Shown here: positions 1 through 64,000 of the stretch, piece by piece
How the letters are laid out: each line of letters begins with the position of its first letter
Position numbering within the stretch: the stretch's first letter is position 1
Source: Microcaldota archaeon
GTDB lineage: Archaea; Micrarchaeota; Micrarchaeia; Micrarchaeales; Micrarchaeaceae
DNA length: 64,000 bases
Reading direction: 5' to 3'
Assembly: GCA_021799635.1 (NCBI GenBank)
Contig: JAJZAB010000001.1
Span: forward strand, 346,505-410,504
Translations under genes and position numbers: made by a program
The notes under the pieces: generated by a model
What the model saw: the letters and a program-made list of their open reading frames with translations, nothing else
Told to the model about the DNA's origin: nothing
Databases searched by the model: none

Positions 1-2
1 CT

Positions 3-404
3 GCAGGATCCCAGAAGCCGATATCTTCTACAGTGCCGCAGCAAGCAACCATAAATAACCAGAAATACTTTATAATAAGGTATAGGGCAGGCAGCGGTCC
101 AACCGCTGAGCAGAGTGCTGGCATAGCAAAAGGGTTAGGTGCGGTTCAGCTCAGTTACGATGAAGCGAAGGGATACATGCAAAGCCTAGAGTTTTTTTCC
201 AAATTTGTCAACTCTTTCAAGGAAGGCGATAGTGCACATCTGAAGAACGATAAAGGGGAACAAGAAGGCACGTCTACCCTGATGTACAGGGACAGCCAAT
301 GGATTTCCTTCATCAAAGTGCCATCAACCACAAAGGCAAACGCCGTAGTGATAAAAATGGCAGACAAGGACGCACAGATGCTCCGCACAAGCAACGATAT
401 CTAG
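3..404 (+). CDS. Hypothetical protein, 5' end outside window
   Basis: The frame is open from the first bases of the window to a TAG at 402-404, so the gene probably starts upstream. A GTG at 33 is the only internal start near the edge and would give 123 residues. The visible part is soluble, with no membrane segment or cysteine motif; it has a mixed charged middle (residues about 60-85 from the GTG) and a C-terminal segment of alternating hydrophobic residues. I do not recognise a family. It lies just outside the candidate integrated element that begins near 490. Confidence 0.5.
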   Translation, partial: AGSQKPISSTVPQQATINNQKYFIIRYRAGSGPTAEQSAGIAKGLGAVQLSYDEAKGYMQSLEFFSKFVNSFKEGDSAHLKNDKGEQEGTSTLMYRDSQWISFIKVPSTTKANAVVIKMADKDAQMLRTSNDI

Positions 405-490
405 CAGGTCGGGGATGCAAAGGAGACAAAGTCATAAAAGTTTGCCCTGAACTGACACTGTTTGTTGGGTCTGCAGTATTGAAACAGGGT

Positions 491-512
491 GGTGGGTTTG
501 AACCCGCAACCT
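491..512 (-). repeat. tRNA T-arm-like box, possible attachment-site copy
   Basis: Read on the minus strand, this stretch is GGTTGCGGGTTCAAACCCACC, close to the T-arm of the tRNA-Arg at 3934-4038 (GGTCGCGGGTTCAAATCCCGCC). It differs by two substitutions and one missing loop base, in the same orientation. No acceptor stem or anticodon arm can be built around it, so it is not a working tRNA. It may be the distal att copy of an element integrated at the tRNA-Arg. T-arms resemble each other, so homology is inferred. Confidence 0.35.
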
Positions 513-525
513 ACCGAAGCGCTAG

Positions 526-570
526 AATTTACGCCGTAAATTTCCGACTCTGTAAAATGATCCATTTTAC
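526..570. repeat. Two adjacent perfect hairpins
   Basis: AATTTAC-gcc-GTAAATT (526-542) and GTAAAATG-atc-CATTTTAC (552-570) are two perfect inverted repeats, each with a 3-nt loop, only 9 nt apart. They lie in the non-coding 405-658 stretch, downstream (on the minus strand) of a TATA-like tatttaaag at about 617-625 minus. They could be transcript ends or parts of a small RNA; nothing here decides. Confidence 0.55.
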
Positions 571-658
571 GCAACCTCAATCGAACTCGACATTCCAAGC
601 AGAATATGAAAACTGAACTTTAAATACCGAGCGGGTTCAGTTCTGGTGAAATCGAACC

Positions 659-2050
659 TTAAGTTTTCGCACCCATTGAATAATAAGCGCCTCTGTACTT
701 TCCAACCTTTTTAATCTTGCCTTGTTTTACTAATTCGTTTAAGTCATTTGTCGCCGTAGGTTGAGATACACTAAACATCTTTGCATATTCGGCACTTTTT
801 ATGGTGTGTTTCTCTTTAAGATAGCTTAAAGCTTGTTTTTGTCTTTCATTTTCAAAGTTGATAGGAAGCACCCTCCTTGAACTCCTCTCATTATAAAGTA
901 TTATCCTGAAGCTGTTCCCCAAAAAGTTAAACTCCGGATCTGGCATACCGTGCTCTCGCATTGACTTCCTTATTAACCTGATTCCCAACCCTAAACCTTC
1001 TCCGTAGCCGAGAACTTGTAGCATTTGATAGCAGATTGGATTTCTATGCTGTGGTGTCTTATCCCAGTTTTTAATTGTCTGCCCGTATAAGAGCCCTCCA
1101 GGATTTGTAACTTGCATCCTATCTTGGAAAATCTCAATAAGTACGCACTGGGTGTTGAAATAATCTCTATGTCCTAGCGCGTTTGTAATAACTTCTCGCA
1201 GTGCGTTTTCTGGATAAGTAATAAGCTCTTCTCTCTTTGTACCCACTATCGTATACTGTTTGCCGATGTTCGCTGAGACTAATATAAATGTTTTTTCTAT
1301 GAGTTCAGGTATGGTGCCTTCTAGTCGGTTATCGAATTCTATTTTATCCAAAGCCGGTTCTACTCCAGAGTATTTCACAACACGGACTTCAAGATTAGTA
1401 AAGAATAGTTTGGGATCTTTGGCAAAAAACATAAGTGCGACATTCTTAATGTAGAAATCACCGTCATAATTTGCTACATGAAGACCAGCAAGCATGCGCT
1501 TAAGTTTATCACCCTTCAAATTTTCCTCAGGTATATCGCGTAACTTAAAGAAAGTTCCCAATTTCTGTAGGTTGATATCATCCAATTTTGCTGCAGTTTT
1601 CTGCTCCTCAAAATCTAAAACCGCTCTATTTTTAAGGAAACTGATGAGGTCCTCCGCTTCAAGTCGTATATTTGTTGTACCTTGCCTAACATAACACCTG
1701 CCCTCAAAAAAACAAGCACTTTGCGATAGCGGGAATGGCTCAATTTTCACCGCTATTAATGTCTTTTCTTGTGCATCATCTTTTACGAAAGATTGTTCCA
1801 TGTTTGGTCTAGGTTTACAGCTGTCAAGTACCGATCTAAGTAGTTTTGACTCTTCGTCAGTGTCTCTAATCCCCAAAAGTTCTTTTTTGGCGTTGACACC
1901 AAATACTATCGTTCCTCCGCTTGAATTGGCAAACGCACATATGGTTTTTCCCACCTCTTTATCAACTTTTGTTTTGAACTCCGAAGTAGGGCTTTCCCAG
2001 TCTACAATCCACCTTTTAATTTCAGAAAATGTAACTACCATAAACATCAT
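659..2050 (-). CDS. AlbA_2-domain / winged-helix putative transcriptional regulator
   Basis: This 463-residue protein has the layout of the COG2865-type putative regulators. Residues about 20-150 form an AlbA_2 (Schlafen-like) domain with the typical SxxSEFK, FANSSGGTIVFGV and C-terminal YVRQGTTN signatures. Residues about 260-370 form the conserved central domain (NALREVITNALGHRDY, NPGGLLYG). The last 60 residues form a winged helix (SQPTATNDLNELVKQGKI). Start: the ATG at 2050; an internal ATG four codons later (MVVTFSE) is equally possible. Five phased 10-bp repeats lie directly upstream, so autoregulation is plausible. Such genes are common in mobile or accessory DNA, which fits the context. 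The family is confident; its target is unknown. Confidence 0.85.
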   Translation of the reverse strand: MMFMVVTFSEIKRWIVDWESPTSEFKTKVDKEVGKTICAFANSSGGTIVFGVNAKKELLGIRDTDEESKLLRSVLDSCKPRPNMEQSFVKDDAQEKTLIAVKIEPFPLSQSACFFEGRCYVRQGTTNIRLEAEDLISFLKNRAVLDFEEQKTAAKLDDINLQKLGTFFKLRDIPEENLKGDKLKRMLAGLHVANYDGDFYIKNVALMFFAKDPKLFFTNLEVRVVKYSGVEPALDKIEFDNRLEGTIPELIEKTFILVSANIGKQYTIVGTKREELITYPENALREVITNALGHRDYFNTQCVLIEIFQDRMQVTNPGGLLYGQTIKNWDKTPQHRNPICYQMLQVLGYGEGLGLGIRLIRKSMREHGMPDPEFNFLGNSFRIILYNERSSRRVLPINFENERQKQALSYLKEKHTIKSAEYAKMFSVSQPTATNDLNELVKQGKIKKVGKYRGAYYSMGAKT

Positions 2051-2159
2051 TTACTTTAAATTTACTTTAAGTTACTTTAAATCCAACCTATTTAAAGTTT
2101 TCGCTCGTTGCATAGGGATTAGATCTCAGGTTACTTTAAACGATTGCAGTTACTTTAAA
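2051..2159 (-). promoter_or_regulatory. Five TTACTTTAAA repeats, operator/promoter of the AlbA_2 gene
   Basis: TTACTTTAA(A/G) occurs at 2051-2060, 2062-2071, 2072-2081, 2131-2140 and 2150-2159. The first three are spaced 11 and 10 bp, one helical turn, and abut the start codon of the minus-strand regulator gene. The core TTTAAA also resembles an archaeal TATA element. Phased direct repeats over a promoter are typical of operators bound cooperatively; the bound protein is inferred, with the downstream winged-helix protein the obvious candidate. Confidence 0.6.
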
Positions 2160-2183
2160 TTTAAAGAATATTGGCATCTGCCC

Positions 2184-2582
2184 GCACAAAACCTCCGACG
2201 GAACGCCAAAAATACCCTATTTTTGTCGTCGAGGTTGTGCACACAAGGAAAATCATTGTACAACCGACTGCACTGCACTCAAACCTTATTAGAAAAGCCA
2301 GTCTGACTGCAGTAAAACTCCGTCGAGGTCCAAAAATGCTTGATTTTTGTCGACGGAGCACGGCAGACTAAGAATTGGTTGCAGTTCCGACTGCAGTGCA
2401 GTAATCCCCGCCTGCTTTGCAGGTTCGCCCTGTCTCTTTTGCCCCCACTCAAAAGCGACTACCTCTTCTCGATGAAACTTCTTCTCAAGAAGTTTCCACG
2501 GGTGCCCTTGAAACTGCTAGTTAGCTAGCTCAGAGCTCGTTGGAGCGTTCGGAAGCCCCTCCTGCGTTGGCAGGAGATGGGC
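2184..2582. repeat. Cluster of long imperfect palindromes and hairpins
   Basis: This non-coding stretch holds five hairpins. Two are related long ones: 2184-2240 (arms ending CAAAAAT / ATTTTTG, base ACCTC / GAGGT) and 2301-2367 (CTCCGTCGA..CAAAAAT / ATTTTTG..TCGACGGAG, with GTCTG / CAGAC further out). Three are perfect and shorter: CCTGC-ttt-GCAGG (2411-2423), GAAACTTCTT-ctc-AAGAAGTTTC (2474-2496) and CTCCTGC-gttg-GCAGGAG within GCCC / GGGC (2555-2582). Two direct copies of CCGACTGCANTGCANT sit at 2264-2279 and 2387-2402. No convincing ORF runs through it. It could be a replication or transfer origin of the element, or structured RNA. Confidence 0.6.
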
Positions 2583-2644
2583 TGGAGGAAAGGGTATGTG
2601 CAAAACTACAAACCTTTATCCAGATTTTGACTGTTTTCGACAGG

Positions 2645-2652
2645 TTTATATA
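2645..2652 (+). promoter_or_regulatory. TATA box for the 223-aa hypothetical gene
   Basis: The sequence tttatata lies 33 bp before the ATG at 2685. With the usual 25-bp offset, transcription would start about 8-10 nt before the ATG, so the transcript would be nearly leaderless, as is common in archaea. Confidence 0.55.
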
Positions 2653-2684
2653 CCTCATAAATCATTAGTTATTACAGTGATTGA

Positions 2685-3356
2685 ATGGCAACATCAACGG
2701 CAGATGCTCAAAGAATGCAGGCGCAGTCAGTAGCACCAGCAACGAGTTTGGCAAAGTCGAAGGACGTAGTGCAAAGTGTCAAAGAGGCTGGGCAGAAATA
2801 CGGTATTTATAATGTTGCAGGTTTGCCTTTGATGCAGGCAGATCAAAAGTTTGTGGAAGCCGCAAGGGGTGAAATCATTGTAGTCAGCACTGCCGACATA
2901 AAGTTTGTCAATAAGGAGGGCAAACCAATTGAGATAGAAAACGTCCAGGAGGGCTTTGCAATATTCAAGGACGGAGCTTACATGATGATATACACTAATG
3001 ACGACGCCAGAAAGGTTCCGTGGAACCAGAAGGCTTATTTCTATGATCAAACACTGAAGGTTATTAAAGAGGCGCAAGAGGCTCGAGAAGCAAGGCCTTT
3101 GCCCGTCTACGTCGGTTGCTACGACCTCAGCGACATGCCCGGGCTCGTCGTCGGTACGGGCATCTGGCCGTACGGCGTTGCTCGGGTGGCGCTGAAAAGC
3201 CAAGTAAGTGGCGAAACAAGCATAAGTGTGCCGCAACAGTTGCTTAGAAACAACGAAAAAGCGAGCGCATTGCTGGGCGAGATCCAGACCGACATGGAGT
3301 CGCTGCAGAAGAAAATTGAAAGATTGCAGGAGTTGGTAAGGCCAACAAACGAATAA
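2685..3356 (+). CDS. Hypothetical protein with C-terminal coiled coil
   Basis: This 223-residue soluble protein belongs to no family I recognise. The N-terminal 35 residues are Ala/Gln/Ser-rich and probably disordered. The middle (about 45-175) looks like a compact alpha/beta domain with a long hydrophobic-alternating core. The last 35 residues (EIQTDMESLQKKIERLQEL) form a heptad-like coiled coil, suggesting oligomerisation. Its own TATA box and near-leaderless start support expression. It sits inside the candidate decayed element, between the palindrome cluster and the integrase remnant, so it may be cargo of that element. Confidence 0.7.
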   Translation: MATSTADAQRMQAQSVAPATSLAKSKDVVQSVKEAGQKYGIYNVAGLPLMQADQKFVEAARGEIIVVSTADIKFVNKEGKPIEIENVQEGFAIFKDGAYMMIYTNDDARKVPWNQKAYFYDQTLKVIKEAQEAREARPLPVYVGCYDLSDMPGLVVGTGIWPYGVARVALKSQVSGETSISVPQQLLRNNEKASALLGEIQTDMESLQKKIERLQELVRPTNE

Positions 3357-3388
3357 ATACCGGCAATTTTTTATTATTTTTACCTAAG

Positions 3389-3429
3389 TTTGCAGGAGTG
3401 AAAACTCTGCAAAGCACGACAAAGTCGTG
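3389..3429. terminator. Two tandem hairpins between convergent genes
   Basis: TTTGCA-g-GAGT-gaaa-ACTC-TGCAAA (3389-3413, one bulged G) and CACGAC-aaa-GTCGTG (3415-3429) follow a T-rich run at 3367-3381 after the stop of the plus-strand gene and lie just past the stop of the minus-strand integrase remnant. Placed between convergent genes, they may stop transcription from either side. Confidence 0.45.
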
Positions 3430-3437
3430 GATTTAGG

Positions 3438-3878
3438 CTATGAGCCACACACTCGTCTATAGTGCTGGTAATCAAACAGATAAACCCTGTTTGCTGCCTT
3501 TATTCGTTCCGCATTCTTGTTGGCGAACTCTATTGCCTCTCTAAAGAGATCCGCCGGTATCAACAACGAATCCAACTTTCTTGACTTTTCGCTCATTATT
3601 GTCAGTTCCATCTTCTCAAAGTCGATGTTGCTTACGTGCAACTTTGTGACTTCTCCAATACTGAGACCAAGAAACGCCCGAAACTTGAAAAGAAGCCAGA
3701 ACTTGTCGTTCTTCACGTTTCTGAGGAAATGCTGCAGCTCCATTTCTGTGAAACCCTTATTTGTGGTTCCGTACTTCGCCTCTCTCGGCCTCCTGAACCT
3801 CCTCTCATAGTTCTCCCTCAAGGTCTTTCTCAGCTGCTCGATCTGACCCTTCGAGAACTGCCTGCTTGACTGGTCTAC
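3438..3878 (-). pseudogene. Truncated tyrosine recombinase (integrase) remnant
   Basis: From a GTG at 3878 the frame gives 146 residues; an internal TTG at 3821 would give 127. The stretch around GFTEMELQHFLRNV, AFLGLSIGEVTKLHVSNID and a following beta region matches the start of the catalytic domain of phage/XerD-type integrases. The first catalytic arginine, normally in a GLR motif, is replaced by Ser (GLSIGEV). The protein then ends (YLFDYQHYRRVCGS), before the HxxR box and the nucleophilic tyrosine. It therefore cannot be an active recombinase. It lies 56 bp from the 3' end of tRNA-Arg, the classic position of an integrase gene, which marks a former integration event. Confidence 0.7.
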
Positions 3879-3933
3879 TTACTCTAAAACAGCTCCGAAA
3901 TCAAACCCGATACTTTCCCTCTTAATCTTTAGG

Positions 3934-4038
3934 CGGGCCCGGCGGGATTTGAACCCGCGACCTTCAGCTTTCTTCATTACGAAAACTTTAAAAGCTCATT
4001 AGAAGGCTGTTGCTCTATCCAAGCTGAGCTACGGGCCC
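3934..4038 (-). tRNA. tRNA-Arg(UCU) with intron
   Basis: Read on the minus strand, a 7-bp acceptor stem (GGGCCCG / CGGGCCC), D-arm (GCTC/GAGC), anticodon loop CTTCTAA and T-arm (GCGGG TTCAAAT CCCGC) form a standard tRNA. The anticodon is TCT after U33. A roughly 29-nt insertion follows position 37, the usual archaeal intron site, after which the anticodon stem closes with GCTG. The discriminator base is G and CCA is not encoded. The integrase remnant abuts its 3' end. Confidence 0.88.
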
Positions 4039-4064
4039 TTCAGTTGGTATTTGTCAGGCAAAAC

Positions 4065-4826
4065 TTAATAACGCATAAGCTTGCGGCTTGCAGTTTTTCC
4101 TATCCTGAAAAACTGCTTTGTGTTGCTGGACAGAGCCTCTGCGGCCGCCTCGAAGCTTATGCCCTTCGCAGCCGCAACAATCATTATCGATTTCCTTACC
4201 GCAAGCGGGCTTGCCCCGACCACGGGCGAGTCGCTTTCCACAAGAAGGTTTTCCAGCCCTACCGACTTTATAATCGTCTTCCTCCTCCCGGATTCCAGCG
4301 GTGGTATAGAAATCATGCATCCAAGCCTCTCCGCCTCTTTTGATTCATCCACGCTGCCTTCGAAGAAGTGCAGGTGCGCCATCCCAAAGCCCCGTTCTTT
4401 TAATATCCCTATGACATCACTTATTGCACCCCTTGCGTGTATTGAAGCCGGCAGCCCGAGCTCGTCTGCCAGCGAAAGGAAAAAGTCAAATACCTTCTTT
4501 TGTCTTTCAATCATAAGCCTATCTTTGGATATCGTGTAGTCAAGCCCAATCTCGCCTATCGCAACCACGGAAGCCGCGTGCTCTCTTACAAGACCTGAGC
4601 AGAATTTCAGCTCGTCGTCGATGGTTCCGGAGCCGAGCTCCATTGCGTGCTCAGGATCTATGCCGAGGGCGGCGAACACATTCTTCCCGTCGGCTATCTG
4701 GAGCGTCCTTACTATGGATTTGGTGTCCACGGCATCGGTGATTATCGTAGATACTCCGGAGTCTATGGCGCTTTCTACAATCCCCCAGTTCTGGATAAGG
4801 TCAAGGTGGCAGTGCGAATCCGCCAT
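4065..4826 (-). CDS. tatD: TatD-family metal-dependent DNase
   Basis: This 253-residue TIM-barrel amidohydrolase of the TatD family carries the metal-binding HCHLD at residues 5-9, GEIGLDY in the middle, SIHARGA, HFFEG and the late ESDSP motif. All are expected metal ligands of a 3'-5' exonuclease/deoxyribonuclease. The frame continues upstream to 4907. I chose the ATG at 4826 because the family begins with the HCHLD strand and a TATA-like tttatac on the minus strand (about 4893-4902) would lie inside a longer protein. It is a single gene following tRNA-Arg; cell role is probably DNA repair or turnover. Confidence 0.85.
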   Translation of the reverse strand: MADSHCHLDLIQNWGIVESAIDSGVSTIITDAVDTKSIVRTLQIADGKNVFAALGIDPEHAMELGSGTIDDELKFCSGLVREHAASVVAIGEIGLDYTISKDRLMIERQKKVFDFFLSLADELGLPASIHARGAISDVIGILKERGFGMAHLHFFEGSVDESKEAERLGCMISIPPLESGRRKTIIKSVGLENLLVESDSPVVGASPLAVRKSIMIVAAAKGISFEAAAEALSSNTKQFFRIGKTASRKLMRY

Positions 4827-5018
4827 CTCAGTCACATCCAGCTGCAATTCCCTACTTATTACAGCCTGCTTTGTCTGCACCAGATCACTTAGTTGTATAA
4901 ATATCAATAGTATGATTAATAGTATTCGGGAACCCTGCGTATTAAAGATAAGTATTAATATCTTTAAATAAAAATGTTACTGCGGGCAGTGATACCTTAT
5001 AATTTAAAATGATGGCGT

Positions 5019-6272
5019 ATGGAGGCAACAGGAGCAGCTTTAGGAATAGACGAGCACAGTGCAGCAGACAGCGCCGCCCAAAATGCATACAGCGCACCGC
5101 CTGAGAATATTAAACACGACAATGCAAACGCACACAGCACAGCCATATACCACGCAACAGCAGAATCAAAGGAAATAAGGAAGATGGCGTACAGGAACAA
5201 TGTGCTTTCGATAATAGTAGTGGTCCTAATAGCTGCGGTGCTGGTGCAGGCCGTAATGCTGAACAGCCTTTCGAATTCCCTCAAAAAGTCAAACCTCCTA
5301 ATAAGCAGCATAGAGGCCACGCTCCAAAAGGACAGCTCGCTGTCCAGCAGCGCCTCAGCATCCAACACCCCATCCTATTCATACAACATCAACGGGACCC
5401 TGTTTGTGCCGCCTACATACATGTCAAACTATCCATCCATAACCCAGCAGCAGCCTTTCGGGAAGAGGCTAACCAACATAAACCAGCCGCTCAACTCCAG
5501 CGAGCTTTCAGTTATAAACAACGCGTCAGACGCGTATTTTGAGATAGCCGGTAATATGTTCCTAAACGGTTCGCTAAATAATTATGTGGGCGCCCCGAAC
5601 GTTTCCGTCAACCCATTCATTCTGAACGGCAAGCCTTCCGTTATATATCTGGGCAGCATAACCTGCATATTCTGCGGCGAGAACAGGTGGGCCATGGCCC
5701 TCGCCCTGGGCAGGTTTGGAAGGTTTAGCAGCCTCTACGAGGGGTACAGCAGCTTCGGGGACGGCAACCTGCCGACCCTGTACTGGAGGCCTGTCAGCTA
5801 CACGAATTCGACCGTGAACATCGGCAACTTCTACAACAGCAGCTACATCAACTTCCTTTCAATCGAAGACACCAGTCCGATAACAGGTGGATTCGAACTG
5901 CAGCCACTATCAGTAATCCAAAATGAGGTCAACGCTACCGCCGACCTGCCTTACATCGATGCAATTAACTACATAATAGAGCTCAACCAGTTCGCCGGCA
6001 CGCCGTACACCATATGGGGTAATTACCAAGTCGGAGGCGCCGATGCAGTTGATTTTGGCAACACAACCCCATCATCAGCACCCTTCCCCATCACAAACAT
6101 GACCCACGCCCAGGTACTAGCCCAGCTGGCCAACCCGAAAGACCAGTTTGCATGGACCGAATACGCAGGAGCAGACATATACATAGCACTTACCTGCGGC
6201 AGCATAAACAACACAGCCCAGATATGTTCGCTCCCGGCAATACAGGGCATAGAAAAGAAGATAGGTGTGTAG
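5019..6272 (+). CDS. DUF929-family membrane-anchored CxxC protein
   Basis: This 417-residue protein has one N-terminal membrane segment (about 60-85), after a 60-residue cytosolic Ala/Asn-rich tail, so most of it lies outside the cell. The exported part contains VIYLGSITCIFCGENRW, the CxxC signature of archaeal DUF929 proteins, which is thioredoxin-like in sequence pattern, followed by the family's ALGRFGRFSSL. Two further Cys sit near the C-terminus (TCGSINNTAQICS) and could form a disulfide. Several N-glycosylation sequons are present. The gene is followed with no gap by a small membrane protein, suggesting a functional pair. A role in extracellular thiol/disulfide chemistry is inferred from the CxxC. 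Confidence 0.8.
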   Translation: MEATGAALGIDEHSAADSAAQNAYSAPPENIKHDNANAHSTAIYHATAESKEIRKMAYRNNVLSIIVVVLIAAVLVQAVMLNSLSNSLKKSNLLISSIEATLQKDSSLSSSASASNTPSYSYNINGTLFVPPTYMSNYPSITQQQPFGKRLTNINQPLNSSELSVINNASDAYFEIAGNMFLNGSLNNYVGAPNVSVNPFILNGKPSVIYLGSITCIFCGENRWAMALALGRFGRFSSLYEGYSSFGDGNLPTLYWRPVSYTNSTVNIGNFYNSSYINFLSIEDTSPITGGFELQPLSVIQNEVNATADLPYIDAINYIIELNQFAGTPYTIWGNYQVGGADAVDFGNTTPSSAPFPITNMTHAQVLAQLANPKDQFAWTEYAGADIYIALTCGSINNTAQICSLPAIQGIEKKIGV

Positions 6273-6767
6273 TTGAGCTTAGGAGAAAAAGCTAAAACGG
6301 TGCTCTCTTCCATTAGGAAGGTGTATTCCATCAAGTACGCCGCGCTTAATGTCGCCGTTGCAATCGCATACTATATAATACTCGTTGAGCTGGTAAGGTA
6401 CCAGAACTACGGCATACTTGTATTCGGGGTGCCAAAGCTCCTCATCTATGCGCTCGTTGTGAGCTCTTCCGTAATGTTCACCATAGGGGTGTACTACACG
6501 GCCAGGCGGCTCGGCAGCATATCCAGGGCATCAGCAAGCATCTTCGGAACCATGGCTACGGTTTTCACAGGTGTAGTAGTAGGCTGCGGGTGCTCAGCCC
6601 CAATACTATTCGGAATAGGTTCGCTCTTCTTCAGCGCGGTCGAGCTGTCGGTTGCCGAGTCTTACATATCTGGTCACGGGGCGCTTATAGTGTCGGTGCT
6701 GCTGGCGATAAATGCGGTCCTGATAATATACTACTTTGGCAGAATATCAGCAGAAGACAGGGTTTAG
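6273..6767 (+). CDS. Small polytopic membrane protein with CGC motif
   Basis: The start is a TTG immediately after the TAG of the DUF929 gene, so the two are translationally linked. The 164 residues hold about four hydrophobic segments. The third begins VVVGCGCSAPILFGIGS, a paired-Cys motif at a membrane boundary. I do not recognise the family. Given the CxxC-bearing exported neighbour, the two cysteines could relay electrons across the membrane in the manner of DsbD/CcdA- or VKOR-type partners, but no sequence similarity to those was seen; this is inference from context. Confidence 0.7.
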   Translation: MSLGEKAKTVLSSIRKVYSIKYAALNVAVAIAYYIILVELVRYQNYGILVFGVPKLLIYALVVSSSVMFTIGVYYTARRLGSISRASASIFGTMATVFTGVVVGCGCSAPILFGIGSLFFSAVELSVAESYISGHGALIVSVLLAINAVLIIYYFGRISAEDRV

Positions 6768-6867
6768 CCGGAAAATACACATACGCAACACATCCTGAAG
6801 TCTCTGAAAACCTATAAAAACTTTGCAAGCACAAAGCCCACTAGGATTGATTTGCTGGATTGCTACA

Positions 6868-7950
6868 ATGTCGCAAAAAAAAGAGCCAGGTAGGAACGTA
6901 AAAACAGGATTTAGGACATCCATAAGCAGCACAGGGGCAGCCAAAGCTGAAAAAGCAGCTCAGCCGCTGCCTGGCGCGCCCCAGCGTGTGCAAACGCACG
7001 AGGAGGTCATAATTTCCAGGATAATGAAGAACGAAAGCACCAGGCTGGTCTCTGAAAACTCGCTGCTCTTCAGTTCGGTTATGTCAAACCTCACCGCTGG
7101 CCTTGGCACCCTATCCAGGAGGCACGGATCTCACATAGGCAGGCTTATTTTCTACGATATCAGCAAGGAGAAGCACTACATCTGGTATGAGGAAACGGTG
7201 TCAGACCTAATAAAGTTCTTCGAGCGCTCCGGGTACAGGGACATAACCTACAACGTATTTCCGGAAATGGTAAACATACAGATACACGACAAGCCGCACG
7301 TCAACCTTGGCATAAACCTGCATTCCTTTGAGGCCGGCATAATGTCCGGGTTTCTTACCGCTGCAACCGGCAGATACATACTGATGGAGGAGCTGGAATG
7401 CTCATGCAACGGATCAGACCACTGTGCATTCTCCACTGCTCACGCGAAAGCGTCCTACTACAACCAGGAAAGGGCAAAGATGGCAGTCAACCTATTCGCC
7501 AGCCACATCATAAGGCAGCTTGATAAGTCGGACAAGCGAGAGCCGGTGAAGGCTGCCCAGGAATACTACACCATATCGTCGCACACAATGCTTGACCGGG
7601 GGTATTCGGAAGAGATGGAAAAGATGGCCTACTACATAGGCAGCAAGGTTGGATACGGGCTGTTCAGCGGCAAGGCCAGGGAAGCCCCGGACAAAGCTTT
7701 CCTTGAAAGCCTGTCTGAACTGATAAAGCTATTAAACCTTGGTGAACCTAATTTTAAGAGAACCAAGCCGCTTTCAATGAACGTGGACTTCGGCAGCTCC
7801 CATTCAAGGAGCGAGATGGTAAGCATATCGCTGTCCCTAATAAGGGGTTTCATAGAGACTAAGCAGTTCGGAGACATCTCAGCCGCAAAGGAAGTAAGGG
7901 GAGGTTCTTACAGGCTAAGTATATCAGAGAACAGAAAGGGCAACAAATAA
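6868..7950 (+). CDS. V4R-domain protein
   Basis: A 360-residue soluble protein. Residues about 75-200 match the V4R (4-vinyl reductase) domain, a small-molecule-binding fold: a Gly-rich helix (GIMSGFLTAATGRYILMEE) followed by ECSCNGSDHCAFST, the conserved Cys-containing end of the domain. The second half is an uncharacterised alpha/beta domain. I chose the ATG at 6868 over the in-frame one at 6823, since the TATA box cctataaaaa (6811-6820) leaves no room for the earlier start. In other archaea V4R domains sit in sensory proteins; ligand and output here are unknown. SecY follows 18 bp later. Confidence 0.75.
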   Translation: MSQKKEPGRNVKTGFRTSISSTGAAKAEKAAQPLPGAPQRVQTHEEVIISRIMKNESTRLVSENSLLFSSVMSNLTAGLGTLSRRHGSHIGRLIFYDISKEKHYIWYEETVSDLIKFFERSGYRDITYNVFPEMVNIQIHDKPHVNLGINLHSFEAGIMSGFLTAATGRYILMEELECSCNGSDHCAFSTAHAKASYYNQERAKMAVNLFASHIIRQLDKSDKREPVKAAQEYYTISSHTMLDRGYSEEMEKMAYYIGSKVGYGLFSGKAREAPDKAFLESLSELIKLLNLGEPNFKRTKPLSMNVDFGSSHSRSEMVSISLSLIRGFIETKQFGDISAAKEVRGGSYRLSISENRKGNK

Positions 7951-7968
7951 TCAAAACAGGGCGTTTTA

Positions 7969-9438
7969 GTGGTACTGGAATTCATGGATAAAATATCAAA
8001 ATTTATACCTTCGATCAAGCCGCCGGCAACGCCGCTCTCCCTTAGAGAAAAAATGTACTGGACCGCTGGGATAATAACGATATATTTCCTGCTTTACAAT
8101 ACCTACGCCGTAGGAGTAAACCAGCAGGCGGTCACCCAGCCGCTCCTCCAGCTGGTCAGCATAATATTTGCAGCCAGGATAGGCAGCATAATAACTGTGG
8201 GCATAGGTCCGATAGTGCTCTCAAGCATAGTGCTCCAGCTCATTGTAGGCTCTGGCATAATAGACATAGACCTCAGCGACACCGCCCAGAGGTCCAGGTT
8301 CCAGGCGCTGCAGAAGCTGTCAGCCATGGCCATAGCCGTTGTTGAGGCCGTTGTTTTCGTTTATACTGGCTACGTGCCAGCCGCCAGCGCATCGGTTGTC
8401 GGGATAGTGATGCTGCAGCTGGCTGTTGGTGCAATATCCATAATATTCCTCGATGAAATAATGACCAAGTACGGCATAACCTCCGGCATAAACATGTTCA
8501 TAGCTTCAGGGGTGTCTTACGCGATAGTTGCTGGTACCTTCGGCATACTAGTTCCTGAGGCCGTGGCCGCAATCCAAGCAGGCGGAGCCTCTGCCATACC
8601 AAACGCTCTGCTCGCGTTCGGACCCCTATTCTTCGCCATACTGGTGTTTATAGTAAGCATATACGCATACGAGATGAAGGTGGAGCTGCCGCTTTCGTTC
8701 GAGCAGCTCAGGGGAGTTGGCGGAAGGCTGCCCATACCGTTCCTGTACGTTAGCGTGCTGCCGGTGATACTTGCATCTTCTCTAGAGCTCAGCATGACGG
8801 TCTGGCTCAGGTTCCTTTCTGGGGTGAAGGGCAGTTTGGCAGGGCTTGCCAAATTCATAGCCCTATACCAGCCGGTGGCAACTACCAACGGCGGCACAAC
8901 GCTGCAGCTAAGCGGAGGCATTGCCTATCTGATATCCCCGACCTTCCCCCTTCCCTACTCGGCCAACTACGGGGGCATAGGTGGCTATGCTACCTACTTC
9001 ACCTACCTGCTGCAGCACACCACGCAGCTCTTCCTTCCGTGGGGCGGCTATCTTCTCGTGCCGGAGTGGATGCACGTCATAATATACACGGTTGTGCTAG
9101 TGCTGCTCTGCATAGTCTTCGGGAAGTTCTGGGTAGAGATGACAGGGCAGAACCCGAAGAACATATCCGAGCAGCTGGGCGACATGGGCTGGCAGATACC
9201 TGGCTTCAGGAGGGACCCGAGGATAGTAGAAGGGGTGCTAAACAAGTACATACCCACGATAACGGTGCTGGGAAGCGTCTTTGTAGGACTCCTTGCAGCG
9301 CTGGCCACGCTTACCGGGGCCGTTGGAAGCGGAATGGGTATACTGCTTACAGTAGGAATAATATACATGCTCTACCAGCAGCTGGAGCAGGACAGGCTTT
9401 ACGAGACATATCCGATACTGGAAAAAATAACGAAATAG
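7969..9438 (+). CDS. secY: Preprotein translocase subunit SecY
   Basis: The pore subunit of the Sec translocon, 489 residues with about ten membrane segments. The family's opening (LREKMYWTAGIITIYFLLY), the plug region near GVNQQ, and the long cytosolic loops that carry the ribosome-binding arginines (MKVELPLSFEQLRGVGGRLPI and the region NPKNISEQL) are all present. The start is a GTG at 7969; the ATG at 7984 (MDKISKF) is a good alternative. Unlike in most archaea the gene is not next to ribosomal protein genes but follows a V4R-domain gene. It serves the many secreted proteins encoded nearby. Confidence 0.93.
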   Translation: MVLEFMDKISKFIPSIKPPATPLSLREKMYWTAGIITIYFLLYNTYAVGVNQQAVTQPLLQLVSIIFAARIGSIITVGIGPIVLSSIVLQLIVGSGIIDIDLSDTAQRSRFQALQKLSAMAIAVVEAVVFVYTGYVPAASASVVGIVMLQLAVGAISIIFLDEIMTKYGITSGINMFIASGVSYAIVAGTFGILVPEAVAAIQAGGASAIPNALLAFGPLFFAILVFIVSIYAYEMKVELPLSFEQLRGVGGRLPIPFLYVSVLPVILASSLELSMTVWLRFLSGVKGSLAGLAKFIALYQPVATTNGGTTLQLSGGIAYLISPTFPLPYSANYGGIGGYATYFTYLLQHTTQLFLPWGGYLLVPEWMHVIIYTVVLVLLCIVFGKFWVEMTGQNPKNISEQLGDMGWQIPGFRRDPRIVEGVLNKYIPTITVLGSVFVGLLAALATLTGAVGSGMGILLTVGIIYMLYQQLEQDRLYETYPILEKITK

Positions 9439-9602
9439 CTAGGCCGCGTCCCCTCAACTGATACTGCCGCAGCACCGGAAATTCCCCAAATTCTCCCCAC
9501 AGCACCCAAAAAACCACGCCGGCCATTTTGGCATTTAATGCATAAATATATTAAACTATAAGGGGTAATAAATAGACTAACAGCGCCGTCTTGGCGATAT
9601 AA

Positions 9603-10637
9603 ATGCATAAAGGAATCATAGCTTACGTGGCTCTAATAGTAATAATTATAATTCTAATCTACATAGAGACCGGTTTCAAGTTTTTCAGCAGCCCGGCCAC
9701 CACAACAGTGCAGGCCACCACGAGCACCATACCGGCTAACGTATCAAGCAACACCACAACAACCTCATCAACGCTCTTCGCATGCTCCAACTACGATCTC
9801 TACGAGGTCGACTTCAACAGCGTGGTGGTTCAGAGATGCCTCTGGACCGGCGGCCCGATTGGAGTGTGGGTCGCGGCGGGGAACAGCGGCACAGAGCACC
9901 TGACAATAATAGGCAGCAACAACCAGACATACGTAAACGAAACGGAGTCCTACAGTTGCGTAACGTTCTTCAAAAACGTCACCATGCCGGAGCAGGTGTA
10001 CACCGTGACTTTTGCCACAGGCGCGGGAGGCGGCAGCTGCGGCCCTGCCATAGTAAAGTTCAACCAGACCCTGGTGCCTCCCAACGTGACCTACGATTAC
10101 GTCTACAACGGCAAATTCTCAAGCGGGTCTTACACAGGGTGGACTGTAACTGGCAAGGGCTTTGGCACGGCACCGATAAATTTCACGCACGCCAACATGG
10201 TTGGATGCTACCAGGGCGCGCCATGGAGCAACTACAACGGAACGCAGTTCGCAGCGAGCACGTACCACTGCGGCACCTCATCAAGCCCCGGGAATATCAC
10301 ATCAAGCCCGTTCTTGGTAAACAAGCCATTCCTGAATTTCAAGATAATAAGCCCGGCGCAGCAGAACATCTACATAGCCATACTTTATGATGGCAATAGC
10401 TCAATAATCGCGCACTACAACACCTACAACACATCGTTCGGCGGCAATCCCGAATCCACACTCAGGAATGCGAGCATACCGCTGACAAGCCTTGCGGGCA
10501 AGACTGTTAGGATAAGGATAGTGCAGCAGAGCACAGATCCGCAGGGGTTCATAACGGCTACCGATTTCACAATGGCTACCACACCGAACCAGTATCAGGG
10601 AGTGCTGGCAAATCTTACAATATACAACACTACCTAG
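9603..10637 (+). CDS. Secreted/membrane-anchored glycoprotein, unknown
   Basis: 344 residues. One N-terminal membrane segment (residues 5-25) is followed by a Thr/Ser-rich linker (about 32-58) and an exported domain with many NxS/T sequons, as in archaeal surface glycoproteins. The domain contains seven or so Cys, consistent with disulfides, and a jelly-roll-like beta pattern in the second half (YNGKFSSGSYTGWTVTG). TATA-like aaatata lies near 9543, with a leader of about 30 nt. No family is recognised. The Thr-rich anchor design is shared with the proteins at 60586 and 53360. Confidence 0.75.
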   Translation: MHKGIIAYVALIVIIIILIYIETGFKFFSSPATTTVQATTSTIPANVSSNTTTTSSTLFACSNYDLYEVDFNSVVVQRCLWTGGPIGVWVAAGNSGTEHLTIIGSNNQTYVNETESYSCVTFFKNVTMPEQVYTVTFATGAGGGSCGPAIVKFNQTLVPPNVTYDYVYNGKFSSGSYTGWTVTGKGFGTAPINFTHANMVGCYQGAPWSNYNGTQFAASTYHCGTSSSPGNITSSPFLVNKPFLNFKIISPAQQNIYIAILYDGNSSIIAHYNTYNTSFGGNPESTLRNASIPLTSLAGKTVRIRIVQQSTDPQGFITATDFTMATTPNQYQGVLANLTIYNTT

Positions 10638-10667
10638 CCAGCAGCCCGGGCCGGTAAGAGCACCGCG

Positions 10668-11198
10668 TCATGCCCCTGCCTTGGCATCAGGATCAGATTT
10701 TTCGCCCTCCTTCTTCTGCATTAGCTTTCTGCCTACCTCCTTCCTATTCTCTATCTGCATGTTTATCTGCTCAATGTCCTCAGGCTTGAGCACCTTCTCC
10801 AGTATGTACCTTGAGTAGTCGTTGGACAGCTGCGATATGTCGAGCAGTATGGACTGGAGGTCCCACGCGCTTATCTGTATGTCCTTTTGAGGCTTCAGCA
10901 CCTCTATCCCAGCAGGCGCGTATTTAAAAGTTATCCATATGAGGCTCTTAAGGTTCTCAAATAACGCAGTGACAACGGCGCTGGTAATGAAGTACTTGTC
11001 CTTCTTTATAGGTTCCTCTATCGCGCCGTAGCAGTAAACCACGCCCGGCTCCTTCAGGAGCCTCTCGTTTATTAAATCTACAAGCAGCGGCTGCAGCTTA
11101 TCCTGCTCTTCGCTCTGCATGTCAAAGTACATCTTGACCTGCATGCCTCCCTTTCCGACTTTCTCCTCAGTAACCCTCTCAAGCTCAGATTTTGCCAT
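10668..11198 (-). CDS. Hypothetical protein downstream of hisS
   Basis: A 176-residue soluble acidic/basic protein without membrane segments. A short N-terminal alpha/beta part (MQVKMYFDMQSEEQDKLQPLL) is followed by a beta-rich middle and a charged helical C-terminus (EDIEQINMQIENRKEVGRKLM). Its ATG directly follows the TAG of hisS, so it is translated from the same message. No family recognised. Its fixed coupling to hisS suggests a housekeeping role, but nothing in the sequence says which. Confidence 0.7.
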   Translation of the reverse strand: MAKSELERVTEEKVGKGGMQVKMYFDMQSEEQDKLQPLLVDLINERLLKEPGVVYCYGAIEEPIKKDKYFITSAVVTALFENLKSLIWITFKYAPAGIEVLKPQKDIQISAWDLQSILLDISQLSNDYSRYILEKVLKPEDIEQINMQIENRKEVGRKLMQKKEGEKSDPDAKAGA

Positions 11199-12479
11199 CT
11201 AATCATTTATCTTGTTCAGTATAATGAGCGCCTCCTCTTTTGAAATGCTGGATTCATCGCCACTGGATAGGTTCCTTAGCTTTATGACACCGGCCCTCTC
11301 CTCCACGTCGCCGATTATCGCGGCGTAGCCAAAGTGCATGCTGTTGGCATAGGAGAGCTGGTTTGATATGTTCCTGGAGGCTATGTTCATATCAGTCGGC
11401 ACCCCCATGCTCCTGAACCAGTTCGCAACGCCAAGCGCGTACTTGTAGTTGTTTTCCTTAACGTTTATTACGAAAAGCCTCGCGTATGTGTGCTTTATGG
11501 ATGACTCATAGCCAAGAAGGTACAGTATCCTATCCAGACCCATCGCAACGCCCACCGCAGGTATATTCTTGCCCCCGTAAATCCCAATAAGGTTGTCGTA
11601 CCTGCCTCCACCGCAAAATGCCTCCTTCGCCTTCCCGCTGGCGTCTTGGTATTCAAACACTACCCCGGTGTAGTAGTCAAGGCCCCTGACAACAGAGAAG
11701 TCAATTATGATGTTGCCCTTCAGCTTGTACTCTTCAAGCAGCCCCAGCAGCTTCCTCAATTCGTCCGTTATGCTCTTGTCCTTGATAATCGATTCGACGT
11801 AGTCCAGCTTCTCCAGGTTGGTTGTGCCTACACTCATCAGGCCGTCTATCCTGCTCACCACGTCTCTCTCTATGCCGTATCCTGTCAGCAGTTCAGTCAT
11901 CTTGTCCTTGCCTATCTTTTCAAGCTTATCGATTGAGCGCATCACATCCATAAAATTATCCCGCTTCACTCCAAAGCCCTCCAGTACAGAGTTCATAAGC
12001 TTCCTGCTGTTCAGGGCTATATTATATTCGAAGCCCAACTCCTCAAGAGCCTTCGCCGCCGTAGCCATAACTTCTGCCTCTGCAAGGATTGGATCCCCTC
12101 CTATTATATCAACGTCAGCCTGGGATATCTCCCTGTACCTCAGGTGCTGCGGCTCCTCCCTCCTCCACACCTTCCCAATCGCATATCTTTTAAAAGGCAG
12201 CGGGAGCTCCTGGTGCATGGTTATGTACCTCGCAAGCGAGACCGTCTGGTCGTACCTGAGCCCTAGGTCCTCGTCCTTCAGCTCGAATATGAGCTTTGCT
12301 TCGTCCCCTATGCCTCCTTTGGCCTTCAATATCTTGAGAGATTCTATATATGGGGTATCTATAGTAAGAAAGCCAAAGCTCTGGAATACCTTCTCAATCC
12401 TCTTTATCGCCTCGTTCTTGAAAAGCGCCGCGTTGGGAAGGAGGTCCCTCACTCCCCTAGCAATTGGCAGATCAGGCAT
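11199..12479 (-). CDS. hisS: Histidyl-tRNA synthetase
   Basis: A class II aminoacyl-tRNA synthetase of 426 residues. It shows the HisRS opening ARGVRDLLP, motif 1 around IDTPYIES, motif 2 (FKRYAIGKVWRREEPQHLRYREISQADVDIIG), the histidine-A motif (RGLDYYTGVVFEYQ) and motif 3 (VGVAMGLDRILYLLG), then a C-terminal anticodon-binding domain. The ATG at 12479 places ARG close to the N-terminus, as in the family; the ATG at 12494 is also in frame. It lies 25 bp after the thioredoxin gene and is followed without a gap by a hypothetical gene. Confidence 0.93.
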   Translation of the reverse strand: MPDLPIARGVRDLLPNAALFKNEAIKRIEKVFQSFGFLTIDTPYIESLKILKAKGGIGDEAKLIFELKDEDLGLRYDQTVSLARYITMHQELPLPFKRYAIGKVWRREEPQHLRYREISQADVDIIGGDPILAEAEVMATAAKALEELGFEYNIALNSRKLMNSVLEGFGVKRDNFMDVMRSIDKLEKIGKDKMTELLTGYGIERDVVSRIDGLMSVGTTNLEKLDYVESIIKDKSITDELRKLLGLLEEYKLKGNIIIDFSVVRGLDYYTGVVFEYQDASGKAKEAFCGGGRYDNLIGIYGGKNIPAVGVAMGLDRILYLLGYESSIKHTYARLFVINVKENNYKYALGVANWFRSMGVPTDMNIASRNISNQLSYANSMHFGYAAIIGDVEERAGVIKLRNLSSGDESSISKEEALIILNKIND

Positions 12480-12503
12480 TAAATCAACATACAAAATTAA
12501 TGA

Positions 12504-12824
12504 TCAGATGTTCTTCTCAATCCATTTCTTAAGCGCCTCTTTTGGTATCGCTCCTACATTCATAGCCTTGAGCTTCCCGTTCTCTATAAGTAGCGTGGTT
12601 GGTATGCTCATTATATTGAATCTGGAGGCTATTTTATCATTGTCGTCAGCATTTACCTTCACGAACTTTATCTTTCCTTCGTATTCAGCCGATACCTCAT
12701 CTACTACCGGTGAATACATCCTGCACGGTCCGCACCACTCCGCCCACACGTCCACCACTACCGGCACTTTTGACTTCATAACCTCGGATTCAAAGTTTGA
12801 TTCGTTTGCATCGGATACGCTCAT
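12504..12824 (-). CDS. trxA: Thioredoxin
   Basis: A 106-residue single-domain thioredoxin with the active site WCGPC (Cys31, Cys34), the preceding VVVDVWAEW strand and the cis-proline segment MSIPTTLL. It is full length and cytosolic (no signal). It would reduce protein disulfides. It precedes hisS on the same strand with a 24-bp gap and is probably the first gene of that operon. No thioredoxin reductase is visible in the window. Confidence 0.95.
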   Translation of the reverse strand: MSVSDANESNFESEVMKSKVPVVVDVWAEWCGPCRMYSPVVDEVSAEYEGKIKFVKVNADDNDKIASRFNIMSIPTTLLIENGKLKAMNVGAIPKEALKKWIEKNI

Positions 12825-12967
12825 GTATTCACCTTTAAAACAGATTAATACCTATTTTGCCATATTAAATTAAAAAGATACCGTTTTAAAAACGACACTC
12901 CATTGCCAAGCCATCTGATGCCAAACGGTATGGCAACATTTTTAATATTTTAAAATAGATTAAGATT

Positions 12968-13030
12968 ATGATGATAATGCACTACGCCGAGCCTACCGCT
13001 ATGAGGAAGATCTTGAGTGCTGAACTTTAA
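12968..13030 (+). CDS. Possible 20-aa leader ORF upstream of the histone gene
   Basis: An ATG-started frame of 20 codons (MMIMHYAEPTAMRKILSAEL, then TAA) ends 14 bp before the histone ATG, downstream of an AT-rich promoter-like stretch (tttttaatattttaaaa, about 12940-12956). It is too short to judge by composition. It may be a translated leader or chance. Confidence 0.25.
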   Translation: MMIMHYAEPTAMRKILSAEL

Positions 13031-13044
13031 TTGTGCTGGATTAA

Positions 13045-13257
13045 ATGGCGAACATATCAAAAGCCTCGGTAAGGAAGATAATCAATAACAGCTCAGACAT
13101 AATGATTACCGAGAAGGCCCTGGAAGCAATATCAGCAATACTGGAGAGGGAGGCAAAGAAGATAGCCAGCTATGCGGTAGGGCAAGCCAAGAGGCACGGT
13201 CGCAAATCCATACTCAAGGAGGATGTGGAGAAATACAGTATTAAATATGGTGATTAA
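13045..13257 (+). CDS. Archaeal histone
   Basis: 70 residues with the three-helix histone fold: the first helix (ASVRKIINNSSD), the long central helix (TEKALEAISAILEREAKKIASYAVGQAKRHG) and the last loop-helix (RKSILKEDVEKYSIKY). The conserved RHGRKSI segment, which contacts DNA, is intact. There is no tail, as usual for archaeal histones. It packages DNA as dimers or longer polymers. The next gene overlaps or abuts its stop. Confidence 0.93.
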   Translation: MANISKASVRKIINNSSDIMITEKALEAISAILEREAKKIASYAVGQAKRHGRKSILKEDVEKYSIKYGD

Positions 13258-13258
13258 G

Positions 13259-13816
13259 GTGGCAAACGAATCTAAGGTGGTGCGCATATCAAGGAGCAAG
13301 AAGGGAAAGATGAAGGCAGTTTACGAAGTTAAAGGTTCCAGGCGCGCGACAATTTTCGAGCCGATGAGCGAGAACATACTGCAGACCACCTTTGCCGGGG
13401 ATGGCGGAATACTCGACCAAAGGCTTCTGCGCGTAAGCAAGAGCAACATAGAGAACATATTCGGCACGTTCGTAAATGAACTCGGCGCCGCTAGGGTGCT
13501 TGAAGAGGACTACAGCGACATCAAGCTTGAAAAAAATTGTCCAAAGTGTGCTTCCTCACCGCTTGTCAGGTATATCGACACCCTGATGTACCCAAGCGAG
13601 GTGCCGGTGATGCCGTTCTACATCTGTCAGGCCTGCGGCGCAAAAAGCTACTATATTACTGACAGCTACCTCAGCAACATGATCAGCGAAAACAGGGACC
13701 TTTTTTCGGAGGCCGAACTATCCCAAATGGAAGCAGACCAGAAGGAATTCATTGCCGACGTAAAGGCACACATAATAAGAATATTTGCTTCCAAAAGGAT
13801 AATGTATGTTAAATAG
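13259..13816 (+). CDS. Hypothetical protein with C4 zinc ribbon
   Basis: From the GTG at 13259 the protein has 185 residues (an ATG at 13247 overlapping the histone stop is possible; GGTGAT just upstream can serve as ribosome-binding site). A basic N-terminal segment (RISRSKKGKMKAVYEVKGSRR) is followed by an alpha/beta part and a zinc ribbon: CPKC at about residue 94 and CQAC about 35 residues later. A helical tail ends it. The basic start and zinc ribbon suggest nucleic-acid binding. It sits between the histone and a PRC-barrel gene; family not recognised. Confidence 0.75.
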   Translation: MANESKVVRISRSKKGKMKAVYEVKGSRRATIFEPMSENILQTTFAGDGGILDQRLLRVSKSNIENIFGTFVNELGAARVLEEDYSDIKLEKNCPKCASSPLVRYIDTLMYPSEVPVMPFYICQACGAKSYYITDSYLSNMISENRDLFSEAELSQMEADQKEFIADVKAHIIRIFASKRIMYVK

Positions 13817-14068
13817 GTGAAACGTGAGATGCCAATTCTTCTATCGGAACTTTACGGCAAGCAGATAATAACCAACGAAGGTAAGAAAATAGGCTTCGTG
13901 GAGGAGATTATACTAGATTTTGATGATGGTAAAATATCGAGCCTGCTGCTCGTAAAAATGGATAACCTTGTTAGGAGCGATAATACGGCGCAGCTGCTTG
14001 CAAAGAACAGCGTCAAGTACGACAGAGTCAAAAGCGTGTCAGAGACTATAATAGTCGGAAGCAAATGA
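13817..14068 (+). CDS. PRC-barrel domain protein
   Basis: 83 residues forming a single PRC-barrel: LLSELYGKQIITNEGKKIGFVEEIILDFDDGKISSLLL is the typical first half, and the C-terminal YDRVKSVSETIIVG the last strands. Small stand-alone PRC-barrels are widespread in archaea; several are linked to RNA metabolism or cell division (CdpB-type proteins that interact with SepF). The start is a GTG immediately after the previous stop. Its function here is unknown, but the presence of SepF and three FtsZ in the window makes the division link worth noting. Confidence 0.85.
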   Translation: MKREMPILLSELYGKQIITNEGKKIGFVEEIILDFDDGKISSLLLVKMDNLVRSDNTAQLLAKNSVKYDRVKSVSETIIVGSK

Positions 14069-14115
14069 GCAGAGCAAGACCAGCTTCATCATACCTTCCA
14101 TCATGCTAGGCGCGC

Positions 14116-14247
14116 TCAGTCGGTTGAAATCTCCTTGGGCATGTTCGGCCTTTCCTTTATGAGTATCCTCCCGCCGCAGTACTGGCACCTTACGAAGTTG
14201 TCTATCTGCTTCATCTTCTTTCCGCATTTTATGCAAATGTAAGCCAT
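14116..14247 (-). CDS. rpoP: RNA polymerase subunit P (Rpo12)
   Basis: 43 residues read on the minus strand: MAYICIKCGKKMKQIDN, then VRCQYCGGRILIKERP and a short tail. The CxxC...CxxC zinc ribbon and the RCxYCGxRI(L/I)xK(E/R)R signature are diagnostic of Rpo12/Rpb12. This subunit links Rpo3 and Rpo10 during polymerase assembly. It is the last gene of the exosome-L37Ae run, where Rpo12 is found in many archaea. Confidence 0.93.
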   Translation of the reverse strand: MAYICIKCGKKMKQIDNFVRCQYCGGRILIKERPNMPKEISTD

Positions 14248-14272
14248 GCTATCATTCCAAAAGCTAAAATAG

Positions 14273-14635
14273 TTATAGGTTTCTGTTTGTCTTGAGCCAC
14301 TTTATGAAATCATTATGCAGCGGCGACTTGCTGGTGTCAATTACCCTTATTTTCATTGTCCCGCCATAGTGCTGGTCGTCGAGAGACAGCACCTCGCTGT
14401 ATTCCTTCATTTCAGTGTAGTGCACCTCCATCCAGTGTATTTTCCCGTTTATATATTCCTTGACAATCTCCTCAACCATTGGCGGGGACTGGAAGCTGAA
14501 GAGTATGCCGGTGCACCAGTAAAGAGGCATTGTTCCGGCAGGCATTATCCTTTCTCTGAGCAGGTCATCCAGCTGCACCTTCACAACATCGTGGATCACC
14601 AGCGTGTTCGAAGGCTCGTACATTATTTTAACCAT
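14273..14635 (-). CDS. Hypothetical protein between L37Ae and rpoP
   Basis: A 120-residue soluble alpha/beta protein; its ATG directly follows the L37Ae stop, so it is co-translated. It contains a hydrophobic LYWCTGILFSFQSPP stretch and a charged second half. I do not recognise it. In many archaea rpoP follows L37Ae directly and the next gene is Pcc1 of KEOPS, so this ORF is an insertion in a conserved order, possibly a lineage-specific factor tied to translation or transcription. Confidence 0.7.
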   Translation of the reverse strand: MVKIMYEPSNTLVIHDVVKVQLDDLLRERIMPAGTMPLYWCTGILFSFQSPPMVEEIVKEYINGKIHWMEVHYTEMKEYSEVLSLDDQHYGGTMKIRVIDTSKSPLHNDFIKWLKTNRNL

Positions 14636-14884
14636 TCACTCAGGCCTTTTCTTTACGTGGCTCTCGACAAGCCTCCTCGCCACCTCCCCGGCCGGCGTTG
14701 TCATTGTGTATGCGCCCCCGGCGTAGGTGGTCCCGCAGTGCCTGCACCTCCATATGCTGGTGCCTACCCTTTTCACCGAGACCCTGCCGCACATCTCGCA
14801 CTTGTAGGAAGCCCGTTTGTCCTCCTTCACCGCCCTGTACCTCTTCCTTATCCTAGCTCCGTATCTTATGCTCGCGTTAGCCAA
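14636..14884 (-). CDS. rpl37ae: Large ribosomal subunit protein L37Ae
   Basis: 82 residues with the C4 zinc ribbon CEMCG...WRCRHCG and the family segments GARIRKRYR and GGAYTMTTPAGE. Full length for the archaeal family. A separate TATA-like element on the minus strand (about 14978-14985, tatataag) in the 150-bp gap before it could allow transcription apart from the exosome genes. Confidence 0.95.
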   Translation of the reverse strand: MANASIRYGARIRKRYRAVKEDKRASYKCEMCGRVSVKRVGTSIWRCRHCGTTYAGGAYTMTTPAGEVARRLVESHVKKRPE

Positions 14885-15037
14885 ATAATCACCAGATCAG
14901 GCACATTACACGCGCAAGCGCTTTCAGCACTGCGCGTTTTCAACGTGAAATTCATATTCATCTACATTTTATTGCTTATATACCTTTCTGCGGCTCGTTT
15001 CCTCCCGTCCCGCAGCCTGGCGTTGGCACAGTCCAGC

Positions 15038-15838
15038 CTATGCCTTCGATTCCTCTATAATCTTTTTGACGTGTTTGTGCTTTTCCAGCGCGGTGTCGAC
15101 CATCGACTCTATTTCCGCCTTGTACAAGCTCCCTGAAAGCCCCTTCTGCATAGCCCTTATGAATTTTTCATCGGTTGCCACTGTAAACCTTGCCAACATG
15201 GCATTTTCCTCAGAGCGGTCCGGATCAAGCACCAGGTGCTTTCCTATCTTGCCGAAAGTTGCAGACGTGACTATATTGTCTATCTTAAGATTTTTAACCC
15301 TCTTATCATGGAGCTCCTTTTCATCCTCGTATCCAGGCACCTTTGTGTTCACTAGTGAACTCATGGCCGCTATGCAGCTGGCATCGAACAGGTTGCCATC
15401 GTAGTTTAGGACGTATATGTCAACAAAGATGTTCCAACACTTCCCTTTGTCTATAAGCAGGCTGCTCAGGTCAACGCAGTTTCCAGCCCTTATCCCACGG
15501 TCCACCACTCTTGCCAGCTCTATGGACTCCGGACTTGGAGGTCCGGTTTCGTAGTCAGCGCTTGCGGCAGGCAGCAGCTCCGCAGACATCGCTATGGTGC
15601 CCATGTCTGGAGTATCCTCCATCGGCTCCCCAACCCCCATCTTCACCCCGGCCAGCACTCTGGTGTTGCCGAGGTCTACCTGCGCCGATCCTTCGGCGTT
15701 CTGTATTATGCCGGGCTTAATTTTTATAGCTCTAAAATCCAGGAGTCCTCTGGAATCCTCCCTTTTACCTTTTGAAATCAGTTCCCTTATATAATTGCTC
15801 TTAATTAGATCTATTGCATACACATCACTCACCCTCAT
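15038..15838 (-). CDS. rrp42: Exosome complex subunit Rrp42
   Basis: 266 residues with the RNase PH fold, belonging to the non-catalytic archaeal Rrp42: the opening REDSRGLLDFRAIKI, the NTRVLAGVK strand and the C-terminal helix are typical. With Rrp41 it forms the hexameric phosphorolytic ring that degrades or tails RNA. Its ATG overlaps the end of rrp41 by about 14 bp, indicating coupled translation. Family members begin with the same long N-terminal helix, supporting this start. Confidence 0.95.
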   Translation of the reverse strand: MRVSDVYAIDLIKSNYIRELISKGKREDSRGLLDFRAIKIKPGIIQNAEGSAQVDLGNTRVLAGVKMGVGEPMEDTPDMGTIAMSAELLPAASADYETGPPSPESIELARVVDRGIRAGNCVDLSSLLIDKGKCWNIFVDIYVLNYDGNLFDASCIAAMSSLVNTKVPGYEDEKELHDKRVKNLKIDNIVTSATFGKIGKHLVLDPDRSEENAMLARFTVATDEKFIRAMQKGLSGSLYKAEIESMVDTALEKHKHVKKIIEESKA

Positions 15839-16571
15839 ATTTTTTGGCTATGTTCTTGTACACAGACCTCAGCGCTTCTCTCTGAGCCGCGCTTATTACC
15901 TTTCCAGCCTCAATGACCATGTCAATCGCCCTTGGCAGCTCCTCCCTGGTATAGCCGCCGTCCATCTGGAGCAGCAGTATGCTGTTGTCTTTTGGTGATA
16001 CGGCCATCGGCATGTCGGAATCCGAATAGTTGTCTTCTATCATGTCCATGTCAAGCACCAGCTCCTCCCCTATTTTTCCTACCGAAATCGCATACACCAG
16101 GTCCTTCATGTGTATCCCCGCGCTGGCCAGCGCCACAGAGGCGGCCGTTATGCCAGCAGCCCTGGTGCCGCCGTCGCCCTGCAGTATCTCTACGAATATG
16201 TTTATCATGCTTCCAGGAAATTCGTTCAGCATAACCACATTTTCGAAGACCTCCTTAGTCACCTTCGATATTTCGGTAGCCCTCCTGTTCGGCCCAGACC
16301 TACTGTGCTCAGACAGAGATGAGAATGGGGCCATCTGGTAGCGGCACTTTATTATAGCTTTCATAGGGTCAGCCATGTGCTTTGGCTGCGTTTCCACCGG
16401 TCCGTAGACTGCGGCAAGCACCCTGTTGTTTCCCCACTCTACCATGGCCGATCCATCTGCGTTCTTCAGCACAGAGGCCTCAATCTTGAAGGGCCTGATC
16501 TCGTCGAAAGCCCTGCCATCTAATCTTTTGCCATCTTTTATAAGCTCCGGCTTGTTTGCTTTTGATGCCAT
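15825..16571 (-). CDS. rrp41: Exosome complex subunit Rrp41 (catalytic)
   Basis: 248 residues of the RNase PH family: KRLDGRAFDEIRPFKI, NNRVLAAVYGP, the RRATEISK arginine segment, LQGDGGTRAAGITAAS (phosphate-binding) and DNYSDSDMPMAV with the catalytic Asp pair. These show it is the active subunit of the exosome ring. It lies between rrp4 (2-bp gap) and rrp42 (overlap), as in the canonical archaeal superoperon. Confidence 0.96.
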   Translation of the reverse strand: MASKANKPELIKDGKRLDGRAFDEIRPFKIEASVLKNADGSAMVEWGNNRVLAAVYGPVETQPKHMADPMKAIIKCRYQMAPFSSLSEHSRSGPNRRATEISKVTKEVFENVVMLNEFPGSMINIFVEILQGDGGTRAAGITAASVALASAGIHMKDLVYAISVGKIGEELVLDMDMIEDNYSDSDMPMAVSPKDNSILLLQMDGGYTREELPRAIDMVIEAGKVISAAQREALRSVYKNIAKKYEGE

Positions 16572-16573
16572 AT

Positions 16574-17182
16574 CTATCTCCTAGTTTCTTCTTCCAACAT
16601 CTTCTTTATCCTTTCTGTAAGCCCTGACACGTGGGCTTCCATCTCAATCCTTGCAATCGCCCTGGTAACCAATCCGACATCTCCTCCGCTTATCCATATC
16701 CTTCCGTTCTTCCCCACCACAATCCTCGATCCCGTAGCTTCCGATATCTGGTTTATCATGGTGTTGCCCTTGCCTACTATCCTGGGCACCTTTGCAGGCT
16801 TGACCTCGATCACTGTGCCTCCGCTCAGAAGCCTAGGAAACTGCAGTATTATGGTCTTCTTGTTCTCAACATCCTTTATCCTTGCTTCCACAACGTCTCC
16901 GGTCCTGAACGAAATCCTGTCGAATTTTCCGCTTATTATTATGCTCCTTTCGTGGTGATTGAGATCCACTTCGTATACCTTGTTTTTCACCGACTTAACC
17001 ACACCAACCACCACTTCATCTATCTTTGGGTCCCACACCCCTTCTAGAGGAACAACGGTTCGCGACTCGCTGTCATAAATCCCGAGCACCATGGAATAGG
17101 TCTTGCCGCCATCGACGTAGCAGTGGCTGATCCTGGATGGCGCCTCATTTACCATGTCCCCCGGCACTACTATCTGCTTCAT
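16574..17182 (-). CDS. rrp4: Exosome RNA-binding cap subunit Rrp4
   Basis: 202 residues with the Rrp4 order of domains: N-terminal domain (VVPGDMV), S1 domain (about 55-120, VVGVVKSVKNKVYEVDL) and KH domain (about 130-195, GNTMINQISEATGSRIVVGKNGRIWI). It forms the RNA entry cap of the exosome and guides substrates into the Rrp41/42 ring. It is four bp from the SBDS gene. Confidence 0.95.
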   Translation of the reverse strand: MKQIVVPGDMVNEAPSRISHCYVDGGKTYSMVLGIYDSESRTVVPLEGVWDPKIDEVVVGVVKSVKNKVYEVDLNHHERSIIISGKFDRISFRTGDVVEARIKDVENKKTIILQFPRLLSGGTVIEVKPAKVPRIVGKGNTMINQISEATGSRIVVGKNGRIWISGGDVGLVTRAIARIEMEAHVSGLTERIKKMLEEETRR

Positions 17183-17186
17183 TGTA

Positions 17187-17879
17187 TCATTCTTCTATTA
17201 TCTTCGTCTCGGCCTTGCCCTGAGTGTTCTTGTTGATCCTATCATAAAACTCGCTCTGCATGCCTGCCGGAAACTCGACCGTAGCCTGAAGGCTGCCGTC
17301 AGAAAGCCACTTCTCAGACTTCATCCCATACTGCTTCAGTATGCCGTAGCACCTGTTTGCGAAAGAGGGCGGTATTATGACATCTATCTTTATGGTAGTG
17401 AATTTTATCGGCACTATCTCCCGTATCTTATTCACCACCTGTTCTACCTGGTCGTTGGCGCTCTTGAAAGGGTCTATCGACACCCTGGCTTCCCGCATAG
17501 CATTCTCTATCCTGAGCGGCGGGTTCGGGGCGTTCGTCCTTGGGTCTATGGAATTCCTAGATATTATGCTTACTATCTGCTTCCTTTTTTCCTCCATGGA
17601 TTTGTTTCTCTGCTCTGTAGTTATCGGCACTTCCCCGTTCTTGAGTATTATCTCAACTACCTTCTGCAGGTCCGTAGTGCCGAAAACCCCCTTTATTTTC
17701 TCTTCGCTCTGCCTCTCCCCCTTCCTCGCGTCTTTGAATATAGTATCAACTTCCATTACGCGCAGCGGGTCTGTGCCCTTTCCAGATATATATTCGTAAG
17801 CAAGGTCCGCGTTTACAAATATTTCAAAAGCGGCGCCGTTTTTTTCGTACTTCGCTATAACAGTTTTAGAAGGAGCCAT
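17187..17879 (-). CDS. sdo1: Ribosome maturation protein SBDS
   Basis: 230 residues with the three SBDS domains: N-terminal FYSH domain (KNGAAFEIFVNADLAYEYISG), central helical domain (TTEQRNKSMEEKRKQIVSIISRNSIDP) and C-terminal ferredoxin-like domain. It takes part in late maturation of the large ribosomal subunit. The ATG at 17879 is preferred; the frame extends to a TTG at 17900. It is a regular member of this superoperon, between psmA and rrp4. Confidence 0.94.
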   Translation of the reverse strand: MAPSKTVIAKYEKNGAAFEIFVNADLAYEYISGKGTDPLRVMEVDTIFKDARKGERQSEEKIKGVFGTTDLQKVVEIILKNGEVPITTEQRNKSMEEKRKQIVSIISRNSIDPRTNAPNPPLRIENAMREARVSIDPFKSANDQVEQVVNKIREIVPIKFTTIKIDVIIPPSFANRCYGILKQYGMKSEKWLSDGSLQATVEFPAGMQSEFYDRINKNTQGKAETKIIEE

Positions 17880-17922
17880 CCCAATCACGGTAACAAACAA
17901 GAGCTAGCAGCAAAATAAACAT

Positions 17923-18618
17923 CTATATGTACTTGGATACCTTTTCGGTGTCCATAAGCCTGTACCCATCGCCAGGTTTTATGGTTGCTATATCGAGATT
18001 GCTCTCAGTGAGCGGCTTTTCGCCCACCTTCTTTATTATTTTTATGCCAAGAGATATGGCGTCGTCCATGCTAATGTCGTCCTTGTATTCCTTAGCTAGC
18101 ATATCATCGGCAGCAGCCTTTCCAGATCCTATTGCGTCTGCCTTGAATCCGGCCACTGTAGCCCCTGGGTCTATCTCAAAAAGTCTTGGCTGCTTGTCTA
18201 TGCCGCCGATAAGCAACGATATAGCGTACGGCCTTATCCCGCCGTACTGGGTGGCGAGTAGAAGCTCCTCAGATATGTCCCTGGCTATTGTTTCAACGGA
18301 TTCAGTTTCGTTGTAGATCATCCTGTGGGTCTGCGTCTTTGACCTCATAATGTTTATGAGGTGAAGGCCATCGGCCACAATGCCGCTGTACGTCACCCCT
18401 ATATAAGAATCTACCATAAAAACCTTCTGCACGCTTGACGGTATGGCCAGCTGCGCAGTAATGTTCTTGTGCGCTATGAATACGACCCCTTCATTGGTAG
18501 TGAGTCCTACGGACGTAGCCCCCCTCTTTACGGCCTCCCTAGCATATTCTACCTGGAAAAGCCTTCCGTCCGGACTGAACATCACTCCTCTATCATAAGC
18601 CTGTGTATTTGGGTACAT
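17923..18618 (-). CDS. psmA: Proteasome subunit alpha
   Basis: 231 residues. YDRGVMFSPDGRLFQVEYAREAVKRG is the hallmark N-terminal H0-helix/strand region of alpha subunits. GTTSVGL-like and GGIDKQPRLFEIDPGA segments complete the fold. Alpha subunits form the outer rings that gate the 20S chamber and are not proteolytic. I chose the ATG at 18618, which leaves the short N-terminus needed for gate function; the frame runs on to 18648. It heads the proteasome-exosome operon, with a TATA box at 18689-18696. The catalytic beta subunit is not in the window. Confidence 0.95.
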   Translation of the reverse strand: MYPNTQAYDRGVMFSPDGRLFQVEYAREAVKRGATSVGLTTNEGVVFIAHKNITAQLAIPSSVQKVFMVDSYIGVTYSGIVADGLHLINIMRSKTQTHRMIYNETESVETIARDISEELLLATQYGGIRPYAISLLIGGIDKQPRLFEIDPGATVAGFKADAIGSGKAAADDMLAKEYKDDISMDDAISLGIKIIKKVGEKPLTESNLDIATIKPGDGYRLMDTEKVSKYI

Positions 18619-18688
18619 TAGTTCACCTAATAAAAACAATCCAGCCATTTATGATACGGCAAGCGCGCGTCTGCACGCACGACATATC

Positions 18689-18696
18689 TATATAAA
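18689..18696 (-). promoter_or_regulatory. TATA box of the psmA-exosome operon
   Basis: The minus strand reads tttatata here. The start codon of psmA is about 70 bp downstream, giving an expected leader of about 45 nt. A separate plus-strand TATA (atatataaa, about 18784-18792) serves the divergent MTA phosphorylase gene. Confidence 0.55.
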
Positions 18697-18873
18697 TGCA
18701 AAAAGATTCGCAGTATAGATTGTTAATATAAGTTTATAATATTTTGCCTATTTTTTGCGCAGCGCTTCGAAACACAAAACGCAATATATAAATGTTGGTG
18801 TGAAAAACTATATAACGGCGGCGATGCCAGGCAATGCAAACAAGCCGTACGATTTGCGAAATCGCCAGGCAAA

Positions 18874-19701
18874 ATGGGTATTTTGATGGATTCAAAAAAA
18901 GTGGCTGATATAGGTATAATAGGCGGCTCTGGCATGTACTCTATGCTGAGCACGGTAGATGAGATACAGATCGAGACAAGGTACGGCAGGCCGAGCGACA
19001 AGGTCGTAATATCGGAGTACGGAGGTAAGAGAATAGCGTTCATACCAAGGCACGGCAGGAAGCACACCATACCTCCTCACAGGGTGCCGTACATGGCAAA
19101 CATGCAGGCCATGAAGGAGCTGGGCGTAAGCAGGGTAATAAGCACAAACGCTGTAGGATCGCTGAGGAAGGATTACAAGCCGGGGGAATTCGTGATTTTT
19201 GACCAGTTCGTCAACATGGCCCAGGGCCGCGCAGATACAATATTCGACTCCGAAAGAGTTGTGCATGTGAGCATGGCTGATCCGTACTGCCCAGAGCTGA
19301 GGAGAGTGTGCGCAGAGGCGCTGAAAGGAAGGGGCGCCGAGTACCACGAGAGCTGCACCGTGCTGGTCATAAATGGCCCAAGGTTCTCGACAAAGGCGGA
19401 GTCGAGGTTTTTCTCCTCAAACCACATGGACGTTATAAACATGACGCAGTATCCTGAGGCTGCCCTGGCACGCGAGCACGGCATATGCTATCTCGGCGTT
19501 GGGGTAATCACAGATTACGATGCCGGAATTGCTGAAGATGATGCGCCCCCGGCGTCATTCGACATGATCAACAAGATTTTTGACCAGAATTCCGAAACCC
19601 TGAAATCAGCAATCACCGACATGCTGCCAAAGATAAGCGATACAAAAGGGTGCAGCTGCTCCGCATCGCTAAACGGCGCCCAGGCTACAAAGACGGAATG
19701 A
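18874..19701 (+). CDS. mtnP: S-methyl-5'-thioadenosine phosphorylase
   Basis: 275 residues of the purine nucleoside phosphorylase family, MTAP branch: IGIIGGSGMYSML (phosphate loop), RHGRKHTIPPHRVPYMAN, STNAVGSL, NGPRFSTKAE and INMTQYPEAALARE (substrate site). The C-terminal GCSC resembles the CxC motif of archaeal MTAP II. It cleaves methylthioadenosine, a by-product of polyamine and related pathways (no aIF5A-hypusine enzyme is seen here). Start: ATG 18874, with ATG 18886 (MDSKKV) equally likely. It is divergent from psmA and convergent with the RNase P genes. Confidence 0.92.
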   Translation: MGILMDSKKVADIGIIGGSGMYSMLSTVDEIQIETRYGRPSDKVVISEYGGKRIAFIPRHGRKHTIPPHRVPYMANMQAMKELGVSRVISTNAVGSLRKDYKPGEFVIFDQFVNMAQGRADTIFDSERVVHVSMADPYCPELRRVCAEALKGRGAEYHESCTVLVINGPRFSTKAESRFFSSNHMDVINMTQYPEAALAREHGICYLGVGVITDYDAGIAEDDAPPASFDMINKIFDQNSETLKSAITDMLPKISDTKGCSCSASLNGAQATKTE

Positions 19702-19708
19702 CGGGCTT

Positions 19709-20014
19709 TTACACTGACCCGAGAGCCTTCATAGTTCCGGAGCATTTAAGCGTGTAAAAATAAACGTCATCGCCATTCACCTTCTTTATCATGGCCAGCG
19801 CGGCTACGGTAAGCCCGCATCCGTCAAGCATCGACCTTATTATGAACCTTCTGTTTCCTACAAAATCCATTACTCTTGGGTTTACCCTATGGTAGTTTGC
19901 CTCTCCTATGCACTGCAGCAGGCCGCTGTACAGACCAGAGGAGAACCTCTCCCTATCAGCCTCGGCAACCTCGCAGCTAGACTCTACCAGTATGTACCTG
20001 CGTTTGTCCCTCAA
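19709..20014 (-). CDS. rnp2: Ribonuclease P protein component 2 (Pop5)
   Basis: 101 residues: RRYILVESS at the start, the central helix pair around GLLQCIGEANYHRVNPRVMDF and the late RFIIRSMLDGCGLTVAALAMIKKVNG match the Pop5/Rpp14 family. It binds the RNase P catalytic RNA together with Rpp30. The start is a TTG overlapping the TGA of rnp3, so the two partners are translationally coupled, matching the known Pop5-Rpp30 dimer. The C-terminus runs to 19709, seven bp from the convergent mtnP stop. Confidence 0.88.
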   Translation of the reverse strand: MRDKRRYILVESSCEVAEADRERFSSGLYSGLLQCIGEANYHRVNPRVMDFVGNRRFIIRSMLDGCGLTVAALAMIKKVNGDDVYFYTLKCSGTMKALGSV

Positions 20015-20535
20015 GTCCTCACCAGCAGCGCCCCGTTTACTCTGGAAATGCTTTCCCTAGCGTATCTCTCATCTGCCCCGATAATCTTTGCCAGCTCTAT
20101 CATTTGCATGTAGGAGCACATCACAGCCCTTGACCTTGCCAAAGTCAGGAAACCGACATCCAAGCCAGCCTTCCTGGCGTATGAAAAGAGCTTCCAGTCC
20201 CTGTATATAAGCCTGGAGCGCCTTATTCCAAAATAGTGCATGACATCGGACAGTTGTATGAACAAGGCGCAGGCGTTATCTACCATGGCTTTTATAAGCT
20301 CCTTCTCTATCTCTGATCCGTTTATGACTACGCCGCTTGCCCCGCCCTTAACCGCAGATATTAGCTCGCCGCGGTCCCTGCCCACCGCAACCGCGCCTCC
20401 AGCAGCTCCCCTTCCTTTGTCCAAGTCTACAACAGCGACATCGACCCCGGCTACGCCTATCTTCTGGAACCCCAACTTCCTCTCCAGCTCTGCGTCCACC
20501 CCGCAGGAATCAAAAACTACATCATAAAAGTGCAA
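20011..20535 (-). CDS. rnp3: Ribonuclease P protein component 3 (Rpp30)
   Basis: 174 residues of the Rpp30 TIM-barrel-like family: YDVVFDS at the start, GVVINGSEI, then FGIRRSRLIYRDWKLFSYARKAGLDVGFLTLARS near the end, which matches the family's late barrel strands. It is shorter than typical archaeal Rpp30 proteins (often above 200 residues); the early barrel strands look condensed. It pairs with Pop5, encoded in overlap. Upstream, 11 bp away, lies orc1/cdc6. Confidence 0.87.
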   Translation of the reverse strand: MHFYDVVFDSCGVDAELERKLGFQKIGVAGVDVAVVDLDKGRGAAGGAVAVGRDRGELISAVKGGASGVVINGSEIEKELIKAMVDNACALFIQLSDVMHYFGIRRSRLIYRDWKLFSYARKAGLDVGFLTLARSRAVMCSYMQMIELAKIIGADERYARESISRVNGALLVRT

Positions 20536-20546
20536 GGAAGCACCAC

Positions 20547-21764
20547 CTACTGTTTTTTTGTGTCAACGCCAGATTCAACCCCAAATATATCCCTTTCAAG
20601 CACATCCCTTATCTTCTTTGATGGGTACAGCAGCTTTATGAGCTTGGTGTGCCCTCGTATGCCTTTTCCTGATTCGAAGGCGGCTATCAGGCCCTGCATC
20701 TCAAGCTCTGAGACGTACTTCCTGTACCACCTTTCGCTTTTGGGCTCCTTCTTCATGCTCTCGGACAGGGACTTGTACCTGTTGTAAACCTCTCCGCTAA
20801 AAAGGTAGGTGTCAACACCATCGGTGAGCTTCTTGTAGGTGCCGCCGCTCTGGGCAAGCAGCGATATTGAATACAGGACTAGTTTCTGGTGTTCCGGCAG
20901 GGTCGATATCAGATCGTAAACTGACTCGTCCTCTGCCAGCTTTATCGCGTCCTGGGCCTCCCTCATGGTTATTGAGCTCTGGTTCCGTTCCTCACCAAGC
21001 TCCCCTGCCTTTGAGAGTATCTTAAGCGAAAACCTAGCATCACCACCTTCCTTCGCAGCAGTCGCCGCTATGTAGTGTAGCACATCATCTGTTATAACAT
21101 TCTCCTTGAACCCCTCAGCCACCCTCTCCTTTATTATTGCAAACAATTCAGTGGCGTAGTACGGAGGGAAAACAAGCTCCTGCTCGTACAGCGAGGACAG
21201 GCTCCTCGGATCCAGTTCTTCCTTGAACGATACCTTGTTAGATATGCCCATCATGGATACCCCGCCGGCCTTTATGTCGCTGTTTATCCTTGTGAGTGTG
21301 TACACAAGGTCGTCGAGGTCCTTCACCACATCTATCTCATCTAGTACTACAACAAATATCTTATTGTCCTCTTCAATCCAGCCGCGTATCCTCTCATACA
21401 GGTCTACCGCGCCGTACCCCCTTTTCGAATAGGTTGGCAGGTGGTCGCTTATTATCTTCCCAAGCACCCTGAAGCGCGAATTGTATATCCTGCAGTTTAT
21501 GTAAGATATCCTTGCCTTTGTGTTCGGTATGTTGTTTATCTCATCTATTACGTACTTCATGCACGAGGTCTTGCCGGTGCCGGTCTTGCCGTAAACAAAA
21601 AGGTTCCTGCCCCTCTCGCCCTTCAGCGCAGGCGCTATCGCCCTTTCTATGTTGTTTATCTCCTTGTCCCTGAAAACCAGCCTGCCGGGTGTGTAGTGCG
21701 GCGAAAGCACCTCCCTCTTCAAAAAGATTTTTGATTCGCCAAGAAGGTCGTTCAACGTTTGCAT
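20547..21764 (-). CDS. cdc6: Orc1/Cdc6 replication initiator
   Basis: 405 residues: AAA+ domain with Walker A GKTGTGKTS (59-67), Walker B VVVLDEID, sensor 1 (LTRINSDI region) and the lid, followed by a C-terminal winged helix (after about 290) that binds origin DNA. It recognises origins and loads MCM, encoded at 36762. It lies in an operon with aIF1A upstream and Rpp30 downstream. I could not identify origin recognition boxes in the 93-bp gap upstream, so an adjacent origin is not supported. Confidence 0.93.
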   Translation of the reverse strand: MQTLNDLLGESKIFLKREVLSPHYTPGRLVFRDKEINNIERAIAPALKGERGRNLFVYGKTGTGKTSCMKYVIDEINNIPNTKARISYINCRIYNSRFRVLGKIISDHLPTYSKRGYGAVDLYERIRGWIEEDNKIFVVVLDEIDVVKDLDDLVYTLTRINSDIKAGGVSMMGISNKVSFKEELDPRSLSSLYEQELVFPPYYATELFAIIKERVAEGFKENVITDDVLHYIAATAAKEGGDARFSLKILSKAGELGEERNQSSITMREAQDAIKLAEDESVYDLISTLPEHQKLVLYSISLLAQSGGTYKKLTDGVDTYLFSGEVYNRYKSLSESMKKEPKSERWYRKYVSELEMQGLIAAFESGKGIRGHTKLIKLLYPSKKIRDVLERDIFGVESGVDTKKQ

Positions 21765-21857
21765 AAAGTCCCCCGTGCAGCAGATTCACTTATATATTTT
21801 AAGCTTAAAAATACTTCCTTAAAATAGCAGAAGGGAAACTACAAACGCGCAGTAAAA

Positions 21858-22169
21858 TCAGAGCATGTGGCGCTCGCGCAGCCTGTTCACGTCCATCGGG
21901 CTGTATCTCCATATTATGTCACCCTTTTCGTCGCGCTGCACAGCCCATGGCCTTACGATTACCACATCATTCTCCTTTATCCAGAACCTCCTTCTGAACC
22001 TGCCCGGTATGGTGCAGAGGCGCTCCTTGCCATCGGCGCACTTGACGAGGAATTTGCTGGCCCCGGCCACCTTAGATACCGTGCCTACGAACTCTCCCTG
22101 CCCAGGCATCACCAGCCTGTATTCCACCGGCGCCCCTCTCCTCTGGTCTGTAGTTGATCTTCTTGGCAT
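21858..22169 (-). CDS. eif1a: Translation initiation factor aIF1A
   Basis: 103 residues with the eIF1A OB-fold: GQGEFVGTVSKVAGASKFLVKCADGKERLCTIPGRFRRRFWIKENDVVIVRPW. The N-terminal basic tail (PRRSTTDQRRG) is present; the C-terminal extension is short, as in archaea. It binds the ribosomal A site during initiation. It is flanked by aIF2-beta (15-bp gap) and orc1/cdc6. Confidence 0.95.
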   Translation of the reverse strand: MPRRSTTDQRRGAPVEYRLVMPGQGEFVGTVSKVAGASKFLVKCADGKERLCTIPGRFRRRFWIKENDVVIVRPWAVQRDEKGDIIWRYSPMDVNRLRERHML

Positions 22170-22184
22170 ATAATCATCAATAAT

Positions 22185-22601
22185 TCAGTAGTGCTTTACT
22201 CCGTACCTGGCCCCGCAAGCCTCGCAGACCAGGTAGAACATTCCCCTCCCCGCCCCCTCAAGCCTTGTGTCTGGCTTGTGGCACTCCCTGCACACTACGT
22301 AAATCTCAAAATAACCGGATATCCTGTTGTCAAGGTCTGCCCCAGAGAATTTCCCGCTTATGTTAAGCCTAGATCCATCTACACTGACAGGCACTCCGAG
22401 CTCCCTGCTCAGATACCTGGCGATGTCGGCAGCACTCCTGCGCGCCCTTTCCGCTATAATTCCAAGATTCCTGAGTATAGTCTTGCTTCCCTGCTGGAGG
22501 GAATCGGCCTTCGGTATTACGAAGTCGCTGGTGTCAGCAGATGTGCTCCGAACCTCGGCAAAGGCCCTGTCAAGCATTCTCATGTATTCTTCATCAGTCA
22601 T
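22185..22601 (-). CDS. eif2b: Translation initiation factor aIF2 subunit beta
   Basis: 138 residues: N-terminal helix, central alpha/beta domain (NLGIIAERARRSAADIARYLSRELG and the following NISGKFSGADLDNRISGYFEIYVVC) and C-terminal zinc ribbon (CREC...CEACG). Full length for archaea. With alpha and gamma subunits (not in the window) it delivers initiator tRNA. It is the first gene of the aIF2-beta/aIF1A/orc1/rnp3/rnp2 operon. Confidence 0.95.
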   Translation of the reverse strand: MTDEEYMRMLDRAFAEVRSTSADTSDFVIPKADSLQQGSKTILRNLGIIAERARRSAADIARYLSRELGVPVSVDGSRLNISGKFSGADLDNRISGYFEIYVVCRECHKPDTRLEGAGRGMFYLVCEACGARYGVKHY

Positions 22602-22732
22602 TTATAGGTCCCTCATAACATCAGTATCAGGTAATAACTACAGCATACAAGATATTTAAATGTGAGCAGCCTCTCGGCCAGCTCGGAAAAGCTCCGCAAC
22701 GCCGCCCTGTGTGCCAAAGGCACCATCCAAAC

Positions 22733-22744
22733 CTATTTATAAAT
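22733..22744 (+). promoter_or_regulatory. TATA box of the SRP RNA gene
   Basis: ctatttataaat is centred about 25 bp before the predicted 5' end of the SRP RNA (22763), the standard archaeal spacing. Confidence 0.6.
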
Positions 22745-22762
22745 CACAATGGCAATATTAAT

Positions 22763-23019
22763 GGCAGATAGGCGGGAAGCTAAGGGTTTCCCATCCGCAA
22801 ATCCCTTTTGGCGGGCCAATGCCAACCGAGTGTTGTAAAGAAGCGAAAGGCCCCCACGGAAGCGTCGACGCCTTGCCCTAGGTGGTGGCTATATGTGTGA
22901 AACAGGCCAGGCCGGAAGGAGCAACCTTAATCACATAGCAGCTATGCTCTCAGGATACAGGGCTGAGCAGAAGTGTGGTCTACCTTGCGCGGCTGTACAG
23001 TGCGGGGTTGGCTTCTGCC
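22763..23019 (+). ncRNA. Signal recognition particle 7S RNA
   Basis: The core hairpin of domain IV is clear: ATGTGTGA ... ACAGGCCAGGCCGGAAGGAGCAACC ... TCACAT (22893-22936), with the GGAA tetraloop and the asymmetric internal loop bound by SRP54. Upstream lies a GC-rich Alu-like half (GGGCCAATGCCAACC). The ends GGCAGA (22763-22768) and TCTGCC (23014-23019) pair, as in helix 1 of archaeal 7S RNA, and the TATA box supports the 5' end. Length about 257 nt is a little short. The ends are approximate. It works with SecY in protein targeting. Confidence 0.82.
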
Positions 23020-23031
23020 ACTGGTATTCCT

Positions 23032-24060
23032 ATGATAATAAATGACGTAGTGCACGGGAGGAAAGAAATAAAAGAGCCGGTACTAGTGGAGCTCATACAG
23101 TCCAAGGCTATGCAGCGGATGAAGGGAATATGTCAGCAGGGGGTGCCCGAAGAGTACATACTAAAAAGCCAGCCGAGCTTCTGCAGGTACGATCACTGCG
23201 TGGGCACAATGCTGATATTGAAAAAGCTGGGCGCGAGCCTGGAGGAGCAGGCGGCTGGGCTGCTGCATGACGTGTCGCACACCGCATTCTCCCACGTAGT
23301 CGACTATGTATTCGGTGGCGGGGAGAAGGAGGACTACCAGGACAGCATACACCACACCTTTTTCGGCAGCGGCACAGAGCTTGCCGGCATACTGGAAAAG
23401 CACGGCATGAACCCTGAAGACATATCTGACTTTGGAAGATACTCCCTTCTGGAGCAGGAGCAGCCAGAGATGTGCGCGGACAGGTTCGACTACACGACAA
23501 GGTACTGGACGGTCTATGGCGACAGGGACTTCGCGAAGTCGTGCCTCAACTCTGCAGCAGCACGCAGCGGCATAATGGCCTTTACATCGAGGGACGCAGC
23601 GCACGAATTCGCAGTAAGGCATACTGTCTGGCAGCCGGAATGGGCAGGCTGGGGAGGCACGCAGTTCGACATGAGGATACGCTGGTATCTCTTCGGCGAG
23701 GCGCTCAGAATTGCTATGCAATATAGCATAGTCGAACTCAAGGACTTCATGGGGACAGACGCCTTCGTGATGAGGAAAATAGACCGCGCGCGCAATCCGG
23801 TTATAACCAAAATATTCAAAGTGCTCCGCAAGCCCCTCAAGTACAAGGTATCCAGCGGCGGCAGGCCAAGGCTGGTTCTCCATTCAAAGTTCAGATACGT
23901 CGACCCGCTGTTCATGGACGGCGGAGAATTCAGAAGGCTGAGCGATGTGGACAAGAGGTTCGTGGCCAGCACAGAGTCCCACAGAAGGCTTAATAAAATT
24001 GGCATACAACTTGAAAGCATAGAGGGCATCGACATACCAATAAATAATGAGCAATCATAA
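23032..24060 (+). CDS. HD-domain phosphohydrolase
   Basis: 342 residues. RYDHCVGTMLILKKLG, LLHDVSHTAFSHVVDY and the later CADRFDY give the H...HD...D metal site of the HD superfamily. The overall layout (KEIKEPVLVELIQSKAMQRMKGI followed by the HD core) resembles the archaeal/bacterial dNTPase-like HD proteins (COG1078 type). The substrate is unknown. I chose the ATG at 23032, because the frame's earlier start at 22975 lies inside the SRP RNA. There are 12 bp between the predicted RNA end and the ATG. Confidence 0.85.
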   Translation: MIINDVVHGRKEIKEPVLVELIQSKAMQRMKGICQQGVPEEYILKSQPSFCRYDHCVGTMLILKKLGASLEEQAAGLLHDVSHTAFSHVVDYVFGGGEKEDYQDSIHHTFFGSGTELAGILEKHGMNPEDISDFGRYSLLEQEQPEMCADRFDYTTRYWTVYGDRDFAKSCLNSAAARSGIMAFTSRDAAHEFAVRHTVWQPEWAGWGGTQFDMRIRWYLFGEALRIAMQYSIVELKDFMGTDAFVMRKIDRARNPVITKIFKVLRKPLKYKVSSGGRPRLVLHSKFRYVDPLFMDGGEFRRLSDVDKRFVASTESHRRLNKIGIQLESIEGIDIPINNEQS

Positions 24061-24069
24061 CTGTCTTGT

Positions 24070-24155
24070 GCCGGGGTCGCCTAGTGGTAGGGCGGCAGCC
24101 TGCTAAGCTGTTTAGTCAGAAATGGCTTCCGTGGGTTCGAATCCCACCCCCGGCG
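24070..24155 (+). tRNA. tRNA-Ser(GCU)
   Basis: Acceptor GCCGGGG / CCCCGGC, D-arm CGCC..GGCG, anticodon loop CTGCTAA with anticodon GCT, a long type II variable arm (TTTAGTCAGAAATGGCTTCC region) and T-arm GTGGG TTCGAAT CCCAC. Discriminator G, as expected for serine; CCA not encoded; no intron. Confidence 0.95.
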
Positions 24156-24158
24156 TTT

Positions 24159-24248
24159 CAGACCGCATTCCGGCTTTTACGGAGATGAGGTCTTACAATC
24201 TCTCCATGGTACAGGTTTCGGCGTGTATCGCCGAACAACTGGAGTCTG
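24159..24248 (+). ncRNA. Candidate structured RNA after tRNA-Ser
   Basis: A closing pair CAGAC (24159-24163) / GTCTG (24244-24248) encloses two hairpins: GGAGA / TCTCC (24181-24205) and a perfect TTCGGCG-tgtat-CGCCGAA (24217-24235). It begins 4 nt after the tRNA and ends before the TATA-like atatatata (about 24255) that would serve the aquaporin gene, so it is not that gene's leader. It could be an RNA processed from a tRNA cotranscript. No known family recognised. Confidence 0.4.
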
Positions 24249-24367
24249 TTTCAAACATATATATAATTTATGTTCTATAATCTAATCAAGATTTCATTTT
24301 GTAAGTACATATAATTCATGAATGGGAGGACGTTGCATACTGGTTTCAAATATACGGCGTAGATTGG

Positions 24368-25063
24368 ATGGTCAAACAAGCACATCTAGGAAGGAGGATG
24401 CTAGCAGAGGCCCTTGGGACACTTCTGCTGCTGTTCGTTGGCACAGGTGCAATAATATCAACAGCATTCGTGCACAGCCCAAGCGGCTCCCAGCTTCTGA
24501 TAGTGGCTCTTGCGCACGGCATAGCTCTCGCAATAGCCATAACCGCGGCGCTTGCCATATCTGGAGGGCACATCAACCCCGCCGTGACGATAGGCATGCT
24601 GGTCGCGAGGAGGATAAAGGTGACAGACGCAGTAGGATACATAGTCGCCCAGATCGTAGGCGCCACTCTAGCCATACTGCTTCTCATGCTGATGCTTCCA
24701 TCATCACTAGGAACCACTGTGACGTGGGGGCTGCCCTCTCTGTCGTCATCAACTACAGTAGTGCAAGGCATAATGATAGAGGCGATGATAACATTCTTCC
24801 TTGTGTTCTCGGTGTTCATGACAGCAGCAGACCAGAAAATAGGCTCCAAGATCGGAGGTCTAGGAGTAGGCCTTACCCTGGTTGTGCTTATACTCTTCGC
24901 TGGGCCTTTCACAGGGGCTGCAGCCAATCCGGCGGTTTTCATGGGACCAGCAATAGCCACTGGAAACTTTACCAACTGGTACGTCTACTGGATAGGGCCG
25001 CTGCTTGGCGGCATAGTGGCTGCGCTGGTCTGCGAATACCTCTTAATAAGGGCAAAGAGATGA
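24368..25063 (+). CDS. Aquaporin / MIP-family channel
   Basis: 231 residues, six membrane segments and two half-helices. First motif HINPAVT (NPA 70-72), second AANPAVFMGP (NPA 187-189). In nearly all aquaporins the second NPA is followed by an Arg of the selectivity filter; here it is Val190. The pore should therefore be wider and less polar, so solutes other than water may pass. Full length, no upstream signal. A promoter-like atatatata lies about 110 bp before the ATG. Neighbours give no substrate hint. Confidence 0.9.
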   Translation: MVKQAHLGRRMLAEALGTLLLLFVGTGAIISTAFVHSPSGSQLLIVALAHGIALAIAITAALAISGGHINPAVTIGMLVARRIKVTDAVGYIVAQIVGATLAILLLMLMLPSSLGTTVTWGLPSLSSSTTVVQGIMIEAMITFFLVFSVFMTAADQKIGSKIGGLGVGLTLVVLILFAGPFTGAAANPAVFMGPAIATGNFTNWYVYWIGPLLGGIVAALVCEYLLIRAKR

Positions 25064-25129
25064 CTTCCTTAGCCTTTTCCATGCCTGCAAACGTTCCCGT
25101 CGCGCCGCCTGGGCTGCAACAAATAATCC

Positions 25130-26401
25130 TTAGTACCAGCCCCGTGCTTTCATGGCCTTAGCTACCCTACCAACCGCTATTATGTACGCGGCCATCCTGT
25201 AGTTTATCTTCTTGCCCTTGTCAGCATAGGATTTCTGCATCGCCACCGTGTCATTAAATGACCTTGTTATCTTCTTGTCAAGCTTTGCGTAGAATACATC
25301 AGTATCCCAGTAGTCCCCTGTAATGTTTTGAACCCACTCATAGTAGGAGCCTATCACTCCTCCGGAGTTCACCAGGAAATCAGGAAGATCAGTTATACCC
25401 TTCTCGAACAGTATCTCGTTGGCTTCGGGAGTCACCGGGCCGTTTGCCAGCTCAAGCAGCAGCTTGCACTTTATCTTGTCAGCGTTGTCCTGCCTCACCT
25501 GGTTCTCTATAGCGGCAGGTATAAGTATATCAACGTCGAGCTGGAGCAGCTGGTCGTTGGTCAGCTTCTGCGCGTTTTTGCTTTCGTAGTTCATGACGCT
25601 TCCGGTGCTGGCTTTGGTGCTCTCCAGCTTCTGCAGGTCCAGGCCGTCGGGGTCGTAGACCCCGCCTTCAGAGTCGCTTATGGCCACAACGCTGGCACCC
25701 ATAACCTCCTTGGACAGCTCGTATGCATACTTCCCGGCATTTCCAAATCCCTGCACCGCTATCTTTGCTTTTTTGGCGTCTATGTTAAGCATCTTGGCAG
25801 CTTCCCTCATCACAAACATGCCGCCCCTGGCCGTGGAGTCCATCCTGCCCTCGCTTCCCCAGAGCTCCACTGGCTTCCCAGTTATAGAGCCGAATTGCAC
25901 CTTCCTTGTTATGTTTATGTGCTCGTCAAGTATCCAAGCCATTGTCTGCGGGTTCGTATATACATCTGGCGCTGGTACGTCAACCGCAGCTCCGATGTCA
26001 GTGCCTAGGTGCCTTGCGTACGCCCTTGTAAGGGCTTCTATCTCTTTCTCGCTCATCTTCTTCGTGTCGCAAACTATCCCGCCCTTGCCACCGCCAAAAG
26101 GTATGTCTGCAAGGGAGCATTTCCAGGTCATCCAAGCTGCCAACGCCTTTACAGTATCAAGGCTCTCCTGCGGATGAAACCTTATGCCACCCTTTGCCGG
26201 CCCTCTGGCGTCGTTGTACTGTACCCTGAAGCCGGTGAACACCTCTGTGGTATTGTCGTCCATGCGAACCGGTATGCTCATTATCAGGGTCCTTTTTGGC
26301 TCCCTAAGTATCGCGTGCGCCTGCCTGTCAAGTCCCATTATTCCAGCAGCTTCGTCAAGCTGCTCCTGTGCTATCTTGAATGGATTGAGTTCCTCTGCCA
26401 T
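25130..26401 (-). CDS. gdhA: Glutamate dehydrogenase
   Basis: 423 residues of the hexameric GDH family: dimerisation/substrate domain with KGGIRFHP, the catalytic KCSLADIPFGGGKGGI, PAPDVYTNPQTMAWILDE, then a Rossmann domain with VQGFGNAGKYA (GxGxxG-like). The C-terminal helix RVAKAMKARGWY is typical. It interconverts 2-oxoglutarate plus ammonia and glutamate, joining carbon and nitrogen metabolism; ornithine carbamoyltransferase at 43475 is the only other amino-acid enzyme in the window. ATG at 26401 (MAEELNPF) chosen over an extension to 26431. Confidence 0.96.
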   Translation of the reverse strand: MAEELNPFKIAQEQLDEAAGIMGLDRQAHAILREPKRTLIMSIPVRMDDNTTEVFTGFRVQYNDARGPAKGGIRFHPQESLDTVKALAAWMTWKCSLADIPFGGGKGGIVCDTKKMSEKEIEALTRAYARHLGTDIGAAVDVPAPDVYTNPQTMAWILDEHINITRKVQFGSITGKPVELWGSEGRMDSTARGGMFVMREAAKMLNIDAKKAKIAVQGFGNAGKYAYELSKEVMGASVVAISDSEGGVYDPDGLDLQKLESTKASTGSVMNYESKNAQKLTNDQLLQLDVDILIPAAIENQVRQDNADKIKCKLLLELANGPVTPEANEILFEKGITDLPDFLVNSGGVIGSYYEWVQNITGDYWDTDVFYAKLDKKITRSFNDTVAMQKSYADKGKKINYRMAAYIIAVGRVAKAMKARGWY

Positions 26402-26693
26402 ATAATCACACCAAATATTAAGCATCTGCAAAGACCGGTCCTTCAGTGCAAGCGATGGGCCGGGCAGGACAGTATCAATCTAATTATGCAGCAAAGTTAT
26501 ATAATAAGTATTCAAAAATTGCGCTCAAGTAAACGCGCAGCAAATTCAAAGCTAATGGCAGCTAGCAGTCTGGCGACCAAAAACATACCGGCCAATCCAC
26601 ACGAAGCCAAGCCCACGCTGCGCAAGTCTGGATTAGCGCTGAAGCTAAAATAGCGGAACAATCCATGCATTTTGTTGATGCAACATCAAAAGG

Positions 26694-26702
26694 TTTTTAT
26701 AT
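26694..26702 (+). promoter_or_regulatory. TATA box of pilin gene 1
   Basis: tttttatat lies 40-48 bp before the pilin ATG at 26742, implying a leader of about 15-20 nt; an AAGGTGG sequence 4-10 bp before the ATG can act as a Shine-Dalgarno site. Confidence 0.55.
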
Positions 26703-26741
26703 CTATCCTTGGATGTTATAAACAGAGATTAAGGTGGAAAA

Positions 26742-27269
26742 ATGTTCAAAAGAGGCAAGAACCCGAAAGCGCAAAGCGCTATGGAATATTTGATGACCTA
26801 TGGTTGGGCTATCCTTATCATAGCAGTAGTACTCGGCGCACTATTCTCTCTTGGAGTATTCAGCAGTGGATCATTCCTAGGGACAACGTGCATAGCGAGT
26901 TCAGGATATGAGTGCATATCGCCACTGCTGCACAGCGGTAACTTTATAGCAACGTTCGGTCAGAGTACAGGCACAAACTGGGTTGCTGGAAACGTTTTCT
27001 TTGTAGGGAACGGCGCACCATCGCCATCAGTTGTACCTACTAACACCCTATGCAGTGCGCAGGCGGCTGCGCTTAGCAGCGGGCAGTCAGTAAGCCTTTC
27101 CTTGACTGGATATGTATCTGGAGGATCTCCAACGGCACCAACGTGCTCAGCATTCCCATCAACTGTAGGCAGCACAGAGGCAGGTTCACTATGGGTTGAG
27201 TACCAGACAAGCTCAGGCGGACCGCAGCTGTTCTCCCAGGTCGCAACAGTTACGCTGAAGGCTTCCTAG
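26742..27269 (+). CDS. Type IV pilin-like protein, class III signal (pilin 1)
   Basis: 175 residues. A short basic leader ends KA before QSAMEYLMTYGWAILIIAVV, the class III (QxSxE) prepilin signal: Q at +1 and E at +5 after cleavage by an EppA-type peptidase, followed by the assembling hydrophobic helix. The mature domain is Ser/Gly/Thr-rich with four or five Cys. It would build a surface filament or be an adhesin subunit. Strong SD (AAGGTGG). A closely related gene follows at 27470. No pilus ATPase or membrane platform gene is in the window. Confidence 0.87.
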   Translation: MFKRGKNPKAQSAMEYLMTYGWAILIIAVVLGALFSLGVFSSGSFLGTTCIASSGYECISPLLHSGNFIATFGQSTGTNWVAGNVFFVGNGAPSPSVVPTNTLCSAQAAALSSGQSVSLSLTGYVSGGSPTAPTCSAFPSTVGSTEAGSLWVEYQTSSGGPQLFSQVATVTLKAS

Positions 27270-27303
27270 AAAGGAAACCTTCTTTCTTTTTCTTTTTATT
27301 TTT
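27268..27303 (+). terminator. Hairpin plus T-rich terminator after pilin 1
   Basis: GAAAGG-aaa-CCTTCTTTC (small imperfect stem) is followed by a pyrimidine run with long T stretches (tttttctttttattttta). T-rich ends of this sort terminate archaeal RNA polymerase. Confidence 0.55.
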
Positions 27304-27469
27304 ACACTGGCATAGCGCGAGCCAGCTACCATACTGATTTTTATATATTCTTTATGAGTTATTTTAAGGCATTGAAAACTAAGGCATTGAAGATCTGGCG
27401 CAACCAGTCTGCCGCGGCCACACTACGAACGAATACCAGATGTAGAATGCAAAATGCAAATGTCATGGG

Positions 27470-28033
27470 ATGAGCTTGGAACCCGCAACTAGGCCAAACT
27501 GCCTTAAGGCGCAAAGCGCTATGGAATATTTGATGACCTACGGCTGGGCCATCCTGATAGTTGCAATAGTCCTCGGCGTCTTTTTCTCTCTTGGCCTTTT
27601 CAGCAGCACAGCATTCCTCTCAACCGGGTGCATAGCACAGCCAGGTTACGTGTGCACGAACCCGCTCCTGATACACGGGCGTAATTTTACAGTGACCGTA
27701 ATACAGAACACCGGCGCCCAATGGGTAGCTGCAAACATCATATTTGTGGAGACCGGGAGCAGTACGCCAACATATCCGATACCAAGCCCCTCTAATTCTG
27801 GGTGCGTCGCGCAGGCCGGCACGAACGGCAACCTTGCTTCTGGGGTAGCCACCTCCCTATCGTTCAACGGCGCGTACTACAACACCGGCTGCTTTGGATG
27901 GGGCACGGCCAATGTGCCGAAGGGTGCTTCCGTAGGGTCTGTTGTGACCGGCACACTGTGGGCCCTATACAGCACCAAATCTGCCAACAACATAACTGCA
28001 GAAGTAGGCACCGTAACGCTAAGGGCAGTATGA
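27470..28033 (+). CDS. Type IV pilin-like protein, class III signal (pilin 2)
   Basis: 187 residues. The leader ends KA before QSAMEYLMTYGWAILIVAIVLG, nearly the same signal as pilin 1. The mature domain keeps the same plan: Cys pair near the start (GCIAQPGYVC versus CIASSGYEC), a middle with NTGAQWVAANIIFV versus STGTNWVAGNVFFV, and the same C-terminal TVTLRA/TVTLKA. It is a tandem paralog. A 32-bp stretch over the signal is identical in DNA to pilin 1. TATA-like tttttatata lies at 27338-27347, leaving a leader of about 100 nt. Confidence 0.87.
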   Translation: MSLEPATRPNCLKAQSAMEYLMTYGWAILIVAIVLGVFFSLGLFSSTAFLSTGCIAQPGYVCTNPLLIHGRNFTVTVIQNTGAQWVAANIIFVETGSSTPTYPIPSPSNSGCVAQAGTNGNLASGVATSLSFNGAYYNTGCFGWGTANVPKGASVGSVVTGTLWALYSTKSANNITAEVGTVTLRAV

Positions 28034-28036
28034 AAA

Positions 28037-28984
28037 TTACTTGTAAGGCTGTATGATTTCCCTGTTTCTAATCTCTTCCAGCTCCTTCTTCATGCTGAGG
28101 ACCTGCATAAGCTCGTTCGCGCTGAGCAGCGGCTTTCCAATCCTTTCAGTGTCATCAACTGCTATCCTGGGGCAGGCTGTGTTAACGAACGCGTCGAACT
28201 CCCTGAGATTTTCAAGCGAGGTAAAGTCGAATGTGCCAGCTACCATTATTTCCGCGCACAGCCCGCTATCCTCTATCTTCCTCTTCAGTATCCTAGCCAG
28301 GCTTTCGTTGTGCTGGCCGTTCTTCGTAGTCAGCAGTATCCCAAAACTCTTTGATTCTAGCGCAGCCATTATCTTGCCGCGCGACCTTTTGGCATAGACT
28401 TCCCTGTACCTGTCGATGAATTCTACCCTATTTGCAAAAGGCTCCACCACAAGCATCGGCTTTTTTGTGGCCAGCAGCGCTCCGAGCGGATGAAACATTC
28501 CGCCACCGAAGTACACGAAAGCATCAACCATCCTATCAATGCTTGCAGCGCTTCCAACGTCGCAGCCCAGTATCTGCCCTGGCTTCTTTGCAAACCCGTA
28601 AGGTTTACCTATGAATACCTTTTTGCCGTTCTTTTCGTAGAAATCCTTTAGTGCATCAATCTGGTGCACGTGCTGTATAGTGGTTATGAGCCCTATCTTC
28701 TCAAAGTTGCTAAGGCTGGAGAGCGTTTCATTCAGTATGGAAAGCTGAGCGTCAATGCGATATTCTACGTATTCTACATTGAAGTCTACTTTGTGAAATT
28801 CCGCATGGCCGAAGTGTATCAGTTTGTCAGCCTTTATGCTCCTGGCTTCATCAAGCGCAAGGTCGCACGCGCCGAATGTGGGCGAAGCGGATATGAAGAC
28901 TTCGTTGCCTTCGCTTTCCAGGCCTTTGGCGTACTCCATCGCATACTGCTTCAAGCCTTCAGGGAACTGCAGTAGCAACCTCAT
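28037..28984 (-). CDS. dph2: Diphthamide biosynthesis enzyme Dph2
   Basis: 315 residues of the DPH1/DPH2 family. Three widely spaced Cys ligate the radical-SAM 4Fe-4S cluster: Cys40 (PTFGACD), Cys141 (ILGCDVGS) and Cys271 (NTACPRI). The enzyme transfers the 3-amino-3-carboxypropyl group of SAM to a His of aEF2, the first step to diphthamide. The gene begins with the usual LLQFPEGL. It is convergent with pilin 2 (3-bp gap) and downstream of L10e. Confidence 0.94.
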   Translation of the reverse strand: MRLLLQFPEGLKQYAMEYAKGLESEGNEVFISASPTFGACDLALDEARSIKADKLIHFGHAEFHKVDFNVEYVEYRIDAQLSILNETLSSLSNFEKIGLITTIQHVHQIDALKDFYEKNGKKVFIGKPYGFAKKPGQILGCDVGSAASIDRMVDAFVYFGGGMFHPLGALLATKKPMLVVEPFANRVEFIDRYREVYAKRSRGKIMAALESKSFGILLTTKNGQHNESLARILKRKIEDSGLCAEIMVAGTFDFTSLENLREFDAFVNTACPRIAVDDTERIGKPLLSANELMQVLSMKKELEEIRNREIIQPYK

Positions 28985-28996
28985 TATAGAACACCG

Positions 28997-29539
28997 CTAA
29001 GAGGCAGCGCCGCCAATCGTCTGCGTCTTTATGCTGTACTTTCCAGACAGTTTTGACATCGCCCTTCTCATCGCCATCTTAGCAAGCTTCCCGTTCTCAG
29101 CCATTGTCTTTATCATGAATACCGGCTGGCCGCTTCCCACCCTGGCCGCAACGGCCACGGGCCTTCCGAACGCATTGACCTTCATACCCTGAGATATCCT
29201 GTCTGCTCCGGCGCCGGTTGCCATCTTGTGCTCCCTTATGACGTTGTGCGGGTATACCCTGACAACCAAATAGTACTGGTTGGGTATGCTGCCTTCAAGC
29301 AGCTTGTTAGCTACTATCCTTGCAGCATCGAGCGAATTTGAACGGAGCTGCAGCTTTTGCTCGGCATCCAGCGTTACCATCAGGTTGTAAGCCGCGCTGT
29401 CAACCCCCGTCTTGAATACCTGCAGGCTGGTGTGCGGCAGTGCCCTTACGTAATTCTTCCTCGGCTTCCTGAGCGAGTACCTTGCCCAAGCCTGCGAGTT
29501 CGGATACCTGCAAGTTCTTGCTGGTCTAAGTCTAGCCAT
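28997..29539 (-). CDS. rpl10e: Large ribosomal subunit protein L10e
   Basis: 180 residues of L10e (uL16): MARLRPARTCR at the start, RYSLRKPRKNYVRALPH, NSLDAARIVANKLL, HNVIREHKMATGAGADRISQGM and the late GQPVFMIKT. Full length. It binds 23S rRNA near the tRNA sites and is the partner of the SBDS maturation step (SBDS is encoded at 17187). Dph2 follows 12 bp later. Confidence 0.95.
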   Translation of the reverse strand: MARLRPARTCRYPNSQAWARYSLRKPRKNYVRALPHTSLQVFKTGVDSAAYNLMVTLDAEQKLQLRSNSLDAARIVANKLLEGSIPNQYYLVVRVYPHNVIREHKMATGAGADRISQGMKVNAFGRPVAVAARVGSGQPVFMIKTMAENGKLAKMAMRRAMSKLSGKYSIKTQTIGGAAS

Positions 29540-29713
29540 TTCTAAAACCTTAAAAGCTTCAAAAGATAAGCGGCGCGGCGCATATGCCTGCCGTCAATTG
29601 GAATGCTCTTTTACTATTGATGCGCAAAAAATATAAAAATACCGCACCCGCGCAACGAATATAGTGCAATAATATATTTATACCTTGCTTGTGAATGAGT
29701 TTATCGTGTTACG

Positions 29714-30757
29714 ATGGACCTTCTGGACAGCGCGCTGAACTCTACTCAGGGCAACGATGATTTTTTCAAAGCCAGAATAGCGGTGTGCGGAGTTGGAGGC
29801 GGGGGCAGCAATACCATACAGCGGCTCAGCAGAATTGGAGTAAGGGGCGCCACGCTCATAGCCATAAACACCGATGGGAAGCACCTCAGCACCATGGATT
29901 CTAATGTGAGGAAGGTGCTGATAGGAGGTCCGTTGACAAGGGGCCTTGGAGCGGGAGGCTTTCCGGAAATAGCAAACAAAGCGGCCCAGTACTCAAGAGG
30001 AGAGATAGAGGGGCTGCTGCAGGACTACAATCTTGTGTTCATAACCGCAGGCATGGGCGGCGGCACAGGCACCGGGGCTTCTCCCATTGTAGCCGAGATT
30101 GCAAAGAGCAACGGGGCGATAGTTATAGGGATAGTAACGTTCCCATTTTCTTTGGAAAGGGTAAGGATAGATGTAGCCAGGAAGGGAATAGACAGCCTCA
30201 GGAGGAATCTGGACACCCTGATAATTATAGATAACCAGAAGCTTGTGGATCTGTATCCAAATCTTGCGCTGGAGCAGGCCTTCAAGGTAGCAGACGAAGT
30301 CGCGTCGCGCGCTGTGCGCGGCATAACGGAAACCATAAACACCCCAAGCCTGATAAACCTAGACTTCTCCGATGTAAGGTCGATAATGAACAACGGCGGC
30401 ATAGCCATGATAAGCGTTGGGGAAGGAAAAGGGGAAAGCAAGGTCGACGAGGTAGTCGAGGACACGCTAAGGAACAAGCTGCTCGATGTTGATTACGATG
30501 GTGCAACTGGTGTGCTTATACATATAACCGGCGGGGAGGACATGACCCTGGGCGAGGCCAACGAAATAGGCAGGAAACTCACCGAGATGACAGCACCCAA
30601 CGCCAACGTGCTGTGGGGTGCAAGGATAGATCCCGCATACAACGGCAAGGTGGAGGCCATCGCCATATTTACAGGAATAAAGAGCGCTTCCATAATAGGC
30701 AAGGGTGAAAGCGACCAATACAGGGGCGGCTCTGACTTAGACATGGGTAGCCTCTGA
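29714..30757 (+). CDS. ftsZ: Cell division protein FtsZ (paralog A)
   Basis: 347 residues. GTP-binding tubulin fold: VGGGGSNTI, INTDGKHL, the tubulin signature GGGTGTG (115-121), the FPFSLERVR segment and the T7 catalytic loop NLDFSDVRSIM. The gene is complete. The short linker ends in GSDLDMGSL; the SDL element recurs in both other FtsZ copies of the window. It polymerises on GTP to form the division ring. TATA-like aatatatttata (about 29670-29682) precedes it. It stands alone, divergent from L10e and convergent with rad50. Confidence 0.96.
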   Translation: MDLLDSALNSTQGNDDFFKARIAVCGVGGGGSNTIQRLSRIGVRGATLIAINTDGKHLSTMDSNVRKVLIGGPLTRGLGAGGFPEIANKAAQYSRGEIEGLLQDYNLVFITAGMGGGTGTGASPIVAEIAKSNGAIVIGIVTFPFSLERVRIDVARKGIDSLRRNLDTLIIIDNQKLVDLYPNLALEQAFKVADEVASRAVRGITETINTPSLINLDFSDVRSIMNNGGIAMISVGEGKGESKVDEVVEDTLRNKLLDVDYDGATGVLIHITGGEDMTLGEANEIGRKLTEMTAPNANVLWGARIDPAYNGKVEAIAIFTGIKSASIIGKGESDQYRGGSDLDMGSL

Positions 30758-30835
30758 AGGACTAATCATAAATTCTCGCAAGCAGCTTTATAATCCAGCC
30801 GAATGGATTGGGCTGCAGCAATTTTGAACGTCTGG

Positions 30836-33139
30836 CTAGACCTGGCTTGCTATTGTAGAGCCTCCTGCAGATTTGTCCCTGTCGAGCTGGTATATTCTGG
30901 CTGATGATATCTGCTTAAGGCTGTCGTCGTGCGTTATTATGAATATCTGCTCCACAACCTTTGGCAGGGCGTCGCTTAGCACGCCTATCAGCCTTGAGAT
31001 GCCGTTTGAATCTACGTTGTGCGTAGGCTCATCCAGTATCAGCCATTTCAGGTTCGGCACTATGACCATTGCAAGGGATATGCGCATGGAAAGGCAGGCT
31101 ATATTCCTTTCCCCCCCGCTAGCTACAGAGTCTATCTGCACCCATTCCTCACTGCTGCCGTCGCCAACGTCAGCTTCAAGCATGTAGTCGTCGGGTTTTG
31201 CGCTGAGCCTTATCCTCTGGTAATCAGAGTACGGATAGAGCTCGGGCCACATCCCCTGCATCAGTCCATTTATGGATTCGACAAGCCTGTTCCTAAGGAA
31301 AGCCTCTGTCTCCACCAGCGCCGACTTAAACTTTGCCATTTCTGATATGTAACCAACCTTCCTGTCTATGCTTTGCCTCATCTCCTTTACGCTGTCTATC
31401 TGTTTAACCACGTCTTCTATCTGCGCTGCGATTCTCTCAATGTACCTCTTTCCAGCCTCTATCTTCGCGCTAATGTCGCTAACCAGTGCTCTCTGCGCTG
31501 CGTAGGAGCCGTTAAGCGCTTCTATCATCTTCTTGTCAACATCGATGGCGTCGAACTCCTCGCTTCTCTTTTTCAGCTCTTCAGAAAGCTTCATTATATC
31601 GGAAGCATACCTCCTCTTCCTTTCCAGCGCCTCGGCTTCGTTTTTCGCCTTTCTCACTGCCTCTCTCAGAACCTCAATGTTCCTTGATGCTTTCTCCATA
31701 TTCGAAACTACGCCTTTGTAGCTTAGAGAGGCCTTCTCGAGTTTTTCCCTGTTTTCCCCAATTGTCTTATCAACGCCCTCATAGTCTTTCAGCTTGCTTT
31801 TGGCCAATATAAACTCATTGTACTGCAGGGTCGTGTCGTTTATCGCCTTCCTAACATCAGATATCTCCCTATCGATATCAGCCACCTTCCTGCCAAGCGC
31901 TTCCATTTCTTTAGATTTACTCTCAAGCAGCCTGGATCTCATAGCCTCATCAAGCTCCCTCTCGCAAACTGGGCACCTGCTCATGTGCTTCGCCAGCTCC
32001 CCGAGCGACCTCCCAAGCTCCTCCGCCCTTCCAGCAGCCGATGCCCTTGAGTTTATGAGAGCGTTCATCTCTACGTTCCTTTTATCCAGCTCCTTCGCGA
32101 AAACCACTTCGCTGCCATTTTTCACTATATCAAGCAGCCTGTCCCGCTCAGGCAGCATCCTATCAGCCTGGGCGAGCGCAGCCCTAGCTTCAGACATATC
32201 CCTCAGGAGCCCGCCCTCAATTTTTTTAAGCTCCTCAAAAAGCATCACAGACTTCTTCTCCTGGTCCACCAGCCTGTCCAGCTCCGCCTTAAGCTTCGCC
32301 TCGTCCGGCTCCCCAACCACAATCCTCCCCATCTCGCTTTCTATCGCCTTCATCCTGCCATTTATATCAATTATCGCCTTCCCGAGCCGATCCTTCTTAT
32401 CACTCATGGAATTCAGTCTGCCAATCTCCTTCTTCATAGCTTCAAGCTTGGGCTTCTCCTCGGCCTCCCTGGACTCCAGCGCCTTGTTCTCGTCAAACAC
32501 CGCCTTCCTTTCAGAAGAAAGCTTCTCAAGCTGCCTTCCCATAGCCTCTGTGTCCATCCTGCCAACTACGGCCTCCTCATCAGCCACGATCTCCCTAATC
32601 CTGTTTATCAGCGAGGTGCAGTTCTCCTCAGCCGTAGTGAAGCTGTCCAGCCCCAGCATGCTGTCTATCTGCCTCTTCCTCTCGCTTTTTGTTATGGTGA
32701 GGAAGTAATCTAGGCCATTCTGCTCAGAATATACCGCCCTGGAGAATGTCTCATAGTCTATCTTCAGCAGCGATGATATCTCTTCATTTACTCTGATCGG
32801 CTGTGCCTGAAGGTAGGCGCCGTTGCGCTCCAGCCTTGCCGTTGTATTACCTGATGCGCCGAGCTTCCTAGTTACAACGTAGGTGTCAGCTCCTACGTCA
32901 AATGAGAGCCTGACCGTCGCCTCTTCCTCTCTTGAGGGCCTGCTCTTTATCAGGCCTTCGAGCTTCACCCTCTTCCTGCTGAGCGCCGGGAAGGTGCCGA
33001 ACAGGGCAAACGATATCGCATCAACCACAGAGCTTTTTCCTGCTCCCATTATACCTATGAGCAGATTTACCCCTTTCTGGAATTCAAGCCTAGTGCTGCC
33101 GTGCGTCTTCCAGTTGTATAGCTCAATGCTTTTTATCAT
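30836..33139 (-). CDS. rad50: DNA double-strand break repair ATPase Rad50
   Basis: 767 residues from the ATG at 33139 (the frame continues to 33211, but a minus-strand TATA-like tatttatatat near 33165-33180 favours this start). Walker A GIMGAGKSS (about 28-36), long antiparallel coiled coil, zinc hook CPVC (about 388-391), ABC signature SGGERN (about 675) and Walker B WLILDEPTHNVD (about 698). Together with Mre11 it tethers and processes DNA ends. It is somewhat shorter than typical archaeal Rad50 because of shorter coils. Mre11 is usually adjacent but is absent here. Confidence 0.95.
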   Translation of the reverse strand: MIKSIELYNWKTHGSTRLEFQKGVNLLIGIMGAGKSSVVDAISFALFGTFPALSRKRVKLEGLIKSRPSREEEATVRLSFDVGADTYVVTRKLGASGNTTARLERNGAYLQAQPIRVNEEISSLLKIDYETFSRAVYSEQNGLDYFLTITKSERKRQIDSMLGLDSFTTAEENCTSLINRIREIVADEEAVVGRMDTEAMGRQLEKLSSERKAVFDENKALESREAEEKPKLEAMKKEIGRLNSMSDKKDRLGKAIIDINGRMKAIESEMGRIVVGEPDEAKLKAELDRLVDQEKKSVMLFEELKKIEGGLLRDMSEARAALAQADRMLPERDRLLDIVKNGSEVVFAKELDKRNVEMNALINSRASAAGRAEELGRSLGELAKHMSRCPVCERELDEAMRSRLLESKSKEMEALGRKVADIDREISDVRKAINDTTLQYNEFILAKSKLKDYEGVDKTIGENREKLEKASLSYKGVVSNMEKASRNIEVLREAVRKAKNEAEALERKRRYASDIMKLSEELKKRSEEFDAIDVDKKMIEALNGSYAAQRALVSDISAKIEAGKRYIERIAAQIEDVVKQIDSVKEMRQSIDRKVGYISEMAKFKSALVETEAFLRNRLVESINGLMQGMWPELYPYSDYQRIRLSAKPDDYMLEADVGDGSSEEWVQIDSVASGGERNIACLSMRISLAMVIVPNLKWLILDEPTHNVDSNGISRLIGVLSDALPKVVEQIFIITHDDSLKQISSARIYQLDRDKSAGGSTIASQV

Positions 33140-33369
33140 AAAACCAGGCAGAAGATTATGGATTTTGATATATAAATATTTATGGCGCGCTGCCGCCAAG
33201 AAGATAATCAAAAATTGGCACCCGACCCCAACACGAACCGTCCGAAGCTGTCAATCTGCAGGCCAGCTCTTCAGGCCTCCAATCAGCAACCCGCGTAGCA
33301 ATTGCAGATTAATCTTATTTGGATTGGCAGGGCCGCAGGAGAAGGCGCACTCCAGATTGGAATCTTCAT

Positions 33370-33618
33370 TCATATCAGGCTTTCTTCCTCTACCTCGACC
33401 TCGCTTACCCCTTCCACAGCTTTTATATTCTCTTCTATCTTCGATGAGCTGGTTTCAGAGTCGTCGAATACGAAACGCACCTTGACAACCTTTATGCCGA
33501 ATGCAACCTCCTCCGACTGCATCGCCGCCGGCTTCAGCTTTTCATTAACTTTTTTCATTACCTGCTCGAGCTTTCCGTCATCCGGATATACCTTGAATAT
33601 AACTGCGACTTTTGGCAT
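33370..33618 (-). CDS. ef1b: Elongation factor 1-beta (aEF1B)
   Basis: 82 residues, the single C-terminal guanine-exchange domain of aEF1-beta: MPKVAVIFKVYPD at the start, AFGIKVVKVRFVF in the middle (family: FGLKALK) and a C-terminal VEGVSEVEVEEESLI. It exchanges GDP for GTP on EF1A. Its ATG overlaps the stop of the upstream zinc-protein gene (TGATG), so the pair is co-translated, the arrangement usual in archaea. Confidence 0.93.
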   Translation of the reverse strand: MPKVAVIFKVYPDDGKLEQVMKKVNEKLKPAAMQSEEVAFGIKVVKVRFVFDDSETSSSKIEENIKAVEGVSEVEVEEESLI

Positions 33619-33785
33619 CAAGGTCCCTCAAAATTGCACTCGCTGCATCTGTATGTGTTTGTTATCTCTCTGCAGTGGTAGCATCGTATTATCTGCCCCT
33701 TCCCGCAGCGCGGACACTTGAATTCTGTATATTCATGAGTAAGCCTGCCGCACGAAACGCACACCTTGCCTGGTAAAACCGCCAT
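33618..33785 (-). CDS. Small zinc-finger protein (HVO_2753 type) upstream of EF1-beta
   Basis: 55 residues on the minus strand: MAVLPGKVCVSCGRL, then FKCPRCGKG, RCYHCRE and YRCSECNFEGP. Four CxxC knuckles form two zinc-binding ribbons. Such small proteins (DUF1610-related) nearly always precede aEF1-beta in archaea. The function is unknown; RNA or ribosome binding is the common guess. ATG at 33785, stop overlapping the EF1-beta start. Confidence 0.88.
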   Translation of the reverse strand: MAVLPGKVCVSCGRLTHEYTEFKCPRCGKGQIIRCYHCREITNTYRCSECNFEGP

Positions 33786-33848
33786 TTAAAACACCAAGAA
33801 TCCGAGGATATCTGTAGATTACACCTTTGTACAAAAACTAATATAAGA

Positions 33849-35699
33849 CTATCTATTTGCCCTCCTCTGTCCCCTGCTCCCGCCCCCCTTCATCCTTGAC
33901 AGTATAGTAAATAGCATAATCAGTATTATCAGGTCCAGTATGAGGATTATCCCAAGTACAAGCCAGATCATCGCTATAGTCGAAGTCGCGGTAAAGCTGA
34001 ATACGTTGGTTGTGGCCGCTGTGCTTGGCAGCTGCACAACAGTTGTGCTGGGCGCCCCCTGCACGAGGTTTTTGTATATGTTGTAAGTGTCGTTGCTAAT
34101 CTGCTGCGCGAGCAGGGCGGATGAGATGGCCTGGAAGGCGTAGGAGTGCGCCGTGGTCGCATTGGTCGCTGTGCTGGATTCCCTTATGTAGAACTGTGAC
34201 TCTTCGGCAAACTGGGTAGACCAGACGCCGTAGGTGGAGTTGACTGAAATTGACATCGCCATCGCATCAAGCTGCGCAGTAGACATGTTAGCATAGTTCG
34301 AAGACGCAGGTATCGCGTATGCGTAGTCAGCGTCTATGATCGCCAGAGGGTAGTTGCGGCTGGCGTAAGCTTCCTCAGCAGTGGCGTAGTAGAGGCTCTG
34401 CCCGAACTGCGCAGCCCTGGCTATCCTCGCCGAAGCGAGGGTGCTGAGCCCAGAGCCCGTGAACACGGTTGGTCCGCTCATGTTCGACGCCATGCCGTAC
34501 ATGAAGCTGGCAGCCTTGCACCAGCCTATGCCTTCCGCGCCGCTGTATAGGGCGTCAAGAACTTCATCAGTATCCAGCGCGCTGGTATTCTGCGAATATG
34601 CGCTTACTACAGATGATATGGTGTACGAGCCCCAAGCCTGCCTGAGTTCACCTGCTATCACCCATTCGTAGTTGCTTTCTGTCAGCTGGGGTGCGCTTAG
34701 GGACTCGCAGTACGCGGACGCGTTCTGCAGCGTCGCCAGCCCGCCTCTCCGCGTCGCATCGCTGCTCGCAAAATAGTATGCATTGATGTAGTCCAGGAAG
34801 CCTATGTCGGCTGCCGCGTAGAAGTATCCGCGAGAAGCTATCTGCCTGCTCTCGTTGATCACGCTGGACAGCTGACGCGTCACGTTGCCGAACCCAGGCT
34901 GTGTTATTGAGTCTATCTCGTATTGCGAGGTGTTGAGCGTAAAGTTTGCGAGCCTTGAGAACGCCGATACGGAGCAGTTGTTTGAGCAGCTGAGGTTTGC
35001 GTATGGCAGCGCTCCTGGGTTGTAATCGGTGTAAAAATTATAGTAAGTTTCATCTCCGCTGACTGACACGTTGTTGAAGGCATAGTATGCCTCCTGGCTT
35101 ATGTTTGCTACCTGTACCAGCGGTATGCCAAAATTCTGCTGCACTAGGTAGTAGAGCTCGTTCTCCTGGCTGCTGGCCGGCACTGCAGGGACCATTATGA
35201 ACTCCATGCCATTCAGCTTTGCAGCGTCCGCCTTGTCGTAGACCCCGCCTATAACGCCTATCGTCCCATTGCTGCTTATAGTGCCTGTCATGGTGAAATC
35301 AGACCTGAGGCGCCTTCCTGAGAGCGCAGATATGGCCAGCATTGTCATCGCAGCACCGGCGCTCGGCCCCGATACACTCTGGTTATTGTCAGATATAGTG
35401 TATGTAAAGTTGTAGTTGCTGTAGTTCAGCCCCAAATACTGCGTTGCGTACATAACTGCGGCCTGCGCAGAATCGAACGTGCTATTTCCAACGCTGCTCG
35501 GACCGTTTATAGCCACATATCCATCGCCGCTGGTGACCACAAGGGTGAAGGTTGTAAGGCTGCCAGAGTTGTTTGAAAGTATGACTGCTGGTGCGCGTAT
35601 GGTCGCAGTTCCTACCACCTGCGCTCCGAAAGCAGGATTAACCATGAGCGACATTGCGAGCGCTATCCCCATTAAGCAATAAATATTGAACCTTTGCAT
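33849..35699 (-). CDS. Secreted Lon-type (S16) serine protease
   Basis: 616 residues from the ATG at 35699. It has a cleavable-looking signal (MNPAFGAQ end near residue 26), an S16 protease domain (about 30-200) and a C-terminal membrane anchor followed by a basic tail (SRMKGGGSRGQRRANR). The catalytic Ser in SGPSAGAAM (Ser113) and Lys in YDKADAAK (Lys156) are 43 residues apart, as in Lon. No AAA+ domain exists, so it should cleave extracellularly without ATP, like other archaeal COG1750 proteins. The long middle part is helical and unrecognised. A presenilin-type protease gene lies upstream (41 bp). Confidence 0.88.
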   Translation of the reverse strand: MQRFNIYCLMGIALAMSLMVNPAFGAQVVGTATIRAPAVILSNNSGSLTTFTLVVTSGDGYVAINGPSSVGNSTFDSAQAAVMYATQYLGLNYSNYNFTYTISDNNQSVSGPSAGAAMTMLAISALSGRRLRSDFTMTGTISSNGTIGVIGGVYDKADAAKLNGMEFIMVPAVPASSQENELYYLVQQNFGIPLVQVANISQEAYYAFNNVSVSGDETYYNFYTDYNPGALPYANLSCSNNCSVSAFSRLANFTLNTSQYEIDSITQPGFGNVTRQLSSVINESRQIASRGYFYAAADIGFLDYINAYYFASSDATRRGGLATLQNASAYCESLSAPQLTESNYEWVIAGELRQAWGSYTISSVVSAYSQNTSALDTDEVLDALYSGAEGIGWCKAASFMYGMASNMSGPTVFTGSGLSTLASARIARAAQFGQSLYYATAEEAYASRNYPLAIIDADYAYAIPASSNYANMSTAQLDAMAMSISVNSTYGVWSTQFAEESQFYIRESSTATNATTAHSYAFQAISSALLAQQISNDTYNIYKNLVQGAPSTTVVQLPSTAATTNVFSFTATSTIAMIWLVLGIILILDLIILIMLFTILSRMKGGGSRGQRRANR

Positions 35700-35758
35700 A
35701 AGACCAGCGCTATACAATCCGAATCAACTTATAAAAACCTTGTTTTTTATTTCTGTTT

Positions 35759-36751
35759 TTACAGCTTTACAAAATTGAAAAGCACCGCGTACGCCGAAAC
35801 GGCGACCACAATGCCGAAGAACAACGGAGGTATGGCTGGCAGGGCCCTCTTGTACTTCCTCAGTATGGAGGTCGTTATAACCAGACCAAGCAGCGATCCA
35901 GCTATTATGAAAAAGCTAAGCATAAAATTCAGGCTGACCTTGTAAGCCGCCACCGCCACCATAAGCGGCGCCACCATGTCTCCGGTCCCGAGCTCTATCC
36001 GCGCAGCTATAGGCACCAGGCTCTCTTTGTAGAGCTTTGAGAAGATAGGGTTGACCTTCTCCACCGCCTTCCTGTCCTTCTCGTACTCGGCTACATCACC
36101 TCTGCTCAATTTGCTTTTCGGCACCGCCTCAACCTCATTTACTCCTATAAGGAACGCCAGGTTCCTGCCAGACATAGCCCTGGCCATGCTAACCATGTGC
36201 TTTGTCACGAAGACCGCGATGAAATCGTACACTGCAAGTATGGCCATAAAGATTATGGCTGCAAAGAAACCGAAGCTAAGACCCAGCACCACGCCAACTC
36301 CAACGCTGGCCAGCATGGCAACGGCGTTTCTGAGCTTCTGCCACTTATTCTTAAGCACCACTATCGCGAGCGCCAGCACCACCCCAGCTATCAAGTTCGT
36401 AGTTATCTGGTTGCCGAAAATAGTGAATACGACGGAGCTGTTCACAATCGCAAACAATATGTAAAATACGAAAAAGGAGGATATGAAGATCACCGCACCT
36501 TCAAGTATTATGAAGAATTTGTCACCCTTGTATATTTTTAGCAACAGCAGCATTACGGCAGTAAGGACGATTATGTAAGCCACGAGAAGGATGGCGCCAG
36601 ACGCCGATGAAATCACCTGCACGCTCTGCACCTGAGAATATGTCGCTCCAGAGAAGACCTGCGTGGCGATGAAGAGGCCGAAGAACTGGACTATCATAAA
36701 CATTACAAGTATCTGCAAAGTCTGCCTTGTCTCTATTACGCGCAACGGCAA
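35759..36751 (-). CDS. Presenilin/signal-peptide-peptidase family intramembrane aspartyl protease
   Basis: 330 residues, about nine membrane segments. The catalytic aspartates are in LAVYDFIAV (Asp176) and LGTGDMV (Asp258, the GxGD motif), and the C-terminal PAIPPL corresponds to the PAL motif. It cleaves membrane helices. The start is a TTG at 36751, 10 bp after the mcm stop; a later ATG (MFMIVQ) would cut into the first helix. Position next to a secreted S16 protease suggests shared processing of membrane or signal peptides, an inference from context. Confidence 0.9.
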   Translation of the reverse strand: MPLRVIETRQTLQILVMFMIVQFFGLFIATQVFSGATYSQVQSVQVISSASGAILLVAYIIVLTAVMLLLLKIYKGDKFFIILEGAVIFISSFFVFYILFAIVNSSVVFTIFGNQITTNLIAGVVLALAIVVLKNKWQKLRNAVAMLASVGVGVVLGLSFGFFAAIIFMAILAVYDFIAVFVTKHMVSMARAMSGRNLAFLIGVNEVEAVPKSKLSRGDVAEYEKDRKAVEKVNPIFSKLYKESLVPIAARIELGTGDMVAPLMVAVAAYKVSLNFMLSFFIIAGSLLGLVITTSILRKYKRALPAIPPLFFGIVVAVSAYAVLFNFVKL

Positions 36752-36761
36752 AATATCCCTT

Positions 36762-38825
36762 CTACTCGTTTTCGTGCCTTATGGTCTTCACAATGCCCTG
36801 GTGCGGCCTGAATATATCCCCTATCTTCTCGAGCTCCACGATGTACCTGTTAACCGTGGCGATGTCTATGCTGTTTTTCTCGGCTTCCTCCACAACGCGC
36901 TGCATCTTCGCGCTGCCCTCGCTCTCCTCCAACCTCTTTATTATGTTAAGTATTATGTTCATCCTGTCAACTTTCTCTCTTGGCATCCCTGTAGATATTA
37001 TGTCTATGTCAAACCTGCCGCCGCTGTCCACAGCCAGCGTCTTCAGCATGAACTCGTTGAGCATTATGGCATTATCTGCATCTGGAATCTCAACTATCTT
37101 AGAAAGCCTGACCTTCGCGCTCGCCTCTGCCATCCTAACAAGGCCTTCTATCTGCCTTGGAGTTATTGGCACGGCGCCCCTCTTCGCCCCCATCTTCCTA
37201 AGCTCTATATAATACTCCTGTATCCTTTTGGAAGCCTCTGGAGTAAGCATCGGGTAGATGTTCTTTCTGGCGTATGCTATGTATTTCCTGAGCAGCTCTC
37301 CGTCTATCGGTGGTTTCTCAACCTGCTCGTACCCTTCCATCTCAAGTATCTGCGCCCCAGCGGCCTCGTGCTGCGTTAGTATGTGTTTTGCTATACTCTT
37401 ATCAAGCTCTTCGTCAAGTATATCTCTTATCGGGAATATAAGGTCAAACCTCGAGAGCAGGGTCGGCGGTATGTCAAACTGGTCTGCGGGGTACATGTTC
37501 TGGTCAAACCTGCCGAATTTCGGATTTGCAGCTGCCAGGACCGCAGCCCTGGCGTTGAAGGTCGCTATTATGCCAGCTTTGGCTACGCTTATGGTCTGCG
37601 ATTCAAGCGCTTCGTGCAGCGCGGCCCTGTCGTCTTCTCCTACCTTATCAAACTCGTCTATCGCCACCACCCCCCCGCTGCCGAGCACCAGGGCGCCGGC
37701 CTTAAGAGTCCATCCGCCCTCTGAGAACTCGTCCCTCTCAGCCACAGCTGTCATCCCGCCCCCAGTTATAGACTTCCCGCTTACATATATTCCCTTGGGC
37801 ACAAGCTTGGTAACAGACTGCAATATCCTTGTCTTTGCGCTCCCCGGGTCGCCTATCAGCAGGATGTGCATGTCTGACCTTATGAGGCCGCCATCTATGA
37901 GGGTCTTTCCAGGAGTCCCGCCGAAAAGCTGGAGCGCCACCGCCCTCTTTATTTCATCATATCCGTATATTGACGGTGCAATGGATTTTGCTATTTTCTT
38001 GAATATTTCCTGGTCCTTGCCAAGTTCCTTTATTACCCTCTCCTCATCTTCGCTTATCTGGAGCTCGGCAAACTCCTTCTGTTTTGGTATAACCGATATG
38101 GTGTCCAGGAACATCGTGTAGATGTCGTGATCAAGCTTTCCCCTGGCGTTCCGGCGAGGCCTTATCCTAAGTATGCCGGTGAGCTCTATCCTGTCCCCAG
38201 GTATTACTGTATTTACCAGGTCGTCCTCTATCCACACCTCAAGCTGCCACGTCGGCGAACTGCCGCGCAGCCGTTCAAGAGGATCCTGCACTGCTATCTT
38301 CTGAAGATTTATGAACTGCGATTCTTCAGCAACCTGCCTGAGAGACCTCCTCTTGCACTGCAGGCATATGTCCGGAAGGTCGTCCTTCCCTGCCCTTATC
38401 TTGTAAGTGGCGCCGCAGTAGGTGCATTTGTATGAACCTACCTTAACCTTTGGATTTATCTCCGATCTTTTAACAATAAGGCTATCAAGCATTATCATCT
38501 TGCTTATGTAAGAAGAGCCGACGTCCTGGACCAATGGTGTATTTACGTTTTGGCCGAAGAATCTAACGTGTATTTCCCCACTGCCAAGCTCTATGGTTCC
38601 CATCCTACCAACGAGCGATTCTGTCGCAGCTTCAACTATATGGTCAGGCTGCTCAACCAGTGCCTCAGCCAGCTCCGGGTCAAACTTAGCCAGGTCTTTG
38701 AAATCCACGAGCAGGCTTCTCTTCTCTGGGAATTGTATGGCCAGGGAGTTTATCCGGTCGGCGTAGTGCCTGTCAAAGAATTCGTCAAACTTTGATTTTA
38801 TCAGCTCTTTGTCAGCGTCGGCCAT
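36762..38825 (-). CDS. mcm: Replicative helicase MCM
   Basis: 687 residues. N-terminal domain with a zinc site CTYC (134-137) and CLQC (154-157), AAA+ core with Walker A GDPGSAKT (325-332), Walker B VVAIDEFD (387-393), the arginine finger SRFDLIF, and a C-terminal winged helix. It unwinds DNA at forks after loading by Orc1/Cdc6. Single copy in the window. The membrane protease gene follows directly on the same strand. Confidence 0.96.
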   Translation of the reverse strand: MADADKELIKSKFDEFFDRHYADRINSLAIQFPEKRSLLVDFKDLAKFDPELAEALVEQPDHIVEAATESLVGRMGTIELGSGEIHVRFFGQNVNTPLVQDVGSSYISKMIMLDSLIVKRSEINPKVKVGSYKCTYCGATYKIRAGKDDLPDICLQCKRRSLRQVAEESQFINLQKIAVQDPLERLRGSSPTWQLEVWIEDDLVNTVIPGDRIELTGILRIRPRRNARGKLDHDIYTMFLDTISVIPKQKEFAELQISEDEERVIKELGKDQEIFKKIAKSIAPSIYGYDEIKRAVALQLFGGTPGKTLIDGGLIRSDMHILLIGDPGSAKTRILQSVTKLVPKGIYVSGKSITGGGMTAVAERDEFSEGGWTLKAGALVLGSGGVVAIDEFDKVGEDDRAALHEALESQTISVAKAGIIATFNARAAVLAAANPKFGRFDQNMYPADQFDIPPTLLSRFDLIFPIRDILDEELDKSIAKHILTQHEAAGAQILEMEGYEQVEKPPIDGELLRKYIAYARKNIYPMLTPEASKRIQEYYIELRKMGAKRGAVPITPRQIEGLVRMAEASAKVRLSKIVEIPDADNAIMLNEFMLKTLAVDSGGRFDIDIISTGMPREKVDRMNIILNIIKRLEESEGSAKMQRVVEEAEKNSIDIATVNRYIVELEKIGDIFRPHQGIVKTIRHENE

Positions 38826-38963
38826 TTTATCCCACAGAGCACTAGTAAATATATATTATTTAGCAGGGCAAATTAATTATATTGGTTGTTTTAAGATTGA
38901 CAGAGTGTTATTTCTAGGCACATTTTTTATATTGTCTAGTAAAAGGCTTTTAGTGGCATATAC

Positions 38964-40613
38964 ATGGAAAAGATAATAGTTACGGCCGCGCTGCCGTACT
39001 CGTACTCGATACCCCACCTGGGCAACTTCGTCGGCTCAGTCCTGCCTGCCGACGTTTACTACAAATATCTCAGGATGAAGGGTGCCGATGCAATATTCAT
39101 ATGCGGCTCAGACCAGCACGGCACCTCAGGAGAGCTGAAGGCCATGAAGGAAGGGAAGGACCCGGAGGAGCTTTCTAACGAGATGCACGCCAAGCTGAAG
39201 AAGCTCTTCGATAGCTACGAGTGCTCGTTCACTTTCTATGGAAAGACCCACACGCCGGAGAACAGGGATACAGTCTACGAATTCTTCAATTCGCTCAACA
39301 AAAACGGCTACATAGGCGAAACAGAGAGTGAAATGCCATACTGCAATGTAGACAACATGATCCTGGCTGATTCCTTCATAGAAGGGACGTGCCCGTTCTG
39401 CTCCTATACAAAAGCGAAGGGCAACCAGTGCGAAAATTGCGGCAGGCTGTTAGACCCAGCGCAGCTGGTGGAGCCAAGGTGCACAATTTGCCACAAGTAT
39501 GATATCACATTCAAGAAGGTCAAGAACCTCGCCCTTCTTCTTGACAAGCTGCAGGATGAGATAGAGCGCTTCATAAAGGAAAGGTCAAAGAACCACTGGA
39601 GCAAGTCGGCTAAGAACAAGGCGCTCAGCTACATAAAAGAGGGCCTGAAGCCGAGGGACATAACTAGGAAAACAAGGTGGGGCTTTCCTGTCCCGCTCAA
39701 GGGCTTCGAGGACACAAAGCTGTACGTCTGGTTTGACGCTCCAATAGGATATATAGGCATAACCAAGGAATGGGACAACAACAGGTGGAGGGAATACTGG
39801 TTGGGCAAGGACACAAAGCTGATACAATTCATGGGCAAAGACAATATAGAGTTCCATGCTCTTGTGTGGCCGGGCATGCTGATCGGATCGGCTCTCGGGT
39901 TTCCGCTTCCGTACACCATAAAGGCGTCGGAGTACCTTCTTGACCACGGCTTGAAATTCTCAAAGAGTTCGGCAACAGGCCTAGACATGCAGGCCGCCCT
40001 TGGAATCCTGGAGCCGGACTACTGGAGGTTCGCGCTAATCAGCCTGTATCCGGAAACCGCAGATACGGAGTTCTCCACAGAAACAATGTTCAGCATAGTA
40101 AACGGAGTTATGAACGACAACATCGGGAACTTTGTCAACAGGGCGCTGAGCATGGCAAAGAGGGATGCGCCAAGGCGGCAATTGAGAATTGCAATCGAGG
40201 ACGGGTACAGGAAAGAGGCCGAGAATATAATAAAAGAATATATCTCAAATTTCGAGAGCCTGAATCTGAGGGAGGCAATGCGCTGCGTGGTGGCGCTGTC
40301 AACCCTCGGAAACTCAATAATAGGCAACAAGCAGCCCTGGCTGCTATCGAAGAAGGCTGGGAGCGACGCCGACGCTGCCGAGGAGCTAAATAGGGTGCTT
40401 GGCACCGTAGTTTGCCTGGTATACAAGGTAGGAATACTCATATGGCCTTTCGCTCCAGGTGCAAGCGGAAAGATTCTAAGTTATTTCAAGGTGAATTCGG
40501 AGCCTAGGATGGACATGTTAGATCAGGAACCAAAGCTCGACACAAGCAAAGAGGTGAAACCGATATTCACCAAATTGCCTGAGTCCTTCGCAGAACACAT
40601 AACTAAGGGGTAG
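38964..40613 (+). CDS. metG: Methionyl-tRNA synthetase, catalytic subunit
   Basis: 549 residues. Class I motifs PHLGN (replacing HIGH) near residue 19 and KFSKS near 335, with a CP1 zinc region of paired knuckles (CPFCSYTKAKGNQCENCG and CTICHK). The anticodon domain is present, but the C-terminal tRNA-binding (EMAP/Trbp111-like) domain is not: the protein ends soon after the anticodon bundle. That domain is encoded separately at 40735-41061 on the other strand. TATA-like ttttttata lies about 45 bp before the ATG. Confidence 0.95.
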   Translation: MEKIIVTAALPYSYSIPHLGNFVGSVLPADVYYKYLRMKGADAIFICGSDQHGTSGELKAMKEGKDPEELSNEMHAKLKKLFDSYECSFTFYGKTHTPENRDTVYEFFNSLNKNGYIGETESEMPYCNVDNMILADSFIEGTCPFCSYTKAKGNQCENCGRLLDPAQLVEPRCTICHKYDITFKKVKNLALLLDKLQDEIERFIKERSKNHWSKSAKNKALSYIKEGLKPRDITRKTRWGFPVPLKGFEDTKLYVWFDAPIGYIGITKEWDNNRWREYWLGKDTKLIQFMGKDNIEFHALVWPGMLIGSALGFPLPYTIKASEYLLDHGLKFSKSSATGLDMQAALGILEPDYWRFALISLYPETADTEFSTETMFSIVNGVMNDNIGNFVNRALSMAKRDAPRRQLRIAIEDGYRKEAENIIKEYISNFESLNLREAMRCVVALSTLGNSIIGNKQPWLLSKKAGSDADAAEELNRVLGTVVCLVYKVGILIWPFAPGASGKILSYFKVNSEPRMDMLDQEPKLDTSKEVKPIFTKLPESFAEHITKG

Positions 40614-40734
40614 TGCTGTAAAAAATCCTGCCTATTTTGCCTCACCACCGCGCAGCGTCGCCAACTCCCCCCATCCAAAACGCGTATTTCCGTCTATTAG
40701 CCTGCTGCAATATGGTTTGTTTTTTGTTGCGGTA

Positions 40735-41061
40735 TCATCTCACTCTGCTTCCAATTTCAACCTCCTTATCTACCTGCAGCAGCGCCACGTTTTTTACGTC
40801 TTCAGCCGCGAGAAGCATGCCTTCAGAGATGTAGCCCGCGATACTCTTGGATTCCAGGTTCACTACCGCTACCACATTCTTGCCCAGCAATTCCTCGCGC
40901 GTGTAGTGATCTTTAATTCCAGCGGCTATGTTCTTCACACCAATCTCCTTCCCGAAGTCTACTTTCAGTCCATACATGGGCTTTCTGGAATTGAGTTCTT
41001 GGGCATCAACTATCCTACCTACCCTAATGTCAATAGCAGCAAACTCTTCTATAGTTACCAT
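40735..41061 (-). CDS. metG2: MetRS beta subunit / tRNA-binding OB-fold protein
   Basis: 108 residues: IDIRVGRIVDA, GLKVDFG, NIAAGIKDHY, GKNVVAVVNLESKSIAGYISEGMLLAA are the Trbp111/EMAP-II fold signatures. In many organisms this is the C-terminal domain of MetRS; here it is a separate chain. It would dimerise and add non-specific tRNA affinity. ATG 41061 (MVTIEEF) chosen; an upstream in-frame start adds three residues. It is convergent with metG. Confidence 0.9.
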   Translation of the reverse strand: MVTIEEFAAIDIRVGRIVDAQELNSRKPMYGLKVDFGKEIGVKNIAAGIKDHYTREELLGKNVVAVVNLESKSIAGYISEGMLLAAEDVKNVALLQVDKEVEIGSRVR

Positions 41062-41163
41062 AATGCTCACCAGAAGAAACTGTCAAATAACAAGAGTAGT
41101 TGGCATTTGCAGATATAAATACGTTTTGAGCCTGGCCATGCTCCGCAATTGAAATCAGCAGCA

Positions 41164-41835
41164 TCAATCTCCAAAATAATCATTCCCATCCTTGCCGGCT
41201 TTTGCATCCTGGTTGGCCCAGAGGCACAGCGTAGCTACGGAACAGTACGGATGCCATTTCTTTGAGAGCAATTCCACTCTTTTTCTGTCAGGTATGGTTC
41301 GCAGCCGGTAAACCTTTTGTATAGCCTTCCTTATCCCAAGATCGTCTGCCGGCATAACATCAGGCCTGCCGAGGCAGAATATAAGGAACATCTCTGCAGT
41401 CCATCTGCCTATGCCACGGACCCGACTTAGGCTTTTTATAACCTCATCGTCCCCCATTTTCTCCAGCGCCTCAAGCTCAAGCACCCCCCTTTCCATCATC
41501 TCACACAGGTCTTTGATGTATGAATATTTCTGCGGGGATATTCCAGCTCCCCTAACTACCTTTTCATCTGTGTGCAGAAATTCCGGCGGTTTTGGTATCC
41601 TTCCTCCGTATATATTTTTGAATCTCCCCAGTATTGCCCTTGCAGCATTTCCTGCAAGCTGCTGAAAAATAATTGATTCGATAAGTGCTCCGTAGTAATC
41701 AGCGTCAAGTTCTATCTTTTTGTAGTCCGCGGCGTCCAGCACCTTCGCCAACCTCCGATCATTCCGTCTCAGGTAGGCCACGCCTCTTCTCCACAGCTTT
41801 TCATTCTCCAGAGTATAGGAGTTCCTTCCAGCCAT
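41164..41835 (-). CDS. DNA-3-methyladenine glycosylase II-like (HhH-GPD)
   Basis: 223 residues. Helix-hairpin-helix RVRGIGRWTAEMFLIF (139-153) and the following PADDLGIR (Asp165 the likely catalytic Asp) identify the HhH-GPD superfamily, AlkA branch. No C-terminal FeS cysteine cluster, in agreement with AlkA rather than Nth/MutY. It would remove alkylated purines in base excision repair. Single gene. Confidence 0.88.
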   Translation of the reverse strand: MAGRNSYTLENEKLWRRGVAYLRRNDRRLAKVLDAADYKKIELDADYYGALIESIIFQQLAGNAARAILGRFKNIYGGRIPKPPEFLHTDEKVVRGAGISPQKYSYIKDLCEMMERGVLELEALEKMGDDEVIKSLSRVRGIGRWTAEMFLIFCLGRPDVMPADDLGIRKAIQKVYRLRTIPDRKRVELLSKKWHPYCSVATLCLWANQDAKAGKDGNDYFGD

Positions 41836-42020
41836 AAGAAATTAATCTGTAAAATCATTATAAATACATTATCAAGTCTCTAGCACTGGCTTGCATTTTG
41901 CAGACAAAACAAAATGCAACCCAGGGACTAAAAATCCCTAGGAATTAGTGGAATTATTGGACAAAACCCACGTGCCGTAACATATTAATATCTCAATATG
42001 CAATAAATACACTGATCAAA

Positions 42021-42548
42021 ATGTACGCGCAGAAAGAATTTGGGAATGACAAATCTTTAAGGTCATTTGAATATATGCTCAACAACAGAATTCCCGCAGA
42101 CTACTATACAGTAATAGTTGAAGTGTCAAAAGTTGAAATGAGGCGCACCAAGGCAATAAGCAGCAAGCCTCGCGACTACCTGAAGCTGGACGTGCCCCTG
42201 GATTATATGACACAACCAATATTTATCCATACCGCTTCTCCGACAGAGCTTAAGATTCGGCACAAATCAAGTACGCCTGGAGTGTATGGAGAGAATGAAA
42301 GAAACGAGAAAAGGCTGTACGAGCTCTATGAAAAAATAAGAAGTGAGATAGATAGGTACGGGAAATGCAAGGTAAAGATACCAGTCTCATGGAAGTTTAG
42401 GCGCCACATATCTGACATAACCGGACCACAGGATCCCTTCCTGGTGCACACTCTACGCGACGGTGAAAACCAACCAGAGGTGTTGGAGCGGCCGCGCGAC
42501 AGGACTGTACAACTCAACCTGCTCGCCTTTGAGCGCACCGACAAGTAA
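42021..42548 (+). CDS. Hypothetical protein
   Basis: 175 residues, soluble and basic, with no recognised family. The central part (YYTVIVEVSKVEMRRT, YLKLDVPLDYM, FIHTASPTELKIRH) is beta-rich; the C-terminal half holds a helix of about 25 residues (RNEKRLYELYEKIRSEIDRYG) and ends Arg-rich (VLERPRDRTVQLNL). A near-leaderless start is possible: an AT-rich box (tattaatatctcaatatg) lies 20-40 bp upstream. S8e follows in the same direction 150 bp later. Confidence 0.6.
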   Translation: MYAQKEFGNDKSLRSFEYMLNNRIPADYYTVIVEVSKVEMRRTKAISSKPRDYLKLDVPLDYMTQPIFIHTASPTELKIRHKSSTPGVYGENERNEKRLYELYEKIRSEIDRYGKCKVKIPVSWKFRRHISDITGPQDPFLVHTLRDGENQPEVLERPRDRTVQLNLLAFERTDK

Positions 42549-42696
42549 CGGTGCAGGGATACTGCGCATGAAAAGGAAAAACCAAGTCTTTCCATGCTGC
42601 GACCGCCAGGACAGCAACCTATAAATAGTTTTAATACAGTCTTTATCTGCAAATTTAAGAAACAATTTTCCTGTGCAATTCAAATTAAGTGATATC

Positions 42697-43095
42697 ATGA
42701 GCCAATTCAGCATGCAGCTGCACTCAAAATCCCCAACAAAGGGATCAGGCAACGGCAAGAGGAGGATAAAGGCAAGGGATAAAAAGAAGAGTGAGATTGG
42801 AAACTATTTCTCATCTACAAAAATGGCGGAAAATAACCAAACAAGGATGATGAGGAGGAGGGGAGGCGCACGCACTCCGGTACTAAAAAATGCCGGTTAT
42901 GTAAACCTACTTACAAAAGATGGATACAAAAAGGTAAAGATAAAAGGTGTGCTAGAATCTAGGGACAACAGGAACTTTGCAAGGCAGAACATAATAACGA
43001 AAGGCACGGTAATAAATACTGAAATTGGTAAGGCCGAGGTCATAAACAGGCCAGGAAGGGAAGGCAGCATAAACGCAAGGCTGATAGGGTCCTGA
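42697..43095 (+). CDS. rps8e: Small ribosomal subunit protein S8e
   Basis: 132 residues. KSPTKGSGNGKRRIKARDKKKSEIG opens the protein, followed by RRRGGARTPVLKNAGYVNLLTKDGYKKVKIKGVLESRDNRNFARQNIITKGTVI, characteristic of S8e; the C-terminal RPGREGSINARLI completes it. The start at ATG 42697 is chosen over an earlier GTG at 42673. The next gene starts 2 bp after the stop. Confidence 0.92.
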   Translation: MSQFSMQLHSKSPTKGSGNGKRRIKARDKKKSEIGNYFSSTKMAENNQTRMMRRRGGARTPVLKNAGYVNLLTKDGYKKVKIKGVLESRDNRNFARQNIITKGTVINTEIGKAEVINRPGREGSINARLIGS

Positions 43096-43096
43096 C

Positions 43097-43474
43097 ATGC
43101 CGGTGCTGGTTTTTGAATGCGACTCTTCAGAGTCAGACGCGCTAAAGAAAGCCCTAGAATACGATCCGTATCTTGACAAGGAGACTAGCCCAGAGGAGCT
43201 GAAAAGGATTGCGGGAGACAAGAGTGCAAACATAATATTTGCAAGACAAGCGTATGATCTGAGAAATGGGGCTTCTTTCGGCCTTGACCCTAAAAAATAC
43301 TATCTCTATATAAAGGCGAGCGAGGAGTTTTTAAGGGCCGCGGAAGAAAAGCTAAAAAAGAATTTCAAAACAGTAAAGGTTGCCACCAAGGAAGAAGAGC
43401 GGAAGGTGGTGGATAAGATAGATGATGAAGAGAGCAGGGTTAATTCAAGCATAGGAGCGATATTTGGTGGTTGA
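43097..43474 (+). CDS. Hypothetical protein between S8e and argF
   Basis: 125 residues, charged, without cysteine pairs or membrane segments. It reads like a small alpha/beta domain: VLVFECDSS, KKALEYDPYLD, NIIFARQAYDLRN, KKYYLYIKAS, then a helix and an acidic/basic tail. I do not recognise the family. It sits in a tight run with rps8e (1-bp gap) and argF (0-bp gap), so it is probably expressed with ribosomal protein S8e. Confidence 0.7.
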   Translation: MPVLVFECDSSESDALKKALEYDPYLDKETSPEELKRIAGDKSANIIFARQAYDLRNGASFGLDPKKYYLYIKASEEFLRAAEEKLKKNFKTVKVATKEEERKVVDKIDDEESRVNSSIGAIFGG

Positions 43475-44371
43475 TTGAACTTTATCAGCTCTGATGATTT
43501 TTCAAAGGAGCAGATTGGTCACATATTCAAAATATCGGATGACATAAAGGACAATAAGCAGGAGGCGTCGATAAGGGAGCACTCCACCATGGCGCTCATT
43601 TTTGAGAAACCATCAACAAGGACAAGACTTTCTTTTGCAGTTGCCATGGCGCAGCTTGGAGGCGTAGCCATATACATAGACGCGCTCACGTCGCAACTGT
43701 CAAGAGGGGAAAGTATAGCCGATACGGCCAGGGTTATAGGGGGATATTGTGATTTCATCGCCGCGCGGCTTTACAGACATGCTGATATAGTTGAGCTGGC
43801 GTCCGCCTCTCCGGTGCCGGTAATAAACGCGCTCACAGACCTCGAGCATCCGACGCAGGCGCTTGCTGATATATACACGATTATGCAGCATTTCGACAGC
43901 GTAAAGGGGCTGAAGATCGCCTTTTTGGGCGACGTTGCTTCTAACACGGCAAATTCGCTCATGCTTACTGGGGCAAAGCTTGGCGCCGAAATAGCTCTGA
44001 TAGGGCCAGCAGGCTACCAACCGAACAGCGTTTATTTTAACCGCGCAAGGGAGTACAGCAAGGTGCACCTATACTCCTCGATTAGCGAGGGACTGGAAGA
44101 CTCCCAAATAGTTTATACTGATACATTCGTGAGTATGGGCCAAGAGGCGGAAGCGGATAAAAGAAAAAAACTTTTCAGCCAGTACCAACTCAACTCCAAA
44201 GCCCTATCGTACGCCTCAGAAAAAGCGCTAGTTATGCACTGCCTTCCAGCGCACAGGGGTGAAGAGATAACCGCGGACGTAATCGACGGCACAAGGAGCA
44301 TAGTATGGGAACAGGCGAAAAACAAGCTTCTGATAAACAAGGCGATAATACTTTACCTGTCTGAAATGTGA
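43475..44371 (+). CDS. argF: Ornithine carbamoyltransferase
   Basis: 298 residues. The carbamoyl-phosphate loop STRTR (47-51), HPTQ (125-128), an ornithine-loop-like VSMGQE and the late HCLPAHRG give OTC rather than aspartate carbamoyltransferase. It makes citrulline from ornithine and carbamoyl phosphate. The start is a TTG straight after the upstream stop. No other arginine-pathway gene is in the window, so the protein may act in arginine fermentation or in a patchy pathway. Confidence 0.92.
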   Translation: MNFISSDDFSKEQIGHIFKISDDIKDNKQEASIREHSTMALIFEKPSTRTRLSFAVAMAQLGGVAIYIDALTSQLSRGESIADTARVIGGYCDFIAARLYRHADIVELASASPVPVINALTDLEHPTQALADIYTIMQHFDSVKGLKIAFLGDVASNTANSLMLTGAKLGAEIALIGPAGYQPNSVYFNRAREYSKVHLYSSISEGLEDSQIVYTDTFVSMGQEAEADKRKKLFSQYQLNSKALSYASEKALVMHCLPAHRGEEITADVIDGTRSIVWEQAKNKLLINKAIILYLSEM

Positions 44372-44443
44372 GACTGGATGCCAGCCCCGCACACGCCGCG
44401 CATAAGTAGATAAATATTTATTATTAGTTGGGTAAGTAATACT

Positions 44444-45112
44444 ATGGACCTTCTTGCAAAAGTCGCAATAGTCACCATTCTGATAATAGTTGTGCTTGGA
44501 GTCGGATTTATAACTTTCAAATACGCAGCAAAAGGCCCAGGTACCGTTACTGCCACGCAGGCTGGCCAGGTTGTCACCAGGGACCTGAAACTTCAATACC
44601 CGAACGCCAGCATAGACCTAATAAACATAACAAAATCCAATCTTACCAATGACAGCTGGAATGTATTCGTGAGTGTGGTCTTCAACTCAACAAGGCCGTG
44701 CCCAACAGTATACCTTCTCGATTCAGATTACCCTGCAACTGAACTTGTGCTGAGCGTCGCAAACCTGTATACTAGCAAGTGCGAAGGGCTCAGCAATGCA
44801 AAGCAGGACCTTCCGTTCTACACATACATAGTTACTAATCCTGAGATAGCCATAGCCCAGTCATACAACATCTCGGAAAGCGGCGCCTATCCTGGAATAG
44901 TCGATTATGTCAATGGCAACGGCGGCTACAACAACACAGTCGTCAATGCAACCAGATACCAGTCCCTGAACAGCACGATAAAGCCTTTCATAACAAAACA
45001 GTACTACAACGTATGGCTCATAAACTATACCGCGAAGTACGCACAGTATTCCTACATTGTCATCATGAACACCAGCGGTGTTATACTCGGCAACTACACA
45101 GTGCCAAAGTGA
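44444..45112 (+). CDS. Membrane-anchored secreted protein, unknown
   Basis: 222 residues: one N-terminal membrane segment (6-27) followed by an exported domain rich in Asn/Ser/Thr and aromatic residues, with many N-glycosylation sequons and two Cys. No family recognised. It precedes two ftsZ genes on the same strand, separated by a 219-bp AT-rich gap. A link to cell division or surface assembly is possible but rests on position alone. Confidence 0.7.
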   Translation: MDLLAKVAIVTILIIVVLGVGFITFKYAAKGPGTVTATQAGQVVTRDLKLQYPNASIDLINITKSNLTNDSWNVFVSVVFNSTRPCPTVYLLDSDYPATELVLSVANLYTSKCEGLSNAKQDLPFYTYIVTNPEIAIAQSYNISESGAYPGIVDYVNGNGGYNNTVVNATRYQSLNSTIKPFITKQYYNVWLINYTAKYAQYSYIVIMNTSGVILGNYTVPK

Positions 45113-45331
45113 GCGCGCACCTTGGACTCTGCCGATTTCTTTCTGAAGGTCCGCAGCCAAAATCAACTACATATATATTAAAGTAAAAAATATTATACAT
45201 TAATAAATAAAAATTGTAATCTGCAATGCAAAAATCAGCGGCAAAAATAACAGTTTTCCAGAACTACTACTATCAAATCAAAAAGCACAAGGCTTTTAAA
45301 ACTTTTGAGTAAAACGTAATCAGGCGATAAT

Positions 45332-46399
45332 ATGAGCGACCTTGTCAACGACCTATTGGGTCAACCAAGAGAGAGCAACAGCAACGTGAGTGCTGAAGAC
45401 TTTAGTTCTACACAGATAAAGATTGTTACTGCAGGTTTCGGCGGTGCAGGCTGCAACATTGTAAACAGACTGCTTAAGGCTGGCGTTAAAGGAACTGATT
45501 TTGTAGCGGTCAACACGGACGCGCAGCACTTCAAGATAATAGATGAAAAAATAAAGAAGATACTGATAGGCAGGAACCTGACAAGAGGGCTGGGAGCTGG
45601 AGGCGATCCGGCTACTGGCGCAAAGGCGGCAGAAGTAGACAGGAACCTGATTGAGGAGGCCTTCAACGGCACGCAGCTAGTTTTCCTATGCGGCGGAATG
45701 GGCGGCGGCACAGGAACAGGGTCAATGCCGGTTGCAGCGCAGGTGGCTAAGGAGCAGGGAGCCATAGTCGTTGCCATGGTTACGTACCCGTTCGACCTTG
45801 AGAGGATAAGGAAGAAGAAAGCCGAAGAGGGAATACAGACGTTGAGGAAATACTGCGACAGCGTGATAATACTGGATAACAACAGGCTTGTCAAGCTGGT
45901 GCCCAACCTTCCAATGAACGAGGCATTCGCACTAGCGGATTCGGTTCTGGCAAAGGCTATAGGCGGACTTGTATGGACAATAACGCAGCCGAGCATGATA
46001 AACATAGATTTCGCTGACGTAAGGAGCATAATGGTCGGCGGAGGAGTAGGATTTATAGCAGTCGGCACTGGAAAAGGCACAGACAAGGTAACATCTGCTG
46101 CCGAGGGCGTGCTGAAGAACAAGCTACTTGACGTTGATTTTGAGGGAGCATCAGGAGCGCTGGTTCACATATCCGGAGGTTCATCGCTTACTATAGGAGA
46201 CGCGATAAAGGCAGGGGAAATAATAACAGATAGGATGGATCAGAAGGCAAACGTCAAGTGGGGTGCCAGGATTATACCAGGATACGAAGACCAGTTGGAG
46301 ATAGTGGCCATAGTCACAGGAGTAAGAGGAGCAAGCATAGTTGGAAGACTGGAGGAGAAGCGCCAGGAACCGTATTCAGATCTGGAAATGATAGGCTAA
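45332..46399 (+). CDS. ftsZ: Cell division protein FtsZ (paralog B)
   Basis: 355 residues. FGGAGCNIVNRLL, the GGGTGTG signature (124-130), FPYPFDLERIR-type segment (VTYPFDLERIR), T7 loop NIDFADVRSIM; full-length. N-terminal tail of about 28 residues, then the core. It ends EPYSDLEMIG. A gcttttaaaac TATA-like box (about 45290-45300) lies some 30-40 bp before the ATG. Paralog C starts 23 bp after the stop, so the two are co-transcribed. Confidence 0.96.
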   Translation: MSDLVNDLLGQPRESNSNVSAEDFSSTQIKIVTAGFGGAGCNIVNRLLKAGVKGTDFVAVNTDAQHFKIIDEKIKKILIGRNLTRGLGAGGDPATGAKAAEVDRNLIEEAFNGTQLVFLCGGMGGGTGTGSMPVAAQVAKEQGAIVVAMVTYPFDLERIRKKKAEEGIQTLRKYCDSVIILDNNRLVKLVPNLPMNEAFALADSVLAKAIGGLVWTITQPSMINIDFADVRSIMVGGGVGFIAVGTGKGTDKVTSAAEGVLKNKLLDVDFEGASGALVHISGGSSLTIGDAIKAGEIITDRMDQKANVKWGARIIPGYEDQLEIVAIVTGVRGASIVGRLEEKRQEPYSDLEMIG

Positions 46400-46422
46400 C
46401 CACATTTATATTTGGTGGTTTA

Positions 46423-47436
46423 ATGATAACGGACGTACTAAACGAGGAATTTGTAGCGAAGCTTGCTGTGGTAGGAGTAGGAGGCCAGGGCTGCAATCTT
46501 GTGAACAGGCTTTATACGCAGGGCATAAAGAGTGCAAGGACCATGCTGATCAACACAGACGCAAAGCACCTAAGCATAGTCAACGCTGATAAAAAGATCC
46601 TGATAGGCAAGAACATAACTCATGGACTTGGAGCAGGCGGCTTCCCAGAAGTAGCTGAGAAGTGTGCCGATGCAAGCAGGGGAGAGCTGTCCAGCATGCT
46701 TGATGGTTATGACATGGTATTCATAGCTGCAGGAATGGGCGGCGGCACAGGAGGAGGCGCAGCGCCTGTCGTGGCAGACATAGCCAAGGAGCAGGGAGCC
46801 CTTGTTGTGAGCTTTGTCACATATCCGTTTGCAATAGAGAGGAGCAGAAAGAGCAAGGCAGATTGGTCCCTCCAGCAGCTAAGCAGGAGCTCTGATACAA
46901 CCATAGTCATAGAGAACGACAGGCTGATGAGCTATGCGCCCAACCTTCCAATGGAAAGGGCGTTCGAGCTTATAGACAACATAGCAGTAAACGCCGTAAA
47001 GGGCATAGCAGACACCATTATGCTTCCAAGCCTGATAAACCTGGACTTTGCAGATGTAAGGGCTGTGATGAAGGATGCGGGCACAGCAGTGATAAACCTC
47101 GGTGCAGGATCTGGGCATGATAAGATAGAGAAATCAATAAAGACCACGCTGCAGCACCCCCTTATGAACGTAGACCTTTCTGGAGCCAAAAGCGCAATGG
47201 TCCACGTTTCCGGAGGATCAGCCCTGACAATAGAGGAGGCCACCAGGGTAGGAGAGGGGGTCACCGAAGGGCTTGATGCAAAGGCAAACGTGATATTCGG
47301 AGCTAGGATGATACCGGAGCTTTCGGACCAGATACGCGTAATGTCCATAATAACAGGGGTAACGCCCAGGCTTGGCCAGGGAATGAGGGCGCAGTCCGAA
47401 AGAATATCAGACCTCAGCATAGAGAGCATATACTAA
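46423..47436 (+). CDS. ftsZ: FtsZ-family protein with altered signature (paralog C)
   Basis: 337 residues from the ATG at 46423; the frame's earlier starts lie inside paralog B. VGVGGQGCNLVNRL and INTDAKHL are normal, but the tubulin signature reads GGGTGGG (106-112) instead of GGGTGTG. The T7 loop NLDFADVRAVM is kept. The C-terminus ends ISDLSIESIY. An SD-like GGTGG lies 6 bp before the ATG. GTP binding is probably retained, but the altered loop that contacts GTP phosphates may change hydrolysis. It may be a co-polymer with B rather than a stand-alone ring former. Confidence 0.92.
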   Translation: MITDVLNEEFVAKLAVVGVGGQGCNLVNRLYTQGIKSARTMLINTDAKHLSIVNADKKILIGKNITHGLGAGGFPEVAEKCADASRGELSSMLDGYDMVFIAAGMGGGTGGGAAPVVADIAKEQGALVVSFVTYPFAIERSRKSKADWSLQQLSRSSDTTIVIENDRLMSYAPNLPMERAFELIDNIAVNAVKGIADTIMLPSLINLDFADVRAVMKDAGTAVINLGAGSGHDKIEKSIKTTLQHPLMNVDLSGAKSAMVHVSGGSALTIEEATRVGEGVTEGLDAKANVIFGARMIPELSDQIRVMSIITGVTPRLGQGMRAQSERISDLSIESIY

Positions 47437-47536
47437 CAAGCGGTGCCGGCGCGCAAAGGCCTTCATCCGGTTGCTTTCTAATCCAATCCAAGCGCTATTT
47501 TGCCTTATGCCGAATCCAAACCAACTGCCAAAAAGG

Positions 47537-47545
47537 TATATAAAT
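47537..47545 (+). promoter_or_regulatory. TATA box of the aIF5A gene
   Basis: tatataaat, centred 25 bp before GGTTG at 47566, which would place the transcript start at the base of a leader hairpin. The leader would be about 92 nt long. Confidence 0.55.
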
Positions 47546-47565
47546 ATGAACAGTGCTATTAAAGC

Positions 47566-47615
47566 GGTTGGCCGTGGCGTCCAAGTGCATTTTTATGCGG
47601 CGTGCAGGAGCAACC
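47566..47615 (+). promoter_or_regulatory. Structured 5' leader of the aIF5A gene
   Basis: GGTTG (47566-47570) pairs with CAACC (47611-47615), and inside it GTGCAT (47585-47590) pairs with ATGC (47595-47598) around a TTTT loop; the intervening arms can partly pair. The fold begins exactly at the expected transcript start and ends 42 nt before the ATG at 47658. It may stabilise the mRNA or regulate translation. No known riboswitch is recognised. Confidence 0.35.
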
Positions 47616-47657
47616 AAGTTACACTTTTAGGCATATATTGTAGATTCAGGTGAAGCT

Positions 47658-48062
47658 ATGAGCGATGAGATCACATTGGTCCCAATGAAGGATATACGCG
47701 TTGGGAGATACCTTCTTATAGATGGCATACCCTGCCGTGTGGTCGATATAGAAACCAGCGCACCGGGGAAGCACGGCTCAGCAAAGATGAGGATCACAGC
47801 CATAGGCATGTTTGAAGGGCAGAAGAGGACCCTGCTGATGCCAAGCCACTCAGACGTGCAGGTGCCTGTAATAAAGAAGAAGAAGGCCCAGGTGGTCTCG
47901 ATATCAGACAACGCAGTGCAGCTGATGGATTCTGAGACGTACGAAGTATTTGAGCTTCCGATTACAGATGAATTTAAAGGCAAGCTGAGGGCAGGCATGG
48001 ACACCGAAGTGATAGAGGCCATGGGCAGGCGCGCACTATCGAGGATACTTACAAGTGAATAA
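47658..48062 (+). CDS. eif5a: Translation factor aIF5A
   Basis: 134 residues. The N-terminal SH3-like domain carries the hypusination loop SAPGKHGSAK with Lys38, and an OB-fold domain follows (MLPSHSDVQVPV region onward). It relieves ribosome stalling, notably at prolines, once modified. Deoxyhypusine synthase is not in the window. S24e starts 2 bp after the stop. Confidence 0.95.
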   Translation: MSDEITLVPMKDIRVGRYLLIDGIPCRVVDIETSAPGKHGSAKMRITAIGMFEGQKRTLLMPSHSDVQVPVIKKKKAQVVSISDNAVQLMDSETYEVFELPITDEFKGKLRAGMDTEVIEAMGRRALSRILTSE

Positions 48063-48064
48063 GA

Positions 48065-48394
48065 ATGGAGATAAAAATAACGAAGGATTCGAGCAACAAG
48101 GTCACTGAGGCGAGGGAGATCGAGTTTGTGGTGGTGCAGGAAGGCAGCACCTACTCAAGAGAGGAGATAAAGATGGAGCTGTGCAAGAAGCTAAGCCTAG
48201 ACCCCGAAAGCACCATAGTGACCAGGATAAGCCAGAGGTTTGGGGTAAGGCAGAGCACGTGCAGCGCCCACGTATACAAATCAAAGGAGGCGCTGGCCAC
48301 GCACGAGCCCAAGCACATAGTAGAAAGGCTATCCAAGGGCAAGGACAAGCCAGCCGCAGATGCGGCAGGAAAGGAGGAAGCCAAAAAGGAATGA
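48065..48394 (+). CDS. rps24e: Small ribosomal subunit protein S24e
   Basis: 109 residues: [61 protein letters not shown] is the S24e signature. The charged Lys/Ala C-terminal tail is disordered. It lies between aIF5A and S27Ae; in archaea S24e-S27Ae frequently follow rpoE1/spt4, which here are 3 kb downstream. Confidence 0.93.
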
Positions 48395-48413
48395 ACAAAA
48401 TTTCGATGTTTTA

Positions 48414-48566
48414 ATGGCTGGAGAGAAAAAAGAGAAAAAGGTGGCGGCTTACAAGCCGGGCAAGCAGTGCCCGAAATGCGGATCCAGGCTTGCAGATCAC
48501 AAAAACAGACGCTCCTGCGGCAAATGCGGCTATACCGAATTCAAACCGCATAACGGAGAGGGTTAG
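48414..48566 (+). CDS. rps27ae: Small ribosomal subunit protein S27Ae
   Basis: 50 residues from the ATG at 48414 (the frame starts earlier but overlaps S24e). The zinc ribbon [25 protein letters not shown] is diagnostic. The partner S24e precedes it by 19 bp. Confidence 0.92.
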
Positions 48567-48567
48567 C

Positions 48568-49260
48568 GTGGCTTCGAAGCGGCGCGCGCAAAAACCAAGG
48601 GTGCGAAAGGGCAGGGCCAGTGTAAGGGTAAGATACCTGTTCTACTTCCTGTTTCTATTCCTGATAGGATTGTCGTTAATGCTGTACAGCTTCTACCTAA
48701 GCGGGGTAATATCAGAATCAAATTTTATCGCCATCACATCAATAGCGCAGTCGTTCATATTCTCTCTAATAGCTATATGCTACATGCTGATTAAAGGATA
48801 TAACCTTAATGGCATAGTTGCAGGTCTCGGGCTGTCAAGGAAATCCATCGGGATCATGACCGTGGTTATTGGCATAGCCCTTTTTTTGGTAATATTTGCG
48901 CTCGAGATAGGTATCGGGGCATTCACCGCAGCGACTGGGATACAGCTGCCGACCAACGTCCAGCAGGTGCTCGGAGGGTTGCCCCTGTACTTCCTGATAT
49001 TCTCGGTTGTCGTTGCCCCCATAAACGAGGAGATACTCTTCAGGGGCTTTTTGGTTCCAAGGTGGGGCATAATAATAAGCGCGCTTGTCTTCGGCTTCCT
49101 GCACTACCTATCCTACCTTTCACTGTCAGAGTTCATAGCCGCGTTCGTGTTCGGGCTAGCCGCAGGTTACGTCAGGAAAAGGACCAATTCACTGTATCCC
49201 TCAATAATGGCGCACATGCTTGTAAACCTTATAGCCATACTTGCGCTGCTTGCTCTCTAG
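48568..49260 (+). CDS. CPBP-family intramembrane metalloprotease
   Basis: 230 residues from the GTG at 48568 just after the S27Ae stop. The N-terminus is strongly basic (SKRRAQKPRVRKGR), followed by about six membrane segments. The CPBP/Abi motifs are EEILFRG, the conserved FGFLHY and HMLVN, i.e. the glutamate and histidine catalytic residues of the Rce1-like (CAAX protease) fold. Substrates unknown; in bacteria relatives process or confer immunity to peptides. Confidence 0.88.
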   Translation: MASKRRAQKPRVRKGRASVRVRYLFYFLFLFLIGLSLMLYSFYLSGVISESNFIAITSIAQSFIFSLIAICYMLIKGYNLNGIVAGLGLSRKSIGIMTVVIGIALFLVIFALEIGIGAFTAATGIQLPTNVQQVLGGLPLYFLIFSVVVAPINEEILFRGFLVPRWGIIISALVFGFLHYLSYLSLSEFIAAFVFGLAAGYVRKRTNSLYPSIMAHMLVNLIAILALLAL

Positions 49261-49284
49261 TGCTTCCTGGAATGTTGGGATTCT

Positions 49285-50007
49285 ATGCATAGCATAAAGC
49301 TGGTTGTTGTGGAGCCTGTTTATCAGATAAACCTAGGCTACATAGCCAGGACTGCGATGAATTTCGGTATAAAGAGACTCTACATAGTGAAGCCGCGCTG
49401 CAACCACACAGGCAGCGCAGCCATAAAATACGCAAAGCACGCCAGAAGGCTGCTCCTAAACGCAAAGATATGCGGATCAATAGGAGAGGCAACCGCAGGC
49501 ACTTTCAGGATAGGCACTACTGGAATCTGGAGAAAAAGCGGGAAGGCGTTCAACAACATCTACAGCGTGGATAGGATATGCAAAATGGCGGAAAAGGAGT
49601 CGAGGAGCAGGGGCGTTTCGCTCATACTAGGCAGAGATGATACGGGCCTTTCAAAAGATGAACTAGCAATGTGCGACGCCACAGCCTTTATACAAACCGA
49701 CAAGAATTATCCGGTCCTTAACATATCGCACGCCCTGGCCATACTGCTATACTCCTTTACAAAAAATGAGGACAGGTATGATTTTGACTCCGAGGTTTAC
49801 GCCGATGCCAAGGAAATAGGCCACATATGCAAGCTTTTCAGAATGAGCATTCGAAACCGAAAAGACATACGCGACAAAAAGGCGGTTGCCATGGCGTTTT
49901 CTCACATAACCAGCAGGTCGTGCCCGACCAAGAAGGAGCTGCGCGCAATCTCAGCATACCTATCCCCAAGGCACAGCAGCACGAGCGGAAAAGCACCAAC
50001 AACGTAG
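49285..50007 (+). CDS. trmJ: SPOUT RNA methyltransferase, TrmJ-like
   Basis: 240 residues. VVVEPVYQINLGYIARTAMNFGIKRLYIVKPRC is the SpoU/TrmJ opening; LILGRDDTGLSKDEL and VLNISHALAILLYSF are the knotted SAM-binding motifs. TrmJ methylates the ribose at position 32 of tRNAs. The C-terminal part beyond about 190 is a helical tail. ATG 49285; SepF is convergent 7 bp away. Confidence 0.88.
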   Translation: MHSIKLVVVEPVYQINLGYIARTAMNFGIKRLYIVKPRCNHTGSAAIKYAKHARRLLLNAKICGSIGEATAGTFRIGTTGIWRKSGKAFNNIYSVDRICKMAEKESRSRGVSLILGRDDTGLSKDELAMCDATAFIQTDKNYPVLNISHALAILLYSFTKNEDRYDFDSEVYADAKEIGHICKLFRMSIRNRKDIRDKKAVAMAFSHITSRSCPTKKELRAISAYLSPRHSSTSGKAPTT

Positions 50008-50014
50008 GCTTATC

Positions 50015-50395
50015 TTATTGGTGTGGCTGCTGCGCTTTCTTGCTTTTTATTATTTTTACCTTTGACGGAGTAAGCAGTATCTTAACTTCGTCCAGCCTGG
50101 CAATGTCACCATTGGTTTTGGATATATACTCTTTGAGCTTGTCTATAACGCCCTTGAGGGTGTTCGGCCTCTTTGCAAGCTCGGATATGTTTAGAAGTAT
50201 TATATTCCTTTTCTGCAGCTCGGCTTCTATCAGCTCAAGGTCGGTCTCCTCCCGCAGCGCAACAGGTTTTACATAAAAATCTGCAGGCTCATTGATAACG
50301 TCAACATTCTCCATTTCTGCGGAGTTCATGTATTCCTCAACGTCCAGTTCCTTAGATGTGCCAAGCACTCCTCCCAGTTTGTTAAAAAGGCTCAT
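50015..50395 (-). CDS. sepF: SepF, FtsZ membrane anchor
   Basis: 126 residues: an amphipathic N-terminal helix (MSLFNKLGGVLG) for membrane binding, a short acidic linker (about 15-40) and the SepF core (FYVKPVALREETDLELIEAELQKRNIILLNISELAKRPNTLKGVIDKLKEYI). This is the archaeal anchor of FtsZ. The gene is 2.6 kb from the ftsZ B/C pair. All three FtsZ share an SDL tail, which may be its binding site. Confidence 0.9.
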   Translation of the reverse strand: MSLFNKLGGVLGTSKELDVEEYMNSAEMENVDVINEPADFYVKPVALREETDLELIEAELQKRNIILLNISELAKRPNTLKGVIDKLKEYISKTNGDIARLDEVKILLTPSKVKIIKSKKAQQPHQ

Positions 50396-50563
50396 TTATT
50401 CACCACGTCGCCATTCAGCTATATATAACAATTGTTTTTTAAATACTTTCTGTTTTGCGGAAGTGAGGCAAGGCATGAGCGTGCTTACCTCCATCAACGC
50501 CGTTGAGAGCATCAGGAACGCTTAACAGGGCATAGTTTATAAAAATATGCAAGGATTATAATA

Positions 50564-50929
50564 ATGAATAAAATGATCAAGCTCAAGCGCGTATACGAGA
50601 GGCTGGAGGTCAATGACGGTGAAAGGATACTGGTAGACAGGTTTTGGCCTAGAGGTATACGAAGGAGCACCTCAAACATAGACATATGGGTAAAGAACGT
50701 TGCGCCGAGCAATGAGCTGAGGAAGTGGTTCTCCCACGACCCAAAGAAGTGGATATCCTTCAAGAGGAAGTACAAAAAGGAGCTAAAGGACAACAAATCG
50801 CTTAAAAAGCTCGTTGAGATAGTAAAAAACGCCGACCCGGTCACCATATTATATTCGTCAAAAGACAGCGCGCACAACAACGCCGTTGTCCTTCTTGAAG
50901 TGCTCAAAAGGGAGCTAAAAAAACGATGA
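50564..50929 (+). CDS. DUF488 family protein
   Basis: 121 residues: IKLKRVYERLEVNDGERILVDRFWPRGIRR at the start and VTILYSSKDSAHNNAVVLLEVL at the end are the typical DUF488 motifs. Biochemical function is unknown. Start ATG 50564, or 50573. It precedes the PIN/rpoE1 operon by 24 bp. Confidence 0.88.
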   Translation: MNKMIKLKRVYERLEVNDGERILVDRFWPRGIRRSTSNIDIWVKNVAPSNELRKWFSHDPKKWISFKRKYKKELKDNKSLKKLVEIVKNADPVTILYSSKDSAHNNAVVLLEVLKRELKKR

Positions 50930-50953
50930 GTCATCGTCTACCATAGTGGTTCA

Positions 50954-51328
50954 TTGAGATACGTCATTGTGGACACAAGCAGTATAGTGTTTGGTTTCTC
51001 CTTTAAAAAAGATGTTTTTGCAATAGCGAGGGAGAGTTTTCCGGGCAGCTCCACGCTTATATCGGCCGGTGTCATAAGGGAGCTAAGGCGGCTATCGAAA
51101 AACATCGGCAAAAAGGGCGCCTGTGCAAAGATAGGGCTATTATCCGCTGGTTCTAAAAATGTTAAAGTTGATAATGCAAATGGCAGCGTTGATGCATGGA
51201 TTTGCAAGGCAGCAGCAAGGTATAATAATGCAGTTGTAATAACTAATGATACAGAGTTGCACAGGAAACTTCGCCTTTCTGGAGCTTCGGTCTACAAGCT
51301 TTCCAGGAGCGGTATTCTAAAAAAATAA
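50954..51328 (+). CDS. PIN-domain protein upstream of rpoE1
   Basis: 124 residues of the PIN nuclease fold with VDTSS (Asp7), an early conserved Glu (REL) and the late ITNDTEL acidic site. Archaeal members of this type sit between eIF2-gamma and rpoE1. The role may be rRNA processing (Fcf1/Utp24 relatives). The start is a TTG at 50954. rpoE1 follows 17 bp later. Confidence 0.85.
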   Translation: MRYVIVDTSSIVFGFSFKKDVFAIARESFPGSSTLISAGVIRELRRLSKNIGKKGACAKIGLLSAGSKNVKVDNANGSVDAWICKAAARYNNAVVITNDTELHRKLRLSGASVYKLSRSGILKK

Positions 51329-51345
51329 TCCTCATAGGTGCTGAA

Positions 51346-51936
51346 TTGTATAACATATACACCGTAAAAGACGTTTTCAAGATGTCCCCTGAATATTTTG
51401 ATCAGGATATAGAAAAAGTTGCAGCCAACGTGCTGCAGGGCAAGTACGAGGGCAGAATAGATAAGGACATGGGCGTGATAATTGCGGTTTTTAACGTGAG
51501 GAATATAAGCGACGGCACGATATACCCAGGGGATCCGTCAACGCATCACGAGGCAGAGTTCGATGTTCTATCATACATGCCGCACGTAGATGAGATAGTC
51601 AGCGGGCAGGTTACAGAGCTCGTTGAGTTTGGGGCATTTGTTAGGATAGGACCCATGGATGGGCTGGTCCACGTATCCCAAATCGCAGGCGACTTCCTCT
51701 CCTTTGACAAAAAAAACCAGGCCTTTGTCTCAAAAAGGAGCGGCATAAACCTCAAGAAAGGCGACACCGTATATGCGAAGGTATCTACAGTTTCAATGAA
51801 GAATACTATAAAGGACTCAAAGATAGCCCTTACGATGAAGCACGACGGTCTCGGCAAACCGGAATGGGCCAACATACCAGAAGGGAAACAAAGGTCTAGG
51901 AAACCGGGCGGCGGCTCAAGGCGAAAGCCTAATTAG
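51346..51936 (+). CDS. rpoE1: RNA polymerase subunit Rpo7 (E')
   Basis: 196 residues: N-terminal RNP-like domain (MYNIYTVKDVFKMSPEYF...NVLQGKYEGRIDKDMGVIIAV) and S1 domain (VSGQVTELVEFGAFVRIGPMDGLVHVSQI). Together with Rpo4 (not in window) it forms the polymerase stalk. The TTG at 51346 is the only early start. The C-terminal basic tail (RSRKPGGGSRRKPN) is unstructured. Confidence 0.94.
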   Translation: MYNIYTVKDVFKMSPEYFDQDIEKVAANVLQGKYEGRIDKDMGVIIAVFNVRNISDGTIYPGDPSTHHEAEFDVLSYMPHVDEIVSGQVTELVEFGAFVRIGPMDGLVHVSQIAGDFLSFDKKNQAFVSKRSGINLKKGDTVYAKVSTVSMKNTIKDSKIALTMKHDGLGKPEWANIPEGKQRSRKPGGGSRRKPN

Positions 51937-51945
51937 TGATGTAGA

Positions 51946-52137
51946 ATGGAAGAAAAAGCATGCAAAAACTGCAGGTTGATAGTCAAACATACAGATACGT
52001 GCCCGATCTGCGGCTCAAAGGATCTGACCAGCAAGTGGGGCGGATACATAATAATACTCAACGTAGAAAAATCCGCAGTAGCAAAAGCGCTGGGTTTCAA
52101 GGTAAACAGCACATACGCGCTCAATATAAAATCATAG
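51946..52137 (+). CDS. spt4: Transcription elongation factor Spt4 (RpoE'')
   Basis: 63 residues: zinc ribbon CKNCRLI...CPICGS, TSKWGGYIIILN and SAVAKALGF match archaeal Spt4. It pairs with Spt5 and clamps the polymerase. It lies 10 bp after rpoE1, the usual order. Confidence 0.93.
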   Translation: MEEKACKNCRLIVKHTDTCPICGSKDLTSKWGGYIIILNVEKSAVAKALGFKVNSTYALNIKS

Positions 52138-52157
52138 CCTGTATCGCTGTGCCATAG

Positions 52158-52538
52158 TCATTTCCAATCAACATTGAAAAAGCCGAGCCTGCCCTTCATC
52201 GCCACCGGCTTCCTAAGCCTCACAGGATTCCCTATCACAAAACCGAATCTTGGATTCATATGTGTAAAGCCTGCGAGGTGCCTGTTCTTATCGTTTACCC
52301 AGCCCGCAATGTTTGTATACCTCTTTACAGACAAAAGCCTAGCCCTACCTATCACCGCACCGGTCACCAGCTCCTCTGGCTGCATGCCAAATTCGATGCA
52401 TGCAGCCCTGTCAACGCGGAGGCTGGCATGTATAAGAAAATTCCCACGGAATTTTGTATTCCATGACCTAAGTTCTATTGTCTTTCTGCCAGAAACTATT
52501 AGCTCTGCCATGGGCTGATTTATCGAAAGGCATTTCAT
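52158..52538 (-). CDS. ASCH-domain protein
   Basis: 126 residues: KCLSINQPMAELIVSGRKTIELRSWNTKFRGNFLIHAS is the beginning of the ASCH (PUA-like) domain. Such proteins bind RNA or nucleotide-type ligands. The ATG at 52538 is chosen; a GTG at 52547 is also in frame and overlaps the upstream FKBP stop. It is co-transcribed with the FKBP gene. Confidence 0.85.
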   Translation of the reverse strand: MKCLSINQPMAELIVSGRKTIELRSWNTKFRGNFLIHASLRVDRAACIEFGMQPEELVTGAVIGRARLLSVKRYTNIAGWVNDKNRHLAGFTHMNPRFGFVIGNPVRLRKPVAMKGRLGFFNVDWK

Positions 52539-52543
52539 CTGTC

Positions 52544-53233
52544 TCACTTCTCTTTCTTCTCTTCCGGCCTTTCGTACTCTTCCTTTACCTCTACGGCATT
52601 TACGTTCTTGAAATTACCGAATATGGATGCGATAAGGTTCGCTTTTCCTACAAAATACTCTGCATTCTTTTTAACATCGGAGTTGTAAACCATCTCCACT
52701 TTTCCGCTGTTTACTTCAACGCGTGTCGGTCGTGAACCATAGCTCTTCCCAAGTGCTTCAATTTTCTCTCTGTCATCTGTTATGTGTTTCACCACTCTAA
52801 CTTCGTAATTTATATCCCTGCCGGCGTACTGATGGTTTGCATCCACAACTACCCTTCCGGAGTTGACGCTTTTGACAGTAGCCGTTATATTGTCAAGATT
52901 TATCCTCATACCTGGATATGGATCTATCTCCCTAGATTTGAATTCGGATAGCGGCATTACCCTAACAAGATCCTCATCCCTATCGCCGAACGCATCCTGC
53001 GGCTTAAAAGTAAAGTTTTTCTTATCATTTACATTCATATTCCTCAGTTCCCTGTCGAGGCCTTTTATTATGCTATTCGCGCCCAGCACCACAATGGCTG
53101 ACCCATACTGGATATCCTTCTGATATATGTTAGACTGCTTGGCTAGCTTTTCATCAGTAGTTGCTATAAGCTCCTTAGACACCGCATCCCTGACGCTGTA
53201 TTCTATCTCTAGGAAATCTCCATCTTTGAACAT
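52544..53233 (-). CDS. FKBP-type peptidyl-prolyl isomerase (SlyD-like)
   Basis: 229 residues. N-terminal FKBP domain with an IF insertion, as in SlyD: LEIEYSVRD, VVLGANSIIKGLDREL, FTFKPQDAFGDRDEDLVRVM, VVVDANHQYAGRDINYEVRVV. A C-terminal alpha/beta extension (about 160-229) is typical of the long archaeal FKBPs. Probably a cytosolic foldase. It precedes the ASCH gene in overlap. Confidence 0.92.
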   Translation of the reverse strand: MFKDGDFLEIEYSVRDAVSKELIATTDEKLAKQSNIYQKDIQYGSAIVVLGANSIIKGLDRELRNMNVNDKKNFTFKPQDAFGDRDEDLVRVMPLSEFKSREIDPYPGMRINLDNITATVKSVNSGRVVVDANHQYAGRDINYEVRVVKHITDDREKIEALGKSYGSRPTRVEVNSGKVEMVYNSDVKKNAEYFVGKANLIASIFGNFKNVNAVEVKEEYERPEEKKEK

Positions 53234-53359
53234 TCAAAGCACCGATACCATTTGGATATACAAGATTAGATATATATGTAATATCTATAAAAACCTCTAC
53301 GGATAAATAGATATAGTGTATTCAGACTTGTTTCTAATGAAAAGGAGGCAGGAGCTACT

Positions 53360-53944
53360 ATGGAAACCAAAAAAGAGAAAAACTTCCTAATGCTAATAGG
53401 GGCTTTGGTAGTTGGTGTAATGTTTATAACTTCATACGTCGCATTTGGAAGCAACGGCTCTGCCGCACCGGCGACGTCCACCGTGCCGCAGAAAACAGCG
53501 GTTTTTTTCGGCAACGCAAACGCCGTAGTTACCGGATATGGTACATCGATGGAAATTTTTGCGGCTCACAGCAACGCAAGCGCGCTGCTTAACAAGACCC
53601 TGAGCAGCTACGACGCCCAGAATTCCATAATAATACAAGGGCAGCTGGGCGGCACTTTCGAGATTGATACGCTCGGCAACCTTACCGCGTATGACATTCA
53701 GCAGGATTTGTACAATTCGCTGCCGCCCAATTCAATAAGAATAAACGCCCAGGAATTCGTAAGGTTACCAAACACGCTGACGATGTATAGCTACGGCGAA
53801 GGAATCCCTGTCAAGCTGTCGATCGTTAATTTTACTGTAAACAAAAGCATCCTAACCCCGATAGGCTCCAATATAACAGTTGACGTGCAGGCACAAATAC
53901 TTTCAAACGGCACAATATTTGATAACAACATAAAAGTTACCTGA
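53360..53944 (+). CDS. Membrane-anchored secreted protein, unknown
   Basis: 194 residues with a basic start (METKKEKNFLMLIGALVVG), one membrane segment (10-30) and an exported beta-rich domain with several NxS/T sequons and no Cys. No family recognised. AAAGGAGG lies 16 bp upstream, somewhat far to act as an SD. gltX follows 15 bp later. Confidence 0.7.
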   Translation: METKKEKNFLMLIGALVVGVMFITSYVAFGSNGSAAPATSTVPQKTAVFFGNANAVVTGYGTSMEIFAAHSNASALLNKTLSSYDAQNSIIIQGQLGGTFEIDTLGNLTAYDIQQDLYNSLPPNSIRINAQEFVRLPNTLTMYSYGEGIPVKLSIVNFTVNKSILTPIGSNITVDVQAQILSNGTIFDNNIKVT

Positions 53945-53958
53945 ATTCGTGATCGAAG

Positions 53959-55695
53959 ATGGCAATAGACGACGAGACTGCTGCGCTAATCAAGAAATAT
54001 GCCATAAAAAATGCTGTTGATTACGGAAAGGCCGAGACAGGCAGCGTCCTTGGCAAGATAATCTCGCTTTCCATAGGGATAAAGGTCCCAGAGCTGAGAA
54101 AAGCTGTGGACGAAGAGGTATCGCGCATAAACAGAATGGATAGGCAGGAGCTTGAAGACGAGTATAAGCCCTTCGCTGCCGAATTTGAGCAGAAAGCCAG
54201 GGAAAAGGCGCTGGAAGCATCAAAGCATAGCATGGTAATAGAAGGCGCGCTGGGTGGCGCCGTAATAACAAGGTTCCCTCCGGAGCCTGGAGGCTACATA
54301 CACATAGGCAACGCCAAGCAGTGCATACTGAGCAATGAGATAGCAACAAAATACAGAGGTAAAATATACCTGTATTTTGACGATACAAACCCGGAAAAAT
54401 GCAGGCAGGAGTACGTGGACGGGATAAAGGAGGACATGGAGTGGCTAGGAATCAAGTTTGACAAGGAATACTACGCAAGCGACAACATAGAGAAGGTGTA
54501 TCAAAGCGCGGCAAAGCTGATAGCATCAGGGAACGCTTATGTCTGCCTATGCAGTGCTGAAGAAATAAAAAAGAAAAGGCATGAGAGGGTTGCCTGCGCT
54601 CACGCTGCGCAGTCGCCTGAGCAGAACGCATCAATGTTCAGCGAAATGCTAGCCCGCAAATACGGCGAAGGCGAAGCAGTTGTAAGGTTGAAGGGGGAAA
54701 TGGCCGCAGACAACGCAACCTTCCGTGACCCTACTCTCCTCAGAATAAAGAATACAAAGCACTACAGGCAGGGCAATAAGTACATAGTGTGGCCCACCTA
54801 CCACATAAACACTCCTGTGATGGATCACCTTTACGGAATAACAGATGTGATAAGGGGTAAGGAATATGAGATATGGGATGAGGTAAACAAAAGGATGCTA
54901 AATCTGCTGGGAATAACCCCGCCAAGGTTTCACTACGAGGCCAGACTAAGCATAATAGGCAACACCACAGCAAAAAGGGTAATCAGGAAGCTAATAAGCG
55001 AAGGGCTTATAAGCGGATGGGACGATCCAAGGTTGCTTACCATAATAGCGCTGAGGAGGAGGGGCATACAGCCAGAGGCGATAAAAGAGTTCGTGATGAG
55101 GTTCGGGATGAGCAGGACTGACAGCTCCGTCCCAATGGACATGCTACTAGCCGAGAACAAGAAGATTATAGACAAATTTTCAAAGCACCTTTATTTTGTG
55201 GATAACCCAGTGGAAATGATAATAAAAGACTTAGGTATAGATAGGGCCATTTTACCGCTACACCCGCAGAAGGAACTCGGCGTACGTGAATACAGTATAG
55301 GCGATAGCCTGTTCATAAGCGGCGCCGATGCGGCTTCGCTTAAAGAGGGCGAGATGGTGAGGCTTAAAGGCCTTGCCGATATAAAAATAACAAAAACTGG
55401 CAGCGGCATAAGCGCGGAAAAGGCAGTAATATCTGCCAGAGCAGCGGACGGGCAGCACTATAAGATAATCCAATGGGTTTCAGCCGCAGCGCGTGTGGAG
55501 TGCTCGGTGGAAATGCCGATGCGAATGCTAGATGATCTCGGCAACTTCAATCACAAAAGCCTCGTTACTATTTCCGGATATGCAGAGGGATACGCCGACA
55601 GGCTGGAGCACGGGGAAATAGTGCAGTTCGAGAGGTTCGGATACTGCATACTGGACAACAATACGGAGAAGAAATTCATATTCATCTCTAAATAG
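53959..55695 (+). CDS. gltX: Glutamyl-tRNA synthetase
   Basis: 578 residues, archaeal type class I: PEPGGYIHIGNAKQ (HIGH-like), LYFDDTNPEK, then the second signature where typical archaeal enzymes read a SKRK-like KMSKS variant; here the segment reads TTAKRVIRKLI, with Ala for Ser. GWDDPRL follows. The C-terminal half is the beta-barrel anticodon domain of GlxRS. It charges Glu (and perhaps Gln-tRNA, later amidated). An N-terminal helical extension of about 90 residues is normal. Confidence 0.93.
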   Translation: MAIDDETAALIKKYAIKNAVDYGKAETGSVLGKIISLSIGIKVPELRKAVDEEVSRINRMDRQELEDEYKPFAAEFEQKAREKALEASKHSMVIEGALGGAVITRFPPEPGGYIHIGNAKQCILSNEIATKYRGKIYLYFDDTNPEKCRQEYVDGIKEDMEWLGIKFDKEYYASDNIEKVYQSAAKLIASGNAYVCLCSAEEIKKKRHERVACAHAAQSPEQNASMFSEMLARKYGEGEAVVRLKGEMAADNATFRDPTLLRIKNTKHYRQGNKYIVWPTYHINTPVMDHLYGITDVIRGKEYEIWDEVNKRMLNLLGITPPRFHYEARLSIIGNTTAKRVIRKLISEGLISGWDDPRLLTIIALRRRGIQPEAIKEFVMRFGMSRTDSSVPMDMLLAENKKIIDKFSKHLYFVDNPVEMIIKDLGIDRAILPLHPQKELGVREYSIGDSLFISGADAASLKEGEMVRLKGLADIKITKTGSGISAEKAVISARAADGQHYKIIQWVSAAARVECSVEMPMRMLDDLGNFNHKSLVTISGYAEGYADRLEHGEIVQFERFGYCILDNNTEKKFIFISK

Positions 55696-56521
55696 AAAGC
55701 TGTTCATCACTCTTTCTTATAAGGTAGTCTATGCTGCTGTTGCTCATAACCTCTTTCAGGTGTGTTGCTAGCTCCCTGCATTCCTTGTAATTCCTTTTGT
55801 CGTAGAGGCACAGAGCTATATAATAGAAAGCGTTTATGGAAAAACATTTTGCCGAAGTCAGAGCCTCGGCCTTGGCGAGCAGCTTTTCCTCCCTGGTCTG
55901 GCTCTCCGTGTTGGATTCAAGCACAACGTCCGCATACCTGCCTACGTAATTGCTGTCAAAAACTTTGACCTTCTGCAGCATGTGCTGCGCGGCCTTGAGG
56001 TCCGAGAGCTTTATGTAGGCGAGGAACGCCATATAGGCGGCATTTAGCGATAATTTGTCATCCTTCATATCCGGCATCGCGTTGTATACGGCCCAGTTCA
56101 GCAACGATTTTGCGGTCAGCATCAGCGCCGCACCCCTGTCCCTAAGCGCAGTGTTCTCCTCCATGAAACCATCCCTGTCATATCTTATCTGCGATATTAC
56201 GTGGTTGGAGTACTTTATGTAAATAAGGGATTTTGCGTAAAAGTAATTGGGATCCTTGTTTGATGCTATAATTGTATCATACGCTGCTATCGCGCCGTCG
56301 TAATCCAAGTTCTTTACCTTCTCTAATATGCTCTGGAGCAGGCCGACAAGACTGCTGTTCTTGCTCTCGGCCAAAGCTCTATCCATGTAAACAAACGACT
56401 CACAGTTTGAGCACATGCACATTCCTCCAACCGCTGGTGTCTCCGCCCCACAGTAAGTGCAAAAAAACAGTTTTGACTGCTTCAGTGCGGACTGGAGCAG
56501 TGCAACATATCGGCTCACCAT
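55688..56521 (-). CDS. Hypothetical protein with zinc ribbon and helical repeats
   Basis: 277 residues. N-terminal zinc ribbon (CTYCGAE, CMCSNCE) then a series of helices that resemble tetratricopeptide repeats (LDYDGAIAAYDTIIASNKDPNYFYAKS, LSDLKAAQHMLQKVKV, FYYIALCLYDKRNYKECRELA). No enzymatic motif. Zinc-ribbon plus TPR proteins often serve as assembly scaffolds; the partner is unknown. It overlaps the gltX stop by 8 bp on the opposite strand. Confidence 0.7.
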   Translation of the reverse strand: MVSRYVALLQSALKQSKLFFCTYCGAETPAVGGMCMCSNCESFVYMDRALAESKNSSLVGLLQSILEKVKNLDYDGAIAAYDTIIASNKDPNYFYAKSLIYIKYSNHVISQIRYDRDGFMEENTALRDRGAALMLTAKSLLNWAVYNAMPDMKDDKLSLNAAYMAFLAYIKLSDLKAAQHMLQKVKVFDSNYVGRYADVVLESNTESQTREEKLLAKAEALTSAKCFSINAFYYIALCLYDKRNYKECRELATHLKEVMSNSSIDYLIRKSDEQLSI

Positions 56522-56551
56522 AAAACCAGCAATAAATCCGAAAACAATTAT

Positions 56552-57211
56552 TTATAACTTCCTCAACGCTGCAAATAGATGCATCTTGTCATATGGCTCC
56601 AGCTCTACCTTTTCGATTAGCTCAAATGTGTCATCTAGCTTCTCAAGCTCCTCCCTAAAAACCTCCTCCGGATTTCTGGATATGTCTATGCTTTGGGACT
56701 TTATTACGAAATATGCATACCCGCCTTTCTTCAATGCAGACGAGTTCGCCTTGAGAATTGCCGCCTGTTCCCTGGCGGATGCATCCTGATATAAGCAGTC
56801 GCACATTCCAACATCCTGCAAATAACCATCAGTATGTCTTGCATCTGCAAGTATGGGCAGCATGTTCTTCCTGGTTTCGCATACTCTTATCAGCTCCCGC
56901 ATGTTCCTCTCTGACAGCTCCACACAATAGACCCTGCCCCTATCTCCAACAATGTCGCTAACATGGCTTGAGGTTGTGCCGGTTGCAGCACCTATGTAAA
57001 GAACGCTGCTGCCCTCATGAATTTTGAAACTCATGAGCCCGTTTAGTATAGCCGCGGAGAGCTTGCTCCTGTAAGGGTTCCACAATCTGTACTCAACTTT
57101 GCCTTCAGCAATCAGCTCCTCACCATATACCTTTTTGCCTTTAGAGAGATTTATGGTGGCAAGCCTGCCATCTATTAAATAAACCCCATCAAAAAGCTCC
57201 TTTTTAATCAT
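56552..57211 (-). CDS. flpA: Fibrillarin, C/D-box rRNA/tRNA 2'-O-methyltransferase
   Basis: 219 residues. YRLWNPYRSKLSAAI, VLYIGAATGTTSSHVSDIVG (SAM-binding) and the Asp-rich VELSERNMREL/ILADARHT segments are characteristic of fibrillarin. It methylates RNA guided by C/D-box sRNAs. The usual partner Nop5 is not adjacent and not in the window. Confidence 0.95.
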   Translation of the reverse strand: MIKKELFDGVYLIDGRLATINLSKGKKVYGEELIAEGKVEYRLWNPYRSKLSAAILNGLMSFKIHEGSSVLYIGAATGTTSSHVSDIVGDRGRVYCVELSERNMRELIRVCETRKNMLPILADARHTDGYLQDVGMCDCLYQDASAREQAAILKANSSALKKGGYAYFVIKSQSIDISRNPEEVFREELEKLDDTFELIEKVELEPYDKMHLFAALRKL

Positions 57212-57830
57212 GGAAAGATCCGGTCCAGGCTATTGGTATTATTATATCTGACGGCTTTGTTTTTAGAACATTATGGCTTTGAAACCGCTGCCTTTAGGCA
57301 AGTCGGATGGAAAAGCCACAAGTTCCCATCTCTTCTTATCGAAATCCTGTCAATGTGAGCACCAGGCCGCAGAGACGTAATACACATTAATGGTGTGAAC
57401 TACAAAAATATAAATGCACATGGTGCCTGGAGCAACAAACACCTCTTGGAGTGGCGCCCAAATTACAGGCATTAGTGCATGCAGAACCAGTTAATTGAGG
57501 CAGAAATGAAGCAAGCGTTATCCAAAATGCCATTTGTTAGGCCCTTGTGCTTCTCAAGAAGTGCAGGTTGGGTTACAAAACCAGCAATTGAAAATTACAT
57601 CGGCAACCATGAATATCCTGCGATGCAATCGGACCCAAAAAAGCGACTTTTATTTTCATAAATCTTTCAGGAAGCCTCGGGTTTCGGCACTAGAAGTTTC
57701 GATTTTTACCACCAAAAGGCATTGCAAAATGCGCACGTCAATTACGATATAAAATTGATTGCTATGAAAATGCGGCTGAAAAGATGATGCAATACGCTAT
57801 GCCTGCTGGGCGCTTTGTTCGAGCCTTCAC
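57212..57830. other. Long intergenic stretch with no confident feature
   Basis: This 619-bp gap has no ORF above 75 codons with coding character. I looked for tRNA and RNase P RNA elements and did not recognise any. Short AT-rich segments such as acaaaaatataaatg (about 57400-57414) could be promoters for a small RNA. Small inverted repeats such as ACAC..GTGT near 57380-57396 occur. The region between fibrillarin and the HEPN-like gene could hold C/D-box guide RNAs, which I cannot call by eye. Confidence 0.5.
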
Positions 57831-58241
57831 CTACTTTGCAGCAGAAGCGTAGCTTATCAGCCTTCTCACTATGCTGCCCTTGCTAAGCACGTTGTTATAC
57901 TGTACCGTGTCGGTGTTGCCAAAGTCGTACTTTTCGCGTCTCTCCATCTCAAGCTCCTCTTCCGTTGCATCAGCAACGTTGTCCGAGATGAAAGCTATTT
58001 CCGCGTATATGTCTTCCGGCAGCCCTGCTTTTCCGGCAAGATACCCTATGGACGCCCTTTTTGGCAGCTTTTTTTTGGTCCTCTCCATCACCAGCGCCTT
58101 TAGCACCCTTTCAATAGCGCTGCTGTAAAGGAGGGAGGCAGTACCAAGCTCCTCTGTGTCCTTGTATTTTTTGGCAAGCTCGAAATCTCGCGTTGCCTTC
58201 TTCAAAAGGCTCTCCCGAATGAGGCCCTTCGCCCTTCTCAT
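57831..58241 (-). CDS. HEPN-like small helical protein
   Basis: 136 residues, all-helical. KATRDFELAKKYKDTEELGTASLLYSSAIERVLKALVMER follows the pattern of the HEPN core helices. The canonical RxxxxxH ribonuclease motif is not visible. No MNT nucleotidyltransferase gene is next to it, so a HEPN/MNT toxin pair is not supported. It is transcribed alone, divergent from the histidine kinase. Confidence 0.6.
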   Translation of the reverse strand: MRRAKGLIRESLLKKATRDFELAKKYKDTEELGTASLLYSSAIERVLKALVMERTKKKLPKRASIGYLAGKAGLPEDIYAEIAFISDNVADATEEELEMERREKYDFGNTDTVQYNNVLSKGSIVRRLISYASAAK

Positions 58242-58347
58242 TATCCTACCCGTATCTAAAACGTAAAATTATATTTAAATACTTTCTACGCATAGGTTAT
58301 AACTGGCTACAGATTAGTTACTCTGCCTGCCAAACAGTGTAGATGAT

Positions 58348-60585
58348 ATGCCCGAAAATCAAACAAACAAGTTCCTCGCCGATCTCATACCTGTCGCGAG
58401 CAGCGGCATAAACAAGGATGAAATATCAAAATATTTTATAGATGTAATAAGGAATTCGTTCGGGATAGAGCAGGCTAAGGTAAGCGAGATAGCCGGAAGC
58501 GAGCCACAGTCAACCATTGGAGGATATATACTAAGCACGAAGAAGCCATACGTGGACAACCAGCTCAGCGAGTATTCCTCATTTCCCGAGCTGATAAGCT
58601 ACAAGAACAACGGATATAGGAGCTACGCTGCCCTGCCGATGATGGCCGATGGCAAGGTAGTATCCCTCCTGGAGATGTTTTCATCAACCGAGAACAAGTT
58701 CAGCCCCGATGTTGTCAAGGATGTATCAGTAGGGGCGTTGCTTGTAGGATTCGCGCTCGCGTACAAATCAGAGGTGGTAAGGAGCAACAGGCTGGCGGGA
58801 TATTTTGATGCCGTATTCGATGCAGACATCCCGCAGATGCTCGTGTCAGCAGATGGCAAAATAGTAAAGGCTAACCGCAGCGCGATAAAAGAGCTGAGCA
58901 TCGTGATGCCGGGGGCCAGCATAGATGCAGCCATCGGCATAGGTCCGGAAAAGCTCCTGCCTAAAGGTACAGGTGCTTACAGCAAGCAAAAAATCATTAA
59001 GGGGGGCAAGCTATACAGCACTTTCAGCAGCAGGATAAATGAGAGGCTGTTCTGCGTGTCTCTGAACGAGGTCACTGCGCCTGCAAGGCTTGAGGATACG
59101 CTCAAGGCCGCAGGCTCTGCCGATTATTCCATAGTGATATTTACCGACCCGGACATGAACATACTGGATGCGACAGGCAACTTCGAAAAGATGCTGGGCT
59201 ATAGCAAAAACATAATGACAGGTAAAAACATCTCAGATATAATATCGGAAAAGGAGAAGTCGCAGCTCATATCAGGATTGGCCGGCATTAAGGAAAATGA
59301 AACATTTGTGTCAAAAAATGCAGACCTGGCAACGATAGATGGCAGAAGCATACACACCCACATATCCGCCTACAGGTCTTGCGTTGGCTATTCGCTAATA
59401 TTCTCGGTAGCTGAAGCAGAGAAGTACGTGGGTAGCCTAAGGGCGGCCCTGGACGACTTTATAGACAACACGTCTGACATGGTGTTTGAGATAGACGATC
59501 TAGGCTTTATTAAAAATTCCAACATGCCGGTAGAGAGGATACTTGGGTATAACAGAGATTCGATCAATGGCAAGGAATTCAAGAACCTATACAAAGATCA
59601 AGCCGTCCTTGACAGGGACATTGCCTATGCGAGGAACAACGGAAAACCAGACAACTCTTACGTAGATCTACTGGCAAAAGACGGCAGGGTGGTTCCTGCA
59701 ACGCACTCGATAAGGATGCTCGCCGATGCTGGAGGCACCCCAAGCTATAGGATAATAATCAAGGAGCTCGAGACGAAAAGGAGGCTAAACGATCAGGAGA
59801 TGCAGATAAAGGAACGCGACAAAGTAATCAAGAGGCTAAGCAGCACTGGGGACCTCAAATCACAGTTCATTTACAACATATCACACGAGCTTAAGACACC
59901 CATGACAAACATAAAGGGGTTTTCCAAGCTGATATACGATGGTGAGTTCGGTAGCATCACCGATGAGCAGAAGGAGTATCTGGAAACTATACTCAAGGAA
60001 ACAGATAGGCTTATGCTGATAATTCAGCAGGTCCTCGACGCTGCAAAGCTGGACGCAAACAAGGTAAAGCTCGAGCTTAAGGAAGTGGACGTATCCACTT
60101 TAAATGATAATCCAAGCATAAAGGCGCTCGAGGAGGCGGCCAGGGAGAAGGGTCTCGCCTTCCTGTGGAAGGCGGATTATGATGTACCAAAGGTGCTGGC
60201 AGACCCCAACAGGCTTATACAGATATTCGTAAACCTGATCGGCAACGCAATAAAGTTTACTGACGCTGGAAGCATAAGCGTGCGCATACTCAAGAAAAGC
60301 AAGAAGAGCCTGGAGTGCCATGTCATAGACACCGGCATAGGGATAAGTGATGAGGACAAGCAGAAACTCTTCAAGAAGTTTTACCAGGTCCCCAAGAATT
60401 CCTCAAAGGAGCTTGTCAAGCAGGATGGCTCAGGCACCGGGCTTGGGCTCTCGATAACAAGGGAGCTGGTCAGGCTGCACGGAGGAAAGATATTCATAGA
60501 TTCAAAGCCAGGCAATGGGAGTGATTTCGGCTTTACGCTTAAGGTCAACCCAAGAAGAAGGCAGAAGTCGCAGCAGCACCAGTAA
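58348..60585 (+). CDS. Sensor histidine kinase (GAF-PAS-PAS)
   Basis: 745 residues, cytosolic: a GAF-like domain (about 15-145), two or three PAS-like domains (about 150-460), then a HisKA/HATPase pair. H-box FIYNISHELKTPMTNI (His513), N-box NLIGNAIKFT, G1 DTGIGIS and G2 GTGLGLSI are all intact, so it should be active. No membrane segment, hence a cytosolic signal. A response regulator lies 1.1 kb downstream on the same strand beyond one divergent gene, and may be its partner. Confidence 0.93.
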   Translation: MPENQTNKFLADLIPVASSGINKDEISKYFIDVIRNSFGIEQAKVSEIAGSEPQSTIGGYILSTKKPYVDNQLSEYSSFPELISYKNNGYRSYAALPMMADGKVVSLLEMFSSTENKFSPDVVKDVSVGALLVGFALAYKSEVVRSNRLAGYFDAVFDADIPQMLVSADGKIVKANRSAIKELSIVMPGASIDAAIGIGPEKLLPKGTGAYSKQKIIKGGKLYSTFSSRINERLFCVSLNEVTAPARLEDTLKAAGSADYSIVIFTDPDMNILDATGNFEKMLGYSKNIMTGKNISDIISEKEKSQLISGLAGIKENETFVSKNADLATIDGRSIHTHISAYRSCVGYSLIFSVAEAEKYVGSLRAALDDFIDNTSDMVFEIDDLGFIKNSNMPVERILGYNRDSINGKEFKNLYKDQAVLDRDIAYARNNGKPDNSYVDLLAKDGRVVPATHSIRMLADAGGTPSYRIIIKELETKRRLNDQEMQIKERDKVIKRLSSTGDLKSQFIYNISHELKTPMTNIKGFSKLIYDGEFGSITDEQKEYLETILKETDRLMLIIQQVLDAAKLDANKVKLELKEVDVSTLNDNPSIKALEEAAREKGLAFLWKADYDVPKVLADPNRLIQIFVNLIGNAIKFTDAGSISVRILKKSKKSLECHVIDTGIGISDEDKQKLFKKFYQVPKNSSKELVKQDGSGTGLGLSITRELVRLHGGKIFIDSKPGNGSDFGFTLKVNPRRRQKSQQHQ

Positions 60586-61569
60586 CTAGACTATCTCTAT
60601 CTCACATGCGTTCCCTATTGTAGCCGCACTGCGAAGCCCGCTCTGCATTGTTGTGAAATTGCTTCCATAAAAGACGCCGCTTAGGCTTGTGCTGAGTATC
60701 GTTCCTTTTGTGAGGTTTATATAGGATACAAGTGCGCTTCCAGTAGTTACCGGGTTGTGGGACTGTGTGAAGTAGGTTACGCTGTAGTTGCCCCCGCCGG
60801 CGTATGAAACCGAGTAGTACATCGAGTACGGCACAATGACGCTTACGTTATCGTATGTGCCCTGCCCCGCCGGTGCGTGCTTGTAGTAGTATAAGTAGCT
60901 GCTGTTGTAAAGCTGTTCTGTGCAGTTCCTAGTGTTTGCGTACAGGCTAGTGTAATTTACCATCAGTGGGTAGTAGATGTCATTTTTGAAGTAGTCCAGT
61001 ATCTTCGCTTCGTTGTACGAAGTCTGGTTTATTGTCGTGGTTGTTCCAAAAGTTGTCGTTGCGCTCGTAGGCACAGTAACAATCTCGGTAGTCGTCTTTG
61101 AGCCAGGGCTGTTGGAGCTTGGCGAATATAATGAGGCGTTGAGCACCTTTATCCTACCGTAATCTGGGGTCTCATTCAAGTAGGCTTCCAGAGGCGTTAT
61201 GGTCAACGCGGCGCTACCGTTAGACATTGAATCCAGCTGTATCTGCATGTTTGCATAGGTGGAGCCCACGTTTACCCTTGTAGAATTATCCAGCACCAGC
61301 GTCACATTAAAAACGGGGTTTGTGAATACAGGTACTTGCTCTACATATATGTTGGCCAGCCCTGCTGCTGGGTTTAGCCGAACCAGTGTCAGCACATATT
61401 CTCCATTCCCGCTTTTTACTACCAAAGGCGAAGATGTGAGGTTTATCTTAGTCGGACCGTTCAACACCGTAGGCCCCCCGCCGATAGAAAGAGCTACCGC
61501 AATCACAAGTACCAAAAGTATGGCTATTGCGACTGCAGTCGCCACGTTGTGCCGCTTCTGCTTTGCCAT
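60586..61569 (-). CDS. Membrane-anchored secreted glycoprotein, unknown
   Basis: 327 residues: basic start (MAKQKRHNVATA), one membrane segment (about 10-30), a beta-rich exported domain, a Thr/Ser-rich linker (about 155-185) and a Tyr-rich C-terminal domain with two Cys. More than ten NxS/T sequons. It is located between the kinase and the response regulator, convergent with the former. An adhesin or an extracellular sensor or target are all possible. Confidence 0.72.
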   Translation of the reverse strand: MAKQKRHNVATAVAIAILLVLVIAVALSIGGGPTVLNGPTKINLTSSPLVVKSGNGEYVLTLVRLNPAAGLANIYVEQVPVFTNPVFNVTLVLDNSTRVNVGSTYANMQIQLDSMSNGSAALTITPLEAYLNETPDYGRIKVLNASLYSPSSNSPGSKTTTEIVTVPTSATTTFGTTTTINQTSYNEAKILDYFKNDIYYPLMVNYTSLYANTRNCTEQLYNSSYLYYYKHAPAGQGTYDNVSVIVPYSMYYSVSYAGGGNYSVTYFTQSHNPVTTGSALVSYINLTKGTILSTSLSGVFYGSNFTTMQSGLRSAATIGNACEIEIV

Positions 61570-61701
61570 AAAATCAATAGGTACTATTGATACATTTTAA
61601 AGCTTTATTAATTTTGCTGCTGCGCGCTGCATTTAGTGCCGGTATTGCTCTGTAGTGCTTTAAAATGGCAAAGCATAATATTCTTTTTGTTTGATATCAA
61701 T

Positions 61702-62925
61702 ATGGTGACCGGGATGGATAGCAACGTTCCATTAAAGGAGGAGATCCTTTCTATAATAAATGATAGGCAGCAGATAGGCTACGATGAACTGAGCGACATA
61801 GCATTTAGCAGGGGAGTCCCTGAATCCGAGCTCGCCGGAGTTCTTGGCAACCTTGAATCCAGCAAGATGATTGCATCAAGGAGCAATGGGGGCATACAGA
61901 CATATTACATACTACAGGAACAGAACGGGCCCAAGCGCGTCCTCATAGTTGAAGATGACAAGAACATAAACAAGCTAATGGCAATTTCTATAGGCAAAGG
62001 ATTTGATGTCGGCCAGGTATATGATGGCGGGGAGGCGATAAAGGCCATCAGAATGGCAAGGCCGGACCTTATAATACTGGATCTTATGCTGCCGCACAAG
62101 GACGGGCTCGAGATATGCCAGGCAGTAAAAAGCGACCCGGAGACGGCCAACACCATAATCATACTCGTTAGTGCCATGAATCCTACCAACAACAGGTTCA
62201 AGGGAATCAAGTACGGCGCGGACTACTATATAAAGAAACCTTTCGACCCCGCAGAGCTGAGAACCCTAGTAACCATTTTCCTAAAGAAAAAAGGGAAGAG
62301 GTTCGACCCGCTGATAGACCTTCCGGATGAGGAGAGAATATCCAAAGAGGTCGAGAGGTACATAAAAGAAGGGGAGGCGTATTCTATAGGAACTCTCAAG
62401 ATTGACGGGCTGGCTGCCTTTGCAAGAAGGTTTGGGGAACCCAGCGCCATAGTAATACTAAGGCTGATATCACAGCTGCTGCAGGACTCGATAGGTGCCA
62501 GCCACCCCAGCCTTTTCGCAGGCTTCTTGAACAGCGACCAGTTTGTGCTAGCCGGAAAGAAAAATGACCTAGAATCTACAATAGAGCACATAAAGAAAGA
62601 GTTCGTCGCAGTACTTCCATTCATAATGCAAGACTCTGGCTACAAGCTGATTGACAAGGACATCGATGCCCTGTTTGAATCCGAAGAGGTGCCGAAGCTA
62701 TCGCTGGTATACGAGCAAAAGGAGAAAGACAAGATAAAGGAGATAAGGGAAGAGATACTGAAAAGCAGGGGCACCCCAGCAGATGACATAGGCTCCTACA
62801 CCTACGAAGAGTTGCAGAAGCTTTTCGGTAGGGATGACCTTGACATAAAGATTACAAGGGGATCAGGCGGAGTCAGGCTGCACGTAGGGAAACTAGCCGA
62901 AGACAATGATGATAAAAAGAGCTGA
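61702..62925 (+). CDS. Response regulator: winged helix-REC-degenerate GGDEF
   Basis: 407 residues from the ATG at 61702 (ATG 61714 also possible). Order: an N-terminal winged-helix-like part (KEEILSIINDRQQIGYDELSDIAF, about 10-75), a receiver domain (VLIVEDDKN to YYIKKPFDP) with phosphoacceptor Asp127 in ILDLMLP, and a C-terminal domain whose KIDGLAAFARRFG.. FLNSDQFVL pattern is that of GGDEF with the active-site GGDEF replaced by NSDQF. It would therefore not make c-di-GMP. A short C-terminal extension follows. Pilin 3 follows 11 bp later. Confidence 0.85.
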   Translation: MVTGMDSNVPLKEEILSIINDRQQIGYDELSDIAFSRGVPESELAGVLGNLESSKMIASRSNGGIQTYYILQEQNGPKRVLIVEDDKNINKLMAISIGKGFDVGQVYDGGEAIKAIRMARPDLIILDLMLPHKDGLEICQAVKSDPETANTIIILVSAMNPTNNRFKGIKYGADYYIKKPFDPAELRTLVTIFLKKKGKRFDPLIDLPDEERISKEVERYIKEGEAYSIGTLKIDGLAAFARRFGEPSAIVILRLISQLLQDSIGASHPSLFAGFLNSDQFVLAGKKNDLESTIEHIKKEFVAVLPFIMQDSGYKLIDKDIDALFESEEVPKLSLVYEQKEKDKIKEIREEILKSRGTPADDIGSYTYEELQKLFGRDDLDIKITRGSGGVRLHVGKLAEDNDDKKS

Positions 62926-62936
62926 CCAATGATTGC

Positions 62937-63491
62937 ATGCATTGCAATATAAAATCGAGGAGGCAGCAGGCAGCCCTTGATTTCATGATGTCCTACGGGA
63001 TTGTCCTGCTTGTCCTTGCGATAGCAATATACGTGATTTTCGAACTAGGAATATTTAATCCAAAGCTGGTGCCGAGCTACTGCACCCCGGCGCCGAACTT
63101 CGCCTGCGGCTCGTACACAATGAGCTCAAACGGAGTATTTACGTTCGTGCTATCCCAATCCCTCGGCGCCACCCTTAAAATAAAGTCGATAGCCTGCTCC
63201 AGCGCCATAAACGCAACAGGCAACGGACCAGCCTACGGCAACGTGCACGTTCTCAGCTATTCTGCCGTACCACAATTCTATCCTACAAATGACTTTAAGA
63301 ACGGCGTTATAATGGGAGGCGATCAGCCGAAAGAAATATCCGTGCTGTGCTATAACTCTGGAGGGACTGCCAACGGCACGCTGGGGGACACATACATAGG
63401 ATACGTATGGATCAACTATACATATCCCAACCTGCCCAGCAACTTTTATGTAATACAGCAGGCCGTTCAGTTTAGCTCCGTTTACACTTAG
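62937..63491 (+). CDS. Type IV pilin-like protein, class III-like signal (pilin 3)
   Basis: 184 residues. The leader ends RQ before QAALDFMMSYGIVLLVLAIAI: it resembles pilins 1 and 2 (QSAMEYLMTYG) but with Asp instead of Glu at +5. A Cys-rich mature domain follows (YCTPAPNFACGSY, IACSS). It has weak similarity to the tandem pair 35 kb away. It lies 11 bp after the response regulator gene and is probably co-transcribed with it, which suggests a signal-controlled surface filament. Confidence 0.8.
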   Translation: MHCNIKSRRQQAALDFMMSYGIVLLVLAIAIYVIFELGIFNPKLVPSYCTPAPNFACGSYTMSSNGVFTFVLSQSLGATLKIKSIACSSAINATGNGPAYGNVHVLSYSAVPQFYPTNDFKNGVIMGGDQPKEISVLCYNSGGTANGTLGDTYIGYVWINYTYPNLPSNFYVIQQAVQFSSVYT

Positions 63492-63512
63492 GGTGCTTCC
63501 ATAAGAATTATA

Positions 63513-64000
63513 GTGTGTTTGACAGGCAGGCCAGGTAGCGGGAAGTCTTCAGTTTCGTCAGTGCTCAAAAAGGAGGGATTTATGGAAGTCAACGTCGGGG
63601 ACATGGTAAGGGGAATGATGAAAAAAAGGGGCATAAAAATAAATACAGATTCGATAAGGGAATTCTCAATCTCGCTAAAGAAAAGGGAAGGGAGCATCAT
63701 GCTGGCAAAAGACATAAAAGATGAGTTGAAAAAGGGCAGGGGCAACGCAATAGTTGATAGCATAAGAAACATTGAGGAGGTGAACTACCTCAGGGAGAAG
63801 GTCAAAAACGCCAGGATAGTACTGGTTGCGGTAACCGCGCCATCCAAAAAAAGGTATTCAAGGATGATATCAAGGTCTAGGCCTGATGACATTAGGAACT
63901 ATGAGGAGTTCAAGTCCAGAGATAGAAAGGAGGAGAGGATGGGGCTGGAGAGGGCGATTTCAAACGCAGATTTTATAATCAGCAATTCAGCCAGCCAGAG
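63513..64000 (+). CDS. Nucleotide kinase-like P-loop protein (UPF0200 type), cut by window end
   Basis: At least 162 residues; the 3' end is outside the window. CLTGRPGSGKSSVSSVLKKEGF is a P-loop near the start; VNVGDMVR and the conserved IVDSIRN segment and RPDDIRNYEEFKSRDRKEE match the archaeal adenylate-kinase-like UPF0200 family (dephospho-CoA-kinase relatives). A GTG at 63513 is the first accepted start; residues upstream in frame (IRII) would fit the family better but lack a normal start codon. Confidence 0.8.
   Translation, partial: MCLTGRPGSGKSSVSSVLKKEGFMEVNVGDMVRGMMKKRGIKINTDSIREFSISLKKREGSIMLAKDIKDELKKGRGNAIVDSIRNIEEVNYLREKVKNARIVLVAVTAPSKKRYSRMISRSRPDDIRNYEEFKSRDRKEERMGLERAISNADFIISNSASQ

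Follow-up and report, generated by a model that had tools for sequence, protein, structure and literature searches.

Most archaea carry one or two FtsZs (reviews PMC7617429, PMC12583498), and the accessible text of Pende et al. (PMC8178401) reports that some archaea have two or more copies of each FtsZ class. SepF binds FtsZ2 and not FtsZ1, both in Haloferax (PMC8187382) and in Odinarchaeota (PMC12583498). A position of the FtsZ2 of Micrarchaeota near Euryarchaeota has also been noted (Santana-Molina et al., PMC9871819). Extra archaeal FtsZ copies are already known from surveys. In the published text that was accessible, neither a triplication of FtsZ2 in Micrarchaeota, nor the gene pair B-C treated below, nor the combination of one FtsZ1 with three FtsZ2s was found described; a mention in a figure or table is possible.

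The present study concerns a stretch of 64,000 nucleotides (the window) in a genome of Candidatus Micrarchaeota (749 kb in 4 contigs, 88% complete). The following features of the window are considered here.

29714 to 30757, plus strand: FtsZ2 paralog A, 347 aa, a lone gene (PF00091 and PF12327; TIGR00065 370.7 bits; clade A support 99/80 and 98/92)
45332 to 46399, plus strand: FtsZ2 paralog B, 355 aa, first gene of the B-C pair (TIGR00065 358.3 bits; clade B support 100/100)
45974 to 45976, plus strand: Trp215 codon of B, H7 interdomain cleft (Mj 224, equivalent to E. coli E198 and S. aureus D199)
46423 to 47436, plus strand: FtsZ2 paralog C, 337 aa, 23 nt after B (TIGR00065 371.1 bits; clade C support 100/96, replicate 83/57)
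47658 to 48062, plus strand: aIF5A, between C and sepF (PF21485/PF01287; synteny kept in 14/19 genomes of the order, 0/22 outside)
48065 to 48394, plus strand: ribosomal protein S24e (PF01282)
48490 to 49260, plus strand: Rce1-like CAAX protease, between C and sepF (PF02517; kept in 14/19 genomes of the order)
49285 to 50007, plus strand: SpoU-family rRNA methylase (PF00588)
50015 to 50395, minus strand: SepF, 126 aa, convergent with B-C, the sole SepF of the genome (PF04472 42.7 bits, above cut-off)

Profile searches gave 136-152 bits for PF00091 and 82-103 bits for PF12327 with A, B and C, and in the NCBIfam comparison, which covered these three proteins, all scored 358-371 bits against the TIGR00065 FtsZ equivalog, over its cut-off of 295 bits. 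A preliminary description of this DNA had counted three full-length FtsZs. A, B and C do lie where it placed them, but the count was short, since a whole-genome search revealed a fourth FtsZ, D, on contig C4 (about 196999-198087, ~150 kb from the window), which exceeds the PF00091 cut-off and takes an FtsZ1 position in the tree. A total of three is thereby ruled out. The SepF that had been put at 50015 is indeed a PF04472 protein, but it is read from 50395 to 50015, and its being the only SepF is borne out by the profile search of the genome. For C the ORF caller chose GTG 46258 as the start, which lies within B. The alternative, ATG 46423, is favoured by orthologs of the order with comparably short N-termini, and GGTGGT, which resembles a ribosome site, stands immediately 5' of it. 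The AlphaFold model of C has a pLDDT of 83 and M. jannaschii FtsZ as its best PDB match (TM 0.88). All ftsZ loci of this genome adjoin translation-factor genes: A lies next to a diphthamide synthesis gene and L10e (window 28037-29539), B-C next to aIF5A and S24e (window 47658-48394), and D next to genes for deoxyhypusine synthase, L7Ae and EF-2 (L034:7559-13894).

The relationships of these proteins were studied in two trees, a main IQ-TREE mixture-model tree of 91 proteins with named anchors including CetZ, and a replicate built from other genomes, from which CetZ and bacteria were left out. The FtsZs of 42 genomes fall into four groups, corresponding to A, B, C and D. A, B and C together form one clade, restricted to Micrarchaeota, inside FtsZ2 (100/99, replicate 100/98), where they share a clade with the FtsZ2 of Euryarchaeota and Halobacteriota, and D groups with the FtsZ1 anchors in both trees. 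Each of the three is a separate group across related genomes, a result that the preliminary description had named as support in the case of C or A, although clade C alone was less firmly supported in the replicate. All three proteins of the window are therefore FtsZ2, and the FtsZ1 of the genome is D, outside the window. CetZ forms a separate long branch in the 91-protein tree, which rules out a CetZ identity for A, B and C. The T5 loop agrees with this division. One residue (Mj 166) is deleted from it in 100% of the FtsZ2 anchors and of A, B and C, whereas the deletion has a frequency of 0% among the FtsZ1 anchors and D; Ser at Mj 230, an FtsZ2 signature, is also found in A, B and C. In the replicate, midpoint rooting placed the Aenigmatarchaeal FtsZ2 with FtsZ1. 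Its position varies with the root, and this placement is a rooting matter. The branching order within the clade was (C,(A,B)) in one tree (94/82) and (A,(B,C)) in the other (83/76), and AU tests of the A/B/C orders did not reject the alternatives. The paralogs are not recent near-identical copies, as their mean identity within one genome is 52-54%; these identities and the tree rule out a recent duplication. Every group reaches into the deepest families that were sampled, and the duplications are therefore older than the diversification of the sampled phylum.

The set analysed comprised 42 genomes of about 21 families, with sizes of 0.5-1.7 Mb. B, C and D were found in nearly all of them and A in 29, its absence from the other 13 extending to single-contig assemblies. 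This patchy absence is best read as loss. In a wider count among sampled genomes at least 90% complete, 58/93 had four tubulin-domain matches and 27/93 had three; the SepF was single in nearly all Micrarchaeota searched. By comparison, all 15 genomes of the phylum of Methanocaldococcus had two tubulin-domain matches, and Aenigmatarchaeota had two or three per genome. Micrarchaeota thus keep three to four FtsZs, although a loss of paralogs would be expected in reduced genomes. A few genomes depart from the common pattern. G064, of the same family and 93% complete, has just one tubulin-domain match, and G097 has two SepF matches over cut-off beside four FtsZs. Short FtsZ-like proteins were also seen in G032 (L064:6935-7624, 229 aa) and G150 (L148:6884-7564, 226 aa). 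They keep the GTPase half and end before the T7 loop and the C-terminal domain, and at 20-38% identity to A-C they are not obvious decayed copies; in that of G032, GGSVGTG replaces GGGTGTG.

Our data favour, at a probability of roughly 55%, the reading in which an FtsZ1 (D) and an ancient, diverged set of FtsZ2s (A, B and C) share one SepF, B and C work together, and the window encodes the FtsZ2s of a division system that Micrarchaeota typically have. The preliminary description had suggested a sub-functionalised set. Conserved paralog-specific differences do point to diverged roles, but A is dispensable, being absent from almost a third of the genomes. These differences do not lie in the catalytic motifs, as the GTP-binding GGGTG[ST]G and the T7 NxDxxD are intact in A, B, C and D (a GGGTGGG variant occurs in 30% of C orthologs, that of the window among them), which rules out pseudogenes or inactive copies. 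They are seen in the C-terminal tails. The canonical GID tail, in FtsZ2 the peptide expected to serve SepF, is present in many FtsZ1/FtsZ2 anchors. Its strict form was found in 5% of B, 15% of A and 14% of C, with related paralog-specific peptides otherwise. D has a tail of the LDLD type. B ends in a [DGS][ILV][ED]-type peptide, typically SD[IL]Ex[IL]G, which matched 88% of B against 1% of shuffled sequences, a descriptive figure because the expressions were picked after the tails had been viewed. The tail of C is of a more variable type, and that of A is variable or missing, the motif having been lost in some. B is also the slowest-evolving of the four paralogs; the rates of C and A are about 1.9 times that of B. 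Rate covariation was stronger for A-C than for B-C; the pairs are non-independent, so this was not used as evidence.

The faster rates of C and A, their less conserved tails and the repeated loss of A would fit a different arrangement, in which D and B carry out division and C and A are cytoskeletal FtsZ2s serving cell shape or host-cell contact in the manner of CetZ, without necessarily contacting the division ring. We consider this unlikely, though it is the most credible of the alternatives. Both proteins have kept the FtsZ2-type GTPase and interface motifs, and C is present throughout the sample and lies almost always directly 3' of B, which is better explained by shared use of the two.

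The arrangement of B and C was compared across genomes. In 37 of them both genes lie on one strand, B first and C second, at a distance of 300 nt or less in all but one and often of mere tens of nucleotides; the two are separated in f7 genomes. The genes around the pair are common within the order and hardly ever recur outside it, which makes the conserved proximity of B and C conspicuous. Co-transcription of the two, as had been claimed for this window, is supported at the level of gene order by the 23-nt gap and the phylum-wide adjacency. The pairing suggests coordinated production and joint action, but it can also come from co-regulation without physical co-assembly. The linkage of SepF to B-C is mainly an order-level trait (13/19 genomes of the order). 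In one f13 genome (G086) a second SepF (L123:6523-6891) is followed after 13 nt by a second B (6905 onward), hinting that B is a client of SepF.

A second difference between the paralogs emerged from a scan of all alignment positions and had not been named beforehand. At Mj 224 the residue is aromatic in 42/42 B, Asp in 42/42 C, an acid in 28/29 A and Glu in 42/42 D. The FtsZ1 and FtsZ2 anchors have an acid in 38/38, and a text search of a wider anchor set returned acids only (85/85 matched). Alignment to S. aureus FtsZ, together with a review (PMC8456036), identified the position with E. coli E198 and S. aureus D199 in the interdomain cleft beside helix H7. B thus raises the question of the role of the H7-cleft acid, in a site of bacterial FtsZ inhibitors, which an aromatic residue has replaced throughout the sampled phylum.

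The contrasting states at Mj 224, together with an order and spacing conserved against scrambled synteny, could also be taken to mean that B and C depend on each other in an obligate heterotypic filament. This can be imagined with the aromatic residue of B as a wedge in the interdomain cleft biasing the assembly state and with D and A in distinct filaments, which we hold to be improbable, or as a tubulin-like polymer in which A is a partner added later or used alternatively. The latter is the favoured reading in a stronger version and appears quite improbable. The T7 loop and the GTP site are complete in both proteins, and neither is obviously an inactive partner. With the wedge version, a multi-component FtsZ ring would be a fixed trait of a whole phylum of minimal cells. 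That the copies are redundant, have the same job and persist by chance or for the sake of protein dosage, agrees with the retention of catalytic motifs in all four, but it is very improbable, because B and C are kept across about 21 families with small genomes and paralog-specific residues are fixed in them, neither of which is expected of redundancy.

Under the favoured reading, D would lay down or scaffold the ring, as FtsZ1 does in Haloferax, and SepF would tether the FtsZ2-type filaments through their C-terminal tails. This scheme is drawn by analogy with the binding of SepF to FtsZ2 and not to FtsZ1; the variability of the C and A tails, some of the latter lacking any motif, counts against the favoured reading. 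B and C would be made together and probably act together in or beside the same FtsZ2 filaments. The assembly behaviour of B may differ through the aromatic residue that replaces the acid of the H7 cleft, because drug binding to bacterial FtsZ indicates that this region affects assembly. A would have an accessory role and would have been lost more than once. A phylum of tiny genomes with up to four FtsZs and one known anchor suggests an unusually elaborate division machine in cells that are among the smallest known. Micrarchaeota therefore offer a natural test of why archaea have several FtsZs and of how one SepF serves several filaments.

The closest described system, FtsZ1/FtsZ2 with SepF in Haloferax volcanii and Odinarchaeota, resembles the Micrarchaeota set in having an FtsZ1, an FtsZ2 type and one SepF, and its FtsZ2 signature residues and T5 deletion are common to A, B and C. 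Micrarchaeota differ from it by three ancient FtsZ2s, by paralog-specific tails and by a B devoid of the H7-cleft acid. Aenigmatarchaeota can also have more than two FtsZs, but the two extra copies that were placed (G207, G228) are FtsZ1. CetZ likewise represents additional tubulin-family paralogs beside FtsZ1/FtsZ2; in contrast to it, A, B and C lie inside FtsZ2 and have the FtsZ_C domain. Paired tubulin-family filaments are formed by BtubA/BtubB and by plastid FtsZ1/FtsZ2, and B and C are like these in being two co-conserved paralogs that are likely made together, their co-assembly being putative.
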